Notes under the pieces: generated by a model
Seen by the model: only the letters and a program-made list of their open reading frames with translations
Told to the model about the DNA's origin: nothing
Database searches by the model: none
IMG/VR virus record: IMGVR_UViG_3300035458_000037
Location: 20,849 to 84,848 of that record
From: a virus
Length of the DNA stretch: 64,000 nt
Reading direction: 5' to 3' (one strand)
In this document: one piece after another, positions 1 through 64,000 of the stretch
Layout: each line of letters begins with the position of its first letter
Position numbering within the stretch: the stretch's first letter is position 1
Translations under genes and position numbers: made by a program

Positions 1-294
1 TTTTTATTAAAAGCAAAATATTATGAATTGGATATATCAGATCTAGCTATTTTATTGATAGCTGGTAATTGTTCTAATCCGGGAATGATTGTCATGTATG
101 TTCATGCAATGCTAAGATTGCAAGATAAAATAAAAAAGAAAATTCATGTTCGAGATATTCTTAAAGTATACGAAAGTGGATTTCCTTCTGAGAAAACTTT
201 GTATAATCTTTGGGAAAAGCAAAAATGTAAAATTAAAAATAATAAATTGGATTCGTTCGACAACGAGAAAGGAGGGAGTATGCCAGATATATGA
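1..294 (+). CDS. Hypothetical protein, 5' end outside window
   Basis: The frame is open from base 1, so the gene begins upstream of the window and only its last 97 codons are visible. The visible part has a hydrophobic stretch (LAILLIAG) followed by a Lys-rich segment and a polar tail; no family is recognised. The last codons overlap a strong Shine-Dalgarno (AAAGGAGGG) followed by ATG and a stop after four codons, so a tiny separate open frame lies inside the end of this gene. Confidence 0.5.
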   Translation, partial: FLLKAKYYELDISDLAILLIAGNCSNPGMIVMYVHAMLRLQDKIKKKIHVRDILKVYESGFPSEKTLYNLWEKQKCKIKNNKLDSFDNEKGGSMPDI

Positions 295-376
295 AATTTC
301 ACACAACAGCCAAATAGCATTATTTGCCGAATCAGTAAATCTAAGCGTTATGCGCTAATCAGTAATCGGAGGCAAG

Positions 377-580
377 ATGAAGATGCACAATTCGATAACC
401 CCCGAAAGAATACTCGGGGCAGTCAAATCATCAATGTTCGATAACGAACACATAGGATTCTGTGTGGCGTGCGGTGAGGAGTTCACCAATATCGAACCAG
501 ATTTACGTGAGGGCATATGTAAAATCTGCAAACAGCCCAAAGTATTTGGGGCAGAATCCATTCTTCCTTATTTATCGTAA
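377..580 (+). CDS. Small zinc-ribbon protein
   Basis: A 67-residue protein with two Cys pairs, CVAC (about residues 29-32) and CKIC (about 48-51), spaced as in a treble-clef or zinc-ribbon knuckle. The start follows GGAGGCAAG. Such phage microproteins are often transcription or replication modulators, but nothing here identifies a target. It lies first in a run of small + strand genes. Confidence 0.6.
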   Translation: MKMHNSITPERILGAVKSSMFDNEHIGFCVACGEEFTNIEPDLREGICKICKQPKVFGAESILPYLS

Positions 581-591
581 GGAAGGATCAC

Positions 592-1185
592 ATGCCCAGA
601 CAAACAGCTTGCCGTAAAATTATGTCATTGGAATTGGAAATTCAATGGTATTCCACCGCCTTGTGTTACATGATGGCTTTGCGTGATTATTGTAAGCCAA
701 GCGAAGTTGCGGTAGATTATGCTATTAAAATCATAGCACAATCTATTTGTTCATGTTTTGGTGGAAGATTTACCTCTTTCTTTTCTCCTACTGATGTGGA
801 TCTTGAAAATTCGCGGTTAGGAACGAAAATAGGAGATAAATATCGTTTCGTTATGTGTCTTGTTAATGTGTTTGCAAAATTTAAAGATAAAGGCAAAAGA
901 GATATTGTAGTAATGAATTTATTGACTAACGCGATAAATTCGGCAGGTAAAATAAAGAGTAGTAAAAAGTGTATATTCATAACTATACTCTCTCACTTAT
1001 ATGCACTAACCAAATTTTATAGCAATTGTGATCAGGAATTAGGGCCAGATAATATCTCTATAAAACCAATACGTGATATCTCTAATCTTATAGAGATGGT
1101 TATGTGTCGTGAATATGGAGGTAATGAAGCTATGGCAATTTCAACCGAAGCTGTTAAACTGTCAAGGCGGATATATGGCGAATAA
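592..1185 (+). CDS. Hypothetical protein, mostly helical
   Basis: A 197-residue protein preceded by AAGGA. It is rich in Ile, Leu and Lys with several amphipathic segments and scattered cysteines, but shows no motif I can assign. Its end overlaps the next gene by 11 bases, so the two are likely co-transcribed and translationally coupled. Confidence 0.6.
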   Translation: MPRQTACRKIMSLELEIQWYSTALCYMMALRDYCKPSEVAVDYAIKIIAQSICSCFGGRFTSFFSPTDVDLENSRLGTKIGDKYRFVMCLVNVFAKFKDKGKRDIVVMNLLTNAINSAGKIKSSKKCIFITILSHLYALTKFYSNCDQELGPDNISIKPIRDISNLIEMVMCREYGGNEAMAISTEAVKLSRRIYGE

Positions 1186-1396
1186 TATGCCCGTAAAGAA
1201 TAAAAATGGCAAGGTTATAGTTAGATGCCCAGAGTGTGATTCGAAATGCACAAACCCTAAATCGACAGGATCTGGGTTGTCATGGGTATGTGAAACATGC
1301 GAAAATAAATTTGTAACCGGTAAGGTAAAACCAACCAAAGATATCGTGGATAGCTTAGTAGATAATGCTTTCCACATTTTTGATATCTTCAGCTAA
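1175..1396 (+). CDS. Small zinc-ribbon protein
   Basis: A 73-residue protein starting at the ATG behind AAGGCGG. It carries CPEC and CETC pairs about 20 residues apart (residues about 19-22 and 41-44), a classic four-Cys zinc ribbon, followed by a short helical tail. It may bind nucleic acid or a polymerase, but no specific function can be read. Longer readings upstream lack a suitable ribosome binding site. Confidence 0.6.
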   Translation: MANNMPVKNKNGKVIVRCPECDSKCTNPKSTGSGLSWVCETCENKFVTGKVKPTKDIVDSLVDNAFHIFDIFS

Positions 1397-1409
1397 ACAA
1401 GGAGATGAC

Positions 1410-1703
1410 ATGTTAATATGTGATTGCGAAAAACGTAAGAAATATTTAATCAAGAGAATCAAAAAAGGTAAGTTTGTTAGAAAGAATAGAAAAATTAATG
1501 TTGAGTCTCGTTTGTTTATGATGTTTCTTGAAATTAACATCAGGTATGAGATTAGTAAATTTAGAAATCTTATAACATATAATATTGAGAAGAAGAATCC
1601 TGATGATGTTCATAAGAAGATCTCTGGATTAACCAAGAGATTAATCAATTCAATTTATCGGGCATCTATTGATGCAGAAAGATATACACCACTCGTAGCA
1701 TAA
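1410..1703 (+). CDS. Hypothetical basic protein
   Basis: A 97-residue, very Lys/Arg-rich protein with CDC near its N-terminus and two helical segments. The start is the ATG after AAGGAGATGAC. It is the last gene before an intrinsic terminator, so it closes the first small-gene operon. The basic charge suggests nucleic acid contact; there is no recognised family. Confidence 0.55.
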   Translation: MLICDCEKRKKYLIKRIKKGKFVRKNRKINVESRLFMMFLEINIRYEISKFRNLITYNIEKKNPDDVHKKISGLTKRLINSIYRASIDAERYTPLVA

Positions 1704-1708
1704 TCTAT

Positions 1709-1738
1709 AGTGCCCAGATTATCTGGGCACCTTTTTTT
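1709..1738 (+). terminator. Intrinsic terminator
   Basis: GTGCCCAGA and TCTGGGCAC form a 9-bp perfect stem around a TTA loop, followed by seven T. It lies just downstream of the gene ending at 1703. Confidence 0.85.
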
Positions 1739-1758
1739 AGCCAATGCGAAGGAGATAT

Positions 1759-2112
1759 ATGGACAAAGAGATGACTTTCCAAGAGCTTTCTGATAAGGAG
1801 CGATCAGAAGCAATAGCTTTTCTTGGAACACAAATGATCCATGACATAGTTCATGATAATTTTGCTGCCGAAAAAGTATCTGATAATAAATATTGGTTAG
1901 ATACAATACTTAGGGTAAAGCAAGAGTTAGGGAATTGTGAAGGTGATTCTGATTTAATACATGGTTTGTATGTTAGCGCATATACATTATGCAGTAATGA
2001 GATTATTTCATATTTAGTAAAAAATATTATACCTAACACAACGTTTTCAAGGAGATTTATTGATACGAGATCTATTCCAGTTACACCGAATGTAAATGCA
2101 AGGGATAATTAA
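1759..2112 (+). CDS. Hypothetical protein
   Basis: A 117-residue protein; the chosen ATG follows AAGGAGATAT. It contains a helical N-terminal half and a Ser/Thr/Pro-poor C-terminus; no domain is recognised. It ends immediately against the next start (TAA then ATG), so it is the first gene of a second small-gene operon after the terminator at 1709-1738. Confidence 0.6.
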   Translation: MDKEMTFQELSDKERSEAIAFLGTQMIHDIVHDNFAAEKVSDNKYWLDTILRVKQELGNCEGDSDLIHGLYVSAYTLCSNEIISYLVKNIIPNTTFSRRFIDTRSIPVTPNVNARDN

Positions 2113-2397
2113 ATGATCAAAAATATTGAACTACCCAAAGATCCTATCAACGAAGTTTATTGTGATGTCTGCAAAGAACTCGTTGAAATCACCGGGATTC
2201 CCGATGATGAAAAACCTGTGTTACAAAAAGAGATGTCAGCCCTCCTCTCGATTGCTTGCGGAAAAAATAGTAAGTATGAAGGATTATTCACAAATATCCA
2301 TTTCTGTAACACATGTGCCGATAAATTAATATATTTACTTTCAGAAGAACTTGGGTTAGAATTATCTTCTGAAGATGCATTTGAGGGAGCGGAATAA
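2113..2397 (+). CDS. Small Cys-pair protein
   Basis: A 94-residue acidic protein with CDVC (about 18-21) and CNTC (about 66-69) pairs, which could bind one zinc ion between N- and C-terminal parts. It abuts the previous gene with no gap. No family recognised. Confidence 0.55.
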   Translation: MIKNIELPKDPINEVYCDVCKELVEITGIPDDEKPVLQKEMSALLSIACGKNSKYEGLFTNIHFCNTCADKLIYLLSEELGLELSSEDAFEGAE

Positions 2398-2398
2398 T

Positions 2399-2749
2399 AT
2401 GTCTGACGGTAGCAGTAATCTCATATCTGATTCGATCCAGGATGTTACTGAAGAAATATTCAGTAGACTCACTTTCCCAGATTTTCCTTTTGAATTCGTA
2501 ATTTCAAAAGAAGAAACGTGGGAAGGTATATGGATTTATAGGATTTATCATCCTATGGGTAAACTTCACAAGTCAATAAGTGAAAGAGAGTTTACTCGAT
2601 TAAGATATAGAATGATTTCTGCTACCGAGGCATTCAACGGAAATGATCATCTATACGCAAAAATCAAACTTAACGATTTAGTGAAAGAATGGGAGTTTCA
2701 TTATGGAGATGAAGTCAAAAATTTCAAGTGCAATAATGATACAAATTGA
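2399..2749 (+). CDS. Hypothetical protein, paralogue of next gene
   Basis: A 116-residue protein starting at the ATG after GAGGGAGCGG. Its C-terminal half has the pattern K-S-x-S-E-R-E-F-T-R-L-R-Y then A-T-E-A, which recurs in the next gene as S-L-N-Q-K-E-F-S-R-L-R-Y and S-T-E-A. The two are therefore tandem paralogues. Function unknown; the conserved block may be a short helix-turn unit. Confidence 0.6.
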   Translation: MSDGSSNLISDSIQDVTEEIFSRLTFPDFPFEFVISKEETWEGIWIYRIYHPMGKLHKSISEREFTRLRYRMISATEAFNGNDHLYAKIKLNDLVKEWEFHYGDEVKNFKCNNDTN

Positions 2750-3017
2750 AATACCGCTTCATCCTGCAATTTTTATTGGGATGAAAAAAGATGGAACTAA
2801 TGAAATTCAAATACCAGAAATGAAATATCGTGAATCCTTAAATCAAAAAGAATTTTCTAGATTACGTTATATAGCAATGTCTACCGAAGCTGCTTTGAAG
2901 GTTGGTAGTAAGCATTATATTGATCTCAAACAATGTGAATTGATGAAAGCTCTAATGCCATACATTACTAAAAGTTACAACGGAGGAAAGAGTGTTCAAG
3001 TTAATCCCACTGCATGA
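2703..3017 (+). CDS. Hypothetical protein, paralogue of previous gene
   Basis: A 104-residue protein whose first codons overlap the previous gene by 47 bases; a start 33 bases further in is also possible. It shares the EF(S/T)RLRY and TEA blocks with the gene before it. It overlaps the dUTPase start, so it is co-transcribed with nucleotide metabolism genes. Confidence 0.55.
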   Translation: MEMKSKISSAIMIQIEIPLHPAIFIGMKKDGTNEIQIPEMKYRESLNQKEFSRLRYIAMSTEAALKVGSKHYIDLKQCELMKALMPYITKSYNGGKSVQVNPTA

Positions 3018-3444
3018 TCATATTGATATGTCACAATATCGATATGCTACAAAGCTATCCTCTGGCATCGATCTTCGTGCTAACCTGCTGGGGATGGAGT
3101 TGGAACCTCCAGGGGAACTACTGGTCTGGATCAATCAGCCTATCGTTGTGCCTACTGGTCTTACGTGTCAATTTCGGAACCGAGATATTGAAGCCCAGGT
3201 GCGCTCACGGGGAGGTCTTGCTGCCAAGCATGGCGTCTTCGTCCTGAACTCCCCCGGAACGATTGATGCGGATTATGAAGGAGAAATCAAAATAATACTT
3301 TGCAATACTATGAATGTTCCATTTAAGATTAAGCATGGAGATAGAATTGCTCAATTAGTAATTGCTCCGATTATAAGAATTCCTGAATATATGTCTGATC
3401 GTTATCGTGGAGAAGGACATCTTAGTTCCACAGGTATATCATAA
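2992..3444 (+). CDS. dut: dUTPase (deoxyuridine triphosphatase)
   Basis: Hydrolyses dUTP to dUMP and pyrophosphate, keeping uracil out of phage DNA and supplying dUMP. The 150-residue length fits the trimeric family. All five motifs are visible: SGIDLRA (24-30), RSRGGLA (71-77), NSPGTIDADYEGEI (86-99, with the catalytic Asp in motif 3), GDRIAQLV (116-123) and RGEGHLSSTG (139-148, a slight variant of RGxGGFGSTG). The start is a GTG behind GGAGG. The centre of the gene (about 3070-3260) is markedly more GC-rich than its flanks. Confidence 0.95.
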   Translation: MFKLIPLHDHIDMSQYRYATKLSSGIDLRANLLGMELEPPGELLVWINQPIVVPTGLTCQFRNRDIEAQVRSRGGLAAKHGVFVLNSPGTIDADYEGEIKIILCNTMNVPFKIKHGDRIAQLVIAPIIRIPEYMSDRYRGEGHLSSTGIS

Positions 3445-3722
3445 TGATTAAACCTCAATTTAGTGTTAGAATGTTTAAATCTTTGGGGATTGAGGAATGG
3501 CAAAAAGAAGATAGACGTGTAGCTGACAATCTTGGAACGAAAGGGAAGATTATGCGCAAGGACGTTTCACTTGAGGTGGTGGAAGCCCTTCTACATGATG
3601 CTCTTTTGTATCGAGATATATATGACGCAAACTTTCATTTAGAGGGAGCACCATGCGAATTGGTTTCTGTTATAAACAGCGAGCCGGTAAAGACACAGCA
3701 GCCGACTATCTTATCAATCTGA
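3444..3722 (+). CDS. Hypothetical protein
   Basis: A 92-residue protein coupled to dUTPase by a TAATG overlap. Central part is helical and charged; no family seen. Its last 70 bases overlap the start of the kinase gene in another frame, a longer overlap than elsewhere in the window. Confidence 0.5.
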   Translation: MIKPQFSVRMFKSLGIEEWQKEDRRVADNLGTKGKIMRKDVSLEVVEALLHDALLYRDIYDANFHLEGAPCELVSVINSEPVKTQQPTILSI

Positions 3723-4225
3723 CAGGCGGCATTAAACTGAAGTTTGCAGATCCCTTGTATGAACTAGAATCACATTGCTATAAATTCATGGGACTTGGAA
3801 ATCCTGAATCTTACGATAAGAGTTCTCGTCGTATTTTCTTACAATTCATAGCTACCGATTGGGCACGAAGATTAGATCCAGATGTTTTTGTTAAAAAAAT
3901 GTATATTAGATTACAGCAAATGAATATGATGTGCCCTGTGTTATTCTCAAGTAAAGAATGTGAAACCAATTTATTTATTAGTGACGTAAGATTTCCAAAT
4001 GAATTTCATATGCTTAGGAACAATGGATTTATTCTTGTGAAAATCAATAGAGATGAAGCGTTGCGTGTAGCAGCAGGTGCAGTTAGTTTGGATCATAAGT
4101 CAGAAACTCTACTTGACGCATATCCAGATGAAGCATTTGATTATGTGATTGATAACAATGGAACCTTCAAGGATTTCTATTTTAAGATAGACGAAATGTT
4201 AAACTATATAGGAGTGCAAAAATAG
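3653..4225 (+). CDS. Deoxynucleoside monophosphate kinase
   Basis: Probably phosphorylates dNMPs to dNDPs, as T4 gp1 does, feeding DNA synthesis. The N-terminus (about 3-18) has a P-loop variant ending in R-A-G-K-D-T-A-A-D, typical of the phage dNMP kinase family, and a downstream D-V-R-F-P-N-E segment (about 105-111) also typical of that family. Length (190 residues) is slightly short of T4 gp1. It follows dUTPase closely, making a nucleotide-precursor pair. The start follows GAGGGAGCACC. Confidence 0.8.
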   Translation: MRIGFCYKQRAGKDTAADYLINLTGGIKLKFADPLYELESHCYKFMGLGNPESYDKSSRRIFLQFIATDWARRLDPDVFVKKMYIRLQQMNMMCPVLFSSKECETNLFISDVRFPNEFHMLRNNGFILVKINRDEALRVAAGAVSLDHKSETLLDAYPDEAFDYVIDNNGTFKDFYFKIDEMLNYIGVQK

Positions 4226-4243
4226 CCAATTTCCTGTTATAAG
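4215..4243 (+). promoter_or_regulatory. Phage promoter, TGCAA/TATAAG type
   Basis: GTGCAA, 18 bases, TATAAG followed by ATATTTG, preceded by TGT (extended -10). It overlaps the end of the kinase gene. The same arrangement with identical spacing occurs at 8130, 10756, 33132 and 49192; this is the most divergent copy (G for T at the last -10 base). Confidence 0.7.
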
Positions 4244-4249
4244 ATATTT

Positions 4250-4312
4250 GATAGCAATAATGCTATTATCTCCCCTGCGATCAGGGGCCTTTGTGCCTAA
4301 GGGCACGCGGAG
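4250..4312 (+). promoter_or_regulatory. Structured leader, three hairpins
   Basis: The leader between the promoter and the gene at 4319 holds ATAGCA/TGCTAT, CCCCTG-CGAT-CAGGGG (about 4272-4287) and GTGCC-TAAG-GGCAC (4293-4306), then the Shine-Dalgarno GCGGAGG. The last hairpin recurs almost unchanged in the leader at 10877-10890. No T-run follows, so these are not plain terminators. Confidence 0.5.
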
Positions 4313-4318
4313 GATGTA

Positions 4319-5278
4319 ATGCGCCAGGAAATCGAATTCAGCTTGTATGATATGATCGACATCTCTAACAGGATGGGCAAGGATTGGGATATCAGCGAAA
4401 GGCTGATCAAGCCAGTATTGGAATTGTGTGACAAGGTTAGTAACAAATATATTACCTTGCGGTCAGGTCATAGTATCTATCGTTTCACCGCAGTTGGTGG
4501 ATGTTTGGTTTTGGACATCAATCAGGATGAACTAGTTAGAATGAAATTGCAGTCAAAAGATGCGCAGGAAAAAATTGACAAACTCACCAAAGAAAAAGGT
4601 GAAGAAATGAAGAAGTGTAAGAAAGAAGACATCGATAAAGTAACAAATAAGTTTGATGAAAAAATCAAGAAGGTGATGGAAGAAAGCGGAAAGGATGGAG
4701 AAGAATATAACAAAGCTGTGGAAGCGTTTGACGAAGAAATATTCAAGATTCCACAGATTGCTGCGAAGTTGATAGAAGTGTTTGGGCCAGTTCTTCATAG
4801 TTTCCTGGTGCCCAGCCCCATGATTCCTTCTCAGCCGGAGGCACCCAAAGCTGAAGCGCCTAAGCCTGAGGCTAAGCCCGAAGCACCCAAGGCTGAAACA
4901 GAGCATATGGTTCCGCCATATGAAGATCGAAAATCTTTTGCCGAAACCGCAAGGGATAACATGAATGAAGTTCTCAAGAAATTTGATACCAACAAACAAA
5001 AAGATTTTGGAATTGTTCTAGCGTTGAGAATGGTAACTGTGGAAAATTTAATGAAAACCAATAACTCCACATTTTGGCAAATCATTCAATGGAATGCCGA
5101 TGTTGCAAAAGGAATTATCAAAGAAGAAGAGATCTATGCCAAAAGCTGCGCCATTGCAACTCACTTTCTGAGAGCCTCTGATGCTCATTTATCCGAAGAA
5201 TTAGTTGGCCAAATCTCCAAGGATTTTGGAAACAGGATGGTGGAAATCCATTACGAAGAACAAAGGAAAGCAGCATAA
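4319..5278 (+). CDS. Hypothetical coiled-coil protein with Pro/Ala/Glu linker
   Basis: A 319-residue protein with three parts: a mixed N-terminal domain (1-75), a Lys/Glu-rich coiled coil (about 80-150), a low-complexity linker of repeated PEAPKAEAPKPEA-like units (about 170-195), and a helical C-terminal domain (200-319). No family is recognised. It is alone in its transcription unit, between a phage promoter with a structured leader and a terminator, which suggests a regulated and abundant product. Confidence 0.65.
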   Translation: MRQEIEFSLYDMIDISNRMGKDWDISERLIKPVLELCDKVSNKYITLRSGHSIYRFTAVGGCLVLDINQDELVRMKLQSKDAQEKIDKLTKEKGEEMKKCKKEDIDKVTNKFDEKIKKVMEESGKDGEEYNKAVEAFDEEIFKIPQIAAKLIEVFGPVLHSFLVPSPMIPSQPEAPKAEAPKPEAKPEAPKAETEHMVPPYEDRKSFAETARDNMNEVLKKFDTNKQKDFGIVLALRMVTVENLMKTNNSTFWQIIQWNADVAKGIIKEEEIYAKSCAIATHFLRASDAHLSEELVGQISKDFGNRMVEIHYEEQRKAA

Positions 5279-5284
5279 TAAAAG

Positions 5285-5320
5285 CAATCCCCCATTCACA
5301 TGGATGGGGGATTGTTTTTT
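5285..5320. terminator. Bidirectional intrinsic terminator
   Basis: CAATCCCCCAT and ATGGGGGATTG form an 11-bp stem with an 8-base loop, followed by six T on the + strand and CTTTTATT on the - strand. It separates the converging genes ending at 5278 (+) and 5319 (-). Confidence 0.9.
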
Positions 5321-6143
5321 ACCTATGTATTATTCTTCTTATCAAATCTCTCATTGAAGCTAGTTTTTCAAACCAGGGTTGATGTTCAATCTTTCCCCAT
5401 CCAACAGTGATTTCACGAGCTTTCAAGGCAGCGATTGGATCATTGAGATTTAGATCAGGATGATACTTCTTCATAGCATCTCGGTATATTTTCTTAGCCT
5501 CTGCTTTGGTAGTTATTTGCGTATGGGATTTATTACCCCATTTCATAAAGAAAGATTCATGCTCATTATCTATGCTACCTGGCATAGGAGGTGGAGTATA
5601 TTTCTTTCCGAAGTTTTGCCAATTTTCTTCTTTAAAACTATTCTTATTATATTCTTGCCAATTCTCTTTTGCTTTCTGATCGTGATAATTATCCCAAAAT
5701 GTCTTTTGTTTTCTTTCAAATTCTTGTCTTGATCTACTAGCATAATTTTCTTCTCTGGCTCTTGCACGTATTCTTTCAAGATTTCGTTCAGCGGTACTCA
5801 ATTCATGTTCAGCCTTGTGCATGGCCATACCAAAGCCTACGCCACCCGCCAGGGCTCCCAGGCCAGCACCGATCCAGGCACCCGTATTCTCTTCCTTGGT
5901 ATCGAATGCGCTACCAAGTAGGGCACCACCCAGGCCACCCACCACCGCCCCGCCCAGTGCGGCAAGCGGCACCGCAGATGCCATCTTGACTATCCCGCCA
6001 GATCGCTTAATCCCAGTAGCGATAGCTGTGCCCTCGCCACCGCCATTGCGCAGGATGGCATTAGCAATTTCAATGGCCTTCTTCCTGCGCCTTATAGATA
6101 AATTTTTCATTGAATTCGGGTAGTCGGTTTCTGTCCAGGGCAT
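5319..6143 (-). CDS. J-domain protein with glycine-zipper membrane segment
   Basis: A 274-residue protein. Residues about 50-105 form two hydrophobic Gly/Ala-rich stretches (glycine zippers), followed by a charged helical region, and the C-terminus (about 205-255) matches a J domain including the HPD tripeptide (about 228-230) that stimulates DnaK/Hsp70 ATPase. It ends with FEKLAS, the same hexapeptide type found in many head-associated proteins here. It is likely a membrane- or virion-associated co-chaperone. The start follows AGAGGAATAAAG. The Gly/Ala part lies in a GC-rich island. Confidence 0.7.
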   Translation of the reverse strand: MPWTETDYPNSMKNLSIRRRKKAIEIANAILRNGGGEGTAIATGIKRSGGIVKMASAVPLAALGGAVVGGLGGALLGSAFDTKEENTGAWIGAGLGALAGGVGFGMAMHKAEHELSTAERNLERIRARAREENYASRSRQEFERKQKTFWDNYHDQKAKENWQEYNKNSFKEENWQNFGKKYTPPPMPGSIDNEHESFFMKWGNKSHTQITTKAEAKKIYRDAMKKYHPDLNLNDPIAALKAREITVGWGKIEHQPWFEKLASMRDLIRRIIHR

Positions 6144-6145
6144 CT

Positions 6146-6430
6146 TTATTCCTCTTTTTTTTTAAAAGCGCCATGAAGGATTAGTGGTTCAACCGTGCTG
6201 AGGATACCACCATACATCGCGCCTTCTTTCAGTCCCTTGACAACCTTCTGCCGGAAGACAGGCCCCGCAGCATGCCGCGCCTTCCATGCCGCCAGACCAG
6301 CATCAGCCGCAGCGATACCCCCGGTCAGAGCTATTCCGCTGGCAAGATAAGGGTGCCGTTGCGCCCACCCACCTAGGCCGCCTTGTTGGTTGTTGTCTCT
6401 ACTTTGGGCAGCCAGCTTTACAAGGCTCAT
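6146..6430 (-). CDS. Small Gly/Ala-rich protein with MSLVKLAA N-terminus
   Basis: A 94-residue protein starting with MSLVKLAAQ after AAGGGGAAAC. A Gly/Ala hydrophobic stretch (about 28-50) could insert in a membrane; the C-terminus is basic then acidic. It belongs to a set of small proteins in this window sharing the N-terminal MSLxKLA sequence. Function unknown; a virion-internal or membrane role is inferred. Confidence 0.65.
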   Translation of the reverse strand: MSLVKLAAQSRDNNQQGGLGGWAQRHPYLASGIALTGGIAAADAGLAAWKARHAAGPVFRQKVVKGLKEGAMYGGILSTVEPLILHGAFKKKEE

Positions 6431-6575
6431 GTTTCCCCTTCGCTTTTTTGAGTTCTTCCACATCATCGGCAAGCAACTCTTTAACTTCCCCCTGGATGTG
6501 TTTGAAAGTTTTATCGTCCTTAGTCATATGTTTGCTATCAACGATCATTTTCTTTGCCAACTTGATAATTCCCAT
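6399..6575 (-). CDS. Small protein with MGIIKLAKK N-terminus
   Basis: A 58-residue charged protein beginning MGIIKLAKK, another member of the N-terminal KLA set, but without a hydrophobic stretch; it ends with a CKAGC segment. The start follows AGGAGAT. It overlaps the next gene by 32 bases. Function unknown. Confidence 0.55.
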   Translation of the reverse strand: MGIIKLAKKMIVDSKHMTKDDKTFKHIQGEVKELLADDVEELKKAKGKHEPCKAGCPK

Positions 6576-6588
6576 GTCATCTCCTAAT

Positions 6589-6981
6589 TTAGATGTTTCT
6601 TATCGGAACGATAATTGGGGTAGGAGTAGAATTACGTTTTAAATAATTTTCAACACCCGTAAATTCGTGTAATCTCTTTTTCAAAGAAGGATTATTTTCA
6701 ATAGCTCTACTTTCTGCTTCGTAATTCCGTCTATCTTCAGCAACTCCAAGTCCTAATCCTAATCCAAGTATGCCTCCAATAGCTCCCCCAAATAACGCAT
6801 TTTCTTTCTTCATCAAATGTCCTATGCCAGCACCTATTCCAGCGCCAGCAAGACCACCTATCATTCCGTGGGAAAGATATTTACCCTTGATCGAATTGTA
6901 ATGTGGTCGAACTTCATTTTCAATCGCTTCACCTTCTCTCAGGTGATGATATAGATCAGTAGCCAATTTGATTAAACTCAT
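6589..6981 (-). CDS. Glycine-zipper protein with MSLIKLAT N-terminus
   Basis: A 130-residue protein starting MSLIKLATD after GGGGGATGAAGAA. Residues about 40-85 carry two long Gly-rich hydrophobic stretches with GxxxG spacing, separated by a short charged turn, so a helical hairpin in a membrane is likely. The C-terminus is charged. It overlaps the upstream small gene by four bases (ATGA). Confidence 0.65.
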   Translation of the reverse strand: MSLIKLATDLYHHLREGEAIENEVRPHYNSIKGKYLSHGMIGGLAGAGIGAGIGHLMKKENALFGGAIGGILGLGLGLGVAEDRRNYEAESRAIENNPSLKKRLHEFTGVENYLKRNSTPTPIIVPIRNI

Positions 6982-7121
6982 TTCTTCATCCCCCAATTCA
7001 TGACAGTTTTATTTGGCTTCTTAGTCATTTCTGGCTTGAGCCTTTCTGTCATAGGTAGAAGCCGAGGATCTTTCGGATTCTCAAATAGATTACTGGCTAT
7101 TGCTAGTTTGATCAAGCTCAT
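6978..7121 (-). CDS. Microprotein with MSLIKLAI N-terminus
   Basis: A 47-residue protein beginning MSLIKLAIA, followed by a polar, Pro/Lys-rich tail. It overlaps its neighbours on both sides by four bases, showing tight coupling in the - strand operon. It shows the shared N-terminal tag with little else attached. Confidence 0.55.
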   Translation of the reverse strand: MSLIKLAIASNLFENPKDPRLLPMTERLKPEMTKKPNKTVMNWGMKK

Positions 7122-7834
7122 TTGGCTACCTGCACAGCTGTGAACATTACGGCGGCACCGCCGATGAAGTAACAGACCTTCTCTATCGTGCTTCTCTTTT
7201 TTTCTAAAGTTAGACTTTTGTTTAAGTCATCAATCATTGTTTGATTAGTTGTTACTTGTGATGTTTGTAGTTTGAAGTTTTTATCAAGATTTGTTATAGA
7301 TATAGATTGTTGATTAATCAATGAATCCTTTGAAGCTACTTCTTTTTCAAGTGCTGATATTACTTCTCCATTTTTTGATAAATTAGTTTGAAAAATAGGA
7401 TAATTTATTTTCCAACTTACAGCATCTGTAACTATTGCATATGTAGTATTAGTGCATATCATAAATCTATCGTTGAGAAAAGTTACTGTATCATCATTGT
7501 AATAAGTCTTAATCTGTTTAGTTACCTCTCCATTATTTTTAATAGGAGTAACTACTACAGGTTTCTTCAATTTATTTAATTCACTCAATGCCTTAGATGC
7601 TATAGAATTAGCCTTATTAACGTTAGTCGTTAAATTAGCAATTTTTTGTTTATCTTCCTGTGATACTTTCTGTCCTTCTTCAACAGACTTTGCTAAAGAC
7701 TCCTTTTCGCTTTTCAAACTTTCTACTTTTTTGTTTAGATCAATCTTCTCCATTTCGTATCCATAGATGAGTTTTGCACCCACCCCAAGGATAATCAGCA
7801 AAATGAACATAACAGTAGCGAAGGCTTTACTCAT
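7118..7834 (-). CDS. Membrane-anchored coiled-coil protein, spanin-like
   Basis: A 238-residue protein starting at the ATG after AAGGAGAAGAAAG. It has one N-terminal transmembrane helix (about 8-27), two long coiled-coil regions (about 30-90 and 155-215) around a small mixed domain, and a short C-terminal hydrophobic patch. The topology and its place right after a holin-like gene suggest an inner-membrane spanin or another lysis accessory, but no lipoprotein partner was identified. Alternative: a virion or membrane scaffold. Confidence 0.5.
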   Translation of the reverse strand: MSKAFATVMFILLIILGVGAKLIYGYEMEKIDLNKKVESLKSEKESLAKSVEEGQKVSQEDKQKIANLTTNVNKANSIASKALSELNKLKKPVVVTPIKNNGEVTKQIKTYYNDDTVTFLNDRFMICTNTTYAIVTDAVSWKINYPIFQTNLSKNGEVISALEKEVASKDSLINQQSISITNLDKNFKLQTSQVTTNQTMIDDLNKSLTLEKKRSTIEKVCYFIGGAAVMFTAVQVAK

Positions 7835-8096
7835 CTTTCTTCTCCTTACTAGACGCCGACACTTCGGTTTTTTTATTGATGATTCCACTTGTGGTGCTGG
7901 CTCCAATAGCTCCACCCAACAAGAGCAACACTCCGCTATCTATTTTAATTCTTCGTAATACACAGATCATAACTAAGACCATGGTAGTTATATTCCAAAG
8001 ATATCTAATAATACGATCACTTGAAATACATCCATCGTTGCCAGTAATACTATTCTTTATTGTTTGAATAAAACCAGTGGCCATTAATATGTTCAC
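7827..8096 (-). CDS. Holin-like two-TM protein
   Basis: An 89-residue protein starting at GTG five bases after GGAGG. It has two hydrophobic helices (about 30-48 and 55-75) joined by a short basic turn and a charged Lys/Glu C-terminal tail, the shape of class II holins, which pierce the inner membrane to time lysis. The next gene overlaps by eight bases and is spanin-like. No endolysin gene was recognised nearby, so the lysis role is inferred from topology and context. Confidence 0.5.
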   Translation of the reverse strand: MNILMATGFIQTIKNSITGNDGCISSDRIIRYLWNITTMVLVMICVLRRIKIDSGVLLLLGGAIGASTTSGIINKKTEVSASSKEKKDE

Positions 8097-8129
8097 GACA
8101 GCCTCCGAAGTAAAAGTGTAACACCTCTT

Positions 8130-8159
8130 ACGCAAAAAGGAAGTAAAATTTGTTATAAT
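8130..8159 (+). promoter_or_regulatory. Phage promoter, TGCAA/TATAAT type
   Basis: ACGCAA, 18 bases, TATAAT followed by ATATAT, with TGT before the -10. It faces right in the divergent gap between the - strand holin-like gene and the SSB operon. Confidence 0.75.
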
Positions 8160-8202
8160 ATATATGTAGTGATTATATTTATCCGAGAGGAGGTGATTGG
8201 CA

Positions 8203-8223
8203 ATGTGGCATCCGTTCTTATAG
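8203..8223 (+). other. Leader mini-ORF, six codons
   Basis: ATG TGG CAT CCG TTC TTA TAG (MWHPFL) eight bases after GAGGAGGTGA, a very strong Shine-Dalgarno. It lies in the transcribed leader. It may be a leader peptide or a ribosome-loading minigene; chance cannot be excluded. Confidence 0.35.
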
Positions 8224-8237
8224 AAAGGTAAAACGCC

Positions 8238-8276
8238 AGAAGCGGGATTTTCCCGCTTCTCAACAGGATATTTTTT
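8238..8276 (+). promoter_or_regulatory. Leader hairpin, possible attenuator
   Basis: AGAAGCGGGA and TCCCGCTTCT form a 10-bp perfect stem with a three-base loop, followed ten bases later by six T. It lies between the promoter and the first gene of the SSB operon, so it could attenuate transcription. Confidence 0.5.
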
Positions 8277-8292
8277 AGCAAGGAGAACGAAA

Positions 8293-8562
8293 GTGATCAA
8301 AAATATTATTACTCAATTAGTGAATATCGTTAGAGAAGATCCTGCTGAAATTTACAATAAAATTTACAATATGCGTGGAATAAGCACAAGGTCAAAAATA
8401 AGCATTATAGCCGCCTGTCTAAATGATCAAAAAAGTATTGATTTACACGATAAGGATTTGGAAACCCGATATCATGTAATCTATAGGATAATCAAGTCAT
8501 TACGGAAAACAATTAATAAAAAAAATGGTTGCACATCTGAGGAGAGTGTGTCACCGTTGTAG
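8293..8562 (+). CDS. Hypothetical protein
   Basis: An 89-residue basic helical protein starting at GTG after AAGGAGAACGAAA. No domain is recognised. It leads the operon that contains the ribbon-helix-helix microprotein and SSB, so an early role is plausible. Confidence 0.55.
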   Translation: MIKNIITQLVNIVREDPAEIYNKIYNMRGISTRSKISIIAACLNDQKSIDLHDKDLETRYHVIYRIIKSLRKTINKKNGCTSEESVSPL

Positions 8563-8576
8563 TATGAGGCATTCTA

Positions 8577-8735
8577 ATGATTAAAAAGAAACCACATGTT
8601 TTTAGGCGACGGTTTATAACGATAAGAGTATCAATCCAAGAAAAAGAGATTCTCGTAAAAAAAGCCGAAAGTTTAAATAAGGATGTCTCTACGTATATTC
8701 GAGAGAAGCTCGAATTAACTAATAAGGAGATTTGA
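8577..8735 (+). CDS. Ribbon-helix-helix microprotein
   Basis: A 52-residue protein with the pattern of a ribbon-helix-helix DNA-binding unit: a basic N-terminus, a short strand (FITIRVS), helix A (about 20-31), a turn with Asn-Lys-Asp, and helix B with Y-I-R-E-K-L (about 39-46). Such proteins dimerise and bind operators with the strand pair. It overlaps the SSB start (TGATG) and may autoregulate this operon. Confidence 0.55.
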   Translation: MIKKKPHVFRRRFITIRVSIQEKEILVKKAESLNKDVSTYIREKLELTNKEI

Positions 8736-9217
8736 TGAGTAGTAATTCTTGTTTTCTGCACGGCTTTGTTGGTAAAGATTCGGAGTTGAAAATGACTCCG
8801 AGTGGAATGGCGTTGCTTTCTTTTAGTTTGGCTACTACAGAATCATGGAAAACTCAGGCAGGTGAAAAGAAAGAGAAAACACAATGGCATCAGATTAAGG
8901 TTTGGGGGAAACAAGCTGAAGCTCTTGAGAAATATGTAAAAAAAGGTATTGAACTTGTTGTTATGGGAAAGATTGAATATACGGAAGCTCCAGATAAAGA
9001 CAATCCAAACAAAAAGGTTTATTTTACGAACATCATATCAGACAAGGTTGATTTCTGTGGGAAGAGAGGTGATTCGTCTGGTCATAGAGAATCTCCAGAT
9101 CCAGAACCGCCTGCGCATATTCAGGGACAATCAAACGGTGGCTCGGATGATCGTAGACAATCTAGTAGTGCTCCTGCTTCACAACCTAATTACGGAGACG
9201 AGGATATTCCATTTTGA
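8735..9217 (+). CDS. ssb: Single-stranded DNA-binding protein
   Basis: A 160-residue bacterial-type SSB: an N-terminal OB fold (1-108) with the family's LxxxPSGxxLLSFSLAT and QWHQIKVWGKQAE blocks, a Gly/Ser/Gln/Pro linker, and an acidic tip ending DEDIPF, the usual docking site for replication partners. It starts at ATG after AAGGAG; its last gene position before a terminator suggests high expression. Confidence 0.93.
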   Translation: MSSNSCFLHGFVGKDSELKMTPSGMALLSFSLATTESWKTQAGEKKEKTQWHQIKVWGKQAEALEKYVKKGIELVVMGKIEYTEAPDKDNPNKKVYFTNIISDKVDFCGKRGDSSGHRESPDPEPPAHIQGQSNGGSDDRRQSSSAPASQPNYGDEDIPF

Positions 9218-9252
9218 TATTTATACTAAACTTTGTAGATAAGTATTAAACA

Positions 9253-9281
9253 AAAACACCCACATGAATGTGGGTGTTTTC
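9253..9281 (+). terminator. Intrinsic terminator
   Basis: AAAACACCCACAT and ATGTGGGTGTTTT form a 13-bp palindrome-like stem ending in a T-run, downstream of ssb. Confidence 0.85.
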
Positions 9282-9294
9282 GTTAGGAGCTTCA

Positions 9295-9843
9295 ATGGAA
9301 ATTGAGGAGTCAAACAATGGTGTATGTAGGTATAACGGATTCGTTGGTCACCTCGAACGTGATCCAGGCTGTGAAAATCCCAGGAACTCAAATGTGTTGT
9401 GTCACATGGTATGCGGTCATAAACGATATACCCTCGGTGATACTCACTCTTACAATTTAAAAGATTTTGATGGATGGGATTCTTTAGAGGCTAAAATTAA
9501 ACAAGATAGTCCTGGTTGTTATATCTTACCAATATATATGCTCGATCATAGTGGTCTCTGGATATCTACGAGATCATTTTCATGTCCATGGGATAGTGGG
9601 CAGATTGGATTTATTTATCTTTCCAAAGAAACATTCGAAGCAGAGTTTTCAGATACTTCAGAAGATCTTGCAGAATCAATTATGAAAGATGAAATAGAAA
9701 TATACGATCAATACTTAAAAGGAGAATGTTATGGATACATCATTGAGAATCAGGATAGAGAAGAGGTTGATAGTTGCTGGGGATATATAGGTCGCAGTAA
9801 CGCGAGATCTGCACTTCTTGACGCAATCCAACGCATTTCTTGA
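9295..9843 (+). CDS. Conserved phage protein of unknown function
   Basis: A 182-residue acidic protein starting at ATG after TAGGAGCTTCA. It carries the block L-P-I-Y-M-L-D-H-S-G followed by F-S-C-P-W-D-S-G-Q-I-G-F-I-Y (about 80-110) and a later Y-L-K-G-E-C-Y-G-Y segment, which I recognise as a family of uncharacterised proteins common in phages and plasmids. No enzymatic function is known to me. Confidence 0.6.
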   Translation: MEIEESNNGVCRYNGFVGHLERDPGCENPRNSNVLCHMVCGHKRYTLGDTHSYNLKDFDGWDSLEAKIKQDSPGCYILPIYMLDHSGLWISTRSFSCPWDSGQIGFIYLSKETFEAEFSDTSEDLAESIMKDEIEIYDQYLKGECYGYIIENQDREEVDSCWGYIGRSNARSALLDAIQRIS

Positions 9844-9854
9844 GTGGGAATAAT

Positions 9855-10061
9855 ATGCAAGGTCATAAGCTTATCTATATCTCCAACCTGAAGAATGGTT
9901 TTATCATTGAGCCGGTGAAAGGTGACGATGAAGAAACGATTCCAGATGCGGTAATGGCGGCAGGTAAAAATGATAAAGAAAGAATTATTAATCTGTTAAA
10001 AGCAATATGCGATGAATTTGGATTTGAGTTATCCGATACTGTAATAGTATACGAGAAGTAA
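9855..10061 (+). CDS. Hypothetical protein
   Basis: A 68-residue acidic protein; the chosen ATG lies behind GAGTGGGAATAAT. A TTG 15 bases upstream overlaps the previous stop and is a possible alternative. It sits directly before the radical SAM gene with a one-base gap, so a partner or substrate role is possible but unproven. Confidence 0.5.
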   Translation: MQGHKLIYISNLKNGFIIEPVKGDDEETIPDAVMAAGKNDKERIINLLKAICDEFGFELSDTVIVYEK

Positions 10062-10062
10062 T

Positions 10063-10707
10063 ATGTATATACAATTAACAACTAGATGTAATATGGAATG
10101 TCCTCATTGTTGTTTTTCATGTACTAATCGCGGGAATGATATGACCAAGCGAACCTTTAAAAAAGCTTGCGAAATAGCATGTTATTATGGTGATACGATC
10201 GTATTAGGAGGTGGCGAACCGACATTGCATCCTTTATTTGAAGAATTCCTTGGAATAGCTATGATAGCTACCGCTAGAAATGATCTAGGTATTTATATCG
10301 CAACAAATGGAACTAACGAATACTTAACCCTTAACTTATTAGAATTATCAAAGAGAAGTGAAGGTCTTTTGTGTTGTCAAGTGAGTCATGACAATTATCA
10401 TGAAATGGATCTTGTATCAGATAAAGTATATGAATTAGCAGAAAAGTATCATGCCTTGAAACCAGCATATCATATAGCTGCTGCTGGTAGAGCTAAAGGA
10501 AAATTAGATGCAGAAAAGAGATGTTGCTGTGACGACTTATTTATCAATCCACACGGAGACGTTTATCTTTGTGGTTGTAGAATAAGTAAGTTATGTAATA
10601 TAACGCATAAGAAAAATATAAGTATAATAGAAAAGTATTATAATAATTATGATATTGAAGATAAATGCGAAAAATATGGAGACATATTACAAGCATTGTC
10701 TGCGTAA
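10063..10707 (+). CDS. Radical SAM protein
   Basis: A 214-residue protein with the radical SAM cluster motif C-x3-C-x2-C at C9, C13 and C16, and GGGEPTLHP (about 48-56), the SAM-binding GGE block. The C-terminal part has CCC, then C-G-C and a further C, reminiscent of an auxiliary cluster region. It would cleave S-adenosylmethionine to start radical chemistry; the substrate is unknown. It is short for the family, so the barrel is compact. Neighbouring small proteins could be substrates. It is the last gene before a terminator. Confidence 0.8.
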   Translation: MYIQLTTRCNMECPHCCFSCTNRGNDMTKRTFKKACEIACYYGDTIVLGGGEPTLHPLFEEFLGIAMIATARNDLGIYIATNGTNEYLTLNLLELSKRSEGLLCCQVSHDNYHEMDLVSDKVYELAEKYHALKPAYHIAAAGRAKGKLDAEKRCCCDDLFINPHGDVYLCGCRISKLCNITHKKNISIIEKYYNNYDIEDKCEKYGDILQALSA

Positions 10708-10716
10708 CACAAGAAC

Positions 10717-10751
10717 AAAAAACAAAAAGGTGCTAGCCCTTTTTGTTTTTT
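10717..10751 (+). terminator. Intrinsic terminator
   Basis: AAAAAACAAAAAGG and CCTTTTTGTTTTTT pair perfectly over 14 bp around a TGCTAGC loop, giving a stem that ends in the T-run. It closes the ssb-radical SAM region. Confidence 0.85.
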
Positions 10752-10755
10752 AGCT

Positions 10756-10785
10756 ATGCAATTTATCATTGAAATATGTTATAAT
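10756..10785 (+). promoter_or_regulatory. Phage promoter, TGCAA/TATAAT type
   Basis: ATGCAA, 18 bases, TATAAT followed by ATATAT, with TGT before the -10. It follows the terminator directly and drives the polymerase gene through a long leader. Confidence 0.8.
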
Positions 10786-10790
10786 ATATA

Positions 10791-11037
10791 TGGTAGGGAG
10801 AGATATCTGTTAGGCGTATCTCCAAATACCAAAAGCAATACTGACTTGAATAAAAAAGGTCGCACAGTAATTGTCAGTGCCTAGTGGCACGGAAAGGGGC
10901 AGTAATGAAAGATAAAACAATACTTTCAGAGATAGTGAATCAGCCTAACTGGAGTGGAAGATGCAAGACCCATTCCAGTTAAACAAAAAGAAAGGGGGCT
11001 TAGCCCCCGGATATTTTAACTATGCAAAGGAGGTAAT
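10791..11037 (+). ncRNA. Structured leader RNA before polymerase III alpha
   Basis: About 250 bases with no long gene. Visible pairings: GGTA..GAGATA with TATCTC..TACC (about 10791-10829), ACTGAC with GTCAGT enclosing GTGCC-TAGT-GGCAC (10877-10890), AACTGGA-G-TGG with CCA-T-TCCAGTT (about 10947-10980), and GGGGGCT with AGCCCCC (10994-11008). It ends in AAAGGAGG before the TTG start of the polymerase. It may be a regulatory 5' leader or a separate small RNA; covariation is not available here. Confidence 0.45.
10905..10982 (+). CDS. Possible leader peptide, 25 residues
   Basis: A 25-codon open frame after GGAAAGGGG inside the leader RNA. Its second half (codons for NWSGRC... to the stop) lies within the AACTGGA/TCCAGTT hairpin, so ribosome movement would alter leader folding. 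It may be a leader peptide; coding is uncertain. Confidence 0.35.
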   Translation: MKDKTILSEIVNQPNWSGRCKTHSS

Positions 11038-14000
11038 TTGTATTGTGATATCGGTTTTCATACAGATCTCACTCTTGGTAGATCAGCGCTTAGATTTAAG
11101 TATCTGAAAAATTTAAAATTTAATAATCCAATAGCTATTTGTGATAACGGAAATATGTCTCAATTAGTAAAGAGTTTAAGTTTAAATAAAATGAATATTC
11201 CAGCCGTTGAATTATTTGTTACCACTTCATATAAAGCGAAATATAGAACGAATGATGCATTAAGATTTTTTGCATTTGATGATGAGGGGTATCAATCATT
11301 ATGTAAAATGATTTATATAGCAAATGTTAATAAATATTATGTGCCACGTATTGAAATACAGGATCTAATATTCAATGGAAACATTGTCTGCGTAGCAGAC
11401 AATGATTTTCTGTTTATAGAAGAATTGCCTATTGATAAAACATTTATTGCCATCAATGAAAGTAGTAACCCAGGTGACGAAATCTATCTTAAATATAATC
11501 CAATATTTTATTATAGCTCATACGCTTTGCATAAAAGAAGTCTAGATGCCATATCACTTTTATCAGAACGTCAATTCACTCATGACGGAAATGTATGGTA
11601 TTATGACGATTCGCATTATGCGATTGCATCTTTGATACCTGATGCAATTGCAAATTACAGCAATCTGCTGAAGAAGCATTCCTCTCCAATCATAAAAATG
11701 GAAGATAGATATCCAGTCTTTTGTCCAGAAGCCGATCAGCTTTTTGATGCATTAGTTGAATCAGGTTTTGATAGGAAATGTCCACAAACACCGCAGTATA
11801 GAAATAGACTTGAGTTTGAGAAGTCTGTAATCAAAAAGATGAAGTATGAAAACTATTTTTTGGTTAACTGGGACTTCATTAATTGGGCTCGCAACAATGA
11901 CATACCCATTGGACCAGGTAGAGGATCTGCGGCAGGATCATTAATTGCATATTGTCTCGATATCACCAAATTAGATCCAGTATCTAATGGATTGTATTTC
12001 GAAAGATTTTTGAATCCTGAGCGAATATCTCCTCCAGATATTGATACTGATGTTGACTCAGAAGACAGATCTAAGGTTGTTACATATATAAAAAATAAAT
12101 ATGGAAGTGACCATGTTTCGAAGATCGTCACCTTCACAGAGTTGAAGTCCAAGTCGGCCCTGAAGGACGCAGCGCGGCTGTATGCCATTGCGCCGGATGA
12201 GATCAATGACATCACCGCTCTCTTTCCGCCCGCTGTCTTCGGCGTTACACCACCCCTGGAGGAGGCCTATGAGGTTGCCGCTATCAAAACCTGGGCGGAT
12301 GCACATCCAGGGGTCTGGAAGGACGCCAGGGAGCTGGAAGGGTTCGTCCGGGGAACTGGCGTGCATGCCGCTGGTGTGGTGATCGCTCCCAAGAAGCTGA
12401 ATGAAATAGTTGGAGTGAACACAATAGATGGTGAAGAAATATGTCAGTTGGATAAGGATGATGCAGAAAAGTTTGGACTTCTCAAATTAGATTTGCTTGG
12501 ATTAGAAACACTTCATTTGATTAAATCGACTCTTACGAAGATTGGTAAATCGTATTATTCAATGGAGGATATATCGCTTAACGACGCAAGCGTCATTAAA
12601 CGGTTCGCGTCTGGTGACACTCATGGCATATTCCAATTTGAATCCGACAATATGCGCAAGCTGCTTGTGAGAGTCAATCCCACATCATTTGCCGATATTG
12701 CTGCTGTAACCGCTCTTTATCGTCCCGGCCCACTTACATCAGGGCTTACAGAAGATTACATTAAGAATAAAAATTCTGAGAATCCCGAATATTCATTTCC
12801 TGAATTCAAAGATTTATTATCTGAGACTTATGGAATCTTTGTTTATCAAGAACAAGTTATGCTTGTGTCTCAGGTAATATCAGGATTTAGTTTGTCTCGT
12901 GCTGATACTTTGCGAAAAGCTATAGGTAAAAAGAATAAAGAATTGATGATAGTTCTTGAACGCGAGTTTATTGATGGAGCTGTTAATAAAGGATACAACG
13001 AAGTTGATGTTACAAAACTATGGAATCAAATATTGAAGTTTGCAGATTATTGTTTCAACAAATCACATTCATATGCATACACAATGTTATCGTATTGGTC
13101 AATGTATCTGAAAGTATATCATACCAATGAATTCATAGCTGCGAAACTTTCTTGTGACATGAAAGATACTTCTGAATTGAGAAAAGATTTTTATGAATTT
13201 AAAAAAGATACAGAATTCTTTGATCCATGTATTAATAAATCAGATGAATCATTCGTTCTCTCTGAAAGTACGGGCGTCATGATAGGTTTAGGAGCTATCA
13301 AAGGATTAGGTAATCTAGGAAAGGAGATTATCAAATATAGGCCATATGATAAAATTGCACAATTCTTTGATAAGGTTAAGATAGATAAGTCTCAATTGAT
13401 ATCTTTGATTTATGCTGGTGCTTTTGATTGTTTTGAGAAAGATAAAAGTGTCTTACTAGGTAATGTAGAAAGATTCTTAAAGTTTAATAAGGATAAATCC
13501 CATTCGACAATCATTGAGCTTTTTGATCCGAGCGATGTCTTCGACCTGGACCTGTCGAAGTGCCAAATCCCGCCCGACGCAAGCACCATGGAAAGGGCCT
13601 GCTATGGCTTCAATCTGCGCCATGGGTTCATCAATGAGCGGAGGTGGGTGGTTGAGCACCTGAAGGATAATCACGTCGTAGGGACTATTACAGACGTGAA
13701 GCGCACAAAAACCAAAAAGAGTAAGGAGGATATGGCTATAGTATCAATCTATACTCATAATAAAACAATGAAGGTTTTGTTATTTGGTCAAGAATATGAA
13801 AAGTATAATAATCTGCTGGTGAAAGAAACAACATGTGGATTTACTGGGGAGCTAAAAGAAGGAGAAGAACCAACGATATTTGTTACAAAGATGTGTGACG
13901 AATGTAGTATTAAAATTACTCGTGCAGATGTAACTATAAAGTTATCCGCAAGCAATGAGAGATTAAAAGAGAGATTTGATTTATTGATGTCTACACACGA

Positions 14001-14151
14001 GAATGGCGATACAACAATGTCATTGTTTAAGTCTAATGCCATAGGAGAAGCTGAATATGTCTATGATTACGAAAGAAAAATATTATATAATAGAGCCTTA
14101 CATTCATTTCTCAAGGATACAAAATTTGAGATTGTGTTAGAAATTTTCTAG
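11038..14151 (+). CDS. dnaE: DNA polymerase III alpha subunit (C-family polymerase)
   Basis: A 1037-residue replicative DNA polymerase of the bacterial C family. In order: a degenerate PHP domain (1-200, GFHTD in place of the usual metal-binding HxH), palm with GPGRGSAAG (about 292-300) and catalytic PDIDTD (D334, D336), the third Asp in KLDLLGL (about D485), fingers with R-A-D-T-L-R-K-A-I-G-K-K (about 621-632) and F-N-K-S-H-S-Y-A-Y (about 674-682), then a C-terminal region expected to hold HhH and OB folds. It is shorter than E. coli DnaE (1160). The start is TTG five bases after AAAGGAGG. No epsilon-like exonuclease is seen in the window. Two GC-rich islands lie at about 12120-12400 and 13520-13690. 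Confidence 0.95.
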   Translation: MYCDIGFHTDLTLGRSALRFKYLKNLKFNNPIAICDNGNMSQLVKSLSLNKMNIPAVELFVTTSYKAKYRTNDALRFFAFDDEGYQSLCKMIYIANVNKYYVPRIEIQDLIFNGNIVCVADNDFLFIEELPIDKTFIAINESSNPGDEIYLKYNPIFYYSSYALHKRSLDAISLLSERQFTHDGNVWYYDDSHYAIASLIPDAIANYSNLLKKHSSPIIKMEDRYPVFCPEADQLFDALVESGFDRKCPQTPQYRNRLEFEKSVIKKMKYENYFLVNWDFINWARNNDIPIGPGRGSAAGSLIAYCLDITKLDPVSNGLYFERFLNPERISPPDIDTDVDSEDRSKVVTYIKNKYGSDHVSKIVTFTELKSKSALKDAARLYAIAPDEINDITALFPPAVFGVTPPLEEAYEVAAIKTWADAHPGVWKDARELEGFVRGTGVHAAGVVIAPKKLNEIVGVNTIDGEEICQLDKDDAEKFGLLKLDLLGLETLHLIKSTLTKIGKSYYSMEDISLNDASVIKRFASGDTHGIFQFESDNMRKLLVRVNPTSFADIAAVTALYRPGPLTSGLTEDYIKNKNSENPEYSFPEFKDLLSETYGIFVYQEQVMLVSQVISGFSLSRADTLRKAIGKKNKELMIVLEREFIDGAVNKGYNEVDVTKLWNQILKFADYCFNKSHSYAYTMLSYWSMYLKVYHTNEFIAAKLSCDMKDTSELRKDFYEFKKDTEFFDPCINKSDESFVLSESTGVMIGLGAIKGLGNLGKEIIKYRPYDKIAQFFDKVKIDKSQLISLIYAGAFDCFEKDKSVLLGNVERFLKFNKDKSHSTIIELFDPSDVFDLDLSKCQIPPDASTMERACYGFNLRHGFINERRWVVEHLKDNHVVGTITDVKRTKTKKSKEDMAIVSIYTHNKTMKVLLFGQEYEKYNNLLVKETTCGFTGELKEGEEPTIFVTKMCDECSIKITRADVTIKLSASNERLKERFDLLMSTHENGDTTMSLFKSNAIGEAEYVYDYERKILYNRALHSFLKDTKFEIVLEIF

Positions 14152-14195
14152 ATTAATAGGGATTCGTGATAATATGAATAGCTGAGGTCAAGCGC

Positions 14196-15107
14196 ATGAC
14201 TGTATATAACATTACGGAAGTTCCGCAATCTACAACAGCCCCAGCTATTCGAAATGATATTCCTGTATTTATTGGAAAGTCTTCGATACTTAATCATAAA
14301 TCAATAAGTTTTATTAATGGCGATTATACAAAAGCAACATTATCACTTGATGTTTCTGTGCAACAATTTAATGAAAACTTTGTAATTTCATATTGGCGTG
14401 ATTTAGTAACTCCATTTAATGCAACTACATTAGTAAATGGACAAACATTAATCAGTGTCAATGCAACGGTTGTTGCAAATTTGGATGCGACAAAGTTGAT
14501 ATTTGCTCTGATTGATAATAGTGGAACATTACTGTTCACATCTCCCGTAAGTAATATAGTTTTTTCTCCAGATAATACAAAAGTATTAAGCGTAATAATC
14601 AAAGATCCACTTGTAGTTAGCACACAAACAAAAGGCTCTATCTTAGGAATAGCGCAGGAAAGTATACCTTATACTTACAGCATGATTACTAAAGTTTATA
14701 CTTTGAATTATACCCCGTTATCTTCTGTGACTGGACTATCTGTAGTGACTTCGAAATCATATGTTGAATATGAGACTCTCAATACAAGTGATTATTCTGT
14801 AATCACAGATGAATCTGTGATTACAGAGTCCAACCAAGATATTTTACGTGGTCTCAATGCATCAGAGCAAGCTGTCGTCATTCCAGCTTACTCTGATGCA
14901 GATATTTCAAATGTAATTAATATTTTAAATATCCTAACTCCAGGATATTATATTACCCCGATAGGAATGTCGGATACTTTTAATTTAGCTATTGCAAACT
15001 ATGTAAAAAGTATTACTAAAAGTAAACCTTATTCAGCTGTATTACCGCCTGCTGCAATAGTAACTCAAAATACATTAGTAAGTGGTGCTACATATGTCAA
15101 ATCTTAA
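14196..15107 (+). CDS. Sheath-like structural protein (partial sheath paralogue)
   Basis: A 303-residue beta-rich protein. Its C-terminal block (A-V-L then I-V-x-Q-x-T-L-x-S-x-A-T-Y-x-K-S) aligns with the end of the sheath half at 30045-31016 (A-A-L-L then D-I-V-K-Q-L-T-L-T-S-A-T-Y-T-K-S), and the preceding segment follows the same sheath-type layout. So it looks like a paralogue of the N-terminal sheath half, perhaps a sheath cap or initiator. It overlaps the next gene by 14 bases. Confidence 0.5.
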   Translation: MTVYNITEVPQSTTAPAIRNDIPVFIGKSSILNHKSISFINGDYTKATLSLDVSVQQFNENFVISYWRDLVTPFNATTLVNGQTLISVNATVVANLDATKLIFALIDNSGTLLFTSPVSNIVFSPDNTKVLSVIIKDPLVVSTQTKGSILGIAQESIPYTYSMITKVYTLNYTPLSSVTGLSVVTSKSYVEYETLNTSDYSVITDESVITESNQDILRGLNASEQAVVIPAYSDADISNVINILNILTPGYYITPIGMSDTFNLAIANYVKSITKSKPYSAVLPPAAIVTQNTLVSGATYVKS

Positions 15108-16539
15108 AAAGATTGTCAAACCACAACATCATCAATCTGAAGCTGTAGAACAACTTGATAAGTCTAACTCTATCATTGCGTATCATGGTTTAGGCTCCGG
15201 TAAAACTCTTACTTCTATTTTGGCAGCAGAGGAAGCTAAGGGGCCAAAACTTATATTAGCTCCCGCTTCTCTCCTGGGCAATTATCGTAAAGAATTAAAG
15301 AAGTTTAATGTGGACGATAAAGATTATCATTTACTTTCTTACGAAAGATTTAGGAAAAATCCAGAACATTACATTGATAAAATCAAACCATCCATAATGA
15401 TTGCAGATGAGTTTCATAGAACTCAAAATGTTGATTCGATAACTGGAGAAGCTATTCGAAGGACAAGGCCCAAAGTTAAAAAGTTTATGGGTCTCACTGG
15501 CACTATTGCTCAAAATCGTCCTTCTGAAATTGGTTCATTGGTTAATACTGCAACAGGACAACCGCTATTAGGTAAAGATGAAAATGAATTTAATCAGCGC
15601 TTTGTAGCAGAGCGGCGTATCAGTCCAGGTATTATTGGAAGGTTACTTGGTAGAAGACCTGGCGTAGTAGAAGAAGCTAAAAATCTTGATAAGTTTAAAA
15701 AAATCACTCAGCCTTATGTAAACACATTCGCTGGCGATGAAGAATACATGAAGCACATTCCAAAGGTAACTCGCAATGTAGTGCGAATACCTATGAATAA
15801 AGAGCAGAATAGAATTTATGATTATACATTTAATGATGTTCCTGCTTGGATCAAATTTAAAATTAAGAATAATCTCCCTCCATCTAAACAAGAATCTAGA
15901 AATTTAAATGCTTTCCTTTTAGGATCTAGACAAGCGAGTAATTCACTTCAACCTTTTGGTGAATATGAAAGCACTCCAAAGCTTCGTGCTGTAGTTCATG
16001 ATATTGAATCAGGTATAAAGGGTGATCCCAATTTTAAGGGAGTTGTTTATAGCAACTTCTTGGAAGCTGGCTTAAAGCCACTTGCATCAAAATTGAAAAA
16101 ACATAATATTCCATACGGAATGTTTACCGGAGAACAACCTGATGTTGAACGTAATCAAATGGTGCAAGACTACAACAAAGGTAAATTAAAATCGCTTCTC
16201 ATATCGCCCGCAGGTGGGGAAGGCTTGGATTTAAGAGGCACCAAGTACATGGGTATTCTTGATCCAGGGTGGAACCCCGCGAAGACAGAACAAGCTATCG
16301 GGCGGGCAGCGCGGTTCAAATCTCATGAACATCTACCGGAAAATGAACGCACTGTCACTGTAAAACAGTATTTATCAGAACCACGATTGGGTCTTGTCGG
16401 TAAGATAAAAAAGATCTTCCGGCCCGATACTCATGCGATTGGCACGGACGAGTACATTTACAACAGGGCTCAAGAGAAAGCTCGGTTGAATCAGCAGTTC
16501 ACGAATGCGCTTAAAGCACCAGGTGTCCCAGTTGAGTAA
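15094..16539 (+). CDS. SF2 DNA helicase (SNF2-like) inside the tail gene cluster
   Basis: A 481-residue helicase with Walker A GLGSGKT (32-38), motif II DEFH (about 107), motif III LTGT, and C-terminal motif V/VI including E-Q-A-I-G-R-A-A-R-F. It has the two-lobed SF2 plan and resembles phage DEAD/SNF2-type helicases. It lies between a sheath-like gene and a baseplate-like gene, so it may be packaged in the virion or expressed late. The ATG at 15094 is preferred to an upstream GTG. Confidence 0.8.
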   Translation: MSNLKKIVKPQHHQSEAVEQLDKSNSIIAYHGLGSGKTLTSILAAEEAKGPKLILAPASLLGNYRKELKKFNVDDKDYHLLSYERFRKNPEHYIDKIKPSIMIADEFHRTQNVDSITGEAIRRTRPKVKKFMGLTGTIAQNRPSEIGSLVNTATGQPLLGKDENEFNQRFVAERRISPGIIGRLLGRRPGVVEEAKNLDKFKKITQPYVNTFAGDEEYMKHIPKVTRNVVRIPMNKEQNRIYDYTFNDVPAWIKFKIKNNLPPSKQESRNLNAFLLGSRQASNSLQPFGEYESTPKLRAVVHDIESGIKGDPNFKGVVYSNFLEAGLKPLASKLKKHNIPYGMFTGEQPDVERNQMVQDYNKGKLKSLLISPAGGEGLDLRGTKYMGILDPGWNPAKTEQAIGRAARFKSHEHLPENERTVTVKQYLSEPRLGLVGKIKKIFRPDTHAIGTDEYIYNRAQEKARLNQQFTNALKAPGVPVE

Positions 16540-18094
16540 CGAAATTTTCAATCTCTTGCCATCGTTTTATCGCGATGTATTTGTTGACTCTAATGGTCGG
16601 AGTCTGATCCTCCCGTTACTCCAACAATATGCAAACTATATGGGCGATTTATTTTACAGGATGCAACAAACTGCGTCTGTAAGATCACTTGAATTATGTC
16701 CTGCGGTCATTGAGGAAAGACTTAAAACAATAGATATTTCAAATGCAAATCTTGATACAACGTATTCTGGACAAAGATTTTTTATCAAATCAAGCATTGT
16801 CGCTTATGATAAACTTTATTATGATTATTTATTTCTTAATCCAGTAAATATTAATTATACAATTACAGTTGATGAGGTTAATCAAAAGACATATATTGAA
16901 TTTAACACACCGATCGATCAGAAATATTTGACTCTATATGCACCAATTGCATATCATAATCCAAATCTAGTGCGTGATCTTTATGGTAAATTATTAAACT
17001 ATCAAACTGTAACTTATGTATATACAAGTCTCGAAGACTTTATATATAGCGTAGAAGTATACAGACAGCAATTACTAGCTATTTTATTTGGTATGCGCCA
17101 TACAACCAGCTTGAATAATGTAGCTCAATGCATAGGATTATGGCTTGGATTACAATACGCCCCATACGACGGATTTGTTAACGCAATAAGTGCAGATTCT
17201 ATTAGTATTGAAAATCTTCTTGATGGAACTACTACTACAATTACAGCTACAGGTGAAATAGATACAGTAAACTATTATATTGGCAAAAGGGTTTCTAAGT
17301 ATGATATACTTCAAATCCAGCACTATAAAGTTTATGATATTTTCTCTGATCCTGCTCGCTTTACTCAATTGCTTCTTCAGGATAGTGGAGCGGTATTGCT
17401 CTCGTTATTGGCGATAGATATTAATAACAAAGAGAAATACGCTTCATTATTCTTTGATAAAAACATTTTATTTGATTCTGCAAATTTGTATTGGGATATG
17501 GGTAATAATACTGGTGTATCACCAGACCCAACCGACGCCACTGTATATCCTGAAGTTTGGATGAGTTTGTTTGTTACAAATTTCAGTGCATATGTTGATT
17601 CAAGATGGCAAAGTCAAAAACTTTATGAGATGTTTAGAAATGTTTTCATAGTTGAATTAGATCTTTCTCTGCAAGGAAATATTTCTACGTTGAAACCTTT
17701 TATATCAATATTGTTGAATATAATCAAATCAAGCAAGACCAAGTATTTGATTCCAGCTCCAGTAACAACTCCAATTGAGCCTTACTTTGGATTGGTCACT
17801 ATTTGGGATATGTCAGTTTATCCTCCAACGAAAGTATTTGATGCGTGGGATGATCTTGCTCAATATTATGTAACTAATGTTAATTTACCATTTAATAAAC
17901 CTCCTCACAATATTAACTGGAAATATGATTTTACAACTAATATGCTAGATGGATCTCCAGAAGTGTTAGTTGCCGATTATCTTGGATTAACAGATGTTCC
18001 AATGACATATAGCACTAGCGTAAAATCTGATTGGGAAGATTGGATTCCATATGGAAGAAGTTATGTTAACCTGTCAGCGGAATTTAATTCATAG
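16532..18094 (+). CDS. Baseplate-like structural protein
   Basis: About 520 residues, rich in Tyr, Asn and beta-prone segments, beginning with an N-E-I-F-N-L-L-P-S-F-Y-R segment often seen in large phage baseplate-type proteins. I favour the TTG six bases after AGGTG; an ATG at 16505 overlaps the helicase gene more deeply. Position ahead of fibre genes supports a baseplate or tail-tip role. No enzymatic motif. Confidence 0.5.
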   Translation: MSNEIFNLLPSFYRDVFVDSNGRSLILPLLQQYANYMGDLFYRMQQTASVRSLELCPAVIEERLKTIDISNANLDTTYSGQRFFIKSSIVAYDKLYYDYLFLNPVNINYTITVDEVNQKTYIEFNTPIDQKYLTLYAPIAYHNPNLVRDLYGKLLNYQTVTYVYTSLEDFIYSVEVYRQQLLAILFGMRHTTSLNNVAQCIGLWLGLQYAPYDGFVNAISADSISIENLLDGTTTTITATGEIDTVNYYIGKRVSKYDILQIQHYKVYDIFSDPARFTQLLLQDSGAVLLSLLAIDINNKEKYASLFFDKNILFDSANLYWDMGNNTGVSPDPTDATVYPEVWMSLFVTNFSAYVDSRWQSQKLYEMFRNVFIVELDLSLQGNISTLKPFISILLNIIKSSKTKYLIPAPVTTPIEPYFGLVTIWDMSVYPPTKVFDAWDDLAQYYVTNVNLPFNKPPHNINWKYDFTTNMLDGSPEVLVADYLGLTDVPMTYSTSVKSDWEDWIPYGRSYVNLSAEFNS

Positions 18095-18103
18095 GAGGAT
18101 AGC

Positions 18104-18970
18104 GTGACAATAGTTGCAATGAATACACCATGCACTAATTCATCTACGGCGAATTTTCGGGCATGGGGCAGTGCCATTTCCGCTGCTATGGCTGCATTCG
18201 GATGGGTTAAATCATCTGACGTTGGGCAGATCGATTGGACTTCCGTTGTTGCACCTACCGGGATCAGTCAAGTAATGGGATATGAAGTATGGGCAATGGC
18301 TGATACTTTGCAGGCCACTTATCCTGTTTACCTAAAGATTCAATATGGTAGTGGTGGAGCTGGCGCAAATTATCCTGCAATTACTCTTACTCCTGCAACT
18401 GGATATACCGGCTCAAGCGGAACTATGAGTGGCCAGATAGGAACAGCTGTTAGTTTGTCGCCGGGATCGCAAAGTGGATCTTCATATGCTTCTTATGTTA
18501 GTGGAACTATATCTAGAGCTACGATGTTTCTTTGGGGATCTACACCTACTTATAGCGTATATTTTACAGTAGAAAGATCATTAAATGCTTCTGCTTTAAA
18601 TAGTAATGCAGGTATTGCTTTTGTAAATGGTGTGTATGGTCAATCCAATCAATATAGTCAATTCATTCCTGCCTCGGGAACAATTCCAGATAAATATCAA
18701 AACCTCCTGTGTCTAATGCCTCCAAGCGGAACTACCACTGTTGGTAATAATGTTTATGTTTATCCCATTCGAATATTTGGTCCTGGCGAAAATTGTCCGA
18801 TCCTTGGTTTTGGTTCGTATCTACTTTCTGATATCGCAGCTTCTTCTCAAATTACAGTATTAGATTGGGCTGGTAATCCTCATAATTACTATACTACGCC
18901 GAGTCTAAATGTGCCCACAGCTTATGGTCGTTCTATCGGAACAACTGGATTGGTGATTCTATATGAGTAA
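18104..18970 (+). CDS. Tail-associated structural protein
   Basis: A 288-residue protein of Ser/Thr/Gly/Tyr-rich beta segments without long helices, starting at GTG after AGGAGG. Composition and place among fibre-like genes suggest a tail or baseplate surface protein. No specific fold recognised. Confidence 0.5.
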   Translation: MTIVAMNTPCTNSSTANFRAWGSAISAAMAAFGWVKSSDVGQIDWTSVVAPTGISQVMGYEVWAMADTLQATYPVYLKIQYGSGGAGANYPAITLTPATGYTGSSGTMSGQIGTAVSLSPGSQSGSSYASYVSGTISRATMFLWGSTPTYSVYFTVERSLNASALNSNAGIAFVNGVYGQSNQYSQFIPASGTIPDKYQNLLCLMPPSGTTTVGNNVYVYPIRIFGPGENCPILGFGSYLLSDIAASSQITVLDWAGNPHNYYTTPSLNVPTAYGRSIGTTGLVILYE

Positions 18971-19118
18971 TACTTATCTTATGCAAGCAGTTGTAGCAAA
19001 AGCTTCAATGACAGCTACAAGAAATTATATAATGCAAACTGGACCACTTGGTTTCAATATAGTCCAGATTATGTTCTCCAACGATAGGGGGCTTCAGCAA
19101 GTTTCAATCGTTAATTAA
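18963..19118 (+). CDS. Small hypothetical protein
   Basis: A 51-residue protein whose ATG lies inside the end of the previous gene (8-base overlap). It has a short polar sequence with several Met and Gln and no motif. Its position suggests a small tail-associated factor. Confidence 0.45.
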   Translation: MSNTYLMQAVVAKASMTATRNYIMQTGPLGFNIVQIMFSNDRGLQQVSIVN

Positions 19119-19142
19119 CGTATCAACGAGTAGGAGTCGCCA

Positions 19143-19358
19143 GTGGAAGTCAATAGTTTAGGTTTCGCGGCCTATCTAGTTATGCTTGGATATAAATTAT
19201 CCGGTCCTCAAGAACGTAGTAAAACCGGTAAGTTTATATTCAATATAGAAATTGATGAGGATAAAAGCAAGGAACTTTTTCTTAAGTATTCTAGTGGTCG
19301 TTTCAGCAAATTTGACGCTATACTGATGAACCTGAAACGCATGATGCCACGGGGTTGA
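19143..19358 (+). CDS. Small hypothetical protein
   Basis: A 71-residue basic protein starting at GTG after TAGGAG. No motif recognised. It is one base from the next gene and likely coupled to it. Confidence 0.5.
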   Translation: MEVNSLGFAAYLVMLGYKLSGPQERSKTGKFIFNIEIDEDKSKELFLKYSSGRFSKFDAILMNLKRMMPRG

Positions 19359-19359
19359 A

Positions 19360-19743
19360 ATGGTTGCGGTATTAAAAGGCGCAAAATGTGAATTGAAGTT
19401 TAAGATTCTCAGTGATTACATTCATCGTCATCCTGTAGATCTTAGCAAATACAATGAATTCATCTGCGCCGTTACCGAAGATGGGAAACTACTCATTGAA
19501 AAGAAATTCAGCACCAATGGAGTAAAAACATCTACGAATATTGTAGACGGTTTTCCATATATAATAACTGTAGTATTCAATTCTGAAGATACAAAAGATC
19601 TTTCTCTTAATCCTGCAAGCGAAGAGCGTCAAAGAACATTGGAGCTATTTGGCATCGGTTTCAATGACGCAGTAATTAGATTTCTTGTAACCGATTTCAA
19701 TCTGGAAGGATCTGGATATTATGTACGTAGAAATCGAAGCTAA
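19360..19743 (+). CDS. Hypothetical tail-region protein
   Basis: A 127-residue mixed alpha/beta protein with no recognised family, located one base after the previous stop. Context is tail morphogenesis. Confidence 0.5.
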   Translation: MVAVLKGAKCELKFKILSDYIHRHPVDLSKYNEFICAVTEDGKLLIEKKFSTNGVKTSTNIVDGFPYIITVVFNSEDTKDLSLNPASEERQRTLELFGIGFNDAVIRFLVTDFNLEGSGYYVRRNRS

Positions 19744-19767
19744 TACATTCTATGTGGAGATTGAAGT

Positions 19768-20733
19768 ATGTTATCCTTCCTAGAGTCGTCTATAGCTATT
19801 GATGCAACTGGATTATCCTTTGGTGGTGCAGCTACAGCGACAGCTTATTTAACACTTGATCAACGCAGTAGTGCTGGAATAGTTTCATTCACAGTAACAG
19901 TTCCGCCTAATGGTGACTCATCGGTTCCATATACTGCAACTTTAACATTTGTTGATACTCAAAAATGTTTACTTACAATTACATTTGGCCAACCTATGGC
20001 CAATGTTCATTTTAACGAAATAAGAACTCTTACTATTACAGCCAATAATAGTGATACGTATAATCTTGATTTGCAAATCAATTATACAGATGCTTTCATT
20101 CTAGCTAATTGGCAGAATTCCGCTGACATTGCAGCTATATCAGATCTTGCAACATCTTCGCCGTTGACTACGCCACTTGTCAACAATAGGTTTTTGGCTT
20201 TACTTCGGTTTGCTATTACGGGGCTTAATAAAGCTAAGGAACTTATTAGCAGATACGCGATCAAAAAGAGCTTACCAGACATAATTGACTTCGCAATTAT
20301 GTCTGGCACATCCCCCATACCAGCCACTGCCACATTAACCACCGACAGCAATTGTAATATTCTCACTTTGACCACCGTTTATAGTGATGCGGTTAGGGGA
20401 GTATCACAAAAGATTCTTGTTACATATACATATTCTACATATACGATCAAGCGTGTTATTAAAAGAAATAATAATTTCTTAGAAGTTACCAATGAAAACA
20501 TTTCTCTTTTGAGTTCATTGACTATTGATGCTTTGGATAATTCTAATAATATTATCTATCACCTAGGAACGGTGACAATCAATAGAACTGAAACTATTAT
20601 AGCGGTTCCAGGTATACCGGATTACAATGATACACTTCCTCCCGAAACAATTAATACAGATCCAAATAATATCGTTTCAGATTACAAATATTACAAGACA
20701 TTTGTAATAACTGGATGGACGGTTGTTGCATGA
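19768..20733 (+). CDS. Structural protein, fibre region
   Basis: A 321-residue beta-rich protein with many Thr/Ser/Asn. The N-terminal half looks like one or two immunoglobulin-like beta sandwiches; a helical segment (about 140-170) lies in the middle. It overlaps the next fibre gene by ATGA. Role as a fibre-attachment or baseplate wedge part is inferred from position. Confidence 0.45.
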   Translation: MLSFLESSIAIDATGLSFGGAATATAYLTLDQRSSAGIVSFTVTVPPNGDSSVPYTATLTFVDTQKCLLTITFGQPMANVHFNEIRTLTITANNSDTYNLDLQINYTDAFILANWQNSADIAAISDLATSSPLTTPLVNNRFLALLRFAITGLNKAKELISRYAIKKSLPDIIDFAIMSGTSPIPATATLTTDSNCNILTLTTVYSDAVRGVSQKILVTYTYSTYTIKRVIKRNNNFLEVTNENISLLSSLTIDALDNSNNIIYHLGTVTINRTETIIAVPGIPDYNDTLPPETINTDPNNIVSDYKYYKTFVITGWTVVA

Positions 20734-22694
20734 GATATGACATCGAAACTATAAAAGTATGGTTCAAGGGTATCACAGATACCGTCTTGAACGTTAATAC
20801 TAGACTAGGAGTAGTTGAAACCGAGTATACTGATCTGGAAGATAAGTATACTCGTAATCTTGTTTTAGCAAATGAAATTGAAGGCCGTCAATCTCAACTC
20901 GTTTCAATAACTACGACGTTCGGTAATGCAGATATTAGTGATCCAAATATAAAAACATTCACATTTAATAATGGAGCTAGTCTTCGATACTTAAAAACGA
21001 CTTCGTTAACTGGAACTGATCCTTATCAAGTTGTTAATTTGCAAGCTCTTAAAAACATATTAGCTCAAATCAATGATCTGATTACAGAATCATTAACAGG
21101 GCTTCTACCCAAACATAATGGTTCTGCCACAGGTAATTATACTATTACCGCAAACGGTGTTGAGAAAAACTTTAGTTTTATTGGGATGTCGATAATTACA
21201 GATCCAGATACTGATTTATCTTTACATCATGGCGAAGTTCTTAATGTAGATGATGGTAATACCAACGCTATAGTGAATGTTGGCTTTGTAAACAGTAAAA
21301 TATCTGGATACTCCGCACCCCAGCCCCGGTTCATTTCCGGGAAGATCAAGTTCAAATCCGATCCCTTCGACGCTTCGGTGATTTCGCTCTACCCGGTGAC
21401 GACCTCAGATTTCAATGGCGCGACGAACAAATACTTCAAACTTTTGAAATACAACGCCAATATCGGGTCAGACTTGTCTTGGGTCCAGCGCTTTACTTCC
21501 ACACCCCCTGGAAGCATCCCAGGCTCAGCATTGCCTATTGCTGTGGGTGTCATACCCTACCCAGTTTCATTTCGACTGTTTATGGAATATACCGTGGAAG
21601 GAGGCTCTGCCCCCTTCCCCAGCCGCGCCACCTTCCGCGCCTCCATGCCCAACTTCATTCAGGATGGTGATAATTTCTTCCGCTGGGGTGTGCTGATTGA
21701 CGCGGATGGAGACCTGGGCCTGATCCTCTCAACCTCCGGTTTCTTGAGTCTGCCGGTTATTGCCAATCTGGGTATCAGTAATGAGAATATGGATCTGAAG
21801 TTTTATCTCATGATTGATAGCTGGTCTTACTACCCACCTTCTGAGGATTATGCAGATGGTTCAGTAATAAGTTTAGCGAAAATATCATTTCCAGTTAGCG
21901 GCCATTTTGACTTTACTGATTTACAACCAATAGGTGGTTTTACTTATAAACTTTATTACGCAAATATTCCATCATCAGCAACATGGACTTCTAGTTCTCC
22001 AGATATTACAATTGATGCAATTGGCAGCACTTATGTTACTCTCAGAATGATATTTGTAGATCCTACTACTACTCTTACCGGTAACATTACAGCAAGTTAT
22101 CTCGTTGGTTCCACTCCTACAACTAAAGTTCAAAATGTTACATTCAATTTTATTACCGATCCTCTTGCAATTATTCCACTGACTATTAGTTGTCCTTATT
22201 ATCTAACCACAGCATTTCCGCTTACACCAATTGGTATTTCTGCAATACCTACTACACAATATGCTAAAGGCGCGGTAAGTTGGGAAATTGATGGACCGAA
22301 TACTGTTGGATGCACAGCTTCATTTACTCTATCTGGTAAACTAGTAGTGACAGAAATAGATGCTTCTACCCCAGGAGCGACTGTAGGTATTATTGCAAAA
22401 GATACGAGATATTATTTGACTACAGGAACATTGGATTGCGCCAGTGATGGCATAACACTCACAGTAGCTACTGGAACTGTAGATACAAGTAAAGTAATCG
22501 GAGCGCAAATCATCGTAGATAGCACTGGTCCTGTAACACGCACGATTCTTACTGCATCTGGCGGTCCAGTCGTCATTACAGTTGATAGTGCCATTCCCGG
22601 AGCACCATTTACCGGAGCTTCATTCCAGATTGAAGTTATCAATGGCAAAGCATCTTACATCGTTCCTGTTAATATGGTTAACCAGGATACCTAA
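20730..22694 (+). CDS. Large fibre-like structural protein
   Basis: A 654-residue protein. A short N-terminal coiled coil (about 10-50) is followed by repeated beta-rich regions and Ig-like segments toward the C-terminus (from about 400 on), the pattern of a trimeric tail fibre shaft. The ATG at 20730 overlaps the previous stop. Bases about 21310-21790 are strongly GC-rich while both flanks are AT-rich, without any break in the frame. Confidence 0.55.
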   Translation: MRYDIETIKVWFKGITDTVLNVNTRLGVVETEYTDLEDKYTRNLVLANEIEGRQSQLVSITTTFGNADISDPNIKTFTFNNGASLRYLKTTSLTGTDPYQVVNLQALKNILAQINDLITESLTGLLPKHNGSATGNYTITANGVEKNFSFIGMSIITDPDTDLSLHHGEVLNVDDGNTNAIVNVGFVNSKISGYSAPQPRFISGKIKFKSDPFDASVISLYPVTTSDFNGATNKYFKLLKYNANIGSDLSWVQRFTSTPPGSIPGSALPIAVGVIPYPVSFRLFMEYTVEGGSAPFPSRATFRASMPNFIQDGDNFFRWGVLIDADGDLGLILSTSGFLSLPVIANLGISNENMDLKFYLMIDSWSYYPPSEDYADGSVISLAKISFPVSGHFDFTDLQPIGGFTYKLYYANIPSSATWTSSSPDITIDAIGSTYVTLRMIFVDPTTTLTGNITASYLVGSTPTTKVQNVTFNFITDPLAIIPLTISCPYYLTTAFPLTPIGISAIPTTQYAKGAVSWEIDGPNTVGCTASFTLSGKLVVTEIDASTPGATVGIIAKDTRYYLTTGTLDCASDGITLTVATGTVDTSKVIGAQIIVDSTGPVTRTILTASGGPVVITVDSAIPGAPFTGASFQIEVINGKASYIVPVNMVNQDT

Positions 22695-22697
22695 CCA

Positions 22698-23927
22698 ATG
22701 ATCGAGAAACCAGAAATAGAAGTTATCAAAGATGTATATTTGAAGTCTGCTCTTTCGCAGATCTTCGAAGCTTTTGTAAAACTCCAGCAATTAGGAATTA
22801 CTATTGATGATATTTATACACAATTAAATAAAAAAGTAAATCTTGTATCGGACATGCTTGATGGTGAAACTACTGCTAAAATATTAGGCCCAGGAACTGT
22901 AACCGCAAGCAGCACTAATGTAGTTGGAACAAATACATTCTTCAAGCGATATATGATGCCGGGAAATCAGATTCAAATAGGATCTGAGATTTCAACTATC
23001 GATGTGATTACAGATGATACTCATATGACGGTGATGACGCCATTTGTTAGCAGTTATACTGATGTAATTTATTCAATCATCCGTGATGCTACTAGAGAAG
23101 AGCTTATGGGTGATTTCAATTTTGGTCAGCTTAACGGCGAACAATTTAGAGGAGTAATTCAAGAGGGAAGTTATTTAGAGCATTATGGAAGAATAGCAAC
23201 TCCGAATGATGTAGTAAACGTTCGCTATGTTCAAAAATCAGTTGGACCTGCAATTGTATTAGCTCAGAATGCTATTAAAAGAAGCGGGGATACCGTTGGT
23301 GCAGTTCCTATAAGTGGAACTCTTCCTACTGCCTTTAATTTTATAAACTGTGATTTCTTATTTGACGAACATTGCACTTTGCGTTTTAAAGGTGTAGTTA
23401 GCGAACTTGATTTAACGCAAGTAGCTACGGTTAAATATGTTAATGATATGATACAAACTCATGTTGATACATATATAGCGCAACTATTTTACGCTCAATG
23501 GGTTTGCGATAATTGTCAAAGTTTATCTGGCGCTGGTGGATTATGGAGACCATTATCAGTTACACCGTTTACTCATAATACAAATGGCTCTCAGTATAAT
23601 GAATATTTTACAATTGGCACTTATGGATTGACATGTATAAAAGCTTGTTCGATACTTCTAACAATGGATACTTTCCAGGATAGTTATCATAATAATTCTC
23701 AAAATGAAGGATCACTTTTAGTTGGAAATATAACCCAAAATGCAATACAGTTAAGTGCCGGTCAATCTTTCATGGAAGCTTCGAATACTATTGGTTCTGA
23801 ACATAAACCAGCTTTTTCATGTTCAGCTATCATAGAATGTTCAATAGGTGATGTAATTGCTTGTGGTGTCGTAGGTAACCGCCCAGGTGCAATCCATGCT
23901 TATACTTCTCTCACTCGCTTGAGGTAA
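22698..23927 (+). CDS. Tail fibre with C-terminal jelly-roll-like tip
   Basis: A 409-residue protein. The N-terminal half has a helical start and repeated turns (D-F-N-F-G-Q-L-N-G-E-Q type), as in fibre shafts; the last 130 residues resemble a C1q/TNF-like jelly roll: Y-F-T-I-G-T-Y-G-L, then G-S-L-L-V-G-N, and C-S-I-G-D-V-I-A-C-G near the end. It is a good candidate receptor-binding protein. It stands last in the fibre series. Confidence 0.5.
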   Translation: MIEKPEIEVIKDVYLKSALSQIFEAFVKLQQLGITIDDIYTQLNKKVNLVSDMLDGETTAKILGPGTVTASSTNVVGTNTFFKRYMMPGNQIQIGSEISTIDVITDDTHMTVMTPFVSSYTDVIYSIIRDATREELMGDFNFGQLNGEQFRGVIQEGSYLEHYGRIATPNDVVNVRYVQKSVGPAIVLAQNAIKRSGDTVGAVPISGTLPTAFNFINCDFLFDEHCTLRFKGVVSELDLTQVATVKYVNDMIQTHVDTYIAQLFYAQWVCDNCQSLSGAGGLWRPLSVTPFTHNTNGSQYNEYFTIGTYGLTCIKACSILLTMDTFQDSYHNNSQNEGSLLVGNITQNAIQLSAGQSFMEASNTIGSEHKPAFSCSAIIECSIGDVIACGVVGNRPGAIHAYTSLTRLR

Positions 23928-23931
23928 CCAA

Positions 23932-24861
23932 ATGCTTATCGATCACATACACGATCAATTGGGCCGGCACAGGGTTGGCATCATAAGTGAGTCGATGCCG
24001 GAATTTATAAAAGTTGCGGAAGAAGAGATAGTATCTGAGGATCTGACAAAACTCGCTGATGGATGTTTTGCATATTCAAATCGGGTAGAAAGATTCTTTC
24101 CGATACATACTCCTGAACATACGTGGTTGAGCCATGCGTATTTCAATAAATTTGCATCTGAAATAGATGAGAAAGAAGTAAATGAGATTCGTATTAAAAT
24201 CGACGATGCCTGTAAAGCATTTGGTTTTAATGAAGATTCGTTGGTAAAGATTGCCGCGCATGAAGATGAGATTGACGCTCTTCATACTTTATCTGTCGAA
24301 TTAAATAAATTTGTAAACAATTACAAAAAACTGAAGCCAGAAGAGAGACGGCAGCGGGCAAAAGAGTTGGCTCATCATGCCAAAGCTTTGAATCGGGAGC
24401 ACTCTCTTCATGATGTGGTGCATCGGTATTCCGGGGATCATCTCCGGCGTGACTACCACCAGGCCTTTGGGCATCGCATGGGCTACTTCCACCACGGGGC
24501 ACCGGAGCGGAAGATGCTGATGGAGATGCAGGACAATGCCCACGAGCACGTACCTGAAAGAGTGGCGCGGGCGCTGACGATCTTTGACCGAAATGCTGGG
24601 CTGGATAGCCATTACGATCAGGATCTGGATGACCCCTATTCCGCGCTGCTAACCGGCCAGGAGCCCGACGCGGATGATGTCGAGGTCGAAGGACACCGGA
24701 TTCCCAGGCACCTCTTCCAGGAGTTCAACTGGGACTCTTTACAGGATCTGCTTGCCGAAGAGAGACTGGCCGCGCTCAAGGCCTCACCCCTGGAGGGCCT
24801 CAGAGGAATGGAGCCCTCCGTTCGTATGATTATCATTCGCAAGATTCATCATCATGCATGA
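23932..24861 (+). CDS. Hypothetical virion-associated protein with KLA motifs
   Basis: A 309-residue His-, Asp- and Glu-rich protein. It holds FIKVAE (about 25-30), LTKLAD (about 38-43) and LVKIAA (about 104-109), the recurring hexapeptide of the head-associated proteins in this window. The C-terminal part is helical and lies in a GC-rich island (about 24400-24830). A head or connector role is inferred from the motif and from the portal nearby. Confidence 0.45.
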   Translation: MLIDHIHDQLGRHRVGIISESMPEFIKVAEEEIVSEDLTKLADGCFAYSNRVERFFPIHTPEHTWLSHAYFNKFASEIDEKEVNEIRIKIDDACKAFGFNEDSLVKIAAHEDEIDALHTLSVELNKFVNNYKKLKPEERRQRAKELAHHAKALNREHSLHDVVHRYSGDHLRRDYHQAFGHRMGYFHHGAPERKMLMEMQDNAHEHVPERVARALTIFDRNAGLDSHYDQDLDDPYSALLTGQEPDADDVEVEGHRIPRHLFQEFNWDSLQDLLAEERLAALKASPLEGLRGMEPSVRMIIIRKIHHHA

Positions 24862-25300
24862 TTGGGATAACGAAGCGATCCTTTTGGTTAACGAAGATAA
24901 GCTCAGCGAAATAGAGCTTGAGACAATCTTTGCACTGAAAGCGTTAAAAGCTAATCCAGAAATATTAAATTCTGTTTTATATTTCGAGAAATTAGTTTAT
25001 GTATTGAATAAGCTCAAACCTAATACATGGAGTTTTGAACCAGTATCGATACTTCATCTATGTAAAGCTTTTGAGTTTTTCAAAAAGGAATATCCAAATA
25101 AAGTATGGGATCATGAGATAGTAGAATATATAGCTCACATTGCTCATGACGAAGGATGGGTTACGCTTCCTGAAAATTTAATATTTGCTCAGAACGCGCT
25201 TGACTCATTAGGAAATCGTGTCACACTTGATGAAGAGCAGTTGGAACTTCAAAAATTGAAGCATCAAGCTGTTGAAATGTATCTTCATCATAAGGAGTAA
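24854..25300 (+). CDS. Hypothetical helical protein
   Basis: A 148-residue acidic, helical protein overlapping the previous gene by eight bases. No motif recognised; it may be a small connector or portal-associated chaperone by position. Confidence 0.45.
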   Translation: MHDWDNEAILLVNEDKLSEIELETIFALKALKANPEILNSVLYFEKLVYVLNKLKPNTWSFEPVSILHLCKAFEFFKKEYPNKVWDHEIVEYIAHIAHDEGWVTLPENLIFAQNALDSLGNRVTLDEEQLELQKLKHQAVEMYLHHKE

Positions 25301-25301
25301 T

Positions 25302-25526
25302 ATGTTTCTAAACAATTGCTATGCCGATAGTGATACCGGAATCATGAAAGTTTTCATGGCGTATAGTTCAGATATGCAATTATTCGCTATGGATGTAAAA
25401 GCGCTTTGCCATAATGATCCTACGCAAAACAATGGTATGAGTGTGATCTTTGAATTTTCTCCTGAAGATAGATTTGGAAATTTCATTGAATTTGATAGAT
25501 TGTTTAGACTTCAGTTTGGATGTTGA
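25302..25526 (+). CDS. Small hypothetical protein
   Basis: A 74-residue protein starting at ATG after AAGGAGTAAT. It is Phe- and Asp-rich; no family recognised. It lies in a run of small genes just before the portal. Confidence 0.45.
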   Translation: MFLNNCYADSDTGIMKVFMAYSSDMQLFAMDVKALCHNDPTQNNGMSVIFEFSPEDRFGNFIEFDRLFRLQFGC

Positions 25527-25527
25527 T

Positions 25528-25662
25528 ATGACCTACAGGATAAGCAAGTTTGCATTAATGATAATTGCTAATTATGAAATACGTCCTCAATTAGGGATAT
25601 CTTTAAAGCTTCTCCATGGAGATGAAACCTGGAGTGCTAGTAAGGTTGCGTATGAAAGATGA
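25528..25662 (+). CDS. Small hypothetical protein
   Basis: A 44-residue basic protein whose ATG lies one base after the previous stop. Overlaps the next start. No motif. Confidence 0.35.
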   Translation: MTYRISKFALMIIANYEIRPQLGISLKLLHGDETWSASKVAYER

Positions 25663-25825
25663 ACGAATCAAAGAATATATGATACAGATAGGTCATGAAA
25701 ATAGCATATCTTTATACTCAACATTGAAGATGTTAATTAATGAAGTTGAAATAGAGACTCGTAAAGATTGTATAAGAATTATTGAGCAGGGCGGAACTCA
25801 TAAAGATTTACTGTGGGGAAGGTAA
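25652..25825 (+). CDS. Small hypothetical protein
   Basis: A 57-residue charged helical protein ending directly against the portal ATG. An earlier in-frame ATG at 25622 is possible. No family recognised. Confidence 0.4.
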   Translation: MKDERIKEYMIQIGHENSISLYSTLKMLINEVEIETRKDCIRIIEQGGTHKDLLWGR

Positions 25826-27652
25826 ATGACATATTCATCCAGTAAGTCAGTAGCCAATGCGATAAGTGTCAAGAGTAATTTTGTCAATTATCCTATCCGC
25901 TTTTTTAACATGATGCATTTTCAGCGTCCCAATACGCTGAATGAAATATTTAAATGGTGCGGCATTCTTACTGAATCATCCGGTCTCTTCGACCGTATGA
26001 CCGACACCATGGCTCGTTATCCAGTCACTCCCGTTGCCACAACAGATGATATTGGAACTGATCAAAACTACTGGCAGAATTTTCTTAATGAAGAACTTTG
26101 TATTCAAAATGAATTAGTATCTAATGGTAAGGATTTCTATACATTTGGTAATTGTATCTGTAGCTTTGTTCCACCCTTTAGACGTTATCTGGTATGTTCA
26201 AAGTGTAATTCATATCTTTATCATTGTATTAATCATGATAACATGGATGATACAAAATTTGAGTGGATGTATAAAGGTTATAATTTTTACGGCAAGTGTA
26301 TGAATAAAGATTGCAAACATCACGGTATGATGGAAGTGAAAGATGAATACCTTACTGGAGATGATTTCGTAAAGAATATCAAAATTCATAGATGGCCAAT
26401 TCTTAATATCAAAATCAGAGATTTAGGTATTGCTGGTAAGAAGAGAATTTATTATAAGATAGAACGTAAATATTCAAAAGGCATTGAGAAAGGAGACAGG
26501 TTTGTTGTCGCCAATGTTCCATACACATTTATTCTTGCGTGTAAGAAAAATCAGCTTACTCCCATTATCGAATTACCTTCCGAACTTACATTTCATTACA
26601 ATCATGAAACTATTACGGAACCTGAATGGGAAGGGCTGAGTAAACCTTTCTTTTTCTCAGCATGGAAAGATCTCTTTATGAGCTTTGTGCTGCGCAAAGC
26701 TCAGGAGATGATTGCGGCTGATCACATGATCCCTAATAGGTTCCTGTTCCCGCAGACGGCCCCAGGCGGTCGTGATCCGCTTTCACAAATCGACGGCGGG
26801 AGCTGGGTCAACATCATCAGCACCCAGATCAAGCGCCAGCAGAATGACCCAAGCGAATTTGGTATCGTACCCTTCCCAATTGGTTACCAGGCGCTAGGTG
26901 GGCAGGGCAAAAACATGTCTCTGCGCGAAGAGATCGAGCTTCAGGATCGAAGAATCTTGACTCAGATGGGTATTCCACCAGAACTCATTTACGGCGGTAT
27001 GACATGGAGCGGTAGTAATATTTCACTCAGAATGCTTGAAAATCTATTCTTGTATTATATTCATAAACATAATGTTTTCTTAAGATCCTTCGTGAATTAT
27101 GCCGCAAGAATGTCTGGTAAGAAAGCGCCAGGAACCGTTAAATTAAAGCCCTTTAAAATGGCCGATGATATTCAACAGATTCAACTTCGATCTACCCTTG
27201 GTATTCAAGGCAGAATCAGCGAAACTACAGCGCTTGCTCATGTGGATGGAATTAATCTTGAAGCAGAAGCTGATCAAGCTGAGAAAGAAGCGACATTTGT
27301 TCAACGTATTACCGCTGCTCGTCAACTCACGGCAGCCAAAGTCAATCTTGAAGTCTCTAAGACAACCAATGAAGGTCAAGTTGATATTCAAACTGAGACT
27401 GCTATGCGACAAAATCAAGATAATACCGCAGCTCAAACTGCAATTACCGATGGATTTGTAGCCAATACTACCCAAGGATTGATTAATAAATTGAACGCCA
27501 TGCCTTATCAACAACGCCAGCTTGAATTGAAGAATCTTCAGCAGCAAGATCCGCAGAAGTTCAACGAAGTCACTACCGCCATGATGGGCGGTGCCAGTCA
27601 ACTTCCAGAAAAACGCGCTCCCCGGCGCGGCCCTGAAACAGCCCAGGTGTAA
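25826..27652 (+). CDS. Portal protein with zinc-finger-like insertion
   Basis: A 608-residue portal, the dodecameric ring through which DNA enters the head and to which the tail joins. The family's core segment R-I-L-T-Q-M-G-I-P-P-E-L-I-Y-G-G (about 373-388) followed by S-G-S-N-I-S-L-R-M-L-E is clear, and the C-terminal 150 residues are Gln/Ala-rich helices. Unusually, C124-x2-C127 and C158-x4-C163 with a following HH pair form a probable zinc knuckle. Immediately follows the previous stop. A GC-rich island covers the core (about 26690-26950). Confidence 0.85.
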   Translation: MTYSSSKSVANAISVKSNFVNYPIRFFNMMHFQRPNTLNEIFKWCGILTESSGLFDRMTDTMARYPVTPVATTDDIGTDQNYWQNFLNEELCIQNELVSNGKDFYTFGNCICSFVPPFRRYLVCSKCNSYLYHCINHDNMDDTKFEWMYKGYNFYGKCMNKDCKHHGMMEVKDEYLTGDDFVKNIKIHRWPILNIKIRDLGIAGKKRIYYKIERKYSKGIEKGDRFVVANVPYTFILACKKNQLTPIIELPSELTFHYNHETITEPEWEGLSKPFFFSAWKDLFMSFVLRKAQEMIAADHMIPNRFLFPQTAPGGRDPLSQIDGGSWVNIISTQIKRQQNDPSEFGIVPFPIGYQALGGQGKNMSLREEIELQDRRILTQMGIPPELIYGGMTWSGSNISLRMLENLFLYYIHKHNVFLRSFVNYAARMSGKKAPGTVKLKPFKMADDIQQIQLRSTLGIQGRISETTALAHVDGINLEAEADQAEKEATFVQRITAARQLTAAKVNLEVSKTTNEGQVDIQTETAMRQNQDNTAAQTAITDGFVANTTQGLINKLNAMPYQQRQLELKNLQQQDPQKFNEVTTAMMGGASQLPEKRAPRRGPETAQV

Positions 27653-27654
27653 CG

Positions 27655-28104
27655 ATGGAGAAACCGCCAGTTCAGAAGTCGCGTTCAGCACTTTTTAATT
27701 TGAGTCAGAAAGAAGAGTTAGAAAAATATATTAAAGTTTTAGATAAGATTGCAAATAATAATCATAAGTATATCATTTTAAATAATCAAATTCAAAATGA
27801 CAATTATGGTGATCCTTTTGTAATCATGCATTATATTGATATGATCGGAGAGGAAGAAAGGAGTAATAATAAAATTCATTATTCCGCAGAAATACTTAAT
27901 GTTCCTGGTGATCTAGATAGATTTGATACTCTAATGGAAAAGATATGGAGCAAAGAAATTATTCTAACTTTTCTAGAAGATTTTAAACATCAGGAAAAAG
28001 ATTTCTTTTACATGTATAAACTGATCTTCTATTACAAGACATCTCCCAAGACTATACTCAAAAAAGATACATTTCTTAACACAATGCCCGTCGCGTCCAA
28101 GTAG
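27655..28104 (+). CDS. Hypothetical head-tail region protein
   Basis: A 149-residue protein two bases after the portal stop; it has LDKIAN (about 24-29), close to the recurring hexapeptide. Lys-, Asp- and Tyr-rich, no family recognised. Confidence 0.45.
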   Translation: MEKPPVQKSRSALFNLSQKEELEKYIKVLDKIANNNHKYIILNNQIQNDNYGDPFVIMHYIDMIGEEERSNNKIHYSAEILNVPGDLDRFDTLMEKIWSKEIILTFLEDFKHQEKDFFYMYKLIFYYKTSPKTILKKDTFLNTMPVASK

Positions 28105-28112
28105 GAGAGCAA

Positions 28113-28586
28113 ATGAGTTTATCGGATCTTCGTTTTAATGCAGGGTGGTTTCCTTCAGAAAGGGATAGATTGCTTGAAAAATTTGCAGATAAAAACTCTT
28201 CAGATGATAAGATAGTTACCCCTGAATTTTTTATCGCAAAGATGACGTGCTATCAATTTGAAAGTGTAATACGTCCGGAGGATAACGCTCTTGTAATTCA
28301 CTTGAAACATTTGGCTCCAGCTCTTAGGAATAGGAAGTTCTTTGATTATGCTGCACAATTCATTCGTGATAGGATAGGTAAGTTCGCTACCATGGACGCA
28401 AGTTTTATTGGCGAAGTTGATAAGGTAAATAAATTGAATAGCCTTGATTTAATTTTCACTCAGTATTACCCGGCAAGAATGCATGACATGGAATTCATCA
28501 AAAAGCATACGGCAAAAATTGGATACGATCTTGATCAGACTATAATTCGTGAGCTTGGAGCCGCCGCTAGTGCAAATATACCTTGA
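28113..28586 (+). CDS. Putative neck/baseplate small protein
   Basis: A 157-residue protein starting with MSLSDL after AGGAGAGCAA and containing LLEKFAD (about 24-30). Mixed alpha/beta; no firm family. It lies between portal and sheath genes, so a head-completion or neck role is plausible. Confidence 0.45.
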   Translation: MSLSDLRFNAGWFPSERDRLLEKFADKNSSDDKIVTPEFFIAKMTCYQFESVIRPEDNALVIHLKHLAPALRNRKFFDYAAQFIRDRIGKFATMDASFIGEVDKVNKLNSLDLIFTQYYPARMHDMEFIKKHTAKIGYDLDQTIIRELGAAASANIP

Positions 28587-29397
28587 ATGTCGTGAGATTT
28601 CATATGAGTCAATTGTTCTTTATTGGACGGTTGATAAAGAAGCTCATGAACGAGTTACGGATTTTTTGTTTACGGTTGAAAAGTCGGAGTCACCCAATGG
28701 CCCGTGGTCACCGTTGCCGGGAACTCCCGTTAGCGCCTTTGGATATATAGATACGGATACTCAGCGTGGAATGATTGATATCCGAATTTATTATCGTGTT
28801 CGCGCTAACAATAAAACTGGTAAGGAATACTCCTCAAATACACAGTGCATATTTGAGGAGGAACGTAATTTCATTACCAATTACATCGCTGAATGCGAAG
28901 ATCGTTACATGCTTCAGCGATATAATGGTAATGAATTTTTGCATTTTTCTCGTAAAAAATTTGGCGATAGATGCCATCATTGTTATGATGAAGTGGAACG
29001 TAAATCAATTAAGCCAAAATGTCCATTCTGTTATGGAACTACTTATGAAGGCGGATTCTTTACTCCTACGCGAATTCTTATTAATGTAGATCCAAAAGCG
29101 AAAGTTGCAGATAGAAATGAGTATGGAGTATTAGAAAACTTTGCTCATTCTGGCTGGACATCTAATCGAGTTATTATCGAAGAACTCGATATGGTTGTAT
29201 CGTTAGATAAATCATCTATTAGATATCTTGTTAACCAAGTGATCCCTACTGGTATTCATGGATCTGTAACAAGACAGCAATTGAATCTAACGCAATTAAA
29301 AGTTGATAGTCCTTATCAATTACTATCTGTTGATGTAGAAGCCTATCCTATATATGAATTAAATGTTTTCAGAAGAGATTGGCAGATACACTCCTGA
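28570..29397 (+). CDS. Structural protein with FN3-like domain and zinc ribbon
   Basis: About 275 residues. Residues 1-95 follow a fibronectin type III-like pattern (L-Y-W-T-V start, central P-x-G-P-W-S, and Y-Y-R-V-R-A-N-N end), then CHHC and CPFC pairs (about 140 and 157) form a zinc ribbon, then a beta-rich C-terminal domain. A GTG start ten bases after GGAG is chosen; an earlier GTG at 28549 is possible. Place before the tail terminator-like and sheath genes suggests a neck protein. Confidence 0.5.
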   Translation: MQIYLECREISYESIVLYWTVDKEAHERVTDFLFTVEKSESPNGPWSPLPGTPVSAFGYIDTDTQRGMIDIRIYYRVRANNKTGKEYSSNTQCIFEEERNFITNYIAECEDRYMLQRYNGNEFLHFSRKKFGDRCHHCYDEVERKSIKPKCPFCYGTTYEGGFFTPTRILINVDPKAKVADRNEYGVLENFAHSGWTSNRVIIEELDMVVSLDKSSIRYLVNQVIPTGIHGSVTRQQLNLTQLKVDSPYQLLSVDVEAYPIYELNVFRRDWQIHS

Positions 29398-29406
29398 GAG
29401 TAAACT

Positions 29407-30048
29407 ATGATTTACAAAGATTTCGTTCAAAGTAAAACATTCAATGTTGGATATTATGGCGTTAGAGCCATTATTTTATATTTAGTAGAACGTTTTAGCA
29501 ATAATCAAGATCTGGAGTATAAAGTATATACTGATGAATTGAATAGAATAGATTCATACGGATCTTTGTTGATTACATCAAGGTATGATTGGGAAACAAA
29601 GTTCAGGGGCAAGCGTCCGGCTATTTTTGTGTCACGCGGAAATCTGTTGACCGGGGCCAATGGCACTGTGGCTCAATCCAAATTGTTCAGCGTCACCGAC
29701 AATGGAGAAACTACTTCCTATATGGATCTGGTTTCTTTCCCTATCGTGATAGAATGTCTAGCAGAGAGCGACATCGAAAGTGAAGCTCTGGGTTCTATGA
29801 TTGCTACTTTCATAGGATTAGATGTTAGACCTTTGAGAAGTTTAGGATTACAAATACAAGGTGGAATCACTCAATCACCACCAGTATTATTCGAAAAGGA
29901 TAACATTTCTTTTATCTCTTCCGTAATTATTCAAACTCAAATATCTAGACAATACAGAGCACGGATTATGGGCAGCGAAACTCTTGAGAACATCAGAACC
30001 CTCCTTAATCAAAAACTGCTTTCCGAAATAAATGAGGATACGGTATGA
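29407..30048 (+). CDS. Putative tail terminator/completion protein
   Basis: A 213-residue alpha/beta protein with the order helix, R-P-A-I-F-V-S-R-G strand, D-L-V-S-F-P-I-V-I-E-C strand, often seen in tail completion proteins that cap the tube and sheath. It overlaps the first sheath gene by four bases. Assignment is from pattern and position. Confidence 0.45.
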   Translation: MIYKDFVQSKTFNVGYYGVRAIILYLVERFSNNQDLEYKVYTDELNRIDSYGSLLITSRYDWETKFRGKRPAIFVSRGNLLTGANGTVAQSKLFSVTDNGETTSYMDLVSFPIVIECLAESDIESEALGSMIATFIGLDVRPLRSLGLQIQGGITQSPPVLFEKDNISFISSVIIQTQISRQYRARIMGSETLENIRTLLNQKLLSEINEDTV

Positions 30049-31016
30049 CATACAAGCTTCCTGCTCCGTCCGTTACCAAATTACTGGTTCAGCCTAGTCA
30101 AAATTTGGCAGACAGTCAGCTTCTTCCGTGTTTGGTTGGGCCTCTCAATCAGGTTGTAAAGTCAGCCCCGATCGCTCTTATTTATCCGGTATCCAATGCT
30201 ACAATAGCTTATCCTGGTATGAAACCTGGCGCTATTATTAGCACAAGTAGTATTGGAGTGGTTGTTAATAATGCTATAGTTCAGATTAATGCATCACCGA
30301 TAAGTGCAGGTGGAAATTTTGTTGCTGGCACTAATACAATTCATATTGCCAGTGCATTTACGAATGCATTAGCAGGTGATATCATTACATTGAGCGCAGC
30401 AGGTGGTGTGTATACTATTGCAACGGTTGTTGATAATGATCATGCTACTACCGTTGAAACGATTCATCATACAACTTCTGCTGAAACGTTTAATATTACA
30501 CGAGCAATTGCATCAGCTACCGCGAAACTGAATGGAGTGGTTTACAACACTACGTTTATGACCGTCGTATCTATGACTTACGGCACTAATGACTACGTAT
30601 TTGTAGATGGTGATGCGGTAATCAGTTATGTGGCAGCTCGTAAAGATCTTCTTGGATTTTATACAGTGGACAATCCGGATACTTTGGCTGCGGATATGGA
30701 TGTGGACATTTTGAATCCGTTGGGATTTGATTTGGGCATTGCAATGGCTGGAGCTGGCGCAGCAACACGATTGGCATATATCACTAGGGATGGCAGTCAA
30801 AATTCTTATATCGCAGCTCTTGCAGATTTGGCTACTCGGCGCGGTCCCTACATGATTTCCAGTGTCAATTTTGCAGACTCCACCATCCAGGGGTTCTTTG
30901 CTACGCATGCCGAGACAGTTTCGATGCCAAGTGTTAGCATGTTCAGAGCTGCTTTGTTGACCACAGACATTGTGAAACAGCTCACGCTGACCAGCGCCAC
31001 TTACACCAAGTCTTAA
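30045..31016 (+). CDS. Tail sheath, N-terminal half
   Basis: A 323-residue protein holding the first half of a contractile sheath: N-terminal strand region with L-L-P-C-L-V-G-P (about 26-33), an inserted beta domain (about 60-160), then the sheath core D-I-L-N-P-L-G-F-D-L-G-I-A-M-A-G-A-G, Y-I-A-A-L-A-D-L and T-H-A-E-T-V-S-M-P-S (about 222-300). It stops where the classic sheath would continue. The next gene supplies the rest. Start overlaps the previous gene (ATGA). Confidence 0.7.
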   Translation: MTYKLPAPSVTKLLVQPSQNLADSQLLPCLVGPLNQVVKSAPIALIYPVSNATIAYPGMKPGAIISTSSIGVVVNNAIVQINASPISAGGNFVAGTNTIHIASAFTNALAGDIITLSAAGGVYTIATVVDNDHATTVETIHHTTSAETFNITRAIASATAKLNGVVYNTTFMTVVSMTYGTNDYVFVDGDAVISYVAARKDLLGFYTVDNPDTLAADMDVDILNPLGFDLGIAMAGAGAATRLAYITRDGSQNSYIAALADLATRRGPYMISSVNFADSTIQGFFATHAETVSMPSVSMFRAALLTTDIVKQLTLTSATYTKS

Positions 31017-31030
31017 GATCTGGAGATCGC

Positions 31031-32002
31031 ATGTCTATTACAATTACCGTAGCTGGAAAAACACTCCTAACTTCAGGAGTGAGTATTGGGCATGAGATGG
31101 TAGTGACAGATGTTACTAATCCTACGTCTACGCCAGCCGGTGTATTACTGGCTGATGGAAGTCATAATCCGATCTTATATGAACAACTTCTTGTTACAGA
31201 AGTTGTAAGCGAAACAAGCTTAAAGTTTGATGCATATTCAAATGGCACTGCATTGGGTCTTACTGATGCAAATTTGAATCTGGCATCTACCGAACATTTC
31301 ACATTCAGTATTGTTCAGCATCTTAGCACTGATCAGCAAGTAGATCATCTCGTGGCCATCGCAAGCTCTTATGATTCTGAAAGAGTTTTGATGATCTGGC
31401 CTCCTGAGGCTGAATGGGATCAGAATGGAACAGTAGTCAATGGCTCGACTATGGCGGCGATCTGTTCTGCCGCAATGTCTGTTTATCCAGCACAGCAAGG
31501 TTTCACCAATCTGTCGTTCTCCGGCCCTTACAATCTGCATTACTCCAATACATACTTTACGCCTGCGCAACTTAATAGATTGAGTGCCGCAGGATTCTTT
31601 GTTTTGGTTCAAGATACTCCTGGTGCAGAAGTCTATTGCAGACATCAGAAAACAACTTCTCAGTCTGCTGAGATTGCTAGACAGGAGTTCAGTATCACCA
31701 AGGGATCTGATAAGGTAGGTCTTGACTTATACAATACGGTTAAGCCATATATTGGTAAATACAACATCACTCAGGATCTACTGACAGCTGTGAATGAAGT
31801 AATTGGTAATTACTTATTCAAAGCAAAAAGCACTAAAGCTCCATTCTGTGGTAGCCTAATTATTGATTATAGCAATCTATCGCTTCGTGCAAATCTCGAT
31901 GGTGAGAATACAGATTTACCAAAAGATACAATCGAAATATCAGTAACGATTGAAATGGGTTACCCAGCTAATTACATCGACATTCTGTTATACGTGCAAT
32001 AG
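31031..32002 (+). CDS. Tail sheath, C-terminal half
   Basis: A 323-residue protein with its own Shine-Dalgarno (CTGGAGA) and start. After an N-terminal beta domain (1-95) it carries the second half of the sheath: S-E-R-V-L-M-I-W-P-P-E, A-A-I-C-S-A-A-M-S, L-N-R-L-S-A-A-G-F-F-V-L, then the lumen-facing C-terminal region with Y-I-G-K-Y-N-I-T and final strands. The two halves together are 646 residues, like a one-piece sheath. They lie in different reading frames and each is independently translated. Confidence 0.7.
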   Translation: MSITITVAGKTLLTSGVSIGHEMVVTDVTNPTSTPAGVLLADGSHNPILYEQLLVTEVVSETSLKFDAYSNGTALGLTDANLNLASTEHFTFSIVQHLSTDQQVDHLVAIASSYDSERVLMIWPPEAEWDQNGTVVNGSTMAAICSAAMSVYPAQQGFTNLSFSGPYNLHYSNTYFTPAQLNRLSAAGFFVLVQDTPGAEVYCRHQKTTSQSAEIARQEFSITKGSDKVGLDLYNTVKPYIGKYNITQDLLTAVNEVIGNYLFKAKSTKAPFCGSLIIDYSNLSLRANLDGENTDLPKDTIEISVTIEMGYPANYIDILLYVQ

Positions 32003-32010
32003 GAGATATC

Positions 32011-32739
32011 ATGGCCGCAAATGGCGTTTCAATAAAAGACCTATTGGGCGTTGATAGTGGGGCGAATGACTGGCAGTGGAGAGAGAACTTCGTCCAGTTG
32101 GACGAGAACATGGCCACCCCTGGATTATTCATTGCCGCAGAGTCCACTTTGGTTGCTTTTGGTCCTGCAACAGCCACCTCAGCTTTCGACGTGGTGAAGG
32201 TGGGTTTATGCCCCAATATCGCAATCTCTCAGCAGATTCCGCAGCAACGACTTCCCGAGATCGGATCGATCCGGGTACATATCCTGAACGGGGTTCCTAT
32301 TGGCGGTGGATCGATGTCGCGCTTGGTCTACAACGGCCCTAGCCTTATGCGCTACGCTTACGGCAACCTGTACGATGACAATGGCGCTCCAACTCCCTTG
32401 GCACTCGCAGGAATGGCTACTGGAGTAGGCCCCGCTCAGGACTTTACAACAAATGCCTGGAAAAATCTGGTGAAGTCACCGGATAAAGTGATGCAAGGGC
32501 ATGTGTTCACGGATCTATGGATTTCCTGCTGGGACTCCAGATTGAAAGCGCCATTTGGCCTGTGCATGTATTTCCAGGATATTGCTGGTAATGCAGTAGG
32601 TGGTGTTTATGCTGAAGGCACCAAGATCAATTCTCATAACTTGACGCAATCTGCCGGTCAGTTGATTATGATGGAAGGTATCTCATTTGCGTTTGATAGG
32701 CTTGTTCCTATCCGTGGCGTTGGAAGGAGTCAATTATGA
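32011..32739 (+). CDS. Tail tube protein
   Basis: A 242-residue beta-rich protein directly after the sheath, with I-G-S-I-R-V-H-I-L-N-G-V-P-I-G-G-G-S and L-V-Y-N-G-P-S-L-M-R-Y-A-Y-G (about 89-123), typical of tube proteins that polymerise as the inner tail tube. Start after AGGAGATATC. Its first 400 bases are GC-rich. The role is supported mainly by position and pattern. Confidence 0.6.
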   Translation: MAANGVSIKDLLGVDSGANDWQWRENFVQLDENMATPGLFIAAESTLVAFGPATATSAFDVVKVGLCPNIAISQQIPQQRLPEIGSIRVHILNGVPIGGGSMSRLVYNGPSLMRYAYGNLYDDNGAPTPLALAGMATGVGPAQDFTTNAWKNLVKSPDKVMQGHVFTDLWISCWDSRLKAPFGLCMYFQDIAGNAVGGVYAEGTKINSHNLTQSAGQLIMMEGISFAFDRLVPIRGVGRSQL

Positions 32740-33083
32740 GTATTGTTAAGATTGCAGCAGCTAAGTGGCGAAAGTTAGCAAAAAGTCTTGTTAGTAAAAG
32801 TGGATATCTTAATGAAGGAGAAAAGAATTTTGCAAACAAAATGACTTCTCATATGCATAGTGATATAGGTAAAATACAAAATAGATTGGGAGTAGCTAAA
32901 CATGATTTGTCTATAAACAATCCACATCACAATCATTTTTTTAACGCTAAGGATTATAAGCATCCTTCTAATTTTAAAAAATATAATGATGATCAAAGCC
33001 TAACATTAAAAGAAGCTTTGAAACAAAAAGCTGAAGAAGCTCCAAGGTCAACATGGTTACCTGCTCCAAAGTTTAATTTGTAA
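32736..33083 (+). CDS. Small protein with MSIVKIAAA N-terminus
   Basis: A 115-residue basic, His/Asn/Lys-rich protein that starts MSIVKIAAA, the only + strand member of the N-terminal KLA-tag set. ATGA overlap with the tube gene. It ends the tail operon before a terminator. Function unknown; probable virion-linked. Confidence 0.55.
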   Translation: MSIVKIAAAKWRKLAKSLVSKSGYLNEGEKNFANKMTSHMHSDIGKIQNRLGVAKHDLSINNPHHNHFFNAKDYKHPSNFKKYNDDQSLTLKEALKQKAEEAPRSTWLPAPKFNL

Positions 33084-33105
33084 TAATCAAAGTTGTAACT
33101 CAATC

Positions 33106-33130
33106 AAAACCTCCTTTTGGAGGTTTTTTT
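33106..33130 (+). terminator. Intrinsic terminator
   Basis: AAAACCTCC-TTTT-GGAGGTTTT with a run of seven T after the stem G residues. It ends the tail operon. Confidence 0.9.
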
Positions 33131-33131
33131 A

Positions 33132-33161
33132 TTGCAATAATTTATAAATATATGTTATAAT
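33132..33161 (+). promoter_or_regulatory. Phage promoter, TGCAA/TATAAT type
   Basis: TTGCAA, 18 bases, TATAAT followed by ATATTTGG, with TGT before the -10. It sits right after the terminator and drives the accessory block that includes the transporters. Confidence 0.8.
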
Positions 33162-33204
33162 ATATTTGGTAATAATTAAATTATCTAAACTCATAGGAGG
33201 AAGT

Positions 33205-33219
33205 ATGAATACTTTTTAA
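33205..33219 (+). other. Leader mini-ORF, four codons
   Basis: ATG AAT ACT TTT TAA (MNTF) four bases after AGGAGG, in the leader. Strong Shine-Dalgarno but trivially short product. Confidence 0.3.
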
Positions 33220-33264
33220 TAACTATTCTAGGTCTTAACACTCTACTTATGAAATGAAAGGAGG

Positions 33265-33282
33265 ATGAGATACGCAAAGTAA
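33265..33282 (+). other. Leader mini-ORF, five codons, coupled to next gene
   Basis: ATG AGA TAC GCA AAG TAA (MRYAK) directly behind AAAGGAGG, ending in TAATG so that its stop overlaps the start of the next gene. It may load ribosomes for the downstream gene. Confidence 0.35.
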
Positions 33283-33491
33283 TGATTAAATCACTAGGTT
33301 CCTTAATGTGGGATCTTGCAATAATATTAAGTGAAACTGAAATATATATTTATAAAGTATCACAAGTAGATATAAAGCTAGCGATGGCAACGAAACGAGA
33401 AAATGAAGATTGGGTAGAATGCTGGTTAAGATATTTAGAGGCTCCAGATGAACGAAGAGTGGATAGACAACGAGTATGCTTACACCGGTAA
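33282..33491 (+). CDS. Small hypothetical protein
   Basis: A 69-residue protein whose ATG overlaps the preceding mini-ORF stop. It has no strong Shine-Dalgarno of its own, so it depends on coupling. No family recognised; first real gene of the accessory block. Confidence 0.45.
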   Translation: MIKSLGSLMWDLAIILSETEIYIYKVSQVDIKLAMATKRENEDWVECWLRYLEAPDERRVDRQRVCLHR

Positions 33492-33654
33492 ACGTAATGA
33501 TGGTGCAAGAGTAGGGGGATTCTGGCTTAATGGAAAGTTAGAATGGTGGGCCTATCCTTCAAATTATTCAATGAAATTGAATAATGCGCTAGGCCCCTTT
33601 TCAACAATGAACGCAGCGAAGGATGCGTTAGATGGATGCGTGAGGATAAAATGA
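33448..33654 (+). CDS. Small hypothetical protein
   Basis: A 68-residue protein with W/Y-rich centre (W-L-N-G-K-L-E-W-W-A-Y-P), overlapping genes on both sides. No family recognised. Confidence 0.45.
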   Translation: MNEEWIDNEYAYTGKRNDGARVGGFWLNGKLEWWAYPSNYSMKLNNALGPFSTMNAAKDALDGCVRIK

Positions 33655-33965
33655 CGGATGCATTAAAGCGTTTATTGAAATTAGATTTATCTAATTTTCA
33701 AGAAGGTGATAGAATAGTATTTTGTCCAGATTGTGAATTTCAAGATAAAGTTAATAGACGTTCACTAGCTAATTGTAAATGTCATTGTCATCTGGAAACA
33801 ATTAGAGTCACAGATATACTTATTGGTTATATAAAATCAACTAAAGTTAAAGATATTTATGAACAGGCTCTTAGAAATATAGTATTGAATGATAATAGAG
33901 ATTTCCAAAAAGCAGTAGCTGAAGATGCATTAATACTTGGAAGCGAGGTGACTTATGATGTTTGA
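33651..33965 (+). CDS. Zinc-binding small protein, paralogue of next gene
   Basis: A 104-residue protein with CPDC, then CKCHC (about residues 23-50), likely a zinc site, followed by a helical part with D-I-Y-E-Q-A-L-R-N-I. It shares this design with the next gene, so the two are tandem paralogues. ATGA overlap with the previous gene. Confidence 0.55.
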   Translation: MTDALKRLLKLDLSNFQEGDRIVFCPDCEFQDKVNRRSLANCKCHCHLETIRVTDILIGYIKSTKVKDIYEQALRNIVLNDNRDFQKAVAEDALILGSEVTYDV

Positions 33966-34287
33966 TTTAAATCTTATTGGTTACGCAGACAATGATATAG
34001 TAATTGTTTGTTCAAATTGTAAAATGTTGCCAAAAGATTCTGGCATAACTCCAAAATGTCAATGTGTAACTAAAGCACAATTTGACAAAACTAGAGACTT
34101 ATTTTATATGTATGAACAAGCATTGAAAGACATTCTTTATACCATGCAATATTTAAAAAGAGAAGTAGAATCAAGTGGCGATAAATTCAATGGTAGTGAA
34201 GCTGTTATATTAAATAATAATCTAAATTTTATAAAAGGAATAGCTCAAGATACGTTAAAAATTGTAGAATCATACAATGTTGTATAG
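33955..34287 (+). CDS. Zinc-binding small protein, paralogue of previous gene
   Basis: A 110-residue protein with CSNC then KCQC (about 19-40) and Y-E-Q-A-L-K-D-I plus a closing I-A-Q-D-T-L-K-I helix matching A-E-D-A-L-I-L in the previous gene. Function unknown. Confidence 0.55.
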   Translation: MMFDLNLIGYADNDIVIVCSNCKMLPKDSGITPKCQCVTKAQFDKTRDLFYMYEQALKDILYTMQYLKREVESSGDKFNGSEAVILNNNLNFIKGIAQDTLKIVESYNVV

Positions 34288-34459
34288 AGTCGCCCTTCTA
34301 CAAGATTTTGATAGAACTGCACACTTTTTAGATTTAGAAGGTCCAGAAAAAATTACGTTTAATGATATCGCTAAATGGGAAAGGCATGTTAATGATCGAT
34401 GCAGGCACATATCTTTTACGATAATGTCATGGAGTCCGATACATCAGGAGAAAATATGA
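34277..34459 (+). CDS. Small hypothetical protein
   Basis: A 60-residue protein overlapping the previous gene by 11 bases. No motif recognised. Confidence 0.4.
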   Translation: MLYRVALLQDFDRTAHFLDLEGPEKITFNDIAKWERHVNDRCRHISFTIMSWSPIHQEKI

Positions 34460-34644
34460 TACATGATATCAAGAAATATTCTACATTCAATAATGGAGAA
34501 GAAGATCTTGTAGCTGTTCCAGAAAAAGTATATCTTGATTTAAGAAAGAGTGAAGATATTCTACAAGCATTACAAGCATACGGAGTTGATAATTGGGATG
34601 GATACTCCCAAGCGATGTCAGAAATAGAAGATGAGGAGGAGTAA
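34456..34644 (+). CDS. Small acidic hypothetical protein
   Basis: A 62-residue protein ending in a run of acidic residues; ATGA overlap with the previous gene, Shine-Dalgarno CAGGAG. Function unknown. Confidence 0.45.
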   Translation: MIHDIKKYSTFNNGEEDLVAVPEKVYLDLRKSEDILQALQAYGVDNWDGYSQAMSEIEDEEE

Positions 34645-35136
34645 TTGATAGTAGAAATAGCGCCAGACCTTAACATCACGATTGATGATGTAGATAAACG
34701 TATTGTAGAAAAACGTAAATGGTATTTACATTCAAATAAGAGAAGTATCATAGCCTGCTTTTGGGATGGTGATAGAAAAAGAACATTTACGTTAGGAAGA
34801 TATATTTTATCTGAGTATGGACATATCTTTGATGAAAATGAACTGGTATGCTATAAGGATCATGATTTTTTGAATAATAAAAAAAGTAATCTTGTTGTTA
34901 GAACTAAGTCCGAGAATAATAAGAACAGGAGACCCAAGATGATTAAAGGTAGTCTAACTAGAAGATCATTGCCTTATGGTGTATATCGTAATAAAAAAGG
35001 TAAAAAGTATAGTTCTGCTATTAGAATAAAAGGAAAATTGATTTGGTTAGGATCTTTTGCATCTAAAAATAACGCAGAAAGAGCAACCAGTGAGGCAGTA
35101 GAACGATTTGGATACCAAAGGAAATCAAATGGATGA
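34645..35136 (+). CDS. HNH/AP2-type homing endonuclease-like protein
   Basis: A 163-residue protein starting at TTG after GAGGAGGAG. The N-terminal half holds an HNH-like region with L-G-R-Y-I-L then D-H-D-F-L-N-N-K-K-S-N-L and E-N-N-K-N-R (about 50-95); the C-terminal half is an AP2 DNA-binding domain (Y-G-V-Y-R-N, W-L-G-S-F, then A-x-x-A, about 110-155). Such proteins are phage free-standing mobile endonucleases. The first catalytic His position reads C-Y-K-D-H, so activity is uncertain. It lies between small genes and the transporter pair. Confidence 0.75.
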   Translation: MIVEIAPDLNITIDDVDKRIVEKRKWYLHSNKRSIIACFWDGDRKRTFTLGRYILSEYGHIFDENELVCYKDHDFLNNKKSNLVVRTKSENNKNRRPKMIKGSLTRRSLPYGVYRNKKGKKYSSAIRIKGKLIWLGSFASKNNAERATSEAVERFGYQRKSNG

Positions 35137-35383
35137 TTTGTTATGTAAATGCACTCAGCAAAGAGGACTCGAAAGATTTGCTACATCCAATAAATTTGAT
35201 CTAAATGGAGGTAGGTATACATCATTCCAGGTTTTCAAGTGTTTATCATGCAATAAGGCTACATTCTTCCCTACTGAAAATGGAGAACTTGCGTTGAAGG
35301 AAGGGACAGAACGTTGTTTGCGTGAACTAAAAGAATGCATAGAAATGAATGCCTATAAGGAATCGTCCTATATAGGTGTCTGA
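35129..35383 (+). CDS. Small Cys-pair protein
   Basis: An 84-residue protein after AAAGGAAATCAA with CKC near the start and CLSC (about 38-41), a possible zinc site, and a helical Glu/Lys-rich C-terminus. It overlaps the endonuclease gene by eight bases. Confidence 0.5.
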   Translation: MDDLLCKCTQQRGLERFATSNKFDLNGGRYTSFQVFKCLSCNKATFFPTENGELALKEGTERCLRELKECIEMNAYKESSYIGV

Positions 35384-35410
35384 TCAAAACGAATTCACTA
35401 TGGAGGAATT

Positions 35411-36691
35411 GTGAATCAAACTCAAAGACATCCATTAACGTGGGTGCCATCTCTATTCACTATTGAGGGAATGGGAGGCATCATACTTGGACTTGTAATT
35501 CCAACTATTTATAAGAGTTTGGGATTATCAAATACAAAGATAAGCTTTTGGCTTTCCTTAGCGGGAATGCTAATGCTTTGTCGGCCTTTGATTGTGCCAT
35601 TCATCGAAATGACATGTTCAAAGAAGAATGTGGTTATCTTTTCGCAAGTATTTATGTCTTTGAGTTTTATTGCAGTTGGTTTTTCGCTAAAGACATCTAG
35701 TTTCTTTTTGGTATCATTATGCGTTGTGGCAGTTCTCACTTTACTTGTTCAAATTCATGACCCCTGCGCAGACGGAACCTTCATTGAGGTTCTGGATGTA
35801 GCAGCACAAACCAAGTATGTGGGGTGGATGTCAGCCGGTTATCAGATTGGCAAAGTCATTTGTCAAGGCGGCATTGTTCTGGGTGCTGGTTATCTTATCG
35901 AGAATATGAAAATGGAAACCTCATCCGCTTGGATGGCTGCCATGATCATATCAGGTTTTATACTGCTAATCGTTGCTGCGTATCATGGAGTGGTAATACC
36001 TCCCACTCCTAGAAATGAAAATGCTAGGGTTGAGACTACAAAAGAATATTTCTCTAAGTTTTATGAAATCACAAAAGAATACTTCATGAAACCTGGTATT
36101 TGGTGGTGTATTCTTTTCTTTTTCTTCTATCGATTGGCTGAAGAACAAGCGATGAATATCTTTGGGTTGTTCTTAATTGATTCACCTGCAAAAGGTGGAT
36201 TGGGAATGACTATCAAAGAACTGGGTATGACTTATGGATTCTTCCCGCCAATAGCTCTTTTCATTGGAGCTTTAGTAGCTGGTCCTGTAATGGAGAAGAT
36301 GGGAGGGTTTAGAAAAGCAATTCCTCTTTTTGCGGTAATTTATAATATACCACTTCTTCTTTATGGAATTGTTGCTTATACACTTCCAAATAATCCATAC
36401 CTAATTACATTTATTTGTTGCTGCGAATATTTTGGATATGGATTTGGATGGAATGGACTATTAGTGTGCAACCAACAGTATGCCGCTCCGGGAAGATTCA
36501 AAACTGCGCATCTGGCAATTGGGACTGCCATTGTCCATGGCGTCTCCAAATTGCCAGTTGGGTTATCTGGCTATATGTCTGACCTACTTGGATACAAACA
36601 CTTCTTTGTTCATTACACATTAGCAATGATGATTCCTTCGATTATCATTGCCTTTGTAGTTTCAAAGAAATTGCGAGAAATAGAACGATAA
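35411..36691 (+). CDS. AmpG-like MFS permease (muropeptide-type transporter)
   Basis: A 426-residue integral membrane protein with about 12 hydrophobic helices in two six-helix halves around a charged central loop (about 195-225), the MFS plan. The layout, including the loop with Q-I-H-D-P-C-A-D-G in the first half and Y-F-G-Y-G-F-G in the second, is closest to AmpG-type permeases, which import cell-wall muropeptides across the inner membrane of Gram-negative bacteria. The start is GTG after GGAGG. It is 13 bases from a peptide transporter. Substrate is inferred; another MFS subfamily is possible. Confidence 0.7.
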   Translation: MNQTQRHPLTWVPSLFTIEGMGGIILGLVIPTIYKSLGLSNTKISFWLSLAGMLMLCRPLIVPFIEMTCSKKNVVIFSQVFMSLSFIAVGFSLKTSSFFLVSLCVVAVLTLLVQIHDPCADGTFIEVLDVAAQTKYVGWMSAGYQIGKVICQGGIVLGAGYLIENMKMETSSAWMAAMIISGFILLIVAAYHGVVIPPTPRNENARVETTKEYFSKFYEITKEYFMKPGIWWCILFFFFYRLAEEQAMNIFGLFLIDSPAKGGLGMTIKELGMTYGFFPPIALFIGALVAGPVMEKMGGFRKAIPLFAVIYNIPLLLYGIVAYTLPNNPYLITFICCCEYFGYGFGWNGLLVCNQQYAAPGRFKTAHLAIGTAIVHGVSKLPVGLSGYMSDLLGYKHFFVHYTLAMMIPSIIIAFVVSKKLREIER

Positions 36692-36704
36692 CCAAGGAGA
36701 GTTT

Positions 36705-38273
36705 ATGAATCCAGTCTTTTATCTTCCGCTGATAACAATGTCCATTCTTGGTGTTTGGACTGCTTTGATCATTAAGATCAAACGTAAGCAACATCCTGAT
36801 GCATTGTTTAAGTTATTTATGGTTGAAATTTGGGAGCGATTTTCGTATTATGGCATGAGAGCAATGTTGATTCTATTCCTTTCTGCTGCTGCTACAGGTG
36901 GACTCCGTGGCGGCCTGGGAATGAATAGATCAGAAGCAATTGGTATTTACGCAGCATTTGTATCTTTGGTTTATATTACACCTCTTTTAGGTGGGAAACT
37001 GTCAGATAAAATTCTAGGTATAAAGACAGCAGTTATACTTGGATCATCTATGATGGCTATGGGTCAATTCTGTCTGGCTTTTAGTGGCGGGAATAGAATC
37101 TTGGTCTATCTTGGGTTAGCAATATTGACGGTTGGTAATGGATTTTTTAAACCAAACATATCTGCGCTTATAGGTAAATTATATAAGCCGGGAGACGCTA
37201 GACGTGATGGAGCGTTTACTATCTTTTACATGGGTATTAATATAGGAGCGTGGGTAGCACCATTACTTTGTGGTGCTCTTCGTGATTCTATTGGATGGAG
37301 TCCGGCTTTTGCTACCGCTGGTCTTGGCATGATTCTAGGTTTGATAATCTTCATTTGGACGATGCGAACAGAAAAAGAAATTGCGAACTTCGCAGCGGCA
37401 CCTACACCAGTTACTATTATAAAAGAAACGAATACCGTTACTCGCACCAAAGCATTTATCATTATTATATGCGCAATTCCAATTACTTGTTTGTTAATTA
37501 TTAAAAACGGCTTGATGGATTGGTTATTAGGTGGAACTATTATTAGTATGATCTCTTATATGCTTTATCTTTCTATAAAAATGGAAAAAATAGCACGCGA
37601 AAGAGTTGTTGCTTTAATTTCTCTTTTTGGTTTTTGCGTTGTATTTTGGTCTCTTTTTGAATTAGCTGGATCAGCTATTAACATTTTTACAGAGAATAAT
37701 GTAGAGAAATCTTTATTCGGAGTTAAACTAACTACGGAAAGCTTTCAAAGTTTCAATGCGGCATTTGTGGTTGCCCTTGCTCCATTGATGGATAAACTGT
37801 GGTCATGGATGGCCAAAATAGGAAAGATGGCTCAAGCTCCAATCCAGTTTGGGTCAGCTTTAATATTAGTTGGTCTTGGATTTGTTTTACTCAAATTTGG
37901 AGTTCCATTTGCATCCAAATTGGGTATGATGCCAGCAATGTTTTTGGCTGGCATGTATCTTCTTCATACTGTTGGTGAGTTATCGATTTCACCAATTGGT
38001 TTATCACTGGTCACGAAACTTGCGCCGGCATCTATGGTTTCGTTCTTTATGGGATTCTGGTTTCTTGCTACAGCTTGTGCTGGTCAGGTTGGCAAATGGA
38101 TCTCACGCGCTGCGATTCCTGATGTCGTTGGAGCAACACCACTTCAAACGTTACATACATCAGTGCATACGTTTGTTATATGTGGAGTAATATCTATTGG
38201 ATGTGGTTTGATTTTGTATACAATGAATCCAATTATTAAGCGTTGGATGCATCAAGATCAAATCCAGAATTAA
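36705..38273 (+). CDS. POT/PTR-family proton-coupled oligopeptide transporter
   Basis: A 522-residue membrane protein that probably imports di- and tripeptides with protons. The helix-1 motif E-x2-E-R-F-S-Y-Y-G-M (E41-x2-E44-R45-F46) needed for proton coupling is intact. The PTR2 signatures G-N-G-F-F-K-P-N-I-S (about 146-155) and D-G-A-F-T-I-F-Y-M-G-I-N-I-G-A (about 168-182) are clear, and 12-14 helices are visible. The length is normal for DtpA-like proteins, so the gene looks functional. Start after AAGGAGAG. It is followed by a terminator. Confidence 0.9.
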   Translation: MNPVFYLPLITMSILGVWTALIIKIKRKQHPDALFKLFMVEIWERFSYYGMRAMLILFLSAAATGGLRGGLGMNRSEAIGIYAAFVSLVYITPLLGGKLSDKILGIKTAVILGSSMMAMGQFCLAFSGGNRILVYLGLAILTVGNGFFKPNISALIGKLYKPGDARRDGAFTIFYMGINIGAWVAPLLCGALRDSIGWSPAFATAGLGMILGLIIFIWTMRTEKEIANFAAAPTPVTIIKETNTVTRTKAFIIIICAIPITCLLIIKNGLMDWLLGGTIISMISYMLYLSIKMEKIARERVVALISLFGFCVVFWSLFELAGSAINIFTENNVEKSLFGVKLTTESFQSFNAAFVVALAPLMDKLWSWMAKIGKMAQAPIQFGSALILVGLGFVLLKFGVPFASKLGMMPAMFLAGMYLLHTVGELSISPIGLSLVTKLAPASMVSFFMGFWFLATACAGQVGKWISRAAIPDVVGATPLQTLHTSVHTFVICGVISIGCGLILYTMNPIIKRWMHQDQIQN

Positions 38274-38279
38274 ATTAAT

Positions 38280-38304
38280 AGCCCCAGCAATGGGGCTTTC
38301 TTTT
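38280..38304. terminator. Intrinsic terminator between converging operons
   Basis: AGCCCCA-GCAA-TGGGGCT with TTCTTTT behind it on the + strand, and AT-rich sequence on the other side. It separates the transporter gene from the - strand head module. Confidence 0.85.
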
Positions 38305-38309
38305 AGATA

Positions 38310-39158
38310 TTACAGTTTAAACGCAATCATCTGACCCGCAAATCTTGTATCCGGTGTTAATGGAATATACAAAAGAACATAATTCTTACTTGCGAATTGA
38401 ATTCCACATCGATTCCTTAAGTCAATGCCAGTATTTGGATCGGTTATACGGACATCAACGTCTGTGTTTAAATTGTGGTGAAAAGTTATTTCGTAATGGC
38501 CTGTGATAGGGTTGACCACCCAATCAGCCACTAGGAAATTGAGAGGGTCGCTCTTATGGCCAGGATGAACACCTTCGTAGGGGCGTCCGTCAGCCATTTC
38601 TGGAACCATAGAGGGGGCCGCGCTTAAACTGCCCGTGCCGAAGTCATTGAACTGGGCTCCAGCGTATAAGCCACTATAATCCCACATACGATACTCGGGG
38701 CTCTTGATAATACCGAATGTCTTAGCCACGTTATATGCATACTTGAATTCGCGTTTCTTCTCTTCCACACGCCTGGACCATAATCCGGCAAGTCCAATAT
38801 AATTTGGGCCTCTTCCCCATGGATTAGTAGAAACGCCATTGTCATTGAATGGCATATCATTTCTGTAATACAATACACCGGCAGATTCCAAAGCAAACAT
38901 TGAAGCAGCGATTATCAACCAATCGAATGCTGGAAATTGTTCAATGGTTATAGCATTAAGCAATGGGGGTGTGCTATTCCAATCACTCAATGCCATTTCA
39001 ATGTATAAACCTATTTCTTGATCGGTAGTTTCTTCTCTTCGCCATAGAGCATTGAGCTTTGGTTGATCTCGTAAAAACATGCGCACTAAATTAGTTAAAA
39101 CCCTTTTGTTCATGGGCATATTTGGTTTGACTTGACCCAAATTGCATTCCTGATCCAT
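38310..39158 (-). CDS. Virion structural protein, possible head-tail adaptor
   Basis: About 282 residues. The N-terminal half is helical with aromatic residues (L-V-R-M-F-L-R-D, D-W-L-I-I-A-A-S-M-F-A-L-E-S-A) and the C-terminal half beta-rich. It is the last gene of the head operon, after the capsid gene. A connector or adaptor role is guessed from place and helix pattern; no family is confirmed. The ATG six bases after GGAG is chosen. Confidence 0.45.
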   Translation of the reverse strand: MDQECNLGQVKPNMPMNKRVLTNLVRMFLRDQPKLNALWRREETTDQEIGLYIEMALSDWNSTPPLLNAITIEQFPAFDWLIIAASMFALESAGVLYYRNDMPFNDNGVSTNPWGRGPNYIGLAGLWSRRVEEKKREFKYAYNVAKTFGIIKSPEYRMWDYSGLYAGAQFNDFGTGSLSAAPSMVPEMADGRPYEGVHPGHKSDPLNFLVADWVVNPITGHYEITFHHNLNTDVDVRITDPNTGIDLRNRCGIQFASKNYVLLYIPLTPDTRFAGQMIAFKL

Positions 39159-39210
39159 GAGAAGCTCCAATCACTTTCTGAATTTTACCGCGTTCCCAGG
39201 TATAAACGCA

Positions 39211-39236
39211 GAAAAGGGCCACGCAAGCGCGGCCCT
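39211..39236 (-). terminator. Intrinsic terminator (- strand)
   Basis: On the - strand AGGGCC-G-CGC and GCG-T-GGCCCT form a stem with a two-base loop followed by TTTTCT. It lies between the gene at 39257 and the last gene of the operon, so it may partly terminate head transcripts. Confidence 0.65.
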
Positions 39237-39256
39237 CTCCTGCGTACCAGCACCCT

Positions 39257-39718
39257 TTAAGCGGACTCTGGGGTTTGTGCCGGGGCTGGAGCTGGGCTCG
39301 TGGGAGCAGCAGTCTTGGCAGCCGTCTTTTGTGGAGTAGGGGCTGGGACAGGCTTGACGGCAGGAGCCACAACTGGAGCTGGCTCCTGGGGCAGATAATT
39401 CGTCGGAACCCCATCAATTACAAGGGGTTCCGACTTCGCAAAGTCAATTGTCGGTGCAGGAACTTGAATGGGCTCGCCATTCTTATCCACGGGAGGATTC
39501 AAAGACAAGTAACTTTCGTTGAAAAGTTCCAGGGAGGGTTTGAACTTATATGCATCTGCTTCGTCTTTTGTATTAAACACTTTGACGAGGCCACGGGCTT
39601 CCATCTCTTTGTAGAGTTCTGGATAATCAGTTCGTCCAACTTTCCCTTCCGGCAAAACAAAATCAGCGGAAGTGATGGTTCCGAAAAGTGATTTTACATA
39701 CGACACGGTAACTCCCAT
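39257..39718 (-). CDS. Hypothetical head protein with Ala/Pro-rich tail
   Basis: A 153-residue protein. Residues 1-65 form a small mixed domain; the C-terminal half is Ala/Pro/Thr/Lys-rich low complexity. It follows the major capsid gene, so it may be a capsid accessory or decoration protein. The ribosome site is weak; a TTG two codons upstream is an alternative. Confidence 0.5.
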   Translation of the reverse strand: MGVTVSYVKSLFGTITSADFVLPEGKVGRTDYPELYKEMEARGLVKVFNTKDEADAYKFKPSLELFNESYLSLNPPVDKNGEPIQVPAPTIDFAKSEPLVIDGVPTNYLPQEPAPVVAPAVKPVPAPTPQKTAAKTAAPTSPAPAPAQTPESA

Positions 39719-39735
39719 TTTCAACTAATTATTGA

Positions 39736-40665
39736 TTAGGTCAAACTGGCGATGCCAGTGATCTTGGAAACAGAGGAAACGTTGCCGACTTCGATACCCT
39801 GATTGGTCCAGGAATACCACTCCAGCATATTACCCTTGCGATCCATTTCCTGTTGGACATCGCGCAACATAAAGTTGCTGCCCAAGAATTCAGGAGCCGC
39901 CACGCAATAGATATAATCATCAGGCCACACACTGGTAATGGAACTATTCACAGCGTTAATGGAAGTGATGACTTCGTAGCCCAGGAATGTCTTCTCAGGA
40001 GCCACGCCATTGAACGCAATGCGATCAACGGAGTTGTAGCCAATCTTATCGGGTTCAAGCTTTGCCAGATTGAGCCAGGTGCTCTCAGTCATAATCAAAC
40101 GAGCAGCTCGACGCCTGCGGCCCAGGACGGCCCGGACACCAGCGATAACCGCATCTTTGAACACACCTTTGACCGTACCAGCACCAGCCGGAATCACGTT
40201 GGTAGAGGTCTGCGCGGCGGCAGCAGCATCCAAACGCAGTTTGAACATGCCGTCCACCTGTTCCTGGAGATCGAAAACGAAGTTGTTATTAACAACATCG
40301 ATCAAAGGAAAACGCATAGTCATCAACTCTTCCTGAGTCTTCTTATAATGCTCAGTTTCGAGTTTGGCAAACCAAACTTCATACTTACGGCCTTCAACAA
40401 ACTGCGCAGAACCACGCCCACGGAAACCAAGTGTGAAAGCCTTCGAATCAGGTTCCAACCAAACGCGCTTCAGGGGGAAGTCGTTCTGAGTATTCGTATC
40501 AATCTGGGCTTCGGTAAGAACAATTGGTGCAATACAACGATTTGCTACGCAAGTTTCACGGATACGATCTCGAAGATAATCTTCGGTCAATCCCGCGACT
40601 TTTTCCATTCCGTCGCTGGAACCAGTGAACACATCCCATAGCTGGGAAGCAAGAATTTCTGACAT
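39736..40665 (-). CDS. Major capsid protein
   Basis: A 309-residue protein with the layout of an HK97-fold major capsid protein: short N-terminal arm, an extended region with R-V-W-L-E-P-D and G-R-G-S-A-Q-F, a long helix region F-D-L-Q-E-Q-V-D-G-M-F-K-L-R-L-D (about 130-150), an R-R-R-R-A-A segment, and a beta-rich C-terminus. MEKVAG at residues 20-25 matches the recurring hexapeptide and could mark a processing site. Start after AAGGAGATTAT. Place between decoration-like and accessory genes supports the call. Confidence 0.75.
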   Translation of the reverse strand: MSEILASQLWDVFTGSSDGMEKVAGLTEDYLRDRIRETCVANRCIAPIVLTEAQIDTNTQNDFPLKRVWLEPDSKAFTLGFRGRGSAQFVEGRKYEVWFAKLETEHYKKTQEELMTMRFPLIDVVNNNFVFDLQEQVDGMFKLRLDAAAAAQTSTNVIPAGAGTVKGVFKDAVIAGVRAVLGRRRRAARLIMTESTWLNLAKLEPDKIGYNSVDRIAFNGVAPEKTFLGYEVITSINAVNSSITSVWPDDYIYCVAAPEFLGSNFMLRDVQQEMDRKGNMLEWYSWTNQGIEVGNVSSVSKITGIASLT

Positions 40666-40709
40666 ATAATCTCCTTGAGCTGTTTAGCTAATTAAGAATT
40701 GGCGACCTA

Positions 40710-41156
40710 TTACACCAAGATACGGAATTGAACGATCTTACCGATAGGAGTGCCCAAGGCAAAGTCAGTGGAAGCAGCTTTTGTTGCGATGCACTTGGCG
40801 AAATAAGCACCAGAACTGAGATCGCCAGCAGAAGCCTTCGCAATCTTACCACTCACGCAAGTAAGCAGATCACTGGCACCAATAGCACCGTTTGTGGAGT
40901 CGTCAATCTGATCGGTTTCGGCTTCAAACACACCGAAAACGACAGAATATTTCTTCGAAGAATTACCGCTCAAATCTTCAAAGACAAATTCCACCTGACG
41001 ATAATCGGCAGAAGTAGCAGCAGCCACCAGGGTGCCACTGCCATCAGTCTTGACGACAGCTCCCTTGACAAAAGTTGCACCGGTAGACGCACGGCTCACA
41101 GTGGCTACCGAGTAAGAGCCTTCCTGAAGGCCACTTAGGATGTTGAAGATCGCCAT
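40710..41156 (-). CDS. Putative capsid decoration protein
   Basis: A 148-residue beta-rich protein high in Ala, Ser, Thr and Val, immediately upstream of the major capsid gene in the operon. Size, composition and position are those of head-stabilising decoration proteins. Start after GAGGAGAACTC. The fold is not confirmed. Confidence 0.55.
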   Translation of the reverse strand: MAIFNILSGLQEGSYSVATVSRASTGATFVKGAVVKTDGSGTLVAAATSADYRQVEFVFEDLSGNSSKKYSVVFGVFEAETDQIDDSTNGAIGASDLLTCVSGKIAKASAGDLSSGAYFAKCIATKAASTDFALGTPIGKIVQFRILV

Positions 41157-41200
41157 GAGTTCTCCTCTTTAGCAAGTTTTTGAGAATTTAAGAATTTTGG

Positions 41201-41563
41201 TTAAGCAAGACCCAATTCTTCCATGATTAAAGCTTGTCTTTCATGGAATTTATTGTCAGCATTGGAAGCGGTTTTCGTCATCTCTTCGCCAGCTACCCGG
41301 CCAAAAGATACCTTTCGACTCAGTGTATCCGCAATTTTCAACATTGCATCAGCGCCACCATTTTCCTGGGCTTCTTTCAGCATATTCTCGGCTTCTTCAT
41401 AGGACACGCCAACTTTACCAGCCAATTGTTCGGCTTTTTTATTGAGGCCTTCTGAGTGCTGACTTTTCTGCTGGAGCTGCGCGGTCATTTCCTGAATGAT
41501 CGCTGCGCCTTCATCAATGATCTGGAGGGCTTGCTGTAGGGCCTGTTCGAGTTCAGCGCTCAT
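41201..41563 (-). CDS. Putative scaffold-like protein
   Basis: A 120-residue, Glu/Gln-rich helical protein with heptad-like repeats in the first 50 residues, and MLKIAD (about 73-78) and MTKTAS (about 95-100) copies of the head hexapeptide. A coiled-coil assembly or scaffold role before the capsid gene is inferred. It overlaps the next upstream gene by one base. Confidence 0.5.
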   Translation of the reverse strand: MSAELEQALQQALQIIDEGAAIIQEMTAQLQQKSQHSEGLNKKAEQLAGKVGVSYEEAENMLKEAQENGGADAMLKIADTLSRKVSFGRVAGEEMTKTASNADNKFHERQALIMEELGLA

Positions 41564-41958
41564 TATTTCACCTCCGCAAAGAGACGCTTGCCACGGAGTG
41601 CAGCCAGCTTCATGAGCGCGGCCACCTTGATCTGGGTGCCGTCCGGTCGAGCGATTACTACTGCGCCACCACCTGCCTCTGCGCCAGCACCAGGAGTCTC
41701 CCCTTCAGCCGCCTCTTCCCCAGGAGCACCACCCCCTGGAGGCTGATCTCCACCTGCGCCCGCTGCCATTTGACCAAGTGAAGCCTTGAATTTCTCAACA
41801 TTAGCCAAATGAGCTTGAGCGGATGCGAGAATATCACCACCGCCTTGCTGCTGAGCAGATTCTGTGGGGCCACCATTTTGATCGTTAGCATTTTTCTCAA
41901 CGGGATCAAGCAATAACTCATCTTGAGCCTCTTTGATAATTTGATCGATTATTCCCAT
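41563..41958 (-). CDS. Gly/Glu/Ala-rich head assembly protein
   Basis: A 131-residue protein starting MGIIDQII after GAGGGGTGAT. A Gly/Pro/Ala/Glu-rich middle (about 65-105) is followed by IKVAALMKLAALRGK, which holds two copies of the recurring K-x-A pattern. Such low-complexity acidic proteins near capsid genes are often scaffold or internal proteins. Confidence 0.5.
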   Translation of the reverse strand: MGIIDQIIKEAQDELLLDPVEKNANDQNGGPTESAQQQGGGDILASAQAHLANVEKFKASLGQMAAGAGGDQPPGGGAPGEEAAEGETPGAGAEAGGGAVVIARPDGTQIKVAALMKLAALRGKRLFAEVK

Positions 41959-41959
41959 A

Positions 41960-42484
41960 TCACCCCTCAACCATAGAATTTAGAGCCTGTGAGATTTCGA
42001 TAGCTTTTTGTTCATCAATAGTCTTCTTCATAATGCCATCATGCAAATCTGTCTTGACAGCCTTAATAACTTCATTAACTAATGTTGGATAAGCAGATCC
42101 CACCGCTTGAACAAAAGGAAGGATTTTATCAGGTTGGCCTGCTTCAATAGCTTCAATTACAGCATCGTGAACTTGTTGAATATTCAAACCACCAGATTCT
42201 GGATTGGCAACAACATTTCCATTCTCTCTACTGCCAGATGCTTGGGGAATATCTTCTGTAACTGCACCGCCAGTAATTGGAGGAGCTGTGCTATCTTCGA
42301 CAGATTGAGCACCCTCATGTTGATCAAGTATTTCAGCTAATTTCTCCATTACTAAATAGGCAGTGTAATTAGCAGTTTTCTCCAAAAGAGGTAACATGCT
42401 TTCCAAGAGTTCGTTCTGACTATCTTCGGCTAATTTCTGAAGCACTTCTGGTTCAGTTTCCTCAAGAAATCTACGTAGATCCAT
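41960..42484 (-). CDS. Hypothetical head assembly protein with KLA motifs
   Basis: A 174-residue helical acidic protein, starting MDLRRFLEE after GAGGCG. It carries LQKLAE, LEKTAN and MEKLAE in its first 55 residues. The spread of this hexapeptide over successive head genes suggests common processing or assembly. No fold assigned. Confidence 0.5.
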   Translation of the reverse strand: MDLRRFLEETEPEVLQKLAEDSQNELLESMLPLLEKTANYTAYLVMEKLAEILDQHEGAQSVEDSTAPPITGGAVTEDIPQASGSRENGNVVANPESGGLNIQQVHDAVIEAIEAGQPDKILPFVQAVGSAYPTLVNEVIKAVKTDLHDGIMKKTIDEQKAIEISQALNSMVEG

Positions 42485-42492
42485 GTGACGCC

Positions 42493-44211
42493 TCATTTAC
42501 CAGTGAATAGATTTTTGACACCTTTTGCAGTATCAGCAGCAACTGTTTTGGCGCCTGAATAAAGAGCTTTAGGATTCATGGCACCAAGTCCGCCAATGAG
42601 ACCTAGTTTACCAGGATTGTTGGCTACAAATTTACCAATTGGTCCAACCTGTTCACCTCTTTCCATTTTGTTCTGAATATGAGCACTTGCCATGTAAGGG
42701 ACAGCGAACCCGAGTCCAGCTCTTGCCGCCATTCCTGCGACCCCTGCCTGCTTGTTTAATTCTTCAATAGCATACGGATCATTACCTATAAAAGTACCGT
42801 GATCTGGATGATCTGACATTAAAGCTCCGATACCAGCACCAAGTAATCCATAAGCACTGAATTTGTGTTCCGCATTCTTTCTGTATAATAGATAAAGCGC
42901 AGATAGAATGGAACCCATTCCCACCATGCCGGTAACACCAGCTTCTTTTCTTAAGCCTTTATCTGTTTCGTAGATTCTATGATCAACCTTGCCTATTGAT
43001 CTATCATCGATTACATGAGATGGAATAGATCGTGATAGCTTGACGGCATTGTGCGTAATATCAATATCAGCTAATCCATGAAGCCTATCATCAAGTCCTT
43101 TTACTTTGGGCTGAGATAAAACTGCTTTTTTGTTTAGGTATTGATTAGCTAGATCTTCTCGACCTTCGTGCTTCATTAGAATGTAAGCGAATTCGTTGGG
43201 TTTGGCTATTATGCCAGCATGAGTTAATGTTCCCCACGCTTCTGAAGGGTTTAGCTTCGCTAAATCCTTCAGGAGCGTGTGCGGAAGATCTTTCTCCGTT
43301 TCGCATACTCTAGCAATAGTGCCTTCCATATGAGTTGGAAGCTTTTTATAAAGAACAGCATGTTTCATTAAGCTCGAAGAGTTTGATTCAGCAAGCTTAT
43401 CAAATCTACCAATATCATAGAATGAAGCTAAGTCACAACTAAAATCAAGCGGATCATTAGCTCCACCTTCTCTTGCGATTTTCTCAAGTTGAAGTCCTGC
43501 CAAGAATGCGGGCTTTGTCACTTCACTAATATCAAAGAAACGTGGAAATAAGTTCTCCGCATAAACTCTTCGACCATCGGGAAGGATCTTTTTCATTTCA
43601 TATTTGAGATGTGGGCAATATTTCAAAGTAGTTTTGTTACGTTGACCACAAATGGAGCAGCGATCCCATGGAAGTTTTGCTCCCATAGAGACCGCTACTC
43701 GCTCATTGGCGTCTATCTTAGCTGCCGTGTCAGGTGCTTTGTCCCTGTCAACGCCAATGATCAATAAGACAGTTCGCATCTTTGGGTTCCAGATTGCAGC
43801 AGGAACATATCCAAAATGAGGATCACCGCGATCAATCTTATTCTTATGATGCTTAAAGAAATGAGCATCGTTGAATGTCTCAAAACGTCTCTTTGCTCTC
43901 ATATCAGGAGCGAGACGTTCATCTTTTTCTGCTAGTATTCCTTGCACGGGAGTATTTTGAATCCCAAGCAAACCTTCGTTGGGAAAATAATCACCATTGT
44001 TATTAGATCCCCAAGTTTCACCATCACCCATAGATGTTACTAGAATATAACTATGATTCTTTTTACGAACCATATTCCTAATAGCTTCATCTACTTCTTT
44101 AGGCAAATCTCTGCGTGATGCAGTTTTAGTAAATTCAGATTCATATCTTTCTTCTAATGACAAAGAAAGATAATTTTCATCGTCTATGTTAGAAGAAAGT
44201 AATTTATACAT
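42493..44211 (-). CDS. Putative prohead protease with long Gly-rich C-terminal extension
   Basis: A 572-residue protein upstream of scaffold-like and capsid genes. Residues about 45-240 include N-N-N-G-D-Y-F-P, D-P-H-F-G-Y-V, a V-L-L-I-I-G-V-D strand, V-A-V-S-M-G-A and C-S-I-C-G with C-P-H-L, a zinc-like pair. The His before and Ser in V-S-M-G resemble the arrangement of prohead maturation proteases such as T4 gp21, but this is a tentative match. The C-terminal 180 residues are Gly/Ala-rich with hydrophobic stretches and several K-x-A motifs. Alternative: a virion structural protein. Confidence 0.45.
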   Translation of the reverse strand: MYKLLSSNIDDENYLSLSLEERYESEFTKTASRRDLPKEVDEAIRNMVRKKNHSYILVTSMGDGETWGSNNNGDYFPNEGLLGIQNTPVQGILAEKDERLAPDMRAKRRFETFNDAHFFKHHKNKIDRGDPHFGYVPAAIWNPKMRTVLLIIGVDRDKAPDTAAKIDANERVAVSMGAKLPWDRCSICGQRNKTTLKYCPHLKYEMKKILPDGRRVYAENLFPRFFDISEVTKPAFLAGLQLEKIAREGGANDPLDFSCDLASFYDIGRFDKLAESNSSSLMKHAVLYKKLPTHMEGTIARVCETEKDLPHTLLKDLAKLNPSEAWGTLTHAGIIAKPNEFAYILMKHEGREDLANQYLNKKAVLSQPKVKGLDDRLHGLADIDITHNAVKLSRSIPSHVIDDRSIGKVDHRIYETDKGLRKEAGVTGMVGMGSILSALYLLYRKNAEHKFSAYGLLGAGIGALMSDHPDHGTFIGNDPYAIEELNKQAGVAGMAARAGLGFAVPYMASAHIQNKMERGEQVGPIGKFVANNPGKLGLIGGLGAMNPKALYSGAKTVAADTAKGVKNLFTGK

Positions 44212-44687
44212 TACATCTCACTATGTTTGCGAGCAAGCATTGCTGCACCCAATATGCTTCCACCTATAATACCAGATTTTACAAAACGTCCCATGCTAGG
44301 ATGTTTCATTAATGGCTTGATATATCTTTTGGATAATCTGGCTTTATGTTTATTAAATAATATATTTGAAGTGGTGTTTTTTTGAATCTTCTTCAAATTA
44401 CTAGGATGGAATCCGGTATGCTTTCGATAAGCCTCACGAGCTTTATGCGCCTGCGTAAGATGATGTGCATATTCTTCTTTGATTTGTATTCTGCGAGGAT
44501 TTGTTTCACTCAAAGACTCATGCTCTTTATGCAATTTCTTTAGCATATCAGTATGATGGAATTGCTTTTTCAGATGATGCTTAGCTGCTGCGGAGTGAAT
44601 AACTCCCCGTAATTGTCCAGCTTCAGAAAGAGCCTTTTGTCTTTCTGGAGTAGCTTCAAATTTTGCAGCCAGTTTAACCAGACTCAT
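44211..44687 (-). CDS. Basic head-associated protein with MSLVKLAA N-terminus
   Basis: A 158-residue very basic (Lys/His/Arg) helical protein, beginning MSLVKLAAK and ending with a short Gly/Ala hydrophobic helix (about 135-152). The charge suggests DNA contact inside the head. It belongs to the N-terminal KLA-tag set. It overlaps the next gene by one base. Confidence 0.55.
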   Translation of the reverse strand: MSLVKLAAKFEATPERQKALSEAGQLRGVIHSAAAKHHLKKQFHHTDMLKKLHKEHESLSETNPRRIQIKEEYAHHLTQAHKAREAYRKHTGFHPSNLKKIQKNTTSNILFNKHKARLSKRYIKPLMKHPSMGRFVKSGIIGGSILGAAMLARKHSEM

Positions 44688-45068
44688 CTATTCCACCTTT
44701 TTGAATCTTTCCCTGGCAAAACCACCAAGTGGAAGTCTATTGTAAGTAGCTGCGTCAATTACTTTGTCGCCCATACGATAAGACCCAGCAGCAACACCGC
44801 TCAATTGATGAGTAACAGGTTTTAATGTAGAAGCCATAGCTCCGGCAGGCTTTGATCTTTTTAAACCACCTTTAATAAGATCAGAAACCGGAGTTTCTAA
44901 TCTATTAGCCAACTTTCCAGCAGTTCGATTTCCCATTTCTCCTAAATGGCTAAGATGGCTTGTAATCAAATTACCAGCATTTTGTAAAACGCCAGCATGC
45001 TTTTCCATTTCACAAGCTACTTTGAAAAGTTCTATATCATCATATTCAAGTGCAATCTGCTTGAGCAT
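44688..45068 (-). CDS. Hypothetical head-associated protein
   Basis: A 126-residue basic protein beginning MLKQIALEYDD with FKVACEMEKHAG just after, a degenerate version of the tag. Mixed helical with Gly/Ala regions. It abuts the gene downstream with no gap. Function unknown. Confidence 0.45.
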   Translation of the reverse strand: MLKQIALEYDDIELFKVACEMEKHAGVLQNAGNLITSHLSHLGEMGNRTAGKLANRLETPVSDLIKGGLKRSKPAGAMASTLKPVTHQLSGVAAGSYRMGDKVIDAATYNRLPLGGFARERFKKVE

Positions 45069-45070
45069 AT

Positions 45071-45379
45071 CTATTCCTCAGTTGATCTTGTTTCAAATGG
45101 AGTATGCTTTTCCATATTTTCAATTACTTTAATTGTAGAAGTATTCTTAAGTTTTTTTCTTTGTATATAATTCTCGGCTTGTTTATGTTTATTTAAAATT
45201 CCGCCGATTCCAAAACCAATAGCACCACCACCAGCAATTCCTGCGACAACTGGTAACTTTAAACCCGAGGTTACACCAGCACCAATAGCAGCTCCAACAC
45301 CAGCACCAATACCACGACTGGCCCAAAGTGGCTTTAACTCAAACCCTTCATTGTCAGCAGCCAATTTGATAATTGACAC
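45071..45379 (-). CDS. Glycine-zipper protein with MSIIKLAA N-terminus
   Basis: A 102-residue protein starting MSIIKLAAD after TTGGAGATTAAGT. Residues 18-65 form two Gly/Ala-rich hydrophobic stretches with G-x3-G spacing, joined by a short turn, very like the - strand protein at 6589-6981. A membrane-inserting internal virion protein is a reasonable inference. Confidence 0.55.
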   Translation of the reverse strand: MSIIKLAADNEGFELKPLWASRGIGAGVGAAIGAGVTSGLKLPVVAGIAGGGAIGFGIGGILNKHKQAENYIQRKKLKNTSTIKVIENMEKHTPFETRSTEE

Positions 45380-45404
45380 TTAATCTCCAAGAGTAATTCT
45401 TATT

Positions 45405-45430
45405 AAACGGCTATCCGAAGATAGCCGTTT
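45405..45430 (-). terminator. Hairpin with UUCG loop, possible terminator
   Basis: AAACGGCTATC and GATAGCCGTTT form an 11-bp perfect stem; on the - strand the loop reads TTCG, a stable tetraloop. Only a short T-run follows, so it may be a processing or partial termination site rather than a full terminator. It lies after the gene ending at 45439. Confidence 0.55.
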
Positions 45431-45438
45431 CGTAAAGA

Positions 45439-46176
45439 TTATTTCTTGTGATGATGGGTTGCGCGATGGACGCCGTAACCCAGGCCAGCGAGAGCAGCAC
45501 CAGCGGTACCATAAGCAATGCCAGGGCGAGACAAGGCTTTCAGGCCAGTTTTGGTACTGAAGAGATGCTTGAGCTTCTCGCCCTTAGGAGCATGGTGATA
45601 AAGGTGCCTTGCTTCCTCAGCCTTCCAAGCGCCACCGCCATAACCATGCTTGGCAGCCGTGCCAAGGTGGTGCTTCATCCGCTTGAAGAAACCTTCCTTA
45701 TGCTGCGTGGAAGGATATTCTTTGCCAGCGCGATCATAAATACCGCTGCCAGCAGCAGTCTTGTAGAATTCGTTGGCGTCATCCGCCATTTCGTTGGCGA
45801 TCTCGATCATGGCTTCGGCCATCTTCACGAGGGTTTCCTCGCCAGACTCGTCGGCCAGCTCAGCGTAAACGGAAGCAAGCTTATTCATATCTTCAGCAAG
45901 CTCCAAGCTCTCTTCAAGAGCTTCGCCACTTTCAGCAGCGGTCTTCACCAGGGCAGCACCCAGGCGCTCACCGGCCTGATAAGTATCCAAGGCGAGGGTA
46001 GCCAAGCCCTCATCTTCGATCTCTTCGGCGATCTTTGCCATGGTTTCACCCACGGAAATGAGCGTGCGAGACTGATCAATGACATGGATTTCCTGCGCGA
46101 TTTTTTCCATGTCGGCTTCTTCAGCCGTTTTGTTGAGACCGACTTCTTCAGTCAGTTGTTCGATCAAGAGCGACAT
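45439..46176 (-). CDS. Helical head-associated protein rich in KLA motifs
   Basis: A 245-residue acidic helical protein starting MSLLIEQL after AAGGAGA. It has at least seven copies of the hexapeptide type (LNKTAE, MEKIAQ, MAKIAE, LVKTAA, MNKLAS, LVKMAE, FYKTAA) in residues 12-140, then a Gly-rich basic tail with a C-terminal hydrophobic helix. This is the densest carrier of the motif. GC-rich over most of its length. An abundant internal or scaffold protein is a possible role. Confidence 0.55.
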   Translation of the reverse strand: MSLLIEQLTEEVGLNKTAEEADMEKIAQEIHVIDQSRTLISVGETMAKIAEEIEDEGLATLALDTYQAGERLGAALVKTAAESGEALEESLELAEDMNKLASVYAELADESGEETLVKMAEAMIEIANEMADDANEFYKTAAGSGIYDRAGKEYPSTQHKEGFFKRMKHHLGTAAKHGYGGGAWKAEEARHLYHHAPKGEKLKHLFSTKTGLKALSRPGIAYGTAGAALAGLGYGVHRATHHHKK

Positions 46177-46223
46177 ATAATGTCTCCTTTTGGAAATTGT
46201 GTTGCGCAACAGTTGATTATGAC

Positions 46224-47552
46224 CTAGCCGTGTCTACCTGATTCGGTTGCTTTTTTGCCAACCTCATTTTTTCTGCCTTTGTGAATTTCCACAATCTTAG
46301 CAAGATTCAATCTTCGCTGATGATCATCCTCACCAAGAGTTCTTATTCTATCCATTCCACCCAGGAAATTACCCGCAAATTCAAGCGGCTTGTCTTGATA
46401 CCCCTGGTTGTTTTCAATTTCTCTTAATTTGCCAACGGTATTAACATCAACCCCACCAAATGAATCGAAATTCCGAATGAGTTGAGGTGCTACTAATGGG
46501 TCCATTGCAAGACTGGGGCTATGACGTGCAACTACATCAAAGTAATCCCGAGCATGAGGAATACCACGAATATCAGCATTGTTTTCAGAGATGGTTTTGA
46601 ATGCATTGTTCAATTGGCGTTCGCGCATCATTCGGGCCGCGATACCACCAATACCCCGCGCAGCAGCAGCGGTCACGCCAATTGCACCCATCGCCAGAGC
46701 ATAGGGCGCGGCAGCGGATAGTGCTTTACCTGCCCCCGACCAAATACCAGGACTTTTTTCAAGGAGAGCATTTTCGGCGGCGGTTCCTGCTGTTCCCAGA
46801 ATATTTACATCGGCAATTTTATCAAGACTCGGTGTATTACTAATCATTTCTCGACGAATATTCTCTTTTGTTTGCATCGCTCTGCCTTTTGCTTCTTGGA
46901 GAGACCCATAGAGTATCGTACTCTTCATCGGATTATTAGCAATAGTTCCTGCAATTTTGCCACCCACAGTAGCACCACCTTTTAAAGTAGCTCCAGCAGC
47001 AGCGGACATTAACCCAGCTTTCTTTTCAAGACAATTGATAATCTTGTTTTGATTATCTATTTCTTTTAATTTAATCTTGATTTCATTTGATGCAACCTTC
47101 TCAATATCAGAAGTGTAGAAATCAGGATTTTCATGAGCCAACTTTATTTTCAGCTCAGCAATCTTACTTAAAGCATTATCTTTTCTTTTCCTACAGCAAT
47201 CAATAGCAGCTCTAATATCACTGATAGTGTAAGAATTATTTTCTTCCGCAACTTTATTCAAACCTTCTCCATTATATTCTAAGGGAGTAATGACATTTGC
47301 TTTCTTTTCAATTTTCTCACTATGCCCAAGCTTCTTTTTAATTTCATCATAATGAGCTACGTCAAAAGTTTGTTCGCCAGTAGAAGCCAGTTTCATTAGA
47401 TAGCATTGCTTATTAGCTTCTTCCACAAGACGCTTTGTGTGCTCAATTGACAAATTATTATCCGATGCGTATTTTGCGATAGAATCATTCATATCGCAGT
47501 TACTCTTAAGATACGCATCGGCAATTTTATTGGCAATAGTGTTTATATCCAT
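46224..47552 (-). CDS. Large head-associated protein with KLA motifs and hydrophobic segments
   Basis: A 442-residue protein right after terminase. It carries repeats of the hexapeptide (LMKLAS, IEKKAN, LNKVAE, LSKIAE, IEKVAS, LEKKAG, LDKIAD) in its first 250 residues and two long Gly/Ala hydrophobic regions (about 180-205 and 270-300). A role as internal virion or ejection protein is plausible. No family is recognised. Confidence 0.5.
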   Translation of the reverse strand: MDINTIANKIADAYLKSNCDMNDSIAKYASDNNLSIEHTKRLVEEANKQCYLMKLASTGEQTFDVAHYDEIKKKLGHSEKIEKKANVITPLEYNGEGLNKVAEENNSYTISDIRAAIDCCRKRKDNALSKIAELKIKLAHENPDFYTSDIEKVASNEIKIKLKEIDNQNKIINCLEKKAGLMSAAAGATLKGGATVGGKIAGTIANNPMKSTILYGSLQEAKGRAMQTKENIRREMISNTPSLDKIADVNILGTAGTAAENALLEKSPGIWSGAGKALSAAAPYALAMGAIGVTAAAARGIGGIAARMMRERQLNNAFKTISENNADIRGIPHARDYFDVVARHSPSLAMDPLVAPQLIRNFDSFGGVDVNTVGKLREIENNQGYQDKPLEFAGNFLGGMDRIRTLGEDDHQRRLNLAKIVEIHKGRKNEVGKKATESGRHG

Positions 47553-47603
47553 ATTCCATCTTCTCTCGATACAAGTTCATGATCTCAAAAAAAACTTGAA
47601 ACG

Positions 47604-49184
47604 TCAATCATTCTGCCAAATTTGCTCGTCGGCATCATCTTCGCCACGTCTATACCGGGTGCTGGGTTTTTGGCCGGTGCGAACCAACCACGTCACCCGC
47701 ATATAGACCAAGGAATGAAAACTATCGTCTGGTTGAGTATGAATGTATCGCATTTGTCTAAGCTTATCAGAATATTCAGAGCTTATATTCAAGTAATCTT
47801 TACCAATATCCTCAAATTCTGACCATACAAAAGGCTCAATCTTTTCTGCTTTCAACGCATTAAATGCATCGGTCATAACTTCTGTTCTGTTGGTTACATA
47901 AGTTGCAGCGTCTTCGTCATAGGCTACAAAATGTTTTATATAAGCATGACGGTATGTAACATATATGATATTACTTGGAAGCAGCGTTCTCATTCTATCA
48001 TTAAGACCAAAACCAAAACCCAAATCAGCTCCAACGTATCTGACTTTAAAGTGAAGTAATGTTTTACACATGGATGGTATCAAATTCTCGGATGCAGCTT
48101 CTTTACCTAAATACCTTTTCGAGAAAACTATAAGGAACTTATTGACTCGTGTATCAAAATATCCAATAGTTAAAATAGAAAATCCTGTATTACCACCGCC
48201 CCAATCAATACCAGCGTAGAATTCAAAGCTTTTACAATCTTCTGGAATATCAATCCATTGTTGTCGAGTGGGATGACATACAGATATTAATTCATCACGG
48301 GAAATGGGTTTTGATCCGTTATCATAAGATTCTCCAAACACTTCATTCATTAATGCGCCTGTATCATAATTGCGCATCTTAAAATGAAGTTCCTTCCAAT
48401 CTACATCACACTTGGGTAATATGATATAAGGAAGTTTAAATCCTGCAACTTCAGATTCCCGAGCTTGAACCCAATATCCTTTAAGCGTATTAAGTTCATA
48501 ATCACATTTCGTACACCACAATCCCGGTCGATCCAAATGAACTAGATCAATTCCAAGTTTATTGTGATGGCCGCATCTTCTGCATTTAACATGCCATTCA
48601 CATCCGCTACTGCTTTCATATATCGTGTGAATAGGATTATCAAACGTTTTTGGTGTTCCACTAGAAACAAATTGTGAATCTCTCTGCTTCTGTGCGCAAG
48701 CGTCAATAACTGGAATCACTTCGATGAGCATGTCTTGAATCTCATCTTTCAAGACAAGCTTTGCCGTGATACCGCGAATACTATCCGCGTCAAAGTAAGC
48801 TGATCTAAAATACATTGTTGAATAGTTCTTGAGACGTTTTTCCTCTATTCTAAATCCTCTGATGCCAGGATAGAAATTTGCTTTTAGAAGTGGTGATACT
48901 TCAAAAGCTTCATCAATCTTTTTACGCGAAAACACACCCGTCTGCTTGCCCGTGGGTGATACATACAACGCACTCATGTGCGGACGGAGACATACATTCG
49001 ATAGGAGAATACCAGAAAGCGAAGTGCTCTTTTCTGTCTGTCTAGCAGCGATGAGGATTGTCCTCTTGAACTGATTATTAATAATTGGATATATATATGG
49101 ACGATCAGTAAATCTCCAATCATGTCCATCGAGTTTTACTACTCGTTGGAGAAAATCGGTGTTTCGTATTTTAATGAGATCCAT
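47604..49184 (-). CDS. terL: Terminase large subunit
   Basis: A 526-residue DNA-packaging motor. The ATPase half has a P-loop at A-A-R-Q-T-E-K-S-T (46-54), where E51 replaces the usual Gly, and Walker B with catalytic Glu L-V-L-K-D-E (143-148). A zinc ribbon CRRC and CTKC follows (about 199-227). The nuclease half starts with A-G-I-D-W-G-G-G (about 317-324), with later acidic residues (A-D-L-G, D-D-S-F). The layout with a ribbon between the halves recalls the lambda gpA-type terminases. First gene of the head module. Confidence 0.9.
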   Translation of the reverse strand: MDLIKIRNTDFLQRVVKLDGHDWRFTDRPYIYPIINNQFKRTILIAARQTEKSTSLSGILLSNVCLRPHMSALYVSPTGKQTGVFSRKKIDEAFEVSPLLKANFYPGIRGFRIEEKRLKNYSTMYFRSAYFDADSIRGITAKLVLKDEIQDMLIEVIPVIDACAQKQRDSQFVSSGTPKTFDNPIHTIYESSSGCEWHVKCRRCGHHNKLGIDLVHLDRPGLWCTKCDYELNTLKGYWVQARESEVAGFKLPYIILPKCDVDWKELHFKMRNYDTGALMNEVFGESYDNGSKPISRDELISVCHPTRQQWIDIPEDCKSFEFYAGIDWGGGNTGFSILTIGYFDTRVNKFLIVFSKRYLGKEAASENLIPSMCKTLLHFKVRYVGADLGFGFGLNDRMRTLLPSNIIYVTYRHAYIKHFVAYDEDAATYVTNRTEVMTDAFNALKAEKIEPFVWSEFEDIGKDYLNISSEYSDKLRQMRYIHTQPDDSFHSLVYMRVTWLVRTGQKPSTRYRRGEDDADEQIWQND

Positions 49185-49191
49185 TGAGCAC

Positions 49192-49221
49192 CTGCAAAAA
49201 TTAAGGAAATAATGTTATAAT
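49192..49221 (+). promoter_or_regulatory. Phage promoter, TGCAA/TATAAT type
   Basis: CTGCAA, 18 bases, TATAAT followed by ATATTTG, with TGT before the -10. It lies in the divergent gap between terminase (-) and the replication operon (+). Confidence 0.8.
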
Positions 49222-49227
49222 ATATTT

Positions 49228-49269
49228 GAAGTTGAATTATGTCTATCGCATAATTGACTTCTTTTTTTT
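49228..49269 (+). terminator. Promoter-proximal attenuator-like hairpin
   Basis: GAAGT..AATTATG pairs with CATAATT..ACTTC (5 plus 7 bp with a small internal loop), followed by eight T, only a few bases after the transcription start. It is shaped like an intrinsic terminator placed before the first gene, so it likely attenuates the operon. A four-codon frame (ATG TCT ATC GCA TAA, 49239-49253) lies in the hairpin. Confidence 0.6.
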
Positions 49270-49286
49270 ATCTCATAGGAGAAGAG

Positions 49287-50180
49287 ATGGAATATATTAC
49301 GGATTGGAGATTACTCAAAAATAAAGTAGCTGAGTGTATGCGACAAAGTGGTTGGGCAGACTTGTGCAAAATTACAAAAAACGCTTCTAAAGAAGCTAAT
49401 AGTTATTTATATTTTTATTTTATAACAGTCGAAGAAAAGAATGTTAATAAAAATGATTTAAAAGATAAACTTATGTTTGCTAGTTTTAGAGCTAAATTTT
49501 TAGCGTCCTATGCTGTAGATATAATAGTAGAATATGATTTTAGTTCAGAACTTTATAACGAACTTCGTAGATCAGCTCCATTAGATAGATCGCTTACAAT
49601 TTCAAATATATTAAGATTACCTTATAATTGTTTTGCTATTAATATAGATAAAACCAGAAAGTGGAGATATGCTTTAATAATAAAAGAAGAAGATTCTATC
49701 ATAATTGCAACCACCGAAGCTCTTAGCATAATCCCAAATAATACTACAATGGGAGAAATTTATGATGCATGTGAAAGCGAAAATTCTATTACTCTTCAAA
49801 CTGCTTTTATAAAAATGATAGCATATATAACTAACAACAAGGACGTAATTGAATTTAATAAAATTGTAGAATTACATAATGGAGAACCAAGCAAAAAACG
49901 TAAGAAAAAACCTATCAAAATTAAACAAGTAACAGGAGTCGTGGGAACTATATTTCATAGATCTATGCAACGCTGGAAACAAGCGCAAGAAACAGAATAT
50001 CAAAATAATCCAGAACTTCGTAATAAGCAAAGACCTCATTGTCGTGGAGGGCATCACCAAATTTATTGGACCGGAAAGGGTCGTACTGAGGCAAGACTGG
50101 TTTTTGTGCATCCATATGATGTAAATATAGTAGATAAAGAAGATAAAGAAAATATGGAAATTCAATACAAAGTTAAGTAA
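49287..50180 (+). CDS. AcrVA2-like protein (putative anti-CRISPR family)
   Basis: A 297-residue protein starting at ATG after AGGAGAAGAG. The C-terminal block R-P-H-C-R-G-G-H-H-Q-I-Y-W-T-G (249-263) followed by P-Y-D-V-N closely resembles the end of AcrVA2 (R-P-H-x-R-R-G-H-W-H-x-Y-W-x-G then P-x-x-V-N, from memory), and the upstream order of a helix with G-x-x-x-H-R-S-M-Q-R-W and an L-P-Y-N-C-F-A-I-N-I strand also fits. AcrVA2 reduces Cas12a production in Moraxella; distant relatives occur in phages and plasmids with unknown targets. First gene behind an early-type promoter. Confidence 0.6.
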   Translation: MEYITDWRLLKNKVAECMRQSGWADLCKITKNASKEANSYLYFYFITVEEKNVNKNDLKDKLMFASFRAKFLASYAVDIIVEYDFSSELYNELRRSAPLDRSLTISNILRLPYNCFAINIDKTRKWRYALIIKEEDSIIIATTEALSIIPNNTTMGEIYDACESENSITLQTAFIKMIAYITNNKDVIEFNKIVELHNGEPSKKRKKKPIKIKQVTGVVGTIFHRSMQRWKQAQETEYQNNPELRNKQRPHCRGGHHQIYWTGKGRTEARLVFVHPYDVNIVDKEDKENMEIQYKVK

Positions 50181-50186
50181 ATGTGT

Positions 50187-50225
50187 TACACTTCAAATAG
50201 AAGCTCTTTTTCTATTTGGAGTGTA
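50187..50225 (+). promoter_or_regulatory. Hairpin sequestering a Shine-Dalgarno
   Basis: TACACTTCAAATAGAA and TTCTATTTGGAGTGTA pair over 16 bases with one G-T wobble around a seven-base loop. The 3' arm includes GGAG, the ribosome binding site of the gene starting at 50229. The hairpin fills the whole gap between two genes, so it can limit translation of the nuclease or act as a processing site. Confidence 0.65.
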
Positions 50226-50228
50226 GCA

Positions 50229-50627
50229 ATGTCCGAAGCCTCATTTAGTTTAGCTTTTATAACCTTGATGCGCAAAACATACGGAAGAGATATCTGGATT
50301 GAGAAAGTCATTCGTCCTGATAAAAAAGCAGAACCGGATATTCAAGGTGTCTTCAAAGGAATGCCTTTCTTTTTTGAGTGTAAGTTACTCAATAGTAAGA
50401 GTTTTACAACTTTACATGAGTTCAGTGATTTACAAATAGATGTATTAAAGACACGATCACTCTCTGGTGCCGTATGTTTAGGATTATTGTTCTGTGATAA
50501 AGAAGTAAAATACTTAAAAGCAGAAGAATTGGTTAATCGAGTTACGAAGAAGGAATGGGAGAATGCTTACATGTTCAATATACTAGGAATATACTTAGAT
50601 TGGAAGAAGAAAATATGCCAAATGTAA
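50229..50627 (+). CDS. VRR-NUC/PD-(D/E)XK nuclease, possible junction resolvase
   Basis: A 132-residue protein with the compact PD-(D/E)XK core: E-P-D-I (D37) then E50-x-K52 in F-F-F-E-C-K, the spacing of VRR-NUC and small resolvase-type nucleases. It overlaps the SNF2-like helicase by 13 bases, a pairing common in phage replication modules. It may resolve branched DNA. Its translation may be controlled by the hairpin before it. Confidence 0.65.
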   Translation: MSEASFSLAFITLMRKTYGRDIWIEKVIRPDKKAEPDIQGVFKGMPFFFECKLLNSKSFTTLHEFSDLQIDVLKTRSLSGAVCLGLLFCDKEVKYLKAEELVNRVTKKEWENAYMFNILGIYLDWKKKICQM

Positions 50628-52387
50628 AAATCTCACTTCACGAAAGTGATCCAAGTAAGTTTTATATTGAGACTGATAGAGATGTATCGATGTTCGGTTG
50701 GAAAACTGAAAGAAAGTTTCATTCATACTTAATGGAAATGTCATGCTGGAACCTTCTTGATTTGTATATCAATAAAGATCGTATAGGACTAGAATTAGAG
50801 CTTGACTCACGTGTAGAACCAATATTTGAGATGCTCAGAAATGAAATGAGAAAATATAATGAAGCTAAAAAGATAAAAATATTATCAATGACTGATATCA
50901 ATGATATGTGGGAAGAAGAAGGTTTCCCAAGGCTCTTTCCAAAAATTGAAGCTGAGGCATATCAGAAACGTATGGTTTTATGGTTATTAGCAGCACAAAA
51001 AGCATGTTGCTTCATGGAACAAGGAACTGGAAAAACTCCCACGGGTGTTTTCCTTTTGGGCAAACTTTTACATGAAAAACTAGTAAGTAAACCGATAGTA
51101 TTTGCTCCGGTATCATTACTTAACAACACAGCGTGGTTCAAGGATCTTGAAAGATTCACGGACTTCCTCCCTATTAACCTTCGAGTTGATCGGGAGGTCA
51201 CGATGAAAAATGAAATCCATTTCGTTAACTATGATAAACTACAACACTGGTGTTTTATCAAAACAAAAACCGCAGAACACTCATATGACAAATGTAATTA
51301 TTTCGAACGAGAGAAATTTGATGCAATATTCTATGATGAATCATCCACACTTAAAACTCATTCGTCATATAGAAGTAAAGCATTTGTAAAAATATCTAGG
51401 CATGCAAAATACATAGCACTTGCATCAGGAACTCCATCGCCGTCAACTATCTTTCAAATCTGGACTCAGATGAGAAGCATAGGCTCAGTGCTTGGGGATG
51501 AATATACGCCTTTTGAAATGCGCTATGGAATACAGGTAGCTTGTGGTCCAGTTAAAAAATGGATTCCTAGAACTGGCGCAAATCAAGAAATACGTTCTCG
51601 CATAGATAAAGTAACATATTTCATAAAGCGGGCAGATGTATTGGATCTTCCCAAGAGACATTATATTGATATCGATGTAGATTTATGCGAAGAGCATATG
51701 CAGTTATACAAAAAGATTGAGAAAGATTATATTGCAGCCGTCCAGGGGTTAGATCAGGATGGCCAACCCCTGGATGCCAAGGTGAAGGCCGAACATGAGA
51801 TCGTCGCCCGGATGCGTCTGCTCCAAGTCACAAGTGGTTTCGTTACCGTTGAGAATGAAGATGGCGATAAACAAATATCTACTTTATTATGGAATGCTAA
51901 GCTAGATAAGCTTGATGAGATAGCTCAGAAGCATCTAGGTGCTTCTGAGGATAACCATATCATCATTTGGTGCAGATTTCGTTGGGAAGTAGACACTATT
52001 TACAACAAATACAAAGATACCGCTGTCTATTTATATGGAGGGCTATCCGAAGCAAAAAGAAGGACTTTACTCAATCGATGGTTGGATGATCCAACATGTA
52101 AGATCATGATAGCTATCCCAGCAGCAGCAAAGTTTGGCCATACATGGCTAAAAGCAAATGCATCAATTTATTTTACTGGCACAGATGATTACGAAGATTA
52201 TTCACAATCTAGGGATCGTAATTATCGTCGCGGTCAAGATAGAGAAGTAACAGAATACAAACTAATTACAAATAAAACTATAGAAAGAAAAATTTGGTTA
52301 GCAATTACTACCAAACAAAGACTTGATACATTTCTTAAAAGTTGGGCACTAGAGCAAGCTCATGTAATTAATAATATCATGACATAA
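50615..52387 (+). CDS. SNF2-like DNA helicase
   Basis: A 590-residue SF2 helicase: an N-terminal domain (1-120), Walker A in F-M-E-Q-G-T-G-K-T (about 131-139), motif II D-E-S-S (about 242, in place of DEAH), A-S-G-T-P motif III, and a C-terminal lobe with W-C-R-F-R-W, and Q-S-R-D-R-N-Y-R-R-G-Q-D motif VI. It is typical of phage SNF2-family proteins near replication genes, possibly remodelling forks or branched DNA. A short GC-rich patch with two TCCAGGGG-type octamers lies at 51741-51774. Confidence 0.85.
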   Translation: MPNVKISLHESDPSKFYIETDRDVSMFGWKTERKFHSYLMEMSCWNLLDLYINKDRIGLELELDSRVEPIFEMLRNEMRKYNEAKKIKILSMTDINDMWEEEGFPRLFPKIEAEAYQKRMVLWLLAAQKACCFMEQGTGKTPTGVFLLGKLLHEKLVSKPIVFAPVSLLNNTAWFKDLERFTDFLPINLRVDREVTMKNEIHFVNYDKLQHWCFIKTKTAEHSYDKCNYFEREKFDAIFYDESSTLKTHSSYRSKAFVKISRHAKYIALASGTPSPSTIFQIWTQMRSIGSVLGDEYTPFEMRYGIQVACGPVKKWIPRTGANQEIRSRIDKVTYFIKRADVLDLPKRHYIDIDVDLCEEHMQLYKKIEKDYIAAVQGLDQDGQPLDAKVKAEHEIVARMRLLQVTSGFVTVENEDGDKQISTLLWNAKLDKLDEIAQKHLGASEDNHIIIWCRFRWEVDTIYNKYKDTAVYLYGGLSEAKRRTLLNRWLDDPTCKIMIAIPAAAKFGHTWLKANASIYFTGTDDYEDYSQSRDRNYRRGQDREVTEYKLITNKTIERKIWLAITTKQRLDTFLKSWALEQAHVINNIMT

Positions 52388-52460
52388 TACAAAAGAAAAA
52401 TATACCCTTGTGTATTGATAAATAACGTGCTACATTTGTTGTCCCTCGTCGGAGTCGCAG

Positions 52461-55400
52461 TTGTCAGAGAATCGGCAGTCACCGGAGTTCACGAATTTTC
52501 TTGAAAAAATAAAAGGTCAAATAGATATTGCTGAACTTTACACTGATCTTACTAAAGAAGCTTTCACTAATGTTGATGGTAGGAATAGAGCGCGAATAGC
52601 TTGGAGAAATGATAATAATCCAAGTCTATGCCTTTCTTCCGGAAAAAACTTACTAACAGACTTTACTGATCAGGATGAAAAGTCAGAAAAAGTTGGTAAA
52701 ACATATAATGTATTTGATATACTTATAAAGTGCGGTGGTGCTATTAATTTCTGGCATGCGGTTCAGATAGCATCGAAAAAGGTTGAACTACAAACAGAAT
52801 TTAAATCATTTCTAAAGTTAAAAAAAGAAGAATCTGGTTATGAAGGTTCGCCAGTTCTAGGCGAAAAGATTATCGAAGTTTGGAATTTGTGTAAACAGAA
52901 TCTCTTAGATAAAGTAAGAGATGCGGGCAAAAGAACGATTGATCTTAAGCAATTTTTTGAAAAGAGAAACATTCCTTGGGACGAACAATTTATTGATGTT
53001 GTGAACATTGGTTTTCTTCCAACTTATGATGAAATATTTAATATATTAAAAGATAATGATATCTTACCAAAAGGTAAAGGTAAGGAATTGAATATCTTTA
53101 AAAAAGAATTTGGAGAGAAATCAATAGTATTCCCTTTGTATAATTTAAATGGTGCTCTTTGTGGATTGAGATTTCGTAACATAGAGCACAAGTCTTTTCT
53201 AGAGTGGATTCCAATGGACCACTCTTGTTTCTTTAATGCCAATAGATTTCAAAAGTTTCTAAAAAGCAAAAAACGTTTATTGCTGGTTGAAGGAGAGATG
53301 AATGTAATCGCTTATGCAATTGCGATATATAAGGAGCATAGTAATGCAGTAGCGGTGGATAATTATCTTGCACAGATATATTCAACAGGATCAAAAAGTA
53401 ATTCTGCATTACCATTTCGCAATCGTATAAGAGAAGTGTTGTATATTCAAGATAATGATATTGGCGACATAGATAAATATACATTCCCGAAAGAACATCC
53501 TATCTTAAGAACATGCTTGAAAATTGACAAAGACATAGATGCTGATGATGTAAGAATGGTTAACTGGGATGAAGGTTTTCCAGTTAAAGGTGATCTAGAA
53601 GATTTTTTAAAAATAAATAATTATGATAGACACAAAATTGATGATATGAATAAAATGACTGTTGTTGATTATGCATTGAATTATATCAATTATTATTGTA
53701 ACACATTTGATGACATAGACATTCAGAATGAATTAAGAGTAAAGTATATAGCAGAAATGACATCGTTGTTCAGCACATATGCAAGACGTGAAATGTTCAA
53801 GAAAAAAGCTCAGGAACGTTTCAATATTACGAACAAGCAATTGGAATTCGTGGGAAGTTCAATAGCAAAAGTTGGAGAATATTCAACCAATGATATGGGT
53901 CATATTATTAAACAGTGCGAGGATAAGAATGGAGAACCGTTTATAAAGACATGCACAAATTTCTACACACGAATACGAACATCATCTACACGTTATCCAT
54001 TATTTTCCAAACCAAGGAAAGAATTCAAGATAGAAGTTGTAATTGACGGTATAGTAAGAGGAGTTTTTGATATATCTTCAGATGATTCAATAAATCCAAA
54101 TCAATTTAAAATAGGCATAAGAAATGCAGTAACTCATACTGATTTGAAATATGAAGATGAGTCATTACGAGATAAGAAGTTTCAGGAGGTGATCATGGCA
54201 TTGAATGATAGTATTCCAGCGAAAGAGGAGAGACATATATTTATGTCATTAGGAAGACCCGAACCAGATCCAGAAGAGAATATTTGTGCAGCGATTCTTA
54301 GGACAGAAATATATTGTGTGATGCCACAATATTCAGTTGTCAATGGATCGATAGAAGATAATACTGAAACTAACATTCATTTCGAACTTCCATTAGCAAA
54401 AGATAAAATGATGTTCGAGTTCTCCAAGTTGAATGAATCAGAATTCAAAAAGGCGGGCGATCTCTTCTGGAATGATTTGAGACACATCCATGACCAGAAT
54501 GTGATGGACACCCTCATCGGACAGGTCTTCGACTCCTGTACGCGAGAATTGCAGGCCTACGGGCTAGTTCAGGCTGACCATGGGTTCCCGATTTACCTGG
54601 CTGGGGAGAGCGGTAGTTACAAGACCACGGCGGCACTCGGGGCGATGTCATTGGTGGGGAAGTTCAAGACTCAGAACGACGTTTTGAATTGGCACGCTAC
54701 AGGGCTGGCAATTGAAAATCAGTTGTTGCCGGTGGGAACGCTCACGCACGTCATTGATGATATGAAGATTGAAGAAATCCAAAGTAAAGATTTCATTAGT
54801 TTCTTTCATTCCATTTATGGCGGAAGCACAAAATCAAGAATGAATAGCACGGGTATGGAAATGAAAGGAGGCAAGCAACTCAGATGTTCTGCGATTATTA
54901 CGGCTGAAACTGGGGATGTAAATATTCCAGAATCTATTGCTGCGAGAATGTTAATGCTGAGAATCAAAAAATGTAACCCAGATATTGGACTTCAAAGAAA
55001 AGAACATTTGCAGAAACTGTATGATGAGATGCATAACGATAAAACTTATAACATTGAGTTGATGTGTGGATTCATGCCGCGAATAGTAGAATGGGCACAG
55101 CGACGCGGCTCTGGTCCCTACAGAGAATGTGTAGTGAAATGGAAACGCTACTTCGAAAAAATAGTGGCAGATCGCAAGAATAATATTGAGCGTCCAACAG
55201 ATATGGCTACTAGAGTTGTTGCAGCTTTTGATACAATTTGTGAATTTATGAAGGCAAACAAACTTATAGAATCATCTATCATCGATAAACGTTTCCAAGA
55301 ATTTATTGATTTCTGGAGCCATGAGATTAACAAGCAGGTAAATCGTATTGAAGGTCAATCATCGGTTTTCAAAACCATAGGCTTATTATGGCAAGCGTTG

Positions 55401-55775
55401 AAAAGTAATGAGCTTCAAGTAAGAGAATTTAAAAATGGTAGGTGGGCAGAACAAGTAAGTAGATATAATCAACAGCACTATTTGTATGATATAACATATC
55501 CAAATGACAAAGGGAGAAAGATTTTAATTGTTGGATCAAATGGTTTGATCAAAGTTCTAAATAGTTTAATTGCTAAAAACTCTCCTCCACTTCTATTGGG
55601 TAAATTTATTGGAGATCTAAAAGAGCATGGAGTAATAGAAGAAGAATTGTATCCACTTCCAACTTCAACAGGAGATATCAAATGGGGTGAAGGGACTGTA
55701 GGTTATCAGGCAATCGATTATGACAAGATGATCAAACTCGTGGAAAGGATTCACATCAATGATCAAAATAGCTGA
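52461..55775 (+). CDS. Primase-helicase fusion (DnaG-like plus DUF927-like ATPase)
   Basis: A 1104-residue protein starting at TTG after CGGAG. The N-terminus (1-120) has the DnaG zinc-domain outline (N-N-P-S-L-C-L-S) but not the usual Cys/His set. Around 270-320 is a Toprim domain with L-L-L-V-E-G-E-M-N and a following I-Q-D-N-D. The C-terminal half holds Walker A G-E-S-G-S-Y-K-T-T (about 715-723), a Walker B I-D-D-M, and G-G-S-T-K-S downstream, close to the DUF927-type helicase. It likely primes and unwinds at the replication fork. A GC-rich island covers the Walker A region (about 54470-54750). Confidence 0.8.
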   Translation: MSENRQSPEFTNFLEKIKGQIDIAELYTDLTKEAFTNVDGRNRARIAWRNDNNPSLCLSSGKNLLTDFTDQDEKSEKVGKTYNVFDILIKCGGAINFWHAVQIASKKVELQTEFKSFLKLKKEESGYEGSPVLGEKIIEVWNLCKQNLLDKVRDAGKRTIDLKQFFEKRNIPWDEQFIDVVNIGFLPTYDEIFNILKDNDILPKGKGKELNIFKKEFGEKSIVFPLYNLNGALCGLRFRNIEHKSFLEWIPMDHSCFFNANRFQKFLKSKKRLLLVEGEMNVIAYAIAIYKEHSNAVAVDNYLAQIYSTGSKSNSALPFRNRIREVLYIQDNDIGDIDKYTFPKEHPILRTCLKIDKDIDADDVRMVNWDEGFPVKGDLEDFLKINNYDRHKIDDMNKMTVVDYALNYINYYCNTFDDIDIQNELRVKYIAEMTSLFSTYARREMFKKKAQERFNITNKQLEFVGSSIAKVGEYSTNDMGHIIKQCEDKNGEPFIKTCTNFYTRIRTSSTRYPLFSKPRKEFKIEVVIDGIVRGVFDISSDDSINPNQFKIGIRNAVTHTDLKYEDESLRDKKFQEVIMALNDSIPAKEERHIFMSLGRPEPDPEENICAAILRTEIYCVMPQYSVVNGSIEDNTETNIHFELPLAKDKMMFEFSKLNESEFKKAGDLFWNDLRHIHDQNVMDTLIGQVFDSCTRELQAYGLVQADHGFPIYLAGESGSYKTTAALGAMSLVGKFKTQNDVLNWHATGLAIENQLLPVGTLTHVIDDMKIEEIQSKDFISFFHSIYGGSTKSRMNSTGMEMKGGKQLRCSAIITAETGDVNIPESIAARMLMLRIKKCNPDIGLQRKEHLQKLYDEMHNDKTYNIELMCGFMPRIVEWAQRRGSGPYRECVVKWKRYFEKIVADRKNNIERPTDMATRVVAAFDTICEFMKANKLIESSIIDKRFQEFIDFWSHEINKQVNRIEGQSSVFKTIGLLWQALKSNELQVREFKNGRWAEQVSRYNQQHYLYDITYPNDKGRKILIVGSNGLIKVLNSLIAKNSPPLLLGKFIGDLKEHGVIEEELYPLPTSTGDIKWGEGTVGYQAIDYDKMIKLVERIHINDQNS

Positions 55776-57411
55776 TATCACAAACTTCTGTGGAATCGAA
55801 TATCTACAGCTTGAATTCAAAAAATTCAATGTATTCGATGGTCTAAGTATGCAAGGGAAATCAACAATCTTGCAGGCAATTAAATGGGCGATTTTCGGTA
55901 GCAATGATGATTCGTTAGTTCGCACAGGCGCGGATGAATGTGAGGTCATTGTCCATACTGATGACGGCACAAAAATTGAACGAAGACTTGCAATTGGTGG
56001 AACATCCAAACTATATGTATATGATGAGAAGGGACACAGTATTCCGAAGCCTCAGGAACATTTGAAACAAATATTTAATCTAATGGCATTTGATCCAACT
56101 AGTATGTTGAGCATGGATGATAAAGCGATTGGGGTGCTTGTATCTAAAGCGATCAGCCAACGCCTAGAACTCGGAGAAGAAGAGCTGAAGAAATATTATA
56201 TTTCTCACTTGAAACTCGGAGATGATCCAGTTTTAATGATTAAGAGTTATTATGATACTTTATTCAAGGAAAGAACTGAAGTTAATAAAGGCGTAAAGGA
56301 AGGAGAGGTAAAGACGAGGAGTATCAAACCGGTAGATGAGACAGTTCTAGCGGAGATTAAGACTCAACTGGCTACAGCCGAGTCTGAATTGCAAACTATC
56401 AATCTTCATAATGCCAAGGTTATGGCAAATCAGAAACATAAAGAAATTAAAATGAAGAATGATGAGGAGGTGAAAAGGTTGGAGCATCAGCTCTCACTTA
56501 TTCCAGCTTACGAAAGTAAGCTGGAAGAAGTGAGTATGAAGCTTAAGGAACTTACTGAAGAATTGAGCAAAGAAGAACAAGTCTTTAATGATTCCAAAAC
56601 AAACAAAAGAAACATCGAACAAGTATTAAATAAACTAGAGGGTGATAATATCTCTTGTCCGCTTGACGCCAGTATAAAATGCACAACCAATATCAAAGCT
56701 CACGCCGAGAAGCTCAAAGAGTTTGTTACTAACCGCGAAAGTGAAATTGAATTTTCATTCAAGAAGATTCAGTCTTTAAAAGAAAAGATTGAAGAACTCA
56801 AGAAGATTCTGGAAACAGATGCACAAAGAAAGAGTTTGTCTGTAAGCCACGAACGAGCATTGTCTATCTCAAAAGAATTAAAGTTATTCGAAGGAGAGAT
56901 TATTGATACTAAAGATAAACAAGAATTCGTAAATAAGAGAAAAGAAGAAATCGGTGAAATGGAGGCGACTGTAAGATATAATAAAATGATGGAAAATGAA
57001 GTTTCGACTTTAAAGAAGAAGGTTGATAGGCAAGCTGAATTGAATAAAATCTTAGAAGCGCTTAATGAACTTATCAATATTGAGATTCCAAGCAAATTGA
57101 AATTGAATGTAACTGGTATGACTCTTGAGAATGGCCAGCTCCGATTCCGGGGGCTCCCGCTCTCCAGGCAAGGTGACAGCTACAAGTTGCGACTCTGCAC
57201 AGCGCTGCTGAAAGACCTATATCCTGCGGCAAACATCTTTATGCTGGATCGAAGTGAATGTATTGATTCTGCTGAGTTTAAGAAGTATGCGGAGAAGTGT
57301 GCATCCGGGCCAGGGGATACCCAGTACTTCGCGGCCTATGTAGGGTCGATCCGAAGCGAACATCCAGGGGTCAAGGTAACGACGATGGAAGGATTTAAGG
57401 TGAAAGTATGA
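55759..57411 (+). CDS. SMC/RecF/SbcC-like ATPase
   Basis: A 550-residue ABC-type ATPase: N-terminal Walker A G-L-S-M-Q-G-K-S-T (28-36), two long coiled coils (about 185-290 and 310-440), a central turn with C-P-L-D-A-S-I-K-C where Rad50 has CxxC, then the signature-like L-S-R-Q-G-D-S-Y-K-L and Walker B I-F-M-L-D-R-S-E. It resembles the T4 gp46 and SbcC class that processes DNA ends, but no Mre11-type nuclease is next to it. It overlaps the primase gene by 17 bases. A GC-rich island covers signature and Walker B (57125-57380). Confidence 0.75.
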   Translation: MIKIADITNFCGIEYLQLEFKKFNVFDGLSMQGKSTILQAIKWAIFGSNDDSLVRTGADECEVIVHTDDGTKIERRLAIGGTSKLYVYDEKGHSIPKPQEHLKQIFNLMAFDPTSMLSMDDKAIGVLVSKAISQRLELGEEELKKYYISHLKLGDDPVLMIKSYYDTLFKERTEVNKGVKEGEVKTRSIKPVDETVLAEIKTQLATAESELQTINLHNAKVMANQKHKEIKMKNDEEVKRLEHQLSLIPAYESKLEEVSMKLKELTEELSKEEQVFNDSKTNKRNIEQVLNKLEGDNISCPLDASIKCTTNIKAHAEKLKEFVTNRESEIEFSFKKIQSLKEKIEELKKILETDAQRKSLSVSHERALSISKELKLFEGEIIDTKDKQEFVNKRKEEIGEMEATVRYNKMMENEVSTLKKKVDRQAELNKILEALNELINIEIPSKLKLNVTGMTLENGQLRFRGLPLSRQGDSYKLRLCTALLKDLYPAANIFMLDRSECIDSAEFKKYAEKCASGPGDTQYFAAYVGSIRSEHPGVKVTTMEGFKVKV

Positions 57412-57890
57412 TCGAAGGAATTTGCAAACGTGAATCACTGCATTACAAATGCCCGAATTGTGGCGAGTTCAGTTCTTCCATGACTCACATTGAAGTTAGA
57501 GGAACTTTTGGGCCTTGGTATTGTTCGGATTGTGGATATGGATATCACGGAAAACGGATATCTGAAAATGAAGTGGATTTGAAAACCGCAGAGAGAAAAA
57601 TAGACACATTAGTGCTTCTACGTATTAAGGATACGTCAATATTTGCTGTTGTTAAAGGAGTGAAATTTACCGAAGATCTTAGTCGTGATGAATATTTTTA
57701 CAATGAACATCTTGCCCATCCAATAATGGAGGTTGAGTGTTTTATCCAAGGAAACGATGATGATCCACATGGTTTATTTCAATGGGTTGAAACTATTATT
57801 AAGCCAGAAGATTACGAGGAAGAAATACATTCTAGAAGTAAATTAGAATATTTTAAGACTTTATTTCAATCATTACGGAGCGAATCATGA
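57408..57890 (+). CDS. Zinc-ribbon protein
   Basis: A 160-residue protein. Four Cys as CPNC and CSDC (about 15-18 and 39-42) make an N-terminal zinc ribbon, followed by a beta-rich acidic part. ATGA overlap with the ATPase gene. The role is unknown; a replication or transcription accessory is possible. Confidence 0.6.
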   Translation: MIEGICKRESLHYKCPNCGEFSSSMTHIEVRGTFGPWYCSDCGYGYHGKRISENEVDLKTAERKIDTLVLLRIKDTSIFAVVKGVKFTEDLSRDEYFYNEHLAHPIMEVECFIQGNDDDPHGLFQWVETIIKPEDYEEEIHSRSKLEYFKTLFQSLRSES

Positions 57891-58768
57891 TAACAGGTGA
57901 ATTCATAACTATAGATACTGGCATGTCTACTACCGTTACTGGTATAGATTACTTTAGTAGAGCTTTACCAATGGTTCAGATTCTACCGAATCAATCAGAA
58001 GTAACTTCTACGCCAGTTGTAGAAGGTGAGAAGATAACATTAGAGTTCTATTTCAATCATGTCAAAGGCAATTTTAGTAGATTAGAGTTAGCAACTTTAT
58101 CTAAAAGATTCCAGAACTTGCGATTTCATTTGGAGGGCACGGTAGAAGAACAAGTGGCACTGAAACAGGAGCTAGAGAGATTGGCTGCGATTGTGTATCT
58201 TCAGCAGCAACTCCTGGCAAAAGGCTTCGATCTGTTTGTGACCAGAAATGTTATCAACGAGTTCATGTATAAAGTTGAAATCAGATCTCCACAACTCATG
58301 GAGCTGGAAAAGTTTCCAAGAATATTGCCAGATGAAGCGATTAAACGGTTAAAGGAAGCTAAAGAAACCAAGTTATTCGACAAATATTGGGTATTGACTT
58401 GGAATCCTCACGCTGAACAACTAAAGACTATGGAAGAAAAGATAACATCCAAAGATCCAATTCTATTTGGACAAGTATCTTTTGATCCAGACAAGTTCTA
58501 TCACATAGCGGACTGGGAGGACGAACACTGTGATTTGACTCTTGATAAATTCATTGAAGTAGCTCAAATAAATGAAACTCCGAGTGAAGTGAATGCCGAG
58601 GATTTATTAGCTCTAGCTAAAGCAAGGGTGAATAAGATACAATCTACAAATGTTAACAATTACAAATTCAGAGCTATAGTGGAAAGATTGTCAAATGAAA
58701 AACTTACGGTTAAGAAAACTCTTGAATTAATAAAAACCTTAATATCTATTCACAGAAAGAAGAGGTAA
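57887..58768 (+). CDS. Hypothetical replication-module protein
   Basis: A 293-residue mixed protein with a beta-rich N-terminal 60 residues and helical remainder; the C-terminus is basic. ATGA overlap with the previous gene. No recognised family. Context is DNA processing. Confidence 0.55.
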   Translation: MITGEFITIDTGMSTTVTGIDYFSRALPMVQILPNQSEVTSTPVVEGEKITLEFYFNHVKGNFSRLELATLSKRFQNLRFHLEGTVEEQVALKQELERLAAIVYLQQQLLAKGFDLFVTRNVINEFMYKVEIRSPQLMELEKFPRILPDEAIKRLKEAKETKLFDKYWVLTWNPHAEQLKTMEEKITSKDPILFGQVSFDPDKFYHIADWEDEHCDLTLDKFIEVAQINETPSEVNAEDLLALAKARVNKIQSTNVNNYKFRAIVERLSNEKLTVKKTLELIKTLISIHRKKR

Positions 58769-58771
58769 TCC

Positions 58772-59095
58772 ATGACTCATGTTGAATACGGACAATGTAT
58801 TCCGTCACATCAAATCCAGCATTCAAGTCAAGAAGAGTTTCAAAGATTTCTTGATCACGTAAGAAGTGATGCTATTGCTGAAGCGACGCATAGAACAAAG
58901 AAGGAATTGGAAGAACACATCGATAGAATTATTCAAGATATTCAAAGGGGTGGATATGGAATGACATGGAAAGTTCCTATTTGGATAAATACAACGATCT
59001 CTGTGGGAGATTCATATGCGCGAGCAGCAGGAACTACTTATGTGGAATTTGATGAGCGACAACTCATGGCGGTCAAACGGTTAATTGGCATATAG
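58772..59095 (+). CDS. Hypothetical protein
   Basis: A 107-residue protein with a helical charged middle and beta-rich C-terminus, three bases after the previous stop. Function unknown. Confidence 0.5.
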   Translation: MTHVEYGQCIPSHQIQHSSQEEFQRFLDHVRSDAIAEATHRTKKELEEHIDRIIQDIQRGGYGMTWKVPIWINTTISVGDSYARAAGTTYVEFDERQLMAVKRLIGI

Positions 59096-59103
59096 GAGAT
59101 GAT

Positions 59104-59262
59104 ATGGATATGGAAAAAACCGGCAATTCTGAATATGTCGTCTATCGGGTGCCTTCGCCTGATGGCATCCTCATGCGGCACCCTGGAGGAATCATTACCG
59201 CCTATGACGGTCGCTTCGGGGAATTACCTGAAGGTCAGGAGCAAATGGTGATCCCGGTATGA
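59104..59262 (+). CDS. Small hypothetical protein
   Basis: A 52-residue acidic protein after TAGGAGATGAT, ending with ATGA against the helicase start. It is Gly/Pro-rich with a P-S-P-D-G turn, and its bases are clearly more GC-rich than the neighbouring genes. Confidence 0.5.
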   Translation: MDMEKTGNSEYVVYRVPSPDGILMRHPGGIITAYDGRFGELPEGQEQMVIPV

Positions 59263-60899
59263 CCAGGCGTCCGCTCCGGCAGAATGTTCCAGTGGCTTCT
59301 TCGGAAGAGAAGCTACTGGAAATAGGTGTTCCAAGACATGTCATCAAAGAATATGGAGAATATGAAAAACAAAATTTACTTCATCGTCTCAGAATAGATC
59401 CTTGGAGTTGTTACGATAAAGATAAAGGTCTTACGATAAAAATTTGTGATACCATTAGTAATAATCTCAATATTCACAATAATGTTATGAGATGTAAAGG
59501 TTATCTTCGATATGTTTTGGAATGTATCGCAGAAAACGGACATTGTTACGGGAGATCGAAACAAGTCCTAGATAAGCTTTCCGATGAAGCATATTTCAGT
59601 AATGACGTTGTGCGTCAAGCTACAGATGAGTTGCTGGATGATAAGTTGATGTTTGTTAGTCCAAAGAATAACTATTTTCTATATAAATATTTTTATGCAG
59701 AGAAAAACTTTGCAAATATGCTCATCAAGAAATGGAGAAGTAACGGAAATGAAACAGGGTTTATTTGCGAATACACAGAAAAGCTTGAGATGCTTAATGA
59801 AACGCAACGTGCAGTGGTAGATGCTATAGAAAACAACTATCTCATCATACTTACTGGTTTGCCGGGAACGGGTAAGACAACTACGATTAGCGCAATTGTA
59901 GAATGTTATGGAGAAGATAATGTAGTATTATTAGCTCCAACAGGTAAGGCTGCGTCTAGAATTTCAGAACTTTGTGGAATGAAAGCGTCAACTTTACACT
60001 CTTACTTCTTTAATCCAAATGAAAAGATAAATTACATAAAAGAAAAGATAGTGATTATAGACGAATTATCTATGCTCGATGTTGAAATAGCAGGATGGAT
60101 CGCAGAAGGTATAGGAGAAGACTGCGTTCTGATTTTGGTAGGAGATCCAAATCAATTACCCAGCGTTGGCCCAGGTCAAGTGTTACAAGATATACTTGAT
60201 TCAAACGCCAGAGAGAGGTATCATCTGACTCGTATCATGCGACAGCAACCCGGCTCCATCATCCAATCGGCTCATGCAATCCACGCGGGAAAGGATCTCG
60301 TTGCGGGTTCGGATAAGGAAGTCTCAATCTACTGTCCTGATAAATGGGATTTGAATGAGATAACTTATCATATTTGTGAAGATCCAGAATGGAGGGACGC
60401 ACAATTCCTATCTGTTTTAAAGGACATGGGCTCACGCATTATTAATCCGGCAGCACAAAGGATATTCAGAACTATTCGTCCTGGGAATATATTTGCAATG
60501 AAAGATAAAGTGATACATATAAAAAATAATAAAGATTTGGGTGTATATAACGGAGAAATGGGAGAAGTGGGATATATGAATGATCAATATCTCGAAGTTG
60601 AATATAGAGATAAGATTATTAAATACCCCAAGTTTTTATGGTGGCAATTAGAATTGGCATATTGTGTTACGATCCATAAAGCACAAGGAAGTGAATTTGA
60701 TAAAGTAGTATTGTTCATTAGCCCAAGTAGAATTACAACTAGGAATATAATTTATACTGGCATCACGAGAGCTAAGAGTAAAGTGTTGGTAATAGCTCCG
60801 TCAATGCGAGTAATAAGTGATGCCATTTCGAATATAGGATCAAAGCGTCAAACATCAATGTCATATTTAATTGCAAAGGGGGCAACTTGTGAAGATTGA
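59259..60899 (+). CDS. RecD2-like SF1B helicase
   Basis: A 546-residue 5'-3' DNA helicase of the RecD/RecD2 type. A helical N-terminal domain (1-185) precedes Walker A G-L-P-G-T-G-K-T-T (about 199-207), A-P-T-G-K-A-A motif Ia, V-I-I-D-E-L-S-M motif II, V-G-D-P-N-Q-L-P-S motif III, and the C-terminal T-I-H-K-A-Q-G-S-E and Y-T-G-I-T-R-A motifs. It probably acts in replication or end processing together with the RecB-like nuclease downstream. Confidence 0.88.
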   Translation: MTRRPLRQNVPVASSEEKLLEIGVPRHVIKEYGEYEKQNLLHRLRIDPWSCYDKDKGLTIKICDTISNNLNIHNNVMRCKGYLRYVLECIAENGHCYGRSKQVLDKLSDEAYFSNDVVRQATDELLDDKLMFVSPKNNYFLYKYFYAEKNFANMLIKKWRSNGNETGFICEYTEKLEMLNETQRAVVDAIENNYLIILTGLPGTGKTTTISAIVECYGEDNVVLLAPTGKAASRISELCGMKASTLHSYFFNPNEKINYIKEKIVIIDELSMLDVEIAGWIAEGIGEDCVLILVGDPNQLPSVGPGQVLQDILDSNARERYHLTRIMRQQPGSIIQSAHAIHAGKDLVAGSDKEVSIYCPDKWDLNEITYHICEDPEWRDAQFLSVLKDMGSRIINPAAQRIFRTIRPGNIFAMKDKVIHIKNNKDLGVYNGEMGEVGYMNDQYLEVEYRDKIIKYPKFLWWQLELAYCVTIHKAQGSEFDKVVLFISPSRITTRNIIYTGITRAKSKVLVIAPSMRVISDAISNIGSKRQTSMSYLIAKGATCED

Positions 60900-61008
60900 A
60901 GATATCTTTGTTGTCAGCGATAAACCTAATGGAGCTAATTCTAGAGAATCGCTAGAAAAACTTTTGCATGAATTTAGTTGGGAAATGGAACCGGAGTGTG
61001 AAGAATGA
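60889..61008 (+). CDS. Small acidic protein
   Basis: A 39-residue acidic protein starting at GTG after AAAGGGGGCAACTT, overlapping the helicase end by 11 bases and the next start by ATGA. Tight coupling supports it being real; function unknown. Confidence 0.45.
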   Translation: MKIEDIFVVSDKPNGANSRESLEKLLHEFSWEMEPECEE

Positions 61009-61880
61009 CTTTAGAAATGTCTCGTTATGCGGTGCAGGCAAGACTTGCAATTGGCGAAAAACACAAAGAGAAAGGGTATCCAGTAAAATTAGACCATTTC
61101 ATTATTACGATGCCATTTGACAAAGCTAATGGATTTGCTCCGAGACATCCAGCTCTTTCTCAATATCTGAAAGAGATATATAAAACTGATAGACCAAAAA
61201 TTATAGATATCGTTTTGATTGACGATCATCCAGACGAAGTATTTTATACCAATTATATGAACTATCGAGGTTCCACGTGTTGCTGCAAGGGAGATGGGAC
61301 AACAGCGATTCGTGTTGGATCTGATGGTAACAAATTTGAAACTGTTTGTGATTATGATAAATGTGAATTCAAATTTAATACTACCAACAAAGGAGTGATT
61401 AATACTTGTAAGCCTACAGGTATATTATCTTTTGTATTGGTAGATGCTCCGCTATCTGGTGGTATTATTAAATTCTCGACCCATTCAAGAATGACAATTG
61501 AAGCGCTGAATGGATTTTTCAGAGAGATTTATCATTTCAGGAAAACTTTGAAACTTATGAAAGTAAGATTACGACTTAAAACTGTAAGTGTTAATGTTAA
61601 TGGTAAACCTACGAATGTTTATATCGTTGAAGGTGAAGTGCCATTCAGTTTAAAAGAAATTATGATGGGTGCCGGAACTGCCGTTGGAACTATTGATGAC
61701 GTGAGGCCGAAAAACTTCTTGGACATGAAGCCAGTTCCACCAAATAAAGAAAAGATGAAAGCATTGGATGAGATGGCGCAAAAGGAAGGATATGACGGAT
61801 CTGACGCGCCAGAAACTGTGCTAACAGCAGAAGTGCTGGCAGCAGATAAATCAGGTAGTGATGACGATATAAACTTCTAA
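61005..61880 (+). CDS. RDF-like conserved phage protein with SSB-type acidic tip
   Basis: A 291-residue protein of the family often annotated as recombination directionality factor-like: a RLDxF-like start, Y-R-G-S-T-C-C-C-K-G-D-G, a C-x4-C pair then C-K-P-x-G-x-L-x-F (about 90-145) that likely binds zinc, and a helical second half. The C-terminal tip reads S-D-D-D-I-N-F, very like the SSB tail D-E-D-I-P-F, so it may dock on the same partners. Role in replication or recombination inferred from position. Confidence 0.65.
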   Translation: MTLEMSRYAVQARLAIGEKHKEKGYPVKLDHFIITMPFDKANGFAPRHPALSQYLKEIYKTDRPKIIDIVLIDDHPDEVFYTNYMNYRGSTCCCKGDGTTAIRVGSDGNKFETVCDYDKCEFKFNTTNKGVINTCKPTGILSFVLVDAPLSGGIIKFSTHSRMTIEALNGFFREIYHFRKTLKLMKVRLRLKTVSVNVNGKPTNVYIVEGEVPFSLKEIMMGAGTAVGTIDDVRPKNFLDMKPVPPNKEKMKALDEMAQKEGYDGSDAPETVLTAEVLAADKSGSDDDINF

Positions 61881-61908
61881 AAACATAACCTACAGAACTG
61901 GGGCTGCC

Positions 61909-62667
61909 ATGGTTATCATTGGAGTTAACGACATCCATCTGCGATGTTGTGGAAAGTATTTCCAAGAATGTAGAATAATCTTTCGGTGTAATGCCCCTAC
62001 TGAATCTGTTGGTAAGGTTCGCTTGTCGAACCTTATCAATATCAGAGTGGCTAAATGTAAATGTGAAACAATATGTTATTGCGACGGATTGATTAGACCC
62101 GTCAAGTCAAAAGTAATCCCTCCAAAAGTTGTTGTAGTAAAGGAGGTTAAAAAGATAGAACCAGAAGATACCGATTTAGAATTTATTGAATTAGAAGATG
62201 TTGAATTAGAAGATCTATTCGATGGTCTAGATTATGTTGAAATCGAAGATGAAAGAGATAGGATAGAAGTAACTTATCAGAAAGAAAAACTTATTTGGAT
62301 AAAAACATTTAATAAAAATGAAAGGTTAGCAGAAGCTATTGATCTTGAATATGATTGCGATGAAGTTTATTTAAGCGAAAGATTATCTCAAGAATATCCT
62401 AAATTCTTTCTAGTAGATCATACAACAATTTTCTATAAAGCGAGCTGTCCATCCAAAGAAGCAATGAGTTATGAAAGAAGTATCATGGCAAAGATAGGTA
62501 ATAATAAAGCTAAATATGGGACATATACTAGAATCGCATTATTGGAAACACATAATAAAATACATCGAAATTATGAAGAGATAGTTGTCATTTTCAACTA
62601 TTTAAGTAAATTCGATATCTTCGCAACACTTCCAGTTTTACGGGAGCAATCTAATGTCAGTGAATAG
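61909..62667 (+). CDS. Hypothetical Cys-rich and acidic protein
   Basis: A 252-residue protein; the first 65 residues have eight Cys including CKCETICYC, a possible zinc or Fe-S site, followed by a Glu/Asp-rich spacer (about 80-120) and an alpha/beta C-terminal domain. It overlaps the RecB-like gene by 14 bases. No family recognised. Confidence 0.55.
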   Translation: MVIIGVNDIHLRCCGKYFQECRIIFRCNAPTESVGKVRLSNLINIRVAKCKCETICYCDGLIRPVKSKVIPPKVVVVKEVKKIEPEDTDLEFIELEDVELEDLFDGLDYVEIEDERDRIEVTYQKEKLIWIKTFNKNERLAEAIDLEYDCDEVYLSERLSQEYPKFFLVDHTTIFYKASCPSKEAMSYERSIMAKIGNNKAKYGTYTRIALLETHNKIHRNYEEIVVIFNYLSKFDIFATLPVLREQSNVSE

Positions 62668-63874
62668 TAATAGTGAAGTAAAGAGCATGAGATTTTCCGC
62701 AATTAATGCAAGACAACAATGTCCACTTTGGGCATGGCTAGTTTATCGCCAGAAGATTTCTGGATATAAGAATCCTTATGCAAAACTTGGAATAGCGATT
62801 CATGATTTGTTGGCTGAGTATGCAGAACACTGTGTCAACAATAGTTTATCTACAGATCATGATTTTCTAGATAAAAAGAAATATAATCACTTTGTTAACA
62901 TTGAGCAAGATCAATTTGATGATGCTAATCAAATGGTAGAGTCAATCAAGAATCATTATAATTGGGAATGTCATTTTAATCATAGCGTTTTGGAAATAGA
63001 AAAAAGATATATGCTAGATAAGAATTTCAATCCAACTGAAAATGAAGATGAAGCTTATATTTCGGGTGGTATTGATTTTCTGTATATTGATGCCGATGAA
63101 GCAGTGGTAATGGATTATAAAACCGTAAGATCTATCTATACAAAGAGTTTCATGAAGGACTCTTTGCAAAGAAAGATTTATTCATTATTGGCTCTCAAAC
63201 ATTATTCTCAGATTGAACAGGTATCCTTCGTATTTGATTTCGTAAGGTATGGATATGAGTCTACCCCCATAACCATGGGGCGAGAGGAGATTGAGGGCGT
63301 AGAGACACTGTTGCGGGCCGAGATTGAGGCGACCCAGGAGGTTCTTGCGCAGCAAGAATCTCCTGTTCCTTCTCCCGGAGCACACTGCATCCTCTGCGAG
63401 GGCCGAGCCTCTTGCCCAGCTTATCGCCAGGCCTTCGATCTCCGGCAACAGATCACTACCCCAGATGAAGCCGCCAAGCTCTATCGGCAGTGGAGGCTCG
63501 GCAAAGTGCGTATGGACGCCAGCGAGGAGCTTTTGAAGTTCTGGATTAACACCCACGGCCCCATTCAAGTTAACGGTGAAGAGTATGGATTACATCCGGA
63601 GAATACTACAAAGTATAATGACACAAAGAAGATGATTGATATATTGACTACTGCTGGTGTTCCAATGGGAGCAATCCATGATGCACTATCTATCACCAGC
63701 ACTAATGTAAAAAACATTATCAAAAGATTTAAACTTAGTAAGGAAGTTCAAAAATCTATTGAGGCAATAGCAATAGTTACTACATCTACAAAATATAAAG
63801 CTAAAAAGATTAAAGGAGTAGAAGATGAAGATAATTTCGATGAAGATGAAGAGCTAGAAACAAGGTATCTCTGA
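62654..63874 (+). CDS. RecB/Cas4-like PD-(D/E)XK exonuclease with Fe-S cluster
   Basis: A 406-residue nuclease. Motifs in order: S-A-I-N-A-R-Q-Q-C-P (first cluster Cys, about 24), H in G-I-A-I-H-D-L-L, catalytic G-G-I-D-F and V-V-M-D-Y-K-T (D and K), Q-R-K-I-Y-S-L-L, and C-I-L-C-E-G-R-A-S-C-P (about 246-256) completing a four-Cys 4Fe-4S site as in Cas4 and AddB. The acidic C-terminus is Asp/Glu-rich. It likely resects DNA ends for recombination. The Fe-S region lies in a GC-rich island (63240-63560). Confidence 0.85.
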   Translation: MSVNSNSEVKSMRFSAINARQQCPLWAWLVYRQKISGYKNPYAKLGIAIHDLLAEYAEHCVNNSLSTDHDFLDKKKYNHFVNIEQDQFDDANQMVESIKNHYNWECHFNHSVLEIEKRYMLDKNFNPTENEDEAYISGGIDFLYIDADEAVVMDYKTVRSIYTKSFMKDSLQRKIYSLLALKHYSQIEQVSFVFDFVRYGYESTPITMGREEIEGVETLLRAEIEATQEVLAQQESPVPSPGAHCILCEGRASCPAYRQAFDLRQQITTPDEAAKLYRQWRLGKVRMDASEELLKFWINTHGPIQVNGEEYGLHPENTTKYNDTKKMIDILTTAGVPMGAIHDALSITSTNVKNIIKRFKLSKEVQKSIEAIAIVTTSTKYKAKKIKGVEDEDNFDEDEELETRYL

Positions 63875-63895
63875 TACCTAATTAAAGGAGGTGAT

Positions 63896-64000
63896 ATGCT
63901 TGTTGAAAATCTATGTGAAGACTTGAAGACAATTAAAGAGTTTGCTCGTGAAAGGTCACCTTATGATCAAGCAAAAAATGTAAGAATTACCGGTAATGAA
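63896..64000 (+). CDS. Hypothetical protein, 3' end outside window
   Basis: An open frame from ATG after AAAGGAGGTGAT running to the end of the window (35 codons seen). Charged and helical; cannot be assigned. Confidence 0.5.
   Translation, partial: MLVENLCEDLKTIKEFARERSPYDQAKNVRITGNE

What the first reader, a model, noticed from the sequence alone, without database searches (positions are those of the whole stretch)
35411..38273. Phage-encoded pair of nutrient-type transporters: AmpG-like permease and POT peptide transporter
Two full-length, intact integral membrane transporters stand side by side in one operon of a phage genome. The second has the complete proton-coupling motif ExxERF and both PTR2 signatures; the first looks like an AmpG-class muropeptide permease. 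Known phage auxiliary genes rarely include secondary peptide transporters. Together they would let an infected cell import peptides or recycle cell-wall peptides during phage production. They have the local AT-rich composition, so they are not an obviously recent bacterial insert.
Basis: partly seen in the sequence, partly recalled or inferred. Interest (0 to 1): 0.85.

Follow-up and report, generated by a model that had tools for sequence, protein, structure and literature searches.

The report
Phage-carried sugar-like and peptide importers
A large environmental phage, and a relative of it from a second metagenome, each carry two intact membrane importers side by side: one for short peptides and one related to importers of two-sugar units. 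Both genes are kept under strong selection, so these phages probably help infected bacteria take up food, something rarely seen in phages.

Summary
Two intact, co-directional membrane transporters lie 13 bp apart at 35411-36691 and 36705-38273 in a real phage genome. The window is collinear with a 157 kb relative that lacks the pair, and an independent contig (L002) carries both genes at the same site, 83-86% identical but in swapped order. The host-contamination and misjoin refutations therefore fail. Selection is purifying (MFS dN/dS 0.08; POT pN/pS 0.14).

The POT identification is firm: TIGR00924 at 354 bits (cut-off 130), and the ExxER, Lys, Glu and Glu residues are all present. The 'AmpG muropeptide permease' label is only partly right. 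Fold search ranks AmpG first, but NCBIfam AmpG models do not reach their cut-offs. Sequence trees place the phage protein in a clade whose cellular members sit beside GH94 N,N'-diacetylchitobiose phosphorylase or GH130 Man-GlcNAc phosphorylase, not with the NamZ-linked muropeptide clade or E. coli AmpG. It has also lost about 37% of that clade's conserved positions, so its substrate may have shifted.

Best reading: a phage nutrient-uptake cassette (di/tripeptide symporter plus GlcNAc-disaccharide-type permease). Transport, expression and host are not shown. It is a new variant of a known kind (phage auxiliary transporters).

The parts
35411..36691 (+). MFS permease, 426 aa; AmpG-like fold; sister to disaccharide-phosphorylase-linked permeases
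   Evidence: Pfam MFS_1; AlphaFold pLDDT 89, all-helical MFS; Foldseek top hit AmpG 8zgz TM 0.78; trees
36705..38273 (+). POT/PTR2 proton-coupled oligopeptide transporter, 522 aa, with an extra N-terminal hydrophobic segment (residues 5-23)
   Evidence: TIGR00924 353.7 bits; PF00854; PDB GkPOT 4ikv 1e-73 with E41/E44/R45, K149, E319, E425 aligned to E32/E35/R36, K136, E310, E413
38280..38297 (.). hairpin terminator (could serve either strand at the convergent junction); the hairpin is identical after the pair in L002 although the gene order is swapped
33106..33127 (+). terminator-like hairpin closing the upstream tail-module operon
   Evidence: consensus match only
33132..33161 (+). candidate promoter TTGCAA-18-TATAAT at the start of the cargo block
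   Evidence: no excess over shuffles, so weak
34645..35136 (+). HNH endonuclease-like ORF upstream of the pair, also upstream in L002
   Evidence: phrog_99 1e-15; 48% homologue in L002
35108..35383 (+). small ORF of unknown function between HNH and MFS
33636..34644 (+). three small ORFs of unknown function in the cargo block (33636-33965, 33955-34287, 34399-34644)
32011..32739 (+). phage gene on the left side of the cargo block (69-80% identical homologues in close relatives)
38310..39170 (-). phage structural-module gene on the right side of the cargo block (43-70% identical homologues in close relatives)
39736..40665 (-). major capsid protein
   Evidence: 92% in L002; homologous to the annotated major capsid protein of phage Arash
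47604..49184 (-). terminase large subunit
   Evidence: phrog_675 4e-52

Best explanation
The pair is a phage auxiliary nutrient-uptake cassette. It was acquired once from bacteria by an ancestor of these phages and placed in a variable slot between two convergent phage modules. The POT gene makes a proton-coupled importer of di- and tripeptides in the host inner membrane. The MFS gene makes a second importer derived from permeases that bring in beta-1,4 GlcNAc-type disaccharides (chitobiose, Man-GlcNAc). Together they would give the infected cell peptides (nitrogen, amino acids) and sugar during phage production. Shown: intact genes, families, phage context, shared ancestry of the two phage copies, purifying selection, POT coupling residues. 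Inferred: transport activity, direction, substrate of the MFS protein, expression during infection, benefit to the phage.
For: POT: TIGR00924 far above cut-off, full-length match to solved peptide transporters with ExxER, K149, E319 and E425 retained; ExxER is the canonical proton/peptide motif (PMC9309889). MFS: within a clade with 99-100% branch support whose members neighbour GH94 or GH130; that GH94 scores 1203 bits to chitobiose phosphorylase 1v7v, the activity is listed for Ignavibacterium album (PMC8950772), and the GH130 matches UhgbMP. Phage ownership: synteny and empty site in relatives, second contig with both genes, dN/dS, codon usage.
Against: No expression or transport data. The MFS protein keeps only 62-64% of columns conserved in its cellular clade (cellular members 86-100%), so the substrate may no longer be a disaccharide. 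No phosphorylase or glycosidase gene lies beside it in the phage. The host is unknown (one search found no spacer match), so whether the host can use such substrates is untested. The phage branch is long, so exact placement is uncertain.
Confidence: 0.6

Rival explanations
1. Cell-wall salvage: the MFS protein is a true AmpG-type muropeptide importer and, with the POT, recovers peptidoglycan sugars and peptides during phage production or from neighbours lysed earlier.
For: The nearest solved fold is AmpG, with AmpG-GlcNAc-anhMurNAc complexes also among the hits; L002 copy matches an AmpG model at 5e-16; the wider family includes NamZ-linked members.
Against: Score is far below curated AmpG cut-offs (58 against 656 bits); trees put it in the GH94/GH130-linked clade and not with NamZ-linked rows or E. 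coli AmpG.
Confidence: 0.2
2. The pair does not feed the cell. Over-expressed proton symporters would alter membrane energetics, or occupy or alter the envelope, to block superinfection or time lysis.
For: Both are membrane proteins in an accessory slot that elsewhere holds an endonuclease-like ORF; the MFS protein has lost many conserved positions.
Against: All POT coupling and binding residues tested are kept and both genes are under strong purifying selection over their length; a non-transport role would not need those residues.
Confidence: 0.15
3. Host chromosome fragment or assembly join.
For: POT genes in some other phage records are host flanks, so this error does happen.
Against: Independent contig L002 has both genes beside the same capsid genes and HNH gene; relative G001 continues on both sides; codon usage matches the phage.
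Confidence: 0.02

Closest known systems
Bacterial POT/PTR2 peptide symporters (TIGR00924; GkPOT 4ikv, DtpA)
   Same: Family score above cut-off, full-length alignment, ExxER and the key Lys/Glu residues
   Different: Phage-encoded; extra N-terminal hydrophobic segment; only 25-40% identical over full length to cellular members found
MFS permeases beside GH94 chitobiose phosphorylase (Ignavibacteria, KSB1) and GH130 Man-GlcNAc phosphorylase (Bacteroidota)
   Same: Same clade in two tree models; 31-38% identity
   Different: No phosphorylase partner in the phage; about 37% of clade-conserved positions changed, including W55, W61, Q140, N145, K249 (phage numbering; the residue named is the cellular one)
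AmpG muropeptide permease
   Same: Nearest solved fold (8zgz, TM 0.78); distant sequence relation
   Different: Far below AmpG model cut-offs; outside the NamZ-linked clade; 16% identity to the AmpG structure
Other phage auxiliary transporters (sodium/glucose, NMN, Mg2+; listed in PMC6163359)
   Same: Phage-encoded secondary transporters of bacterial origin
   Different: That survey's list of transporter types names no POT, and a text search of it finds no 'peptide' or 'major facilitator'; here two importers are paired in one cassette

Membership tests
POT/PTR2 (TIGR00924, PF00854) | Curated family score | tested here: met
   353.7 bits against cut-off 130.2; PF00854 176.5 against 27
POT/PTR2 (TIGR00924, PF00854) | ExxER(F) motif and conserved Lys/Glu residues of coupling and binding | tested here: met
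   E41xxE44R45F46, K149, E319, E425 aligned to GkPOT E32/E35/R36, K136, E310, E413
POT/PTR2 (TIGR00924, PF00854) | H+-coupled di/tripeptide uptake | not testable with these tools
   needs a transport assay
AmpG muropeptide permease (TIGR00901, NF008867, NF008238) | Curated family score | tested here: not met
   window protein: no match listed at E<=10; L002 copy 58.5 bits against 656; E. coli AmpG control 980/660/497 bits
AmpG muropeptide permease (TIGR00901, NF008867, NF008238) | MFS fold nearest AmpG | tested here: met
   Foldseek rank 1, 8zgz, E 1e-10, TM 0.78
AmpG muropeptide permease (TIGR00901, NF008867, NF008238) | Muropeptide transport | not testable with these tools
   needs an assay
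Disaccharide-phosphorylase-linked MFS clade | Phylogenetic placement in the clade | tested here: met
   SH-aLRT 100 (PMSF) and 99 (LG+G4) for the clade; position within it unsure, long branch
Disaccharide-phosphorylase-linked MFS clade | Adjacent GH94 or GH130 gene | tested here: not met
   no such gene beside the pair (neighbouring ORFs)
Disaccharide-phosphorylase-linked MFS clade | Clade-conserved residues | tested here: inconclusive
   88 of 142 kept in both phage copies; cellular members keep 86-100%
Phage auxiliary gene | Located in a phage genome and maintained | tested here: met
   synteny, empty site, second phage, dN/dS

The most novel reading that the evidence does not exclude
A phage lineage captured a peptide symporter and a disaccharide-type permease once, has kept them as a pair through a gene-order swap, and has remodelled the second into a phage-specific importer with a new substrate, giving infected cells a dedicated peptide-plus-sugar feeding system.
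Probability: 0.4. Interest if true: 0.7.

Novelty: new variant of a known kind. Interest (0 to 1): 0.55.

Why it matters
Most documented phage metabolic genes are enzymes or single transporters. A maintained pair of secondary importers for peptides and probably GlcNAc disaccharides would mean that some phages change what the infected cell eats. That gives a testable case of phage-driven uptake of organic nitrogen and carbon in the environment. It also flags a likely mis-annotation: AmpG-fold permeases beside disaccharide phosphorylases need not be muropeptide permeases.

Tried and rejected
Host contamination or misjoin: rejected through L002 and G001. Other phage or IMG/VR POT hits as true relatives: those whose annotation or flanks I examined (Acinetobacter Ab105-3phi, MD-2021a, L179-L181) are host genes flanking prophages, beside Xaa-Pro aminopeptidase and an integrase or other chromosomal genes; the rest are unannotated records or lie near contig ends. 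MFS relatives in the phage collection are mainly human-fecal contigs with Bacteroidota-type operons (for example NamZ neighbours), 27-31% identical. Near DNA match in phages: none. Host by CRISPR spacer search of about 400 genomes of the phylum of L011 with window 20001-40000: hits were mostly POT homology, no convincing spacer. TerL scan of viral contigs with the single protein found nothing. PDB sequence search for the MFS protein found nothing. Pfam search of the 500 aa ORF at the same slot in relatives gave only a sub-threshold Mom match. Paper searches for phage-encoded POT gave nothing relevant. The POT tree does not name a donor lineage.

Full report
Observation. Two complete ORFs, 35411-36691 (GTG, SD GGAGGA) and 36705-38273 (ATG, SD AAGGAG), run in the same direction 13 bp apart. 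The first matches only the general MFS_1 model. The second matches PTR2/POT and passes the curated oligopeptide:H+ symporter model TIGR00924 by a wide margin. Aligned to the solved peptide transporter GkPOT it keeps E41, E44, R45, K149, E319 and E425, the canonical coupling and binding residues (ExxER role: PMC9309889). It has an additional hydrophobic stretch at residues 5-23.

Is it phage DNA? Yes. The record is an 84,848 bp virus contig. Around the pair lie terminase, head maturation protease, capsid, DnaE-type polymerase, helicases and nucleases. A capsid search found 18 further IMG/VR records of the wider family besides L002 (several are near-copies of one another). Of these, the 157,395 bp contig G001 matches the window gene by gene along its length. 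In G001 the junction between homologues of 38310-39170 and 32011-32739 is 338 bp; here it is 5.6 kb and contains an HNH-like gene, small ORFs and the transporters. In other relatives the junction holds a ~500 aa ORF, about which Pfam says little. No MFS match exists in 12 records of these relatives.

Independent copy. L002 (IMGVR_UViG_3300037090_000294, 9,566 bp) has both transporters next to the same capsid and structural genes, with the same HNH family upstream, but in the order POT then MFS. Protein identity is 83% (POT) and 86% (MFS). Synonymous sites are near saturation (pS 0.75 and 0.61) while pN is 0.11 and 0.09, giving pN/pS of 0.14 for POT and dN/dS of 0.08 for MFS, similar to the capsid gene (0.06). 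An 18 bp hairpin terminator behind the pair is identical in both phages although the preceding gene differs. Both phage copies form one clade in each tree. The simplest history (inference) is one acquisition of both genes followed by a swap of order. Codon usage of the pair correlates 0.95 with the phage's own + strand genes, so acquisition was probably not recent.

What the MFS protein is. Against genomes, the best matches are 34-38% identical, first in Ignavibacteria, then Bacteroidota and KSB1. Their neighbours are informative. In Ignavibacteria and KSB1 the gene sits directly before a GH94 enzyme that is a chitobiose phosphorylase by sequence (1203 bits to 1v7v for the L014 copy); in L011 a GH18 chitinase-family protein follows. 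A GH94 of Ignavibacterium album is listed as a chitobiose phosphorylase (PMC8950772). In Bacteroidota the permease sits beside a GH130 enzyme related to UhgbMP and N-glycan glycosidases. Only more distant members sit beside the muramidase NamZ. Trees under two models put the phage pair inside the GH94/GH130-linked clade (100 and 99), and under LG+G4 nearest to the GH94-linked group (95 down to 75 on successive branches). The predicted fold (pLDDT 89) is nearest to AmpG in the PDB. So 'AmpG-like' is right as a fold and superfamily statement, but the substrate suggested by kin is a GlcNAc-type disaccharide rather than a muropeptide. A caution: both phage copies together keep only 88 of 142 clade-conserved positions; cellular members keep 86-100% in a leave-one-out test, the phage ones 62-64% each. 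The substrate may have moved.

How it likely works. Both proteins would sit in the host inner membrane and use the proton gradient, POT for di- and tripeptides, the MFS permease for a small carbohydrate, raising the supply of amino acids and carbon during phage production. The POT half rests on family membership and intact motifs; the MFS substrate, direction, coupling, expression and fitness effect are inference.

Rarity. In 2.9 million IMG/VR contigs, pattern-based scans found only L002 for the MFS protein and five further POT loci, of which three are Acinetobacter host flanks and two lie at contig ends. The scans use exact peptide patterns, so distant relatives can be missed. The two GenBank phage POT hits with annotation that I opened are host genes beside prophages. 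A 2018 survey of viral transporters lists phage sodium/glucose, NMN, Mg2+ and calcium transporters; its listed types include no peptide or MFS transporter (PMC6163359).

Limits. Host unknown; the spacer search of about 400 genomes gave only gene homology and short chance-level hits. The window record is probably a fragment of a larger genome (inference from G001). Long phage branches make the fine placement of both proteins unsure.

Noticed in passing
L002:2971-5852 vs window 35411-38273: The two transporter genes are in opposite order in the two phages while the downstream terminator hairpin is identical; mechanism of the swap unknown.
   Followed up: partly
L102:7246-8757, L103:2696-4207, L104:12269-13390, L106:4279-5757: In related phages the same slot carries a ~500 aa ORF (sub-threshold Pfam Mom match in L106; cysteine-rich N-terminal half), suggesting a cargo hot spot next to a convergent terminator; in L105 (12310-12520) only a remnant with similar sequence appears to be left.
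   Followed up: partly
L158:11326-18163 (G001): The 157 kb relative carries 13 tRNA genes; none was found in the window or in the first 20 kb of the window's record.
   Followed up: no
L003:11976-14051 (G000 1-20 kb): Phage-encoded ORF with a lipoprotein-like signal, apparently papain-like, PKD-like and glycosidase-like by eye; not tested.
   Followed up: no
L010, L011, L013-L017, L020 and similar cellular loci: Permeases that resemble AmpG stand beside chitobiose or Man-GlcNAc phosphorylases; AmpG annotation of this clade is doubtful.
   Followed up: yes
GenBank KT588073, CAKLQF020000018: Peptide permeases in these phage records are host chromosomal flanks of prophages.
   Followed up: yes

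Follow-up and report, generated by a model that had tools for sequence, protein, structure and literature searches.

Two mobile-element proteins are the closest described systems for the gene considered here. The first is AcrVA2, which is reported to recognize nascent Cas12a and to cause the translation-dependent loss of its mRNA (reviewed in PMC13131331, cited in PMC10403363). AcrVA2 action requires both translation and the sequence of the peptide, and is described as the first documented case of peptide-addressed, translation-coupled mRNA decay in bacteria (PMC13131331). AcrVA2-like proteins were reported earlier in huge phages (PMC7162821). The second is FinQ, a fertility inhibition protein that inhibits F-plasmid transfer and under which transcripts of the F tra operon are lost at multiple sites, an effect read as Rho-independent termination (PMC8744291).

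Sequence comparisons indicate that AcrVA2 and FinQ are homologues. The AcrVA2 protein of Shewanella phage Y11, which matches 7ci1 at E=1.5e-72 and the PHROGs family phrog_6160 at E=1.1e-58, retrieves FinQ of IncI plasmids by tblastn (E-value near 3e-14, with 95% of its length covered), and FinQ matches 7ci1 at E=3.9e-17. The two proteins are nowhere mentioned together in the literature searched (a set without preprints and most subscription papers), which does not in itself prove the link to be new. In IncI1 plasmid pEK204 (L015:565-1656), the annotated FinQ spans 877-1656 (259 amino acids), and the open frame runs from 565 (363 amino acids). The 104 residues left out by the annotation correspond in alignment to the N-terminus of the family, so the start codon was probably placed too far downstream.

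The DNA analyzed here, called the window, is a stretch of 64,000 nucleotides corresponding to positions 20849-84848 of an 84,848-base virus record. It carries a gene for a 297-amino-acid protein (the window protein) in the following setting.

47604-49184, minus strand: terL, the first gene of the leftward operon
49185-49286, no strand assigned: divergent intergenic region of 102 bp between terL (minus strand) and the rightward operon, presumed to hold an early promoter (consensus scan not above chance)
49277-49281, plus strand: ribosome-binding site AGGAG, 5' of the ATG (from the sequence)
49287-50180, plus strand: AcrVA2/FinQ-family (phrog_6160) gene, 297 amino acids, ATG start, open reading frame (phrog_6160 E=1.1e-7; family HMM E=1.7e-20; fold match 7ci1/7ci2)
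50031-50075, plus strand: signature RPHCRGGHHQIYWTG, residues 249-263 (alignments and pattern scans)
50181-50627, plus strand: RecU-like Holliday-junction resolvase, the next operon gene (PF03838 E=4.4e-6; phrog_843 E=8.5e-7)
50615-52387, plus strand: SNF2-type helicase (PF00176 E=1.3e-12; phrog_62 E=1.3e-89)

The sequence-only reading had likened this protein to AcrVA2 on the basis of a C-terminal RPHxRxGHxxxYWxG block followed by PxxVN. Indeed, the protein ends with RPHCRGGHHQIYWTG-KGRTEARLVFVHPYDVN, wherein P276, V279, and N280 lie downstream of the signature, and it conforms to the family pattern RPHxRxxHxxx[YF]WxG followed by P..V. The first part of this pattern occurs once across the six frames of the window, and a degenerate DNA version of the block retrieves 88 stretches from IMG/VR, nearly all with an HMM-confirmed family member. 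By these scans, the pattern RPHxRxxHxxx[YF]WxG is close to diagnostic of the AcrVA2/FinQ family.

The likeness to AcrVA2 extends past the C-terminal block when examined by HMM search. A family profile was prepared from 91 relatives, gathered from phages, plasmids, and an IMG/VR DNA-pattern scan for the block, with the window protein left out and E-values calculated for 10,000 sequences. The whole window protein scores 72.9 bits against this profile (E=1.7e-20), and 27.0 bits (E=1.6e-6) are obtained with residues 1-220 alone, which exclude the block; among 2,500 shuffled sequences, the highest score is 10.5 bits. These findings confirm that the window protein is a member of the AcrVA2/FinQ family over its full length, and they go against the outcome named in advance as refuting the sequence-only reading, a likeness limited to the short C-terminal block. 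Its match to phrog_6160 (E=1.1e-7) is weak and partial, covering the C-terminal half (positions 204-310 of 322), and all 63 aligned members, the window protein included, match this PHROGs family, for which no function is recorded. Pairwise comparison with AcrVA2 (7ci1) by phmmer is weak, with E=2 for the full-length query and 0.5 for its C-terminal part. Pfam, NCBIfam, and PADLOC yielded no family for the window protein; across the 63 family members, any given Pfam model has at most two matches, and these are weak. No close relative turned up when phages were searched directly by tblastn or when IMG/VR was scanned with a peptide pattern. Matches to designed beta-propellers were discarded as a short repeat artefact.

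Structure prediction points in the same direction as the profile. An AlphaFold2 model based on the alignment of 63 sequences (pLDDT 77.1, pTM 0.71) has as its top PDB match AcrVA2 with a Cas12a peptide (7ci1/7ci2; Foldseek E=1.4e-7, TM 0.50). Alignment of the model with AcrVA2 by VIA-align gives Z=12.0 over 238 residues (rmsd 6.3), where the next unrelated structure reaches Z 7.3. AcrVA2 thus ranks first in the structural comparison that the sequence-only reading had proposed as a check, for a model built with the family alignment; the fold match depends on that alignment, the single-sequence model being poor (pLDDT 36.7). On this footing, the predicted fold of the window protein is shown to be AcrVA2-like. 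Two other structural leads were set aside. A hint of an HPF/YfiA (ribosome hibernation factor) domain (profile E=0.52, Foldseek E about 0.5) was dropped, as comparison with the E. coli RaiA profile gave a probability of 0.1% and no family member matches Ribosomal_S30AE, and similarity to plant ribosome-inactivating proteins (Z about 3) lies at noise level.

Conservation across the family is greatest at the C-terminus, where the last 38 alignment columns carry 2.67 bits per column vs 1.3-1.5 elsewhere, and where H251, R253, H256, and G263 (numbered as in the window protein) vary little or not at all. From this peak we infer a common effector part joined to diverging recognition parts. The window protein departs from several family-wide residues: Y75 stands in place of the W in the aW..tk.Y motif, RRAHW is replaced by GGHH, and the GFF motif is absent. 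Given these lost residues, its activity may differ from that of its relatives.

The window protein resembles the AcrVA2 proteins of Moraxella (7ci1/7ci2) and Shewanella phage Y11 (ORF43) in its full-length profile homology, its predicted fold, its carriage by a phage, and its C-terminal RPHxRxGHxxxYWxG followed by VN. It differs from AcrVA2 in having a shorter middle region, in lacking GFF, and in having GGHH in place of RRGHW. With FinQ it has in common the C-terminal block and a longer C-terminal tail after VN, and direct similarity is confined to the C-terminal part; FinQ differs in being plasmid-borne and in targeting the F tra operon. When 166 sequences were placed in a tree with FastTree, the window protein clustered with proteins of metagenomic phages (L091, L108, L110, and L095; support 0.91), and the leaves farthest from it include AcrVA2 proper and FinQ. 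Ranked by tree distance among the other 165 leaves, the AcrVA2 proteins of M. osloensis, Y11, and Mcat24 stand at 145, 154, and 161. The members of its clade (L091/L107, L108, L109/L110, and L095/L111) are about 21-28% identical to the window protein, and the ending RxGHxxxYWTGKGR...FxHPxxVN...EIQ is common to L091, L095, and the window protein. With 12-16% identity to AcrVA2 and a deep clade of its own, the window protein is not an AcrVA2 orthologue. Rather, it is a new and deeply diverged member of a known family, and one of the most diverged.

Relatives had been said to occur in both phages and plasmids, and this holds, with family members scattered over unrelated elements of both kinds. 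A pattern scan restricted to one genome per species returned 105 stretches, most with an HMM-confirmed member. One phage relative carries an unrelated label: gp126 of Erwinia phage RisingSun (L011:301-1302), annotated as a “putative mycothiosynthase,” is an AcrVA2/FinQ-family protein.

The explanation that best accounts for these observations, to which we attach roughly even confidence, is that the gene encodes a divergent takeover protein of the AcrVA2/FinQ family that recognizes a nascent protein other than Cas12a and causes loss of its mRNA. The protein would be made early from the rightward replication operon. Its variable N-terminal and middle domains would bind a short stretch of a particular protein as it leaves the ribosome, and the almost invariant C-terminal block, H-x-R-x2-H-x4-W-x-G, would serve the step that leads to loss of the mRNA being translated. 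The target would be a protein of the host or of a rival element. This mechanism is extrapolated from relatives with 12-25% identity.

A broader proposal, which we put forward tentatively and hold to be somewhat less probable, is that AcrVA2, FinQ, and the window protein belong to one broad mobile-element family of mRNA destroyers guided by nascent peptides, whose C-terminal effector stays invariant as the recognition parts diverge. The many targets would then include both Cas12a and the F tra operon, the “termination at multiple sites” ascribed to FinQ would be translation-coupled mRNA decay, and the window gene would be aimed at a host protein. That FinQ falls in one family with many proteins of phages and plasmids whose hosts have no detectable Cas12a suggests a general takeover tool, and it makes the old plasmid phenotype of FinQ directly testable as an AcrVA2-type mechanism. 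The strongly diverged window protein helps to reveal which residues are essential. The wider interest lies in the unity of AcrVA2 and FinQ and in how rarely Cas12a accompanies the family, more than in the window gene alone.

Among the alternatives, the one that survives best, although we regard it as unlikely, is a FinQ-like action in which particular transcripts, whether from the host, a rival element, or the phage, are terminated prematurely. The published description of the homologous FinQ as a Rho-independent terminator of tra transcription (PMC8744291) is consistent with such an activity. However, the FinQ data as summarized there amount to transcript loss, which co-translational decay would be expected to produce as well, and the family member AcrVA2 needs translation and the peptide sequence (PMC13131331).

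Next in standing is the doubtful proposal that the protein is an internal regulator that lowers the level of one of the phage's own proteins and so times the switch from replication to late functions, with no role in counter-defence. The position of the gene argues for this: it lies where the replication operon, running rightward, meets the leftward structural operon. As had been noted from the sequence, it is the first gene of the former, 102 bp from the divergent terL. In order, this operon encodes the 297-amino-acid protein, the RecU-like resolvase, the SNF2 helicase, a large primase/helicase-like protein, and an SbcC-like ATPase, with a RecD2-like helicase farther along. The nuclease and helicase neighbors described earlier are present, but as replication and recombination genes they do not provide the counter-defence context that had been read into them. 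Nor was a strong promoter found, since the 10 promoter-like sites detected are at chance frequency (shuffled sequence has 8.2 +/- 3.1), and around the gene start even the best rightward candidates agree with the consensus at only 9 of 12 positions. Against an internal regulator, the family is scattered over unrelated phages and plasmids, and the clade relatives inspected have differing neighborhoods, with no common partner genes and no neighbor genes shared with the window gene. The gene is also AT-rich, with a GC3 of 0.18 vs 0.26-0.39 in downstream genes, which suggests that it is an acquired accessory gene and fits a recent acquisition.

That the window protein is a true anti-CRISPR against Cas12a in the manner of AcrVA2 is improbable. 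It has its family and fold in common with AcrVA2, the characterized phage/prophage member, but its distance from the Moraxella/Shewanella AcrVA2 group ranks at about 145-161 of 165. Furthermore, a search for Cas12a (TIGR04330) in 81 distinct genomes with a family gene, many of them metagenome-assembled and possibly incomplete, detected it in one, Moraxella lacunata, which belongs to the genus of AcrVA2 itself and serves as a positive control for the search. This scarcity, with 80 of the 81 genomes lacking detectable Cas12a, makes Cas12a an unlikely target of the window protein, and anti-Cas12a activity is likewise judged unlikely on this count and on the tree distance. None of the ten published residues of the docked Cas12a-peptide pocket is kept, where the pocket is a docking model and the alignment is gappy (PMC10846135). 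Finally, the weak direct phmmer comparisons would fit a chance or convergent C-terminal block on a protein unrelated to AcrVA2, but the profile E-values with and without the block, the 2,500 shuffles, the phrog_6160 match, and the fold match leave this with almost no likelihood.

The phage that carries the gene is novel and 85 kb or larger. Its terminase reaches no more than about 27% identity with any phage in the collection searched, its primase-like protein matches one fragment only, and no close phage emerged when the collections were searched with its terminase, helicase, primase, and SbcC-like genes. No tRNAs were found in the 64-kb window. Within the replication operon, the product of 57887-58768 matches phrog_10081, labeled “transposase,” at E=3.4e-24 and has no Pfam match; the label is doubtful for a gene at this location. 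Past terL, the leftward operon (44211-47552, minus strand) encodes several small proteins with no assigned function. The coding strand and the sign of the GC skew flip together near 49.2 kb.
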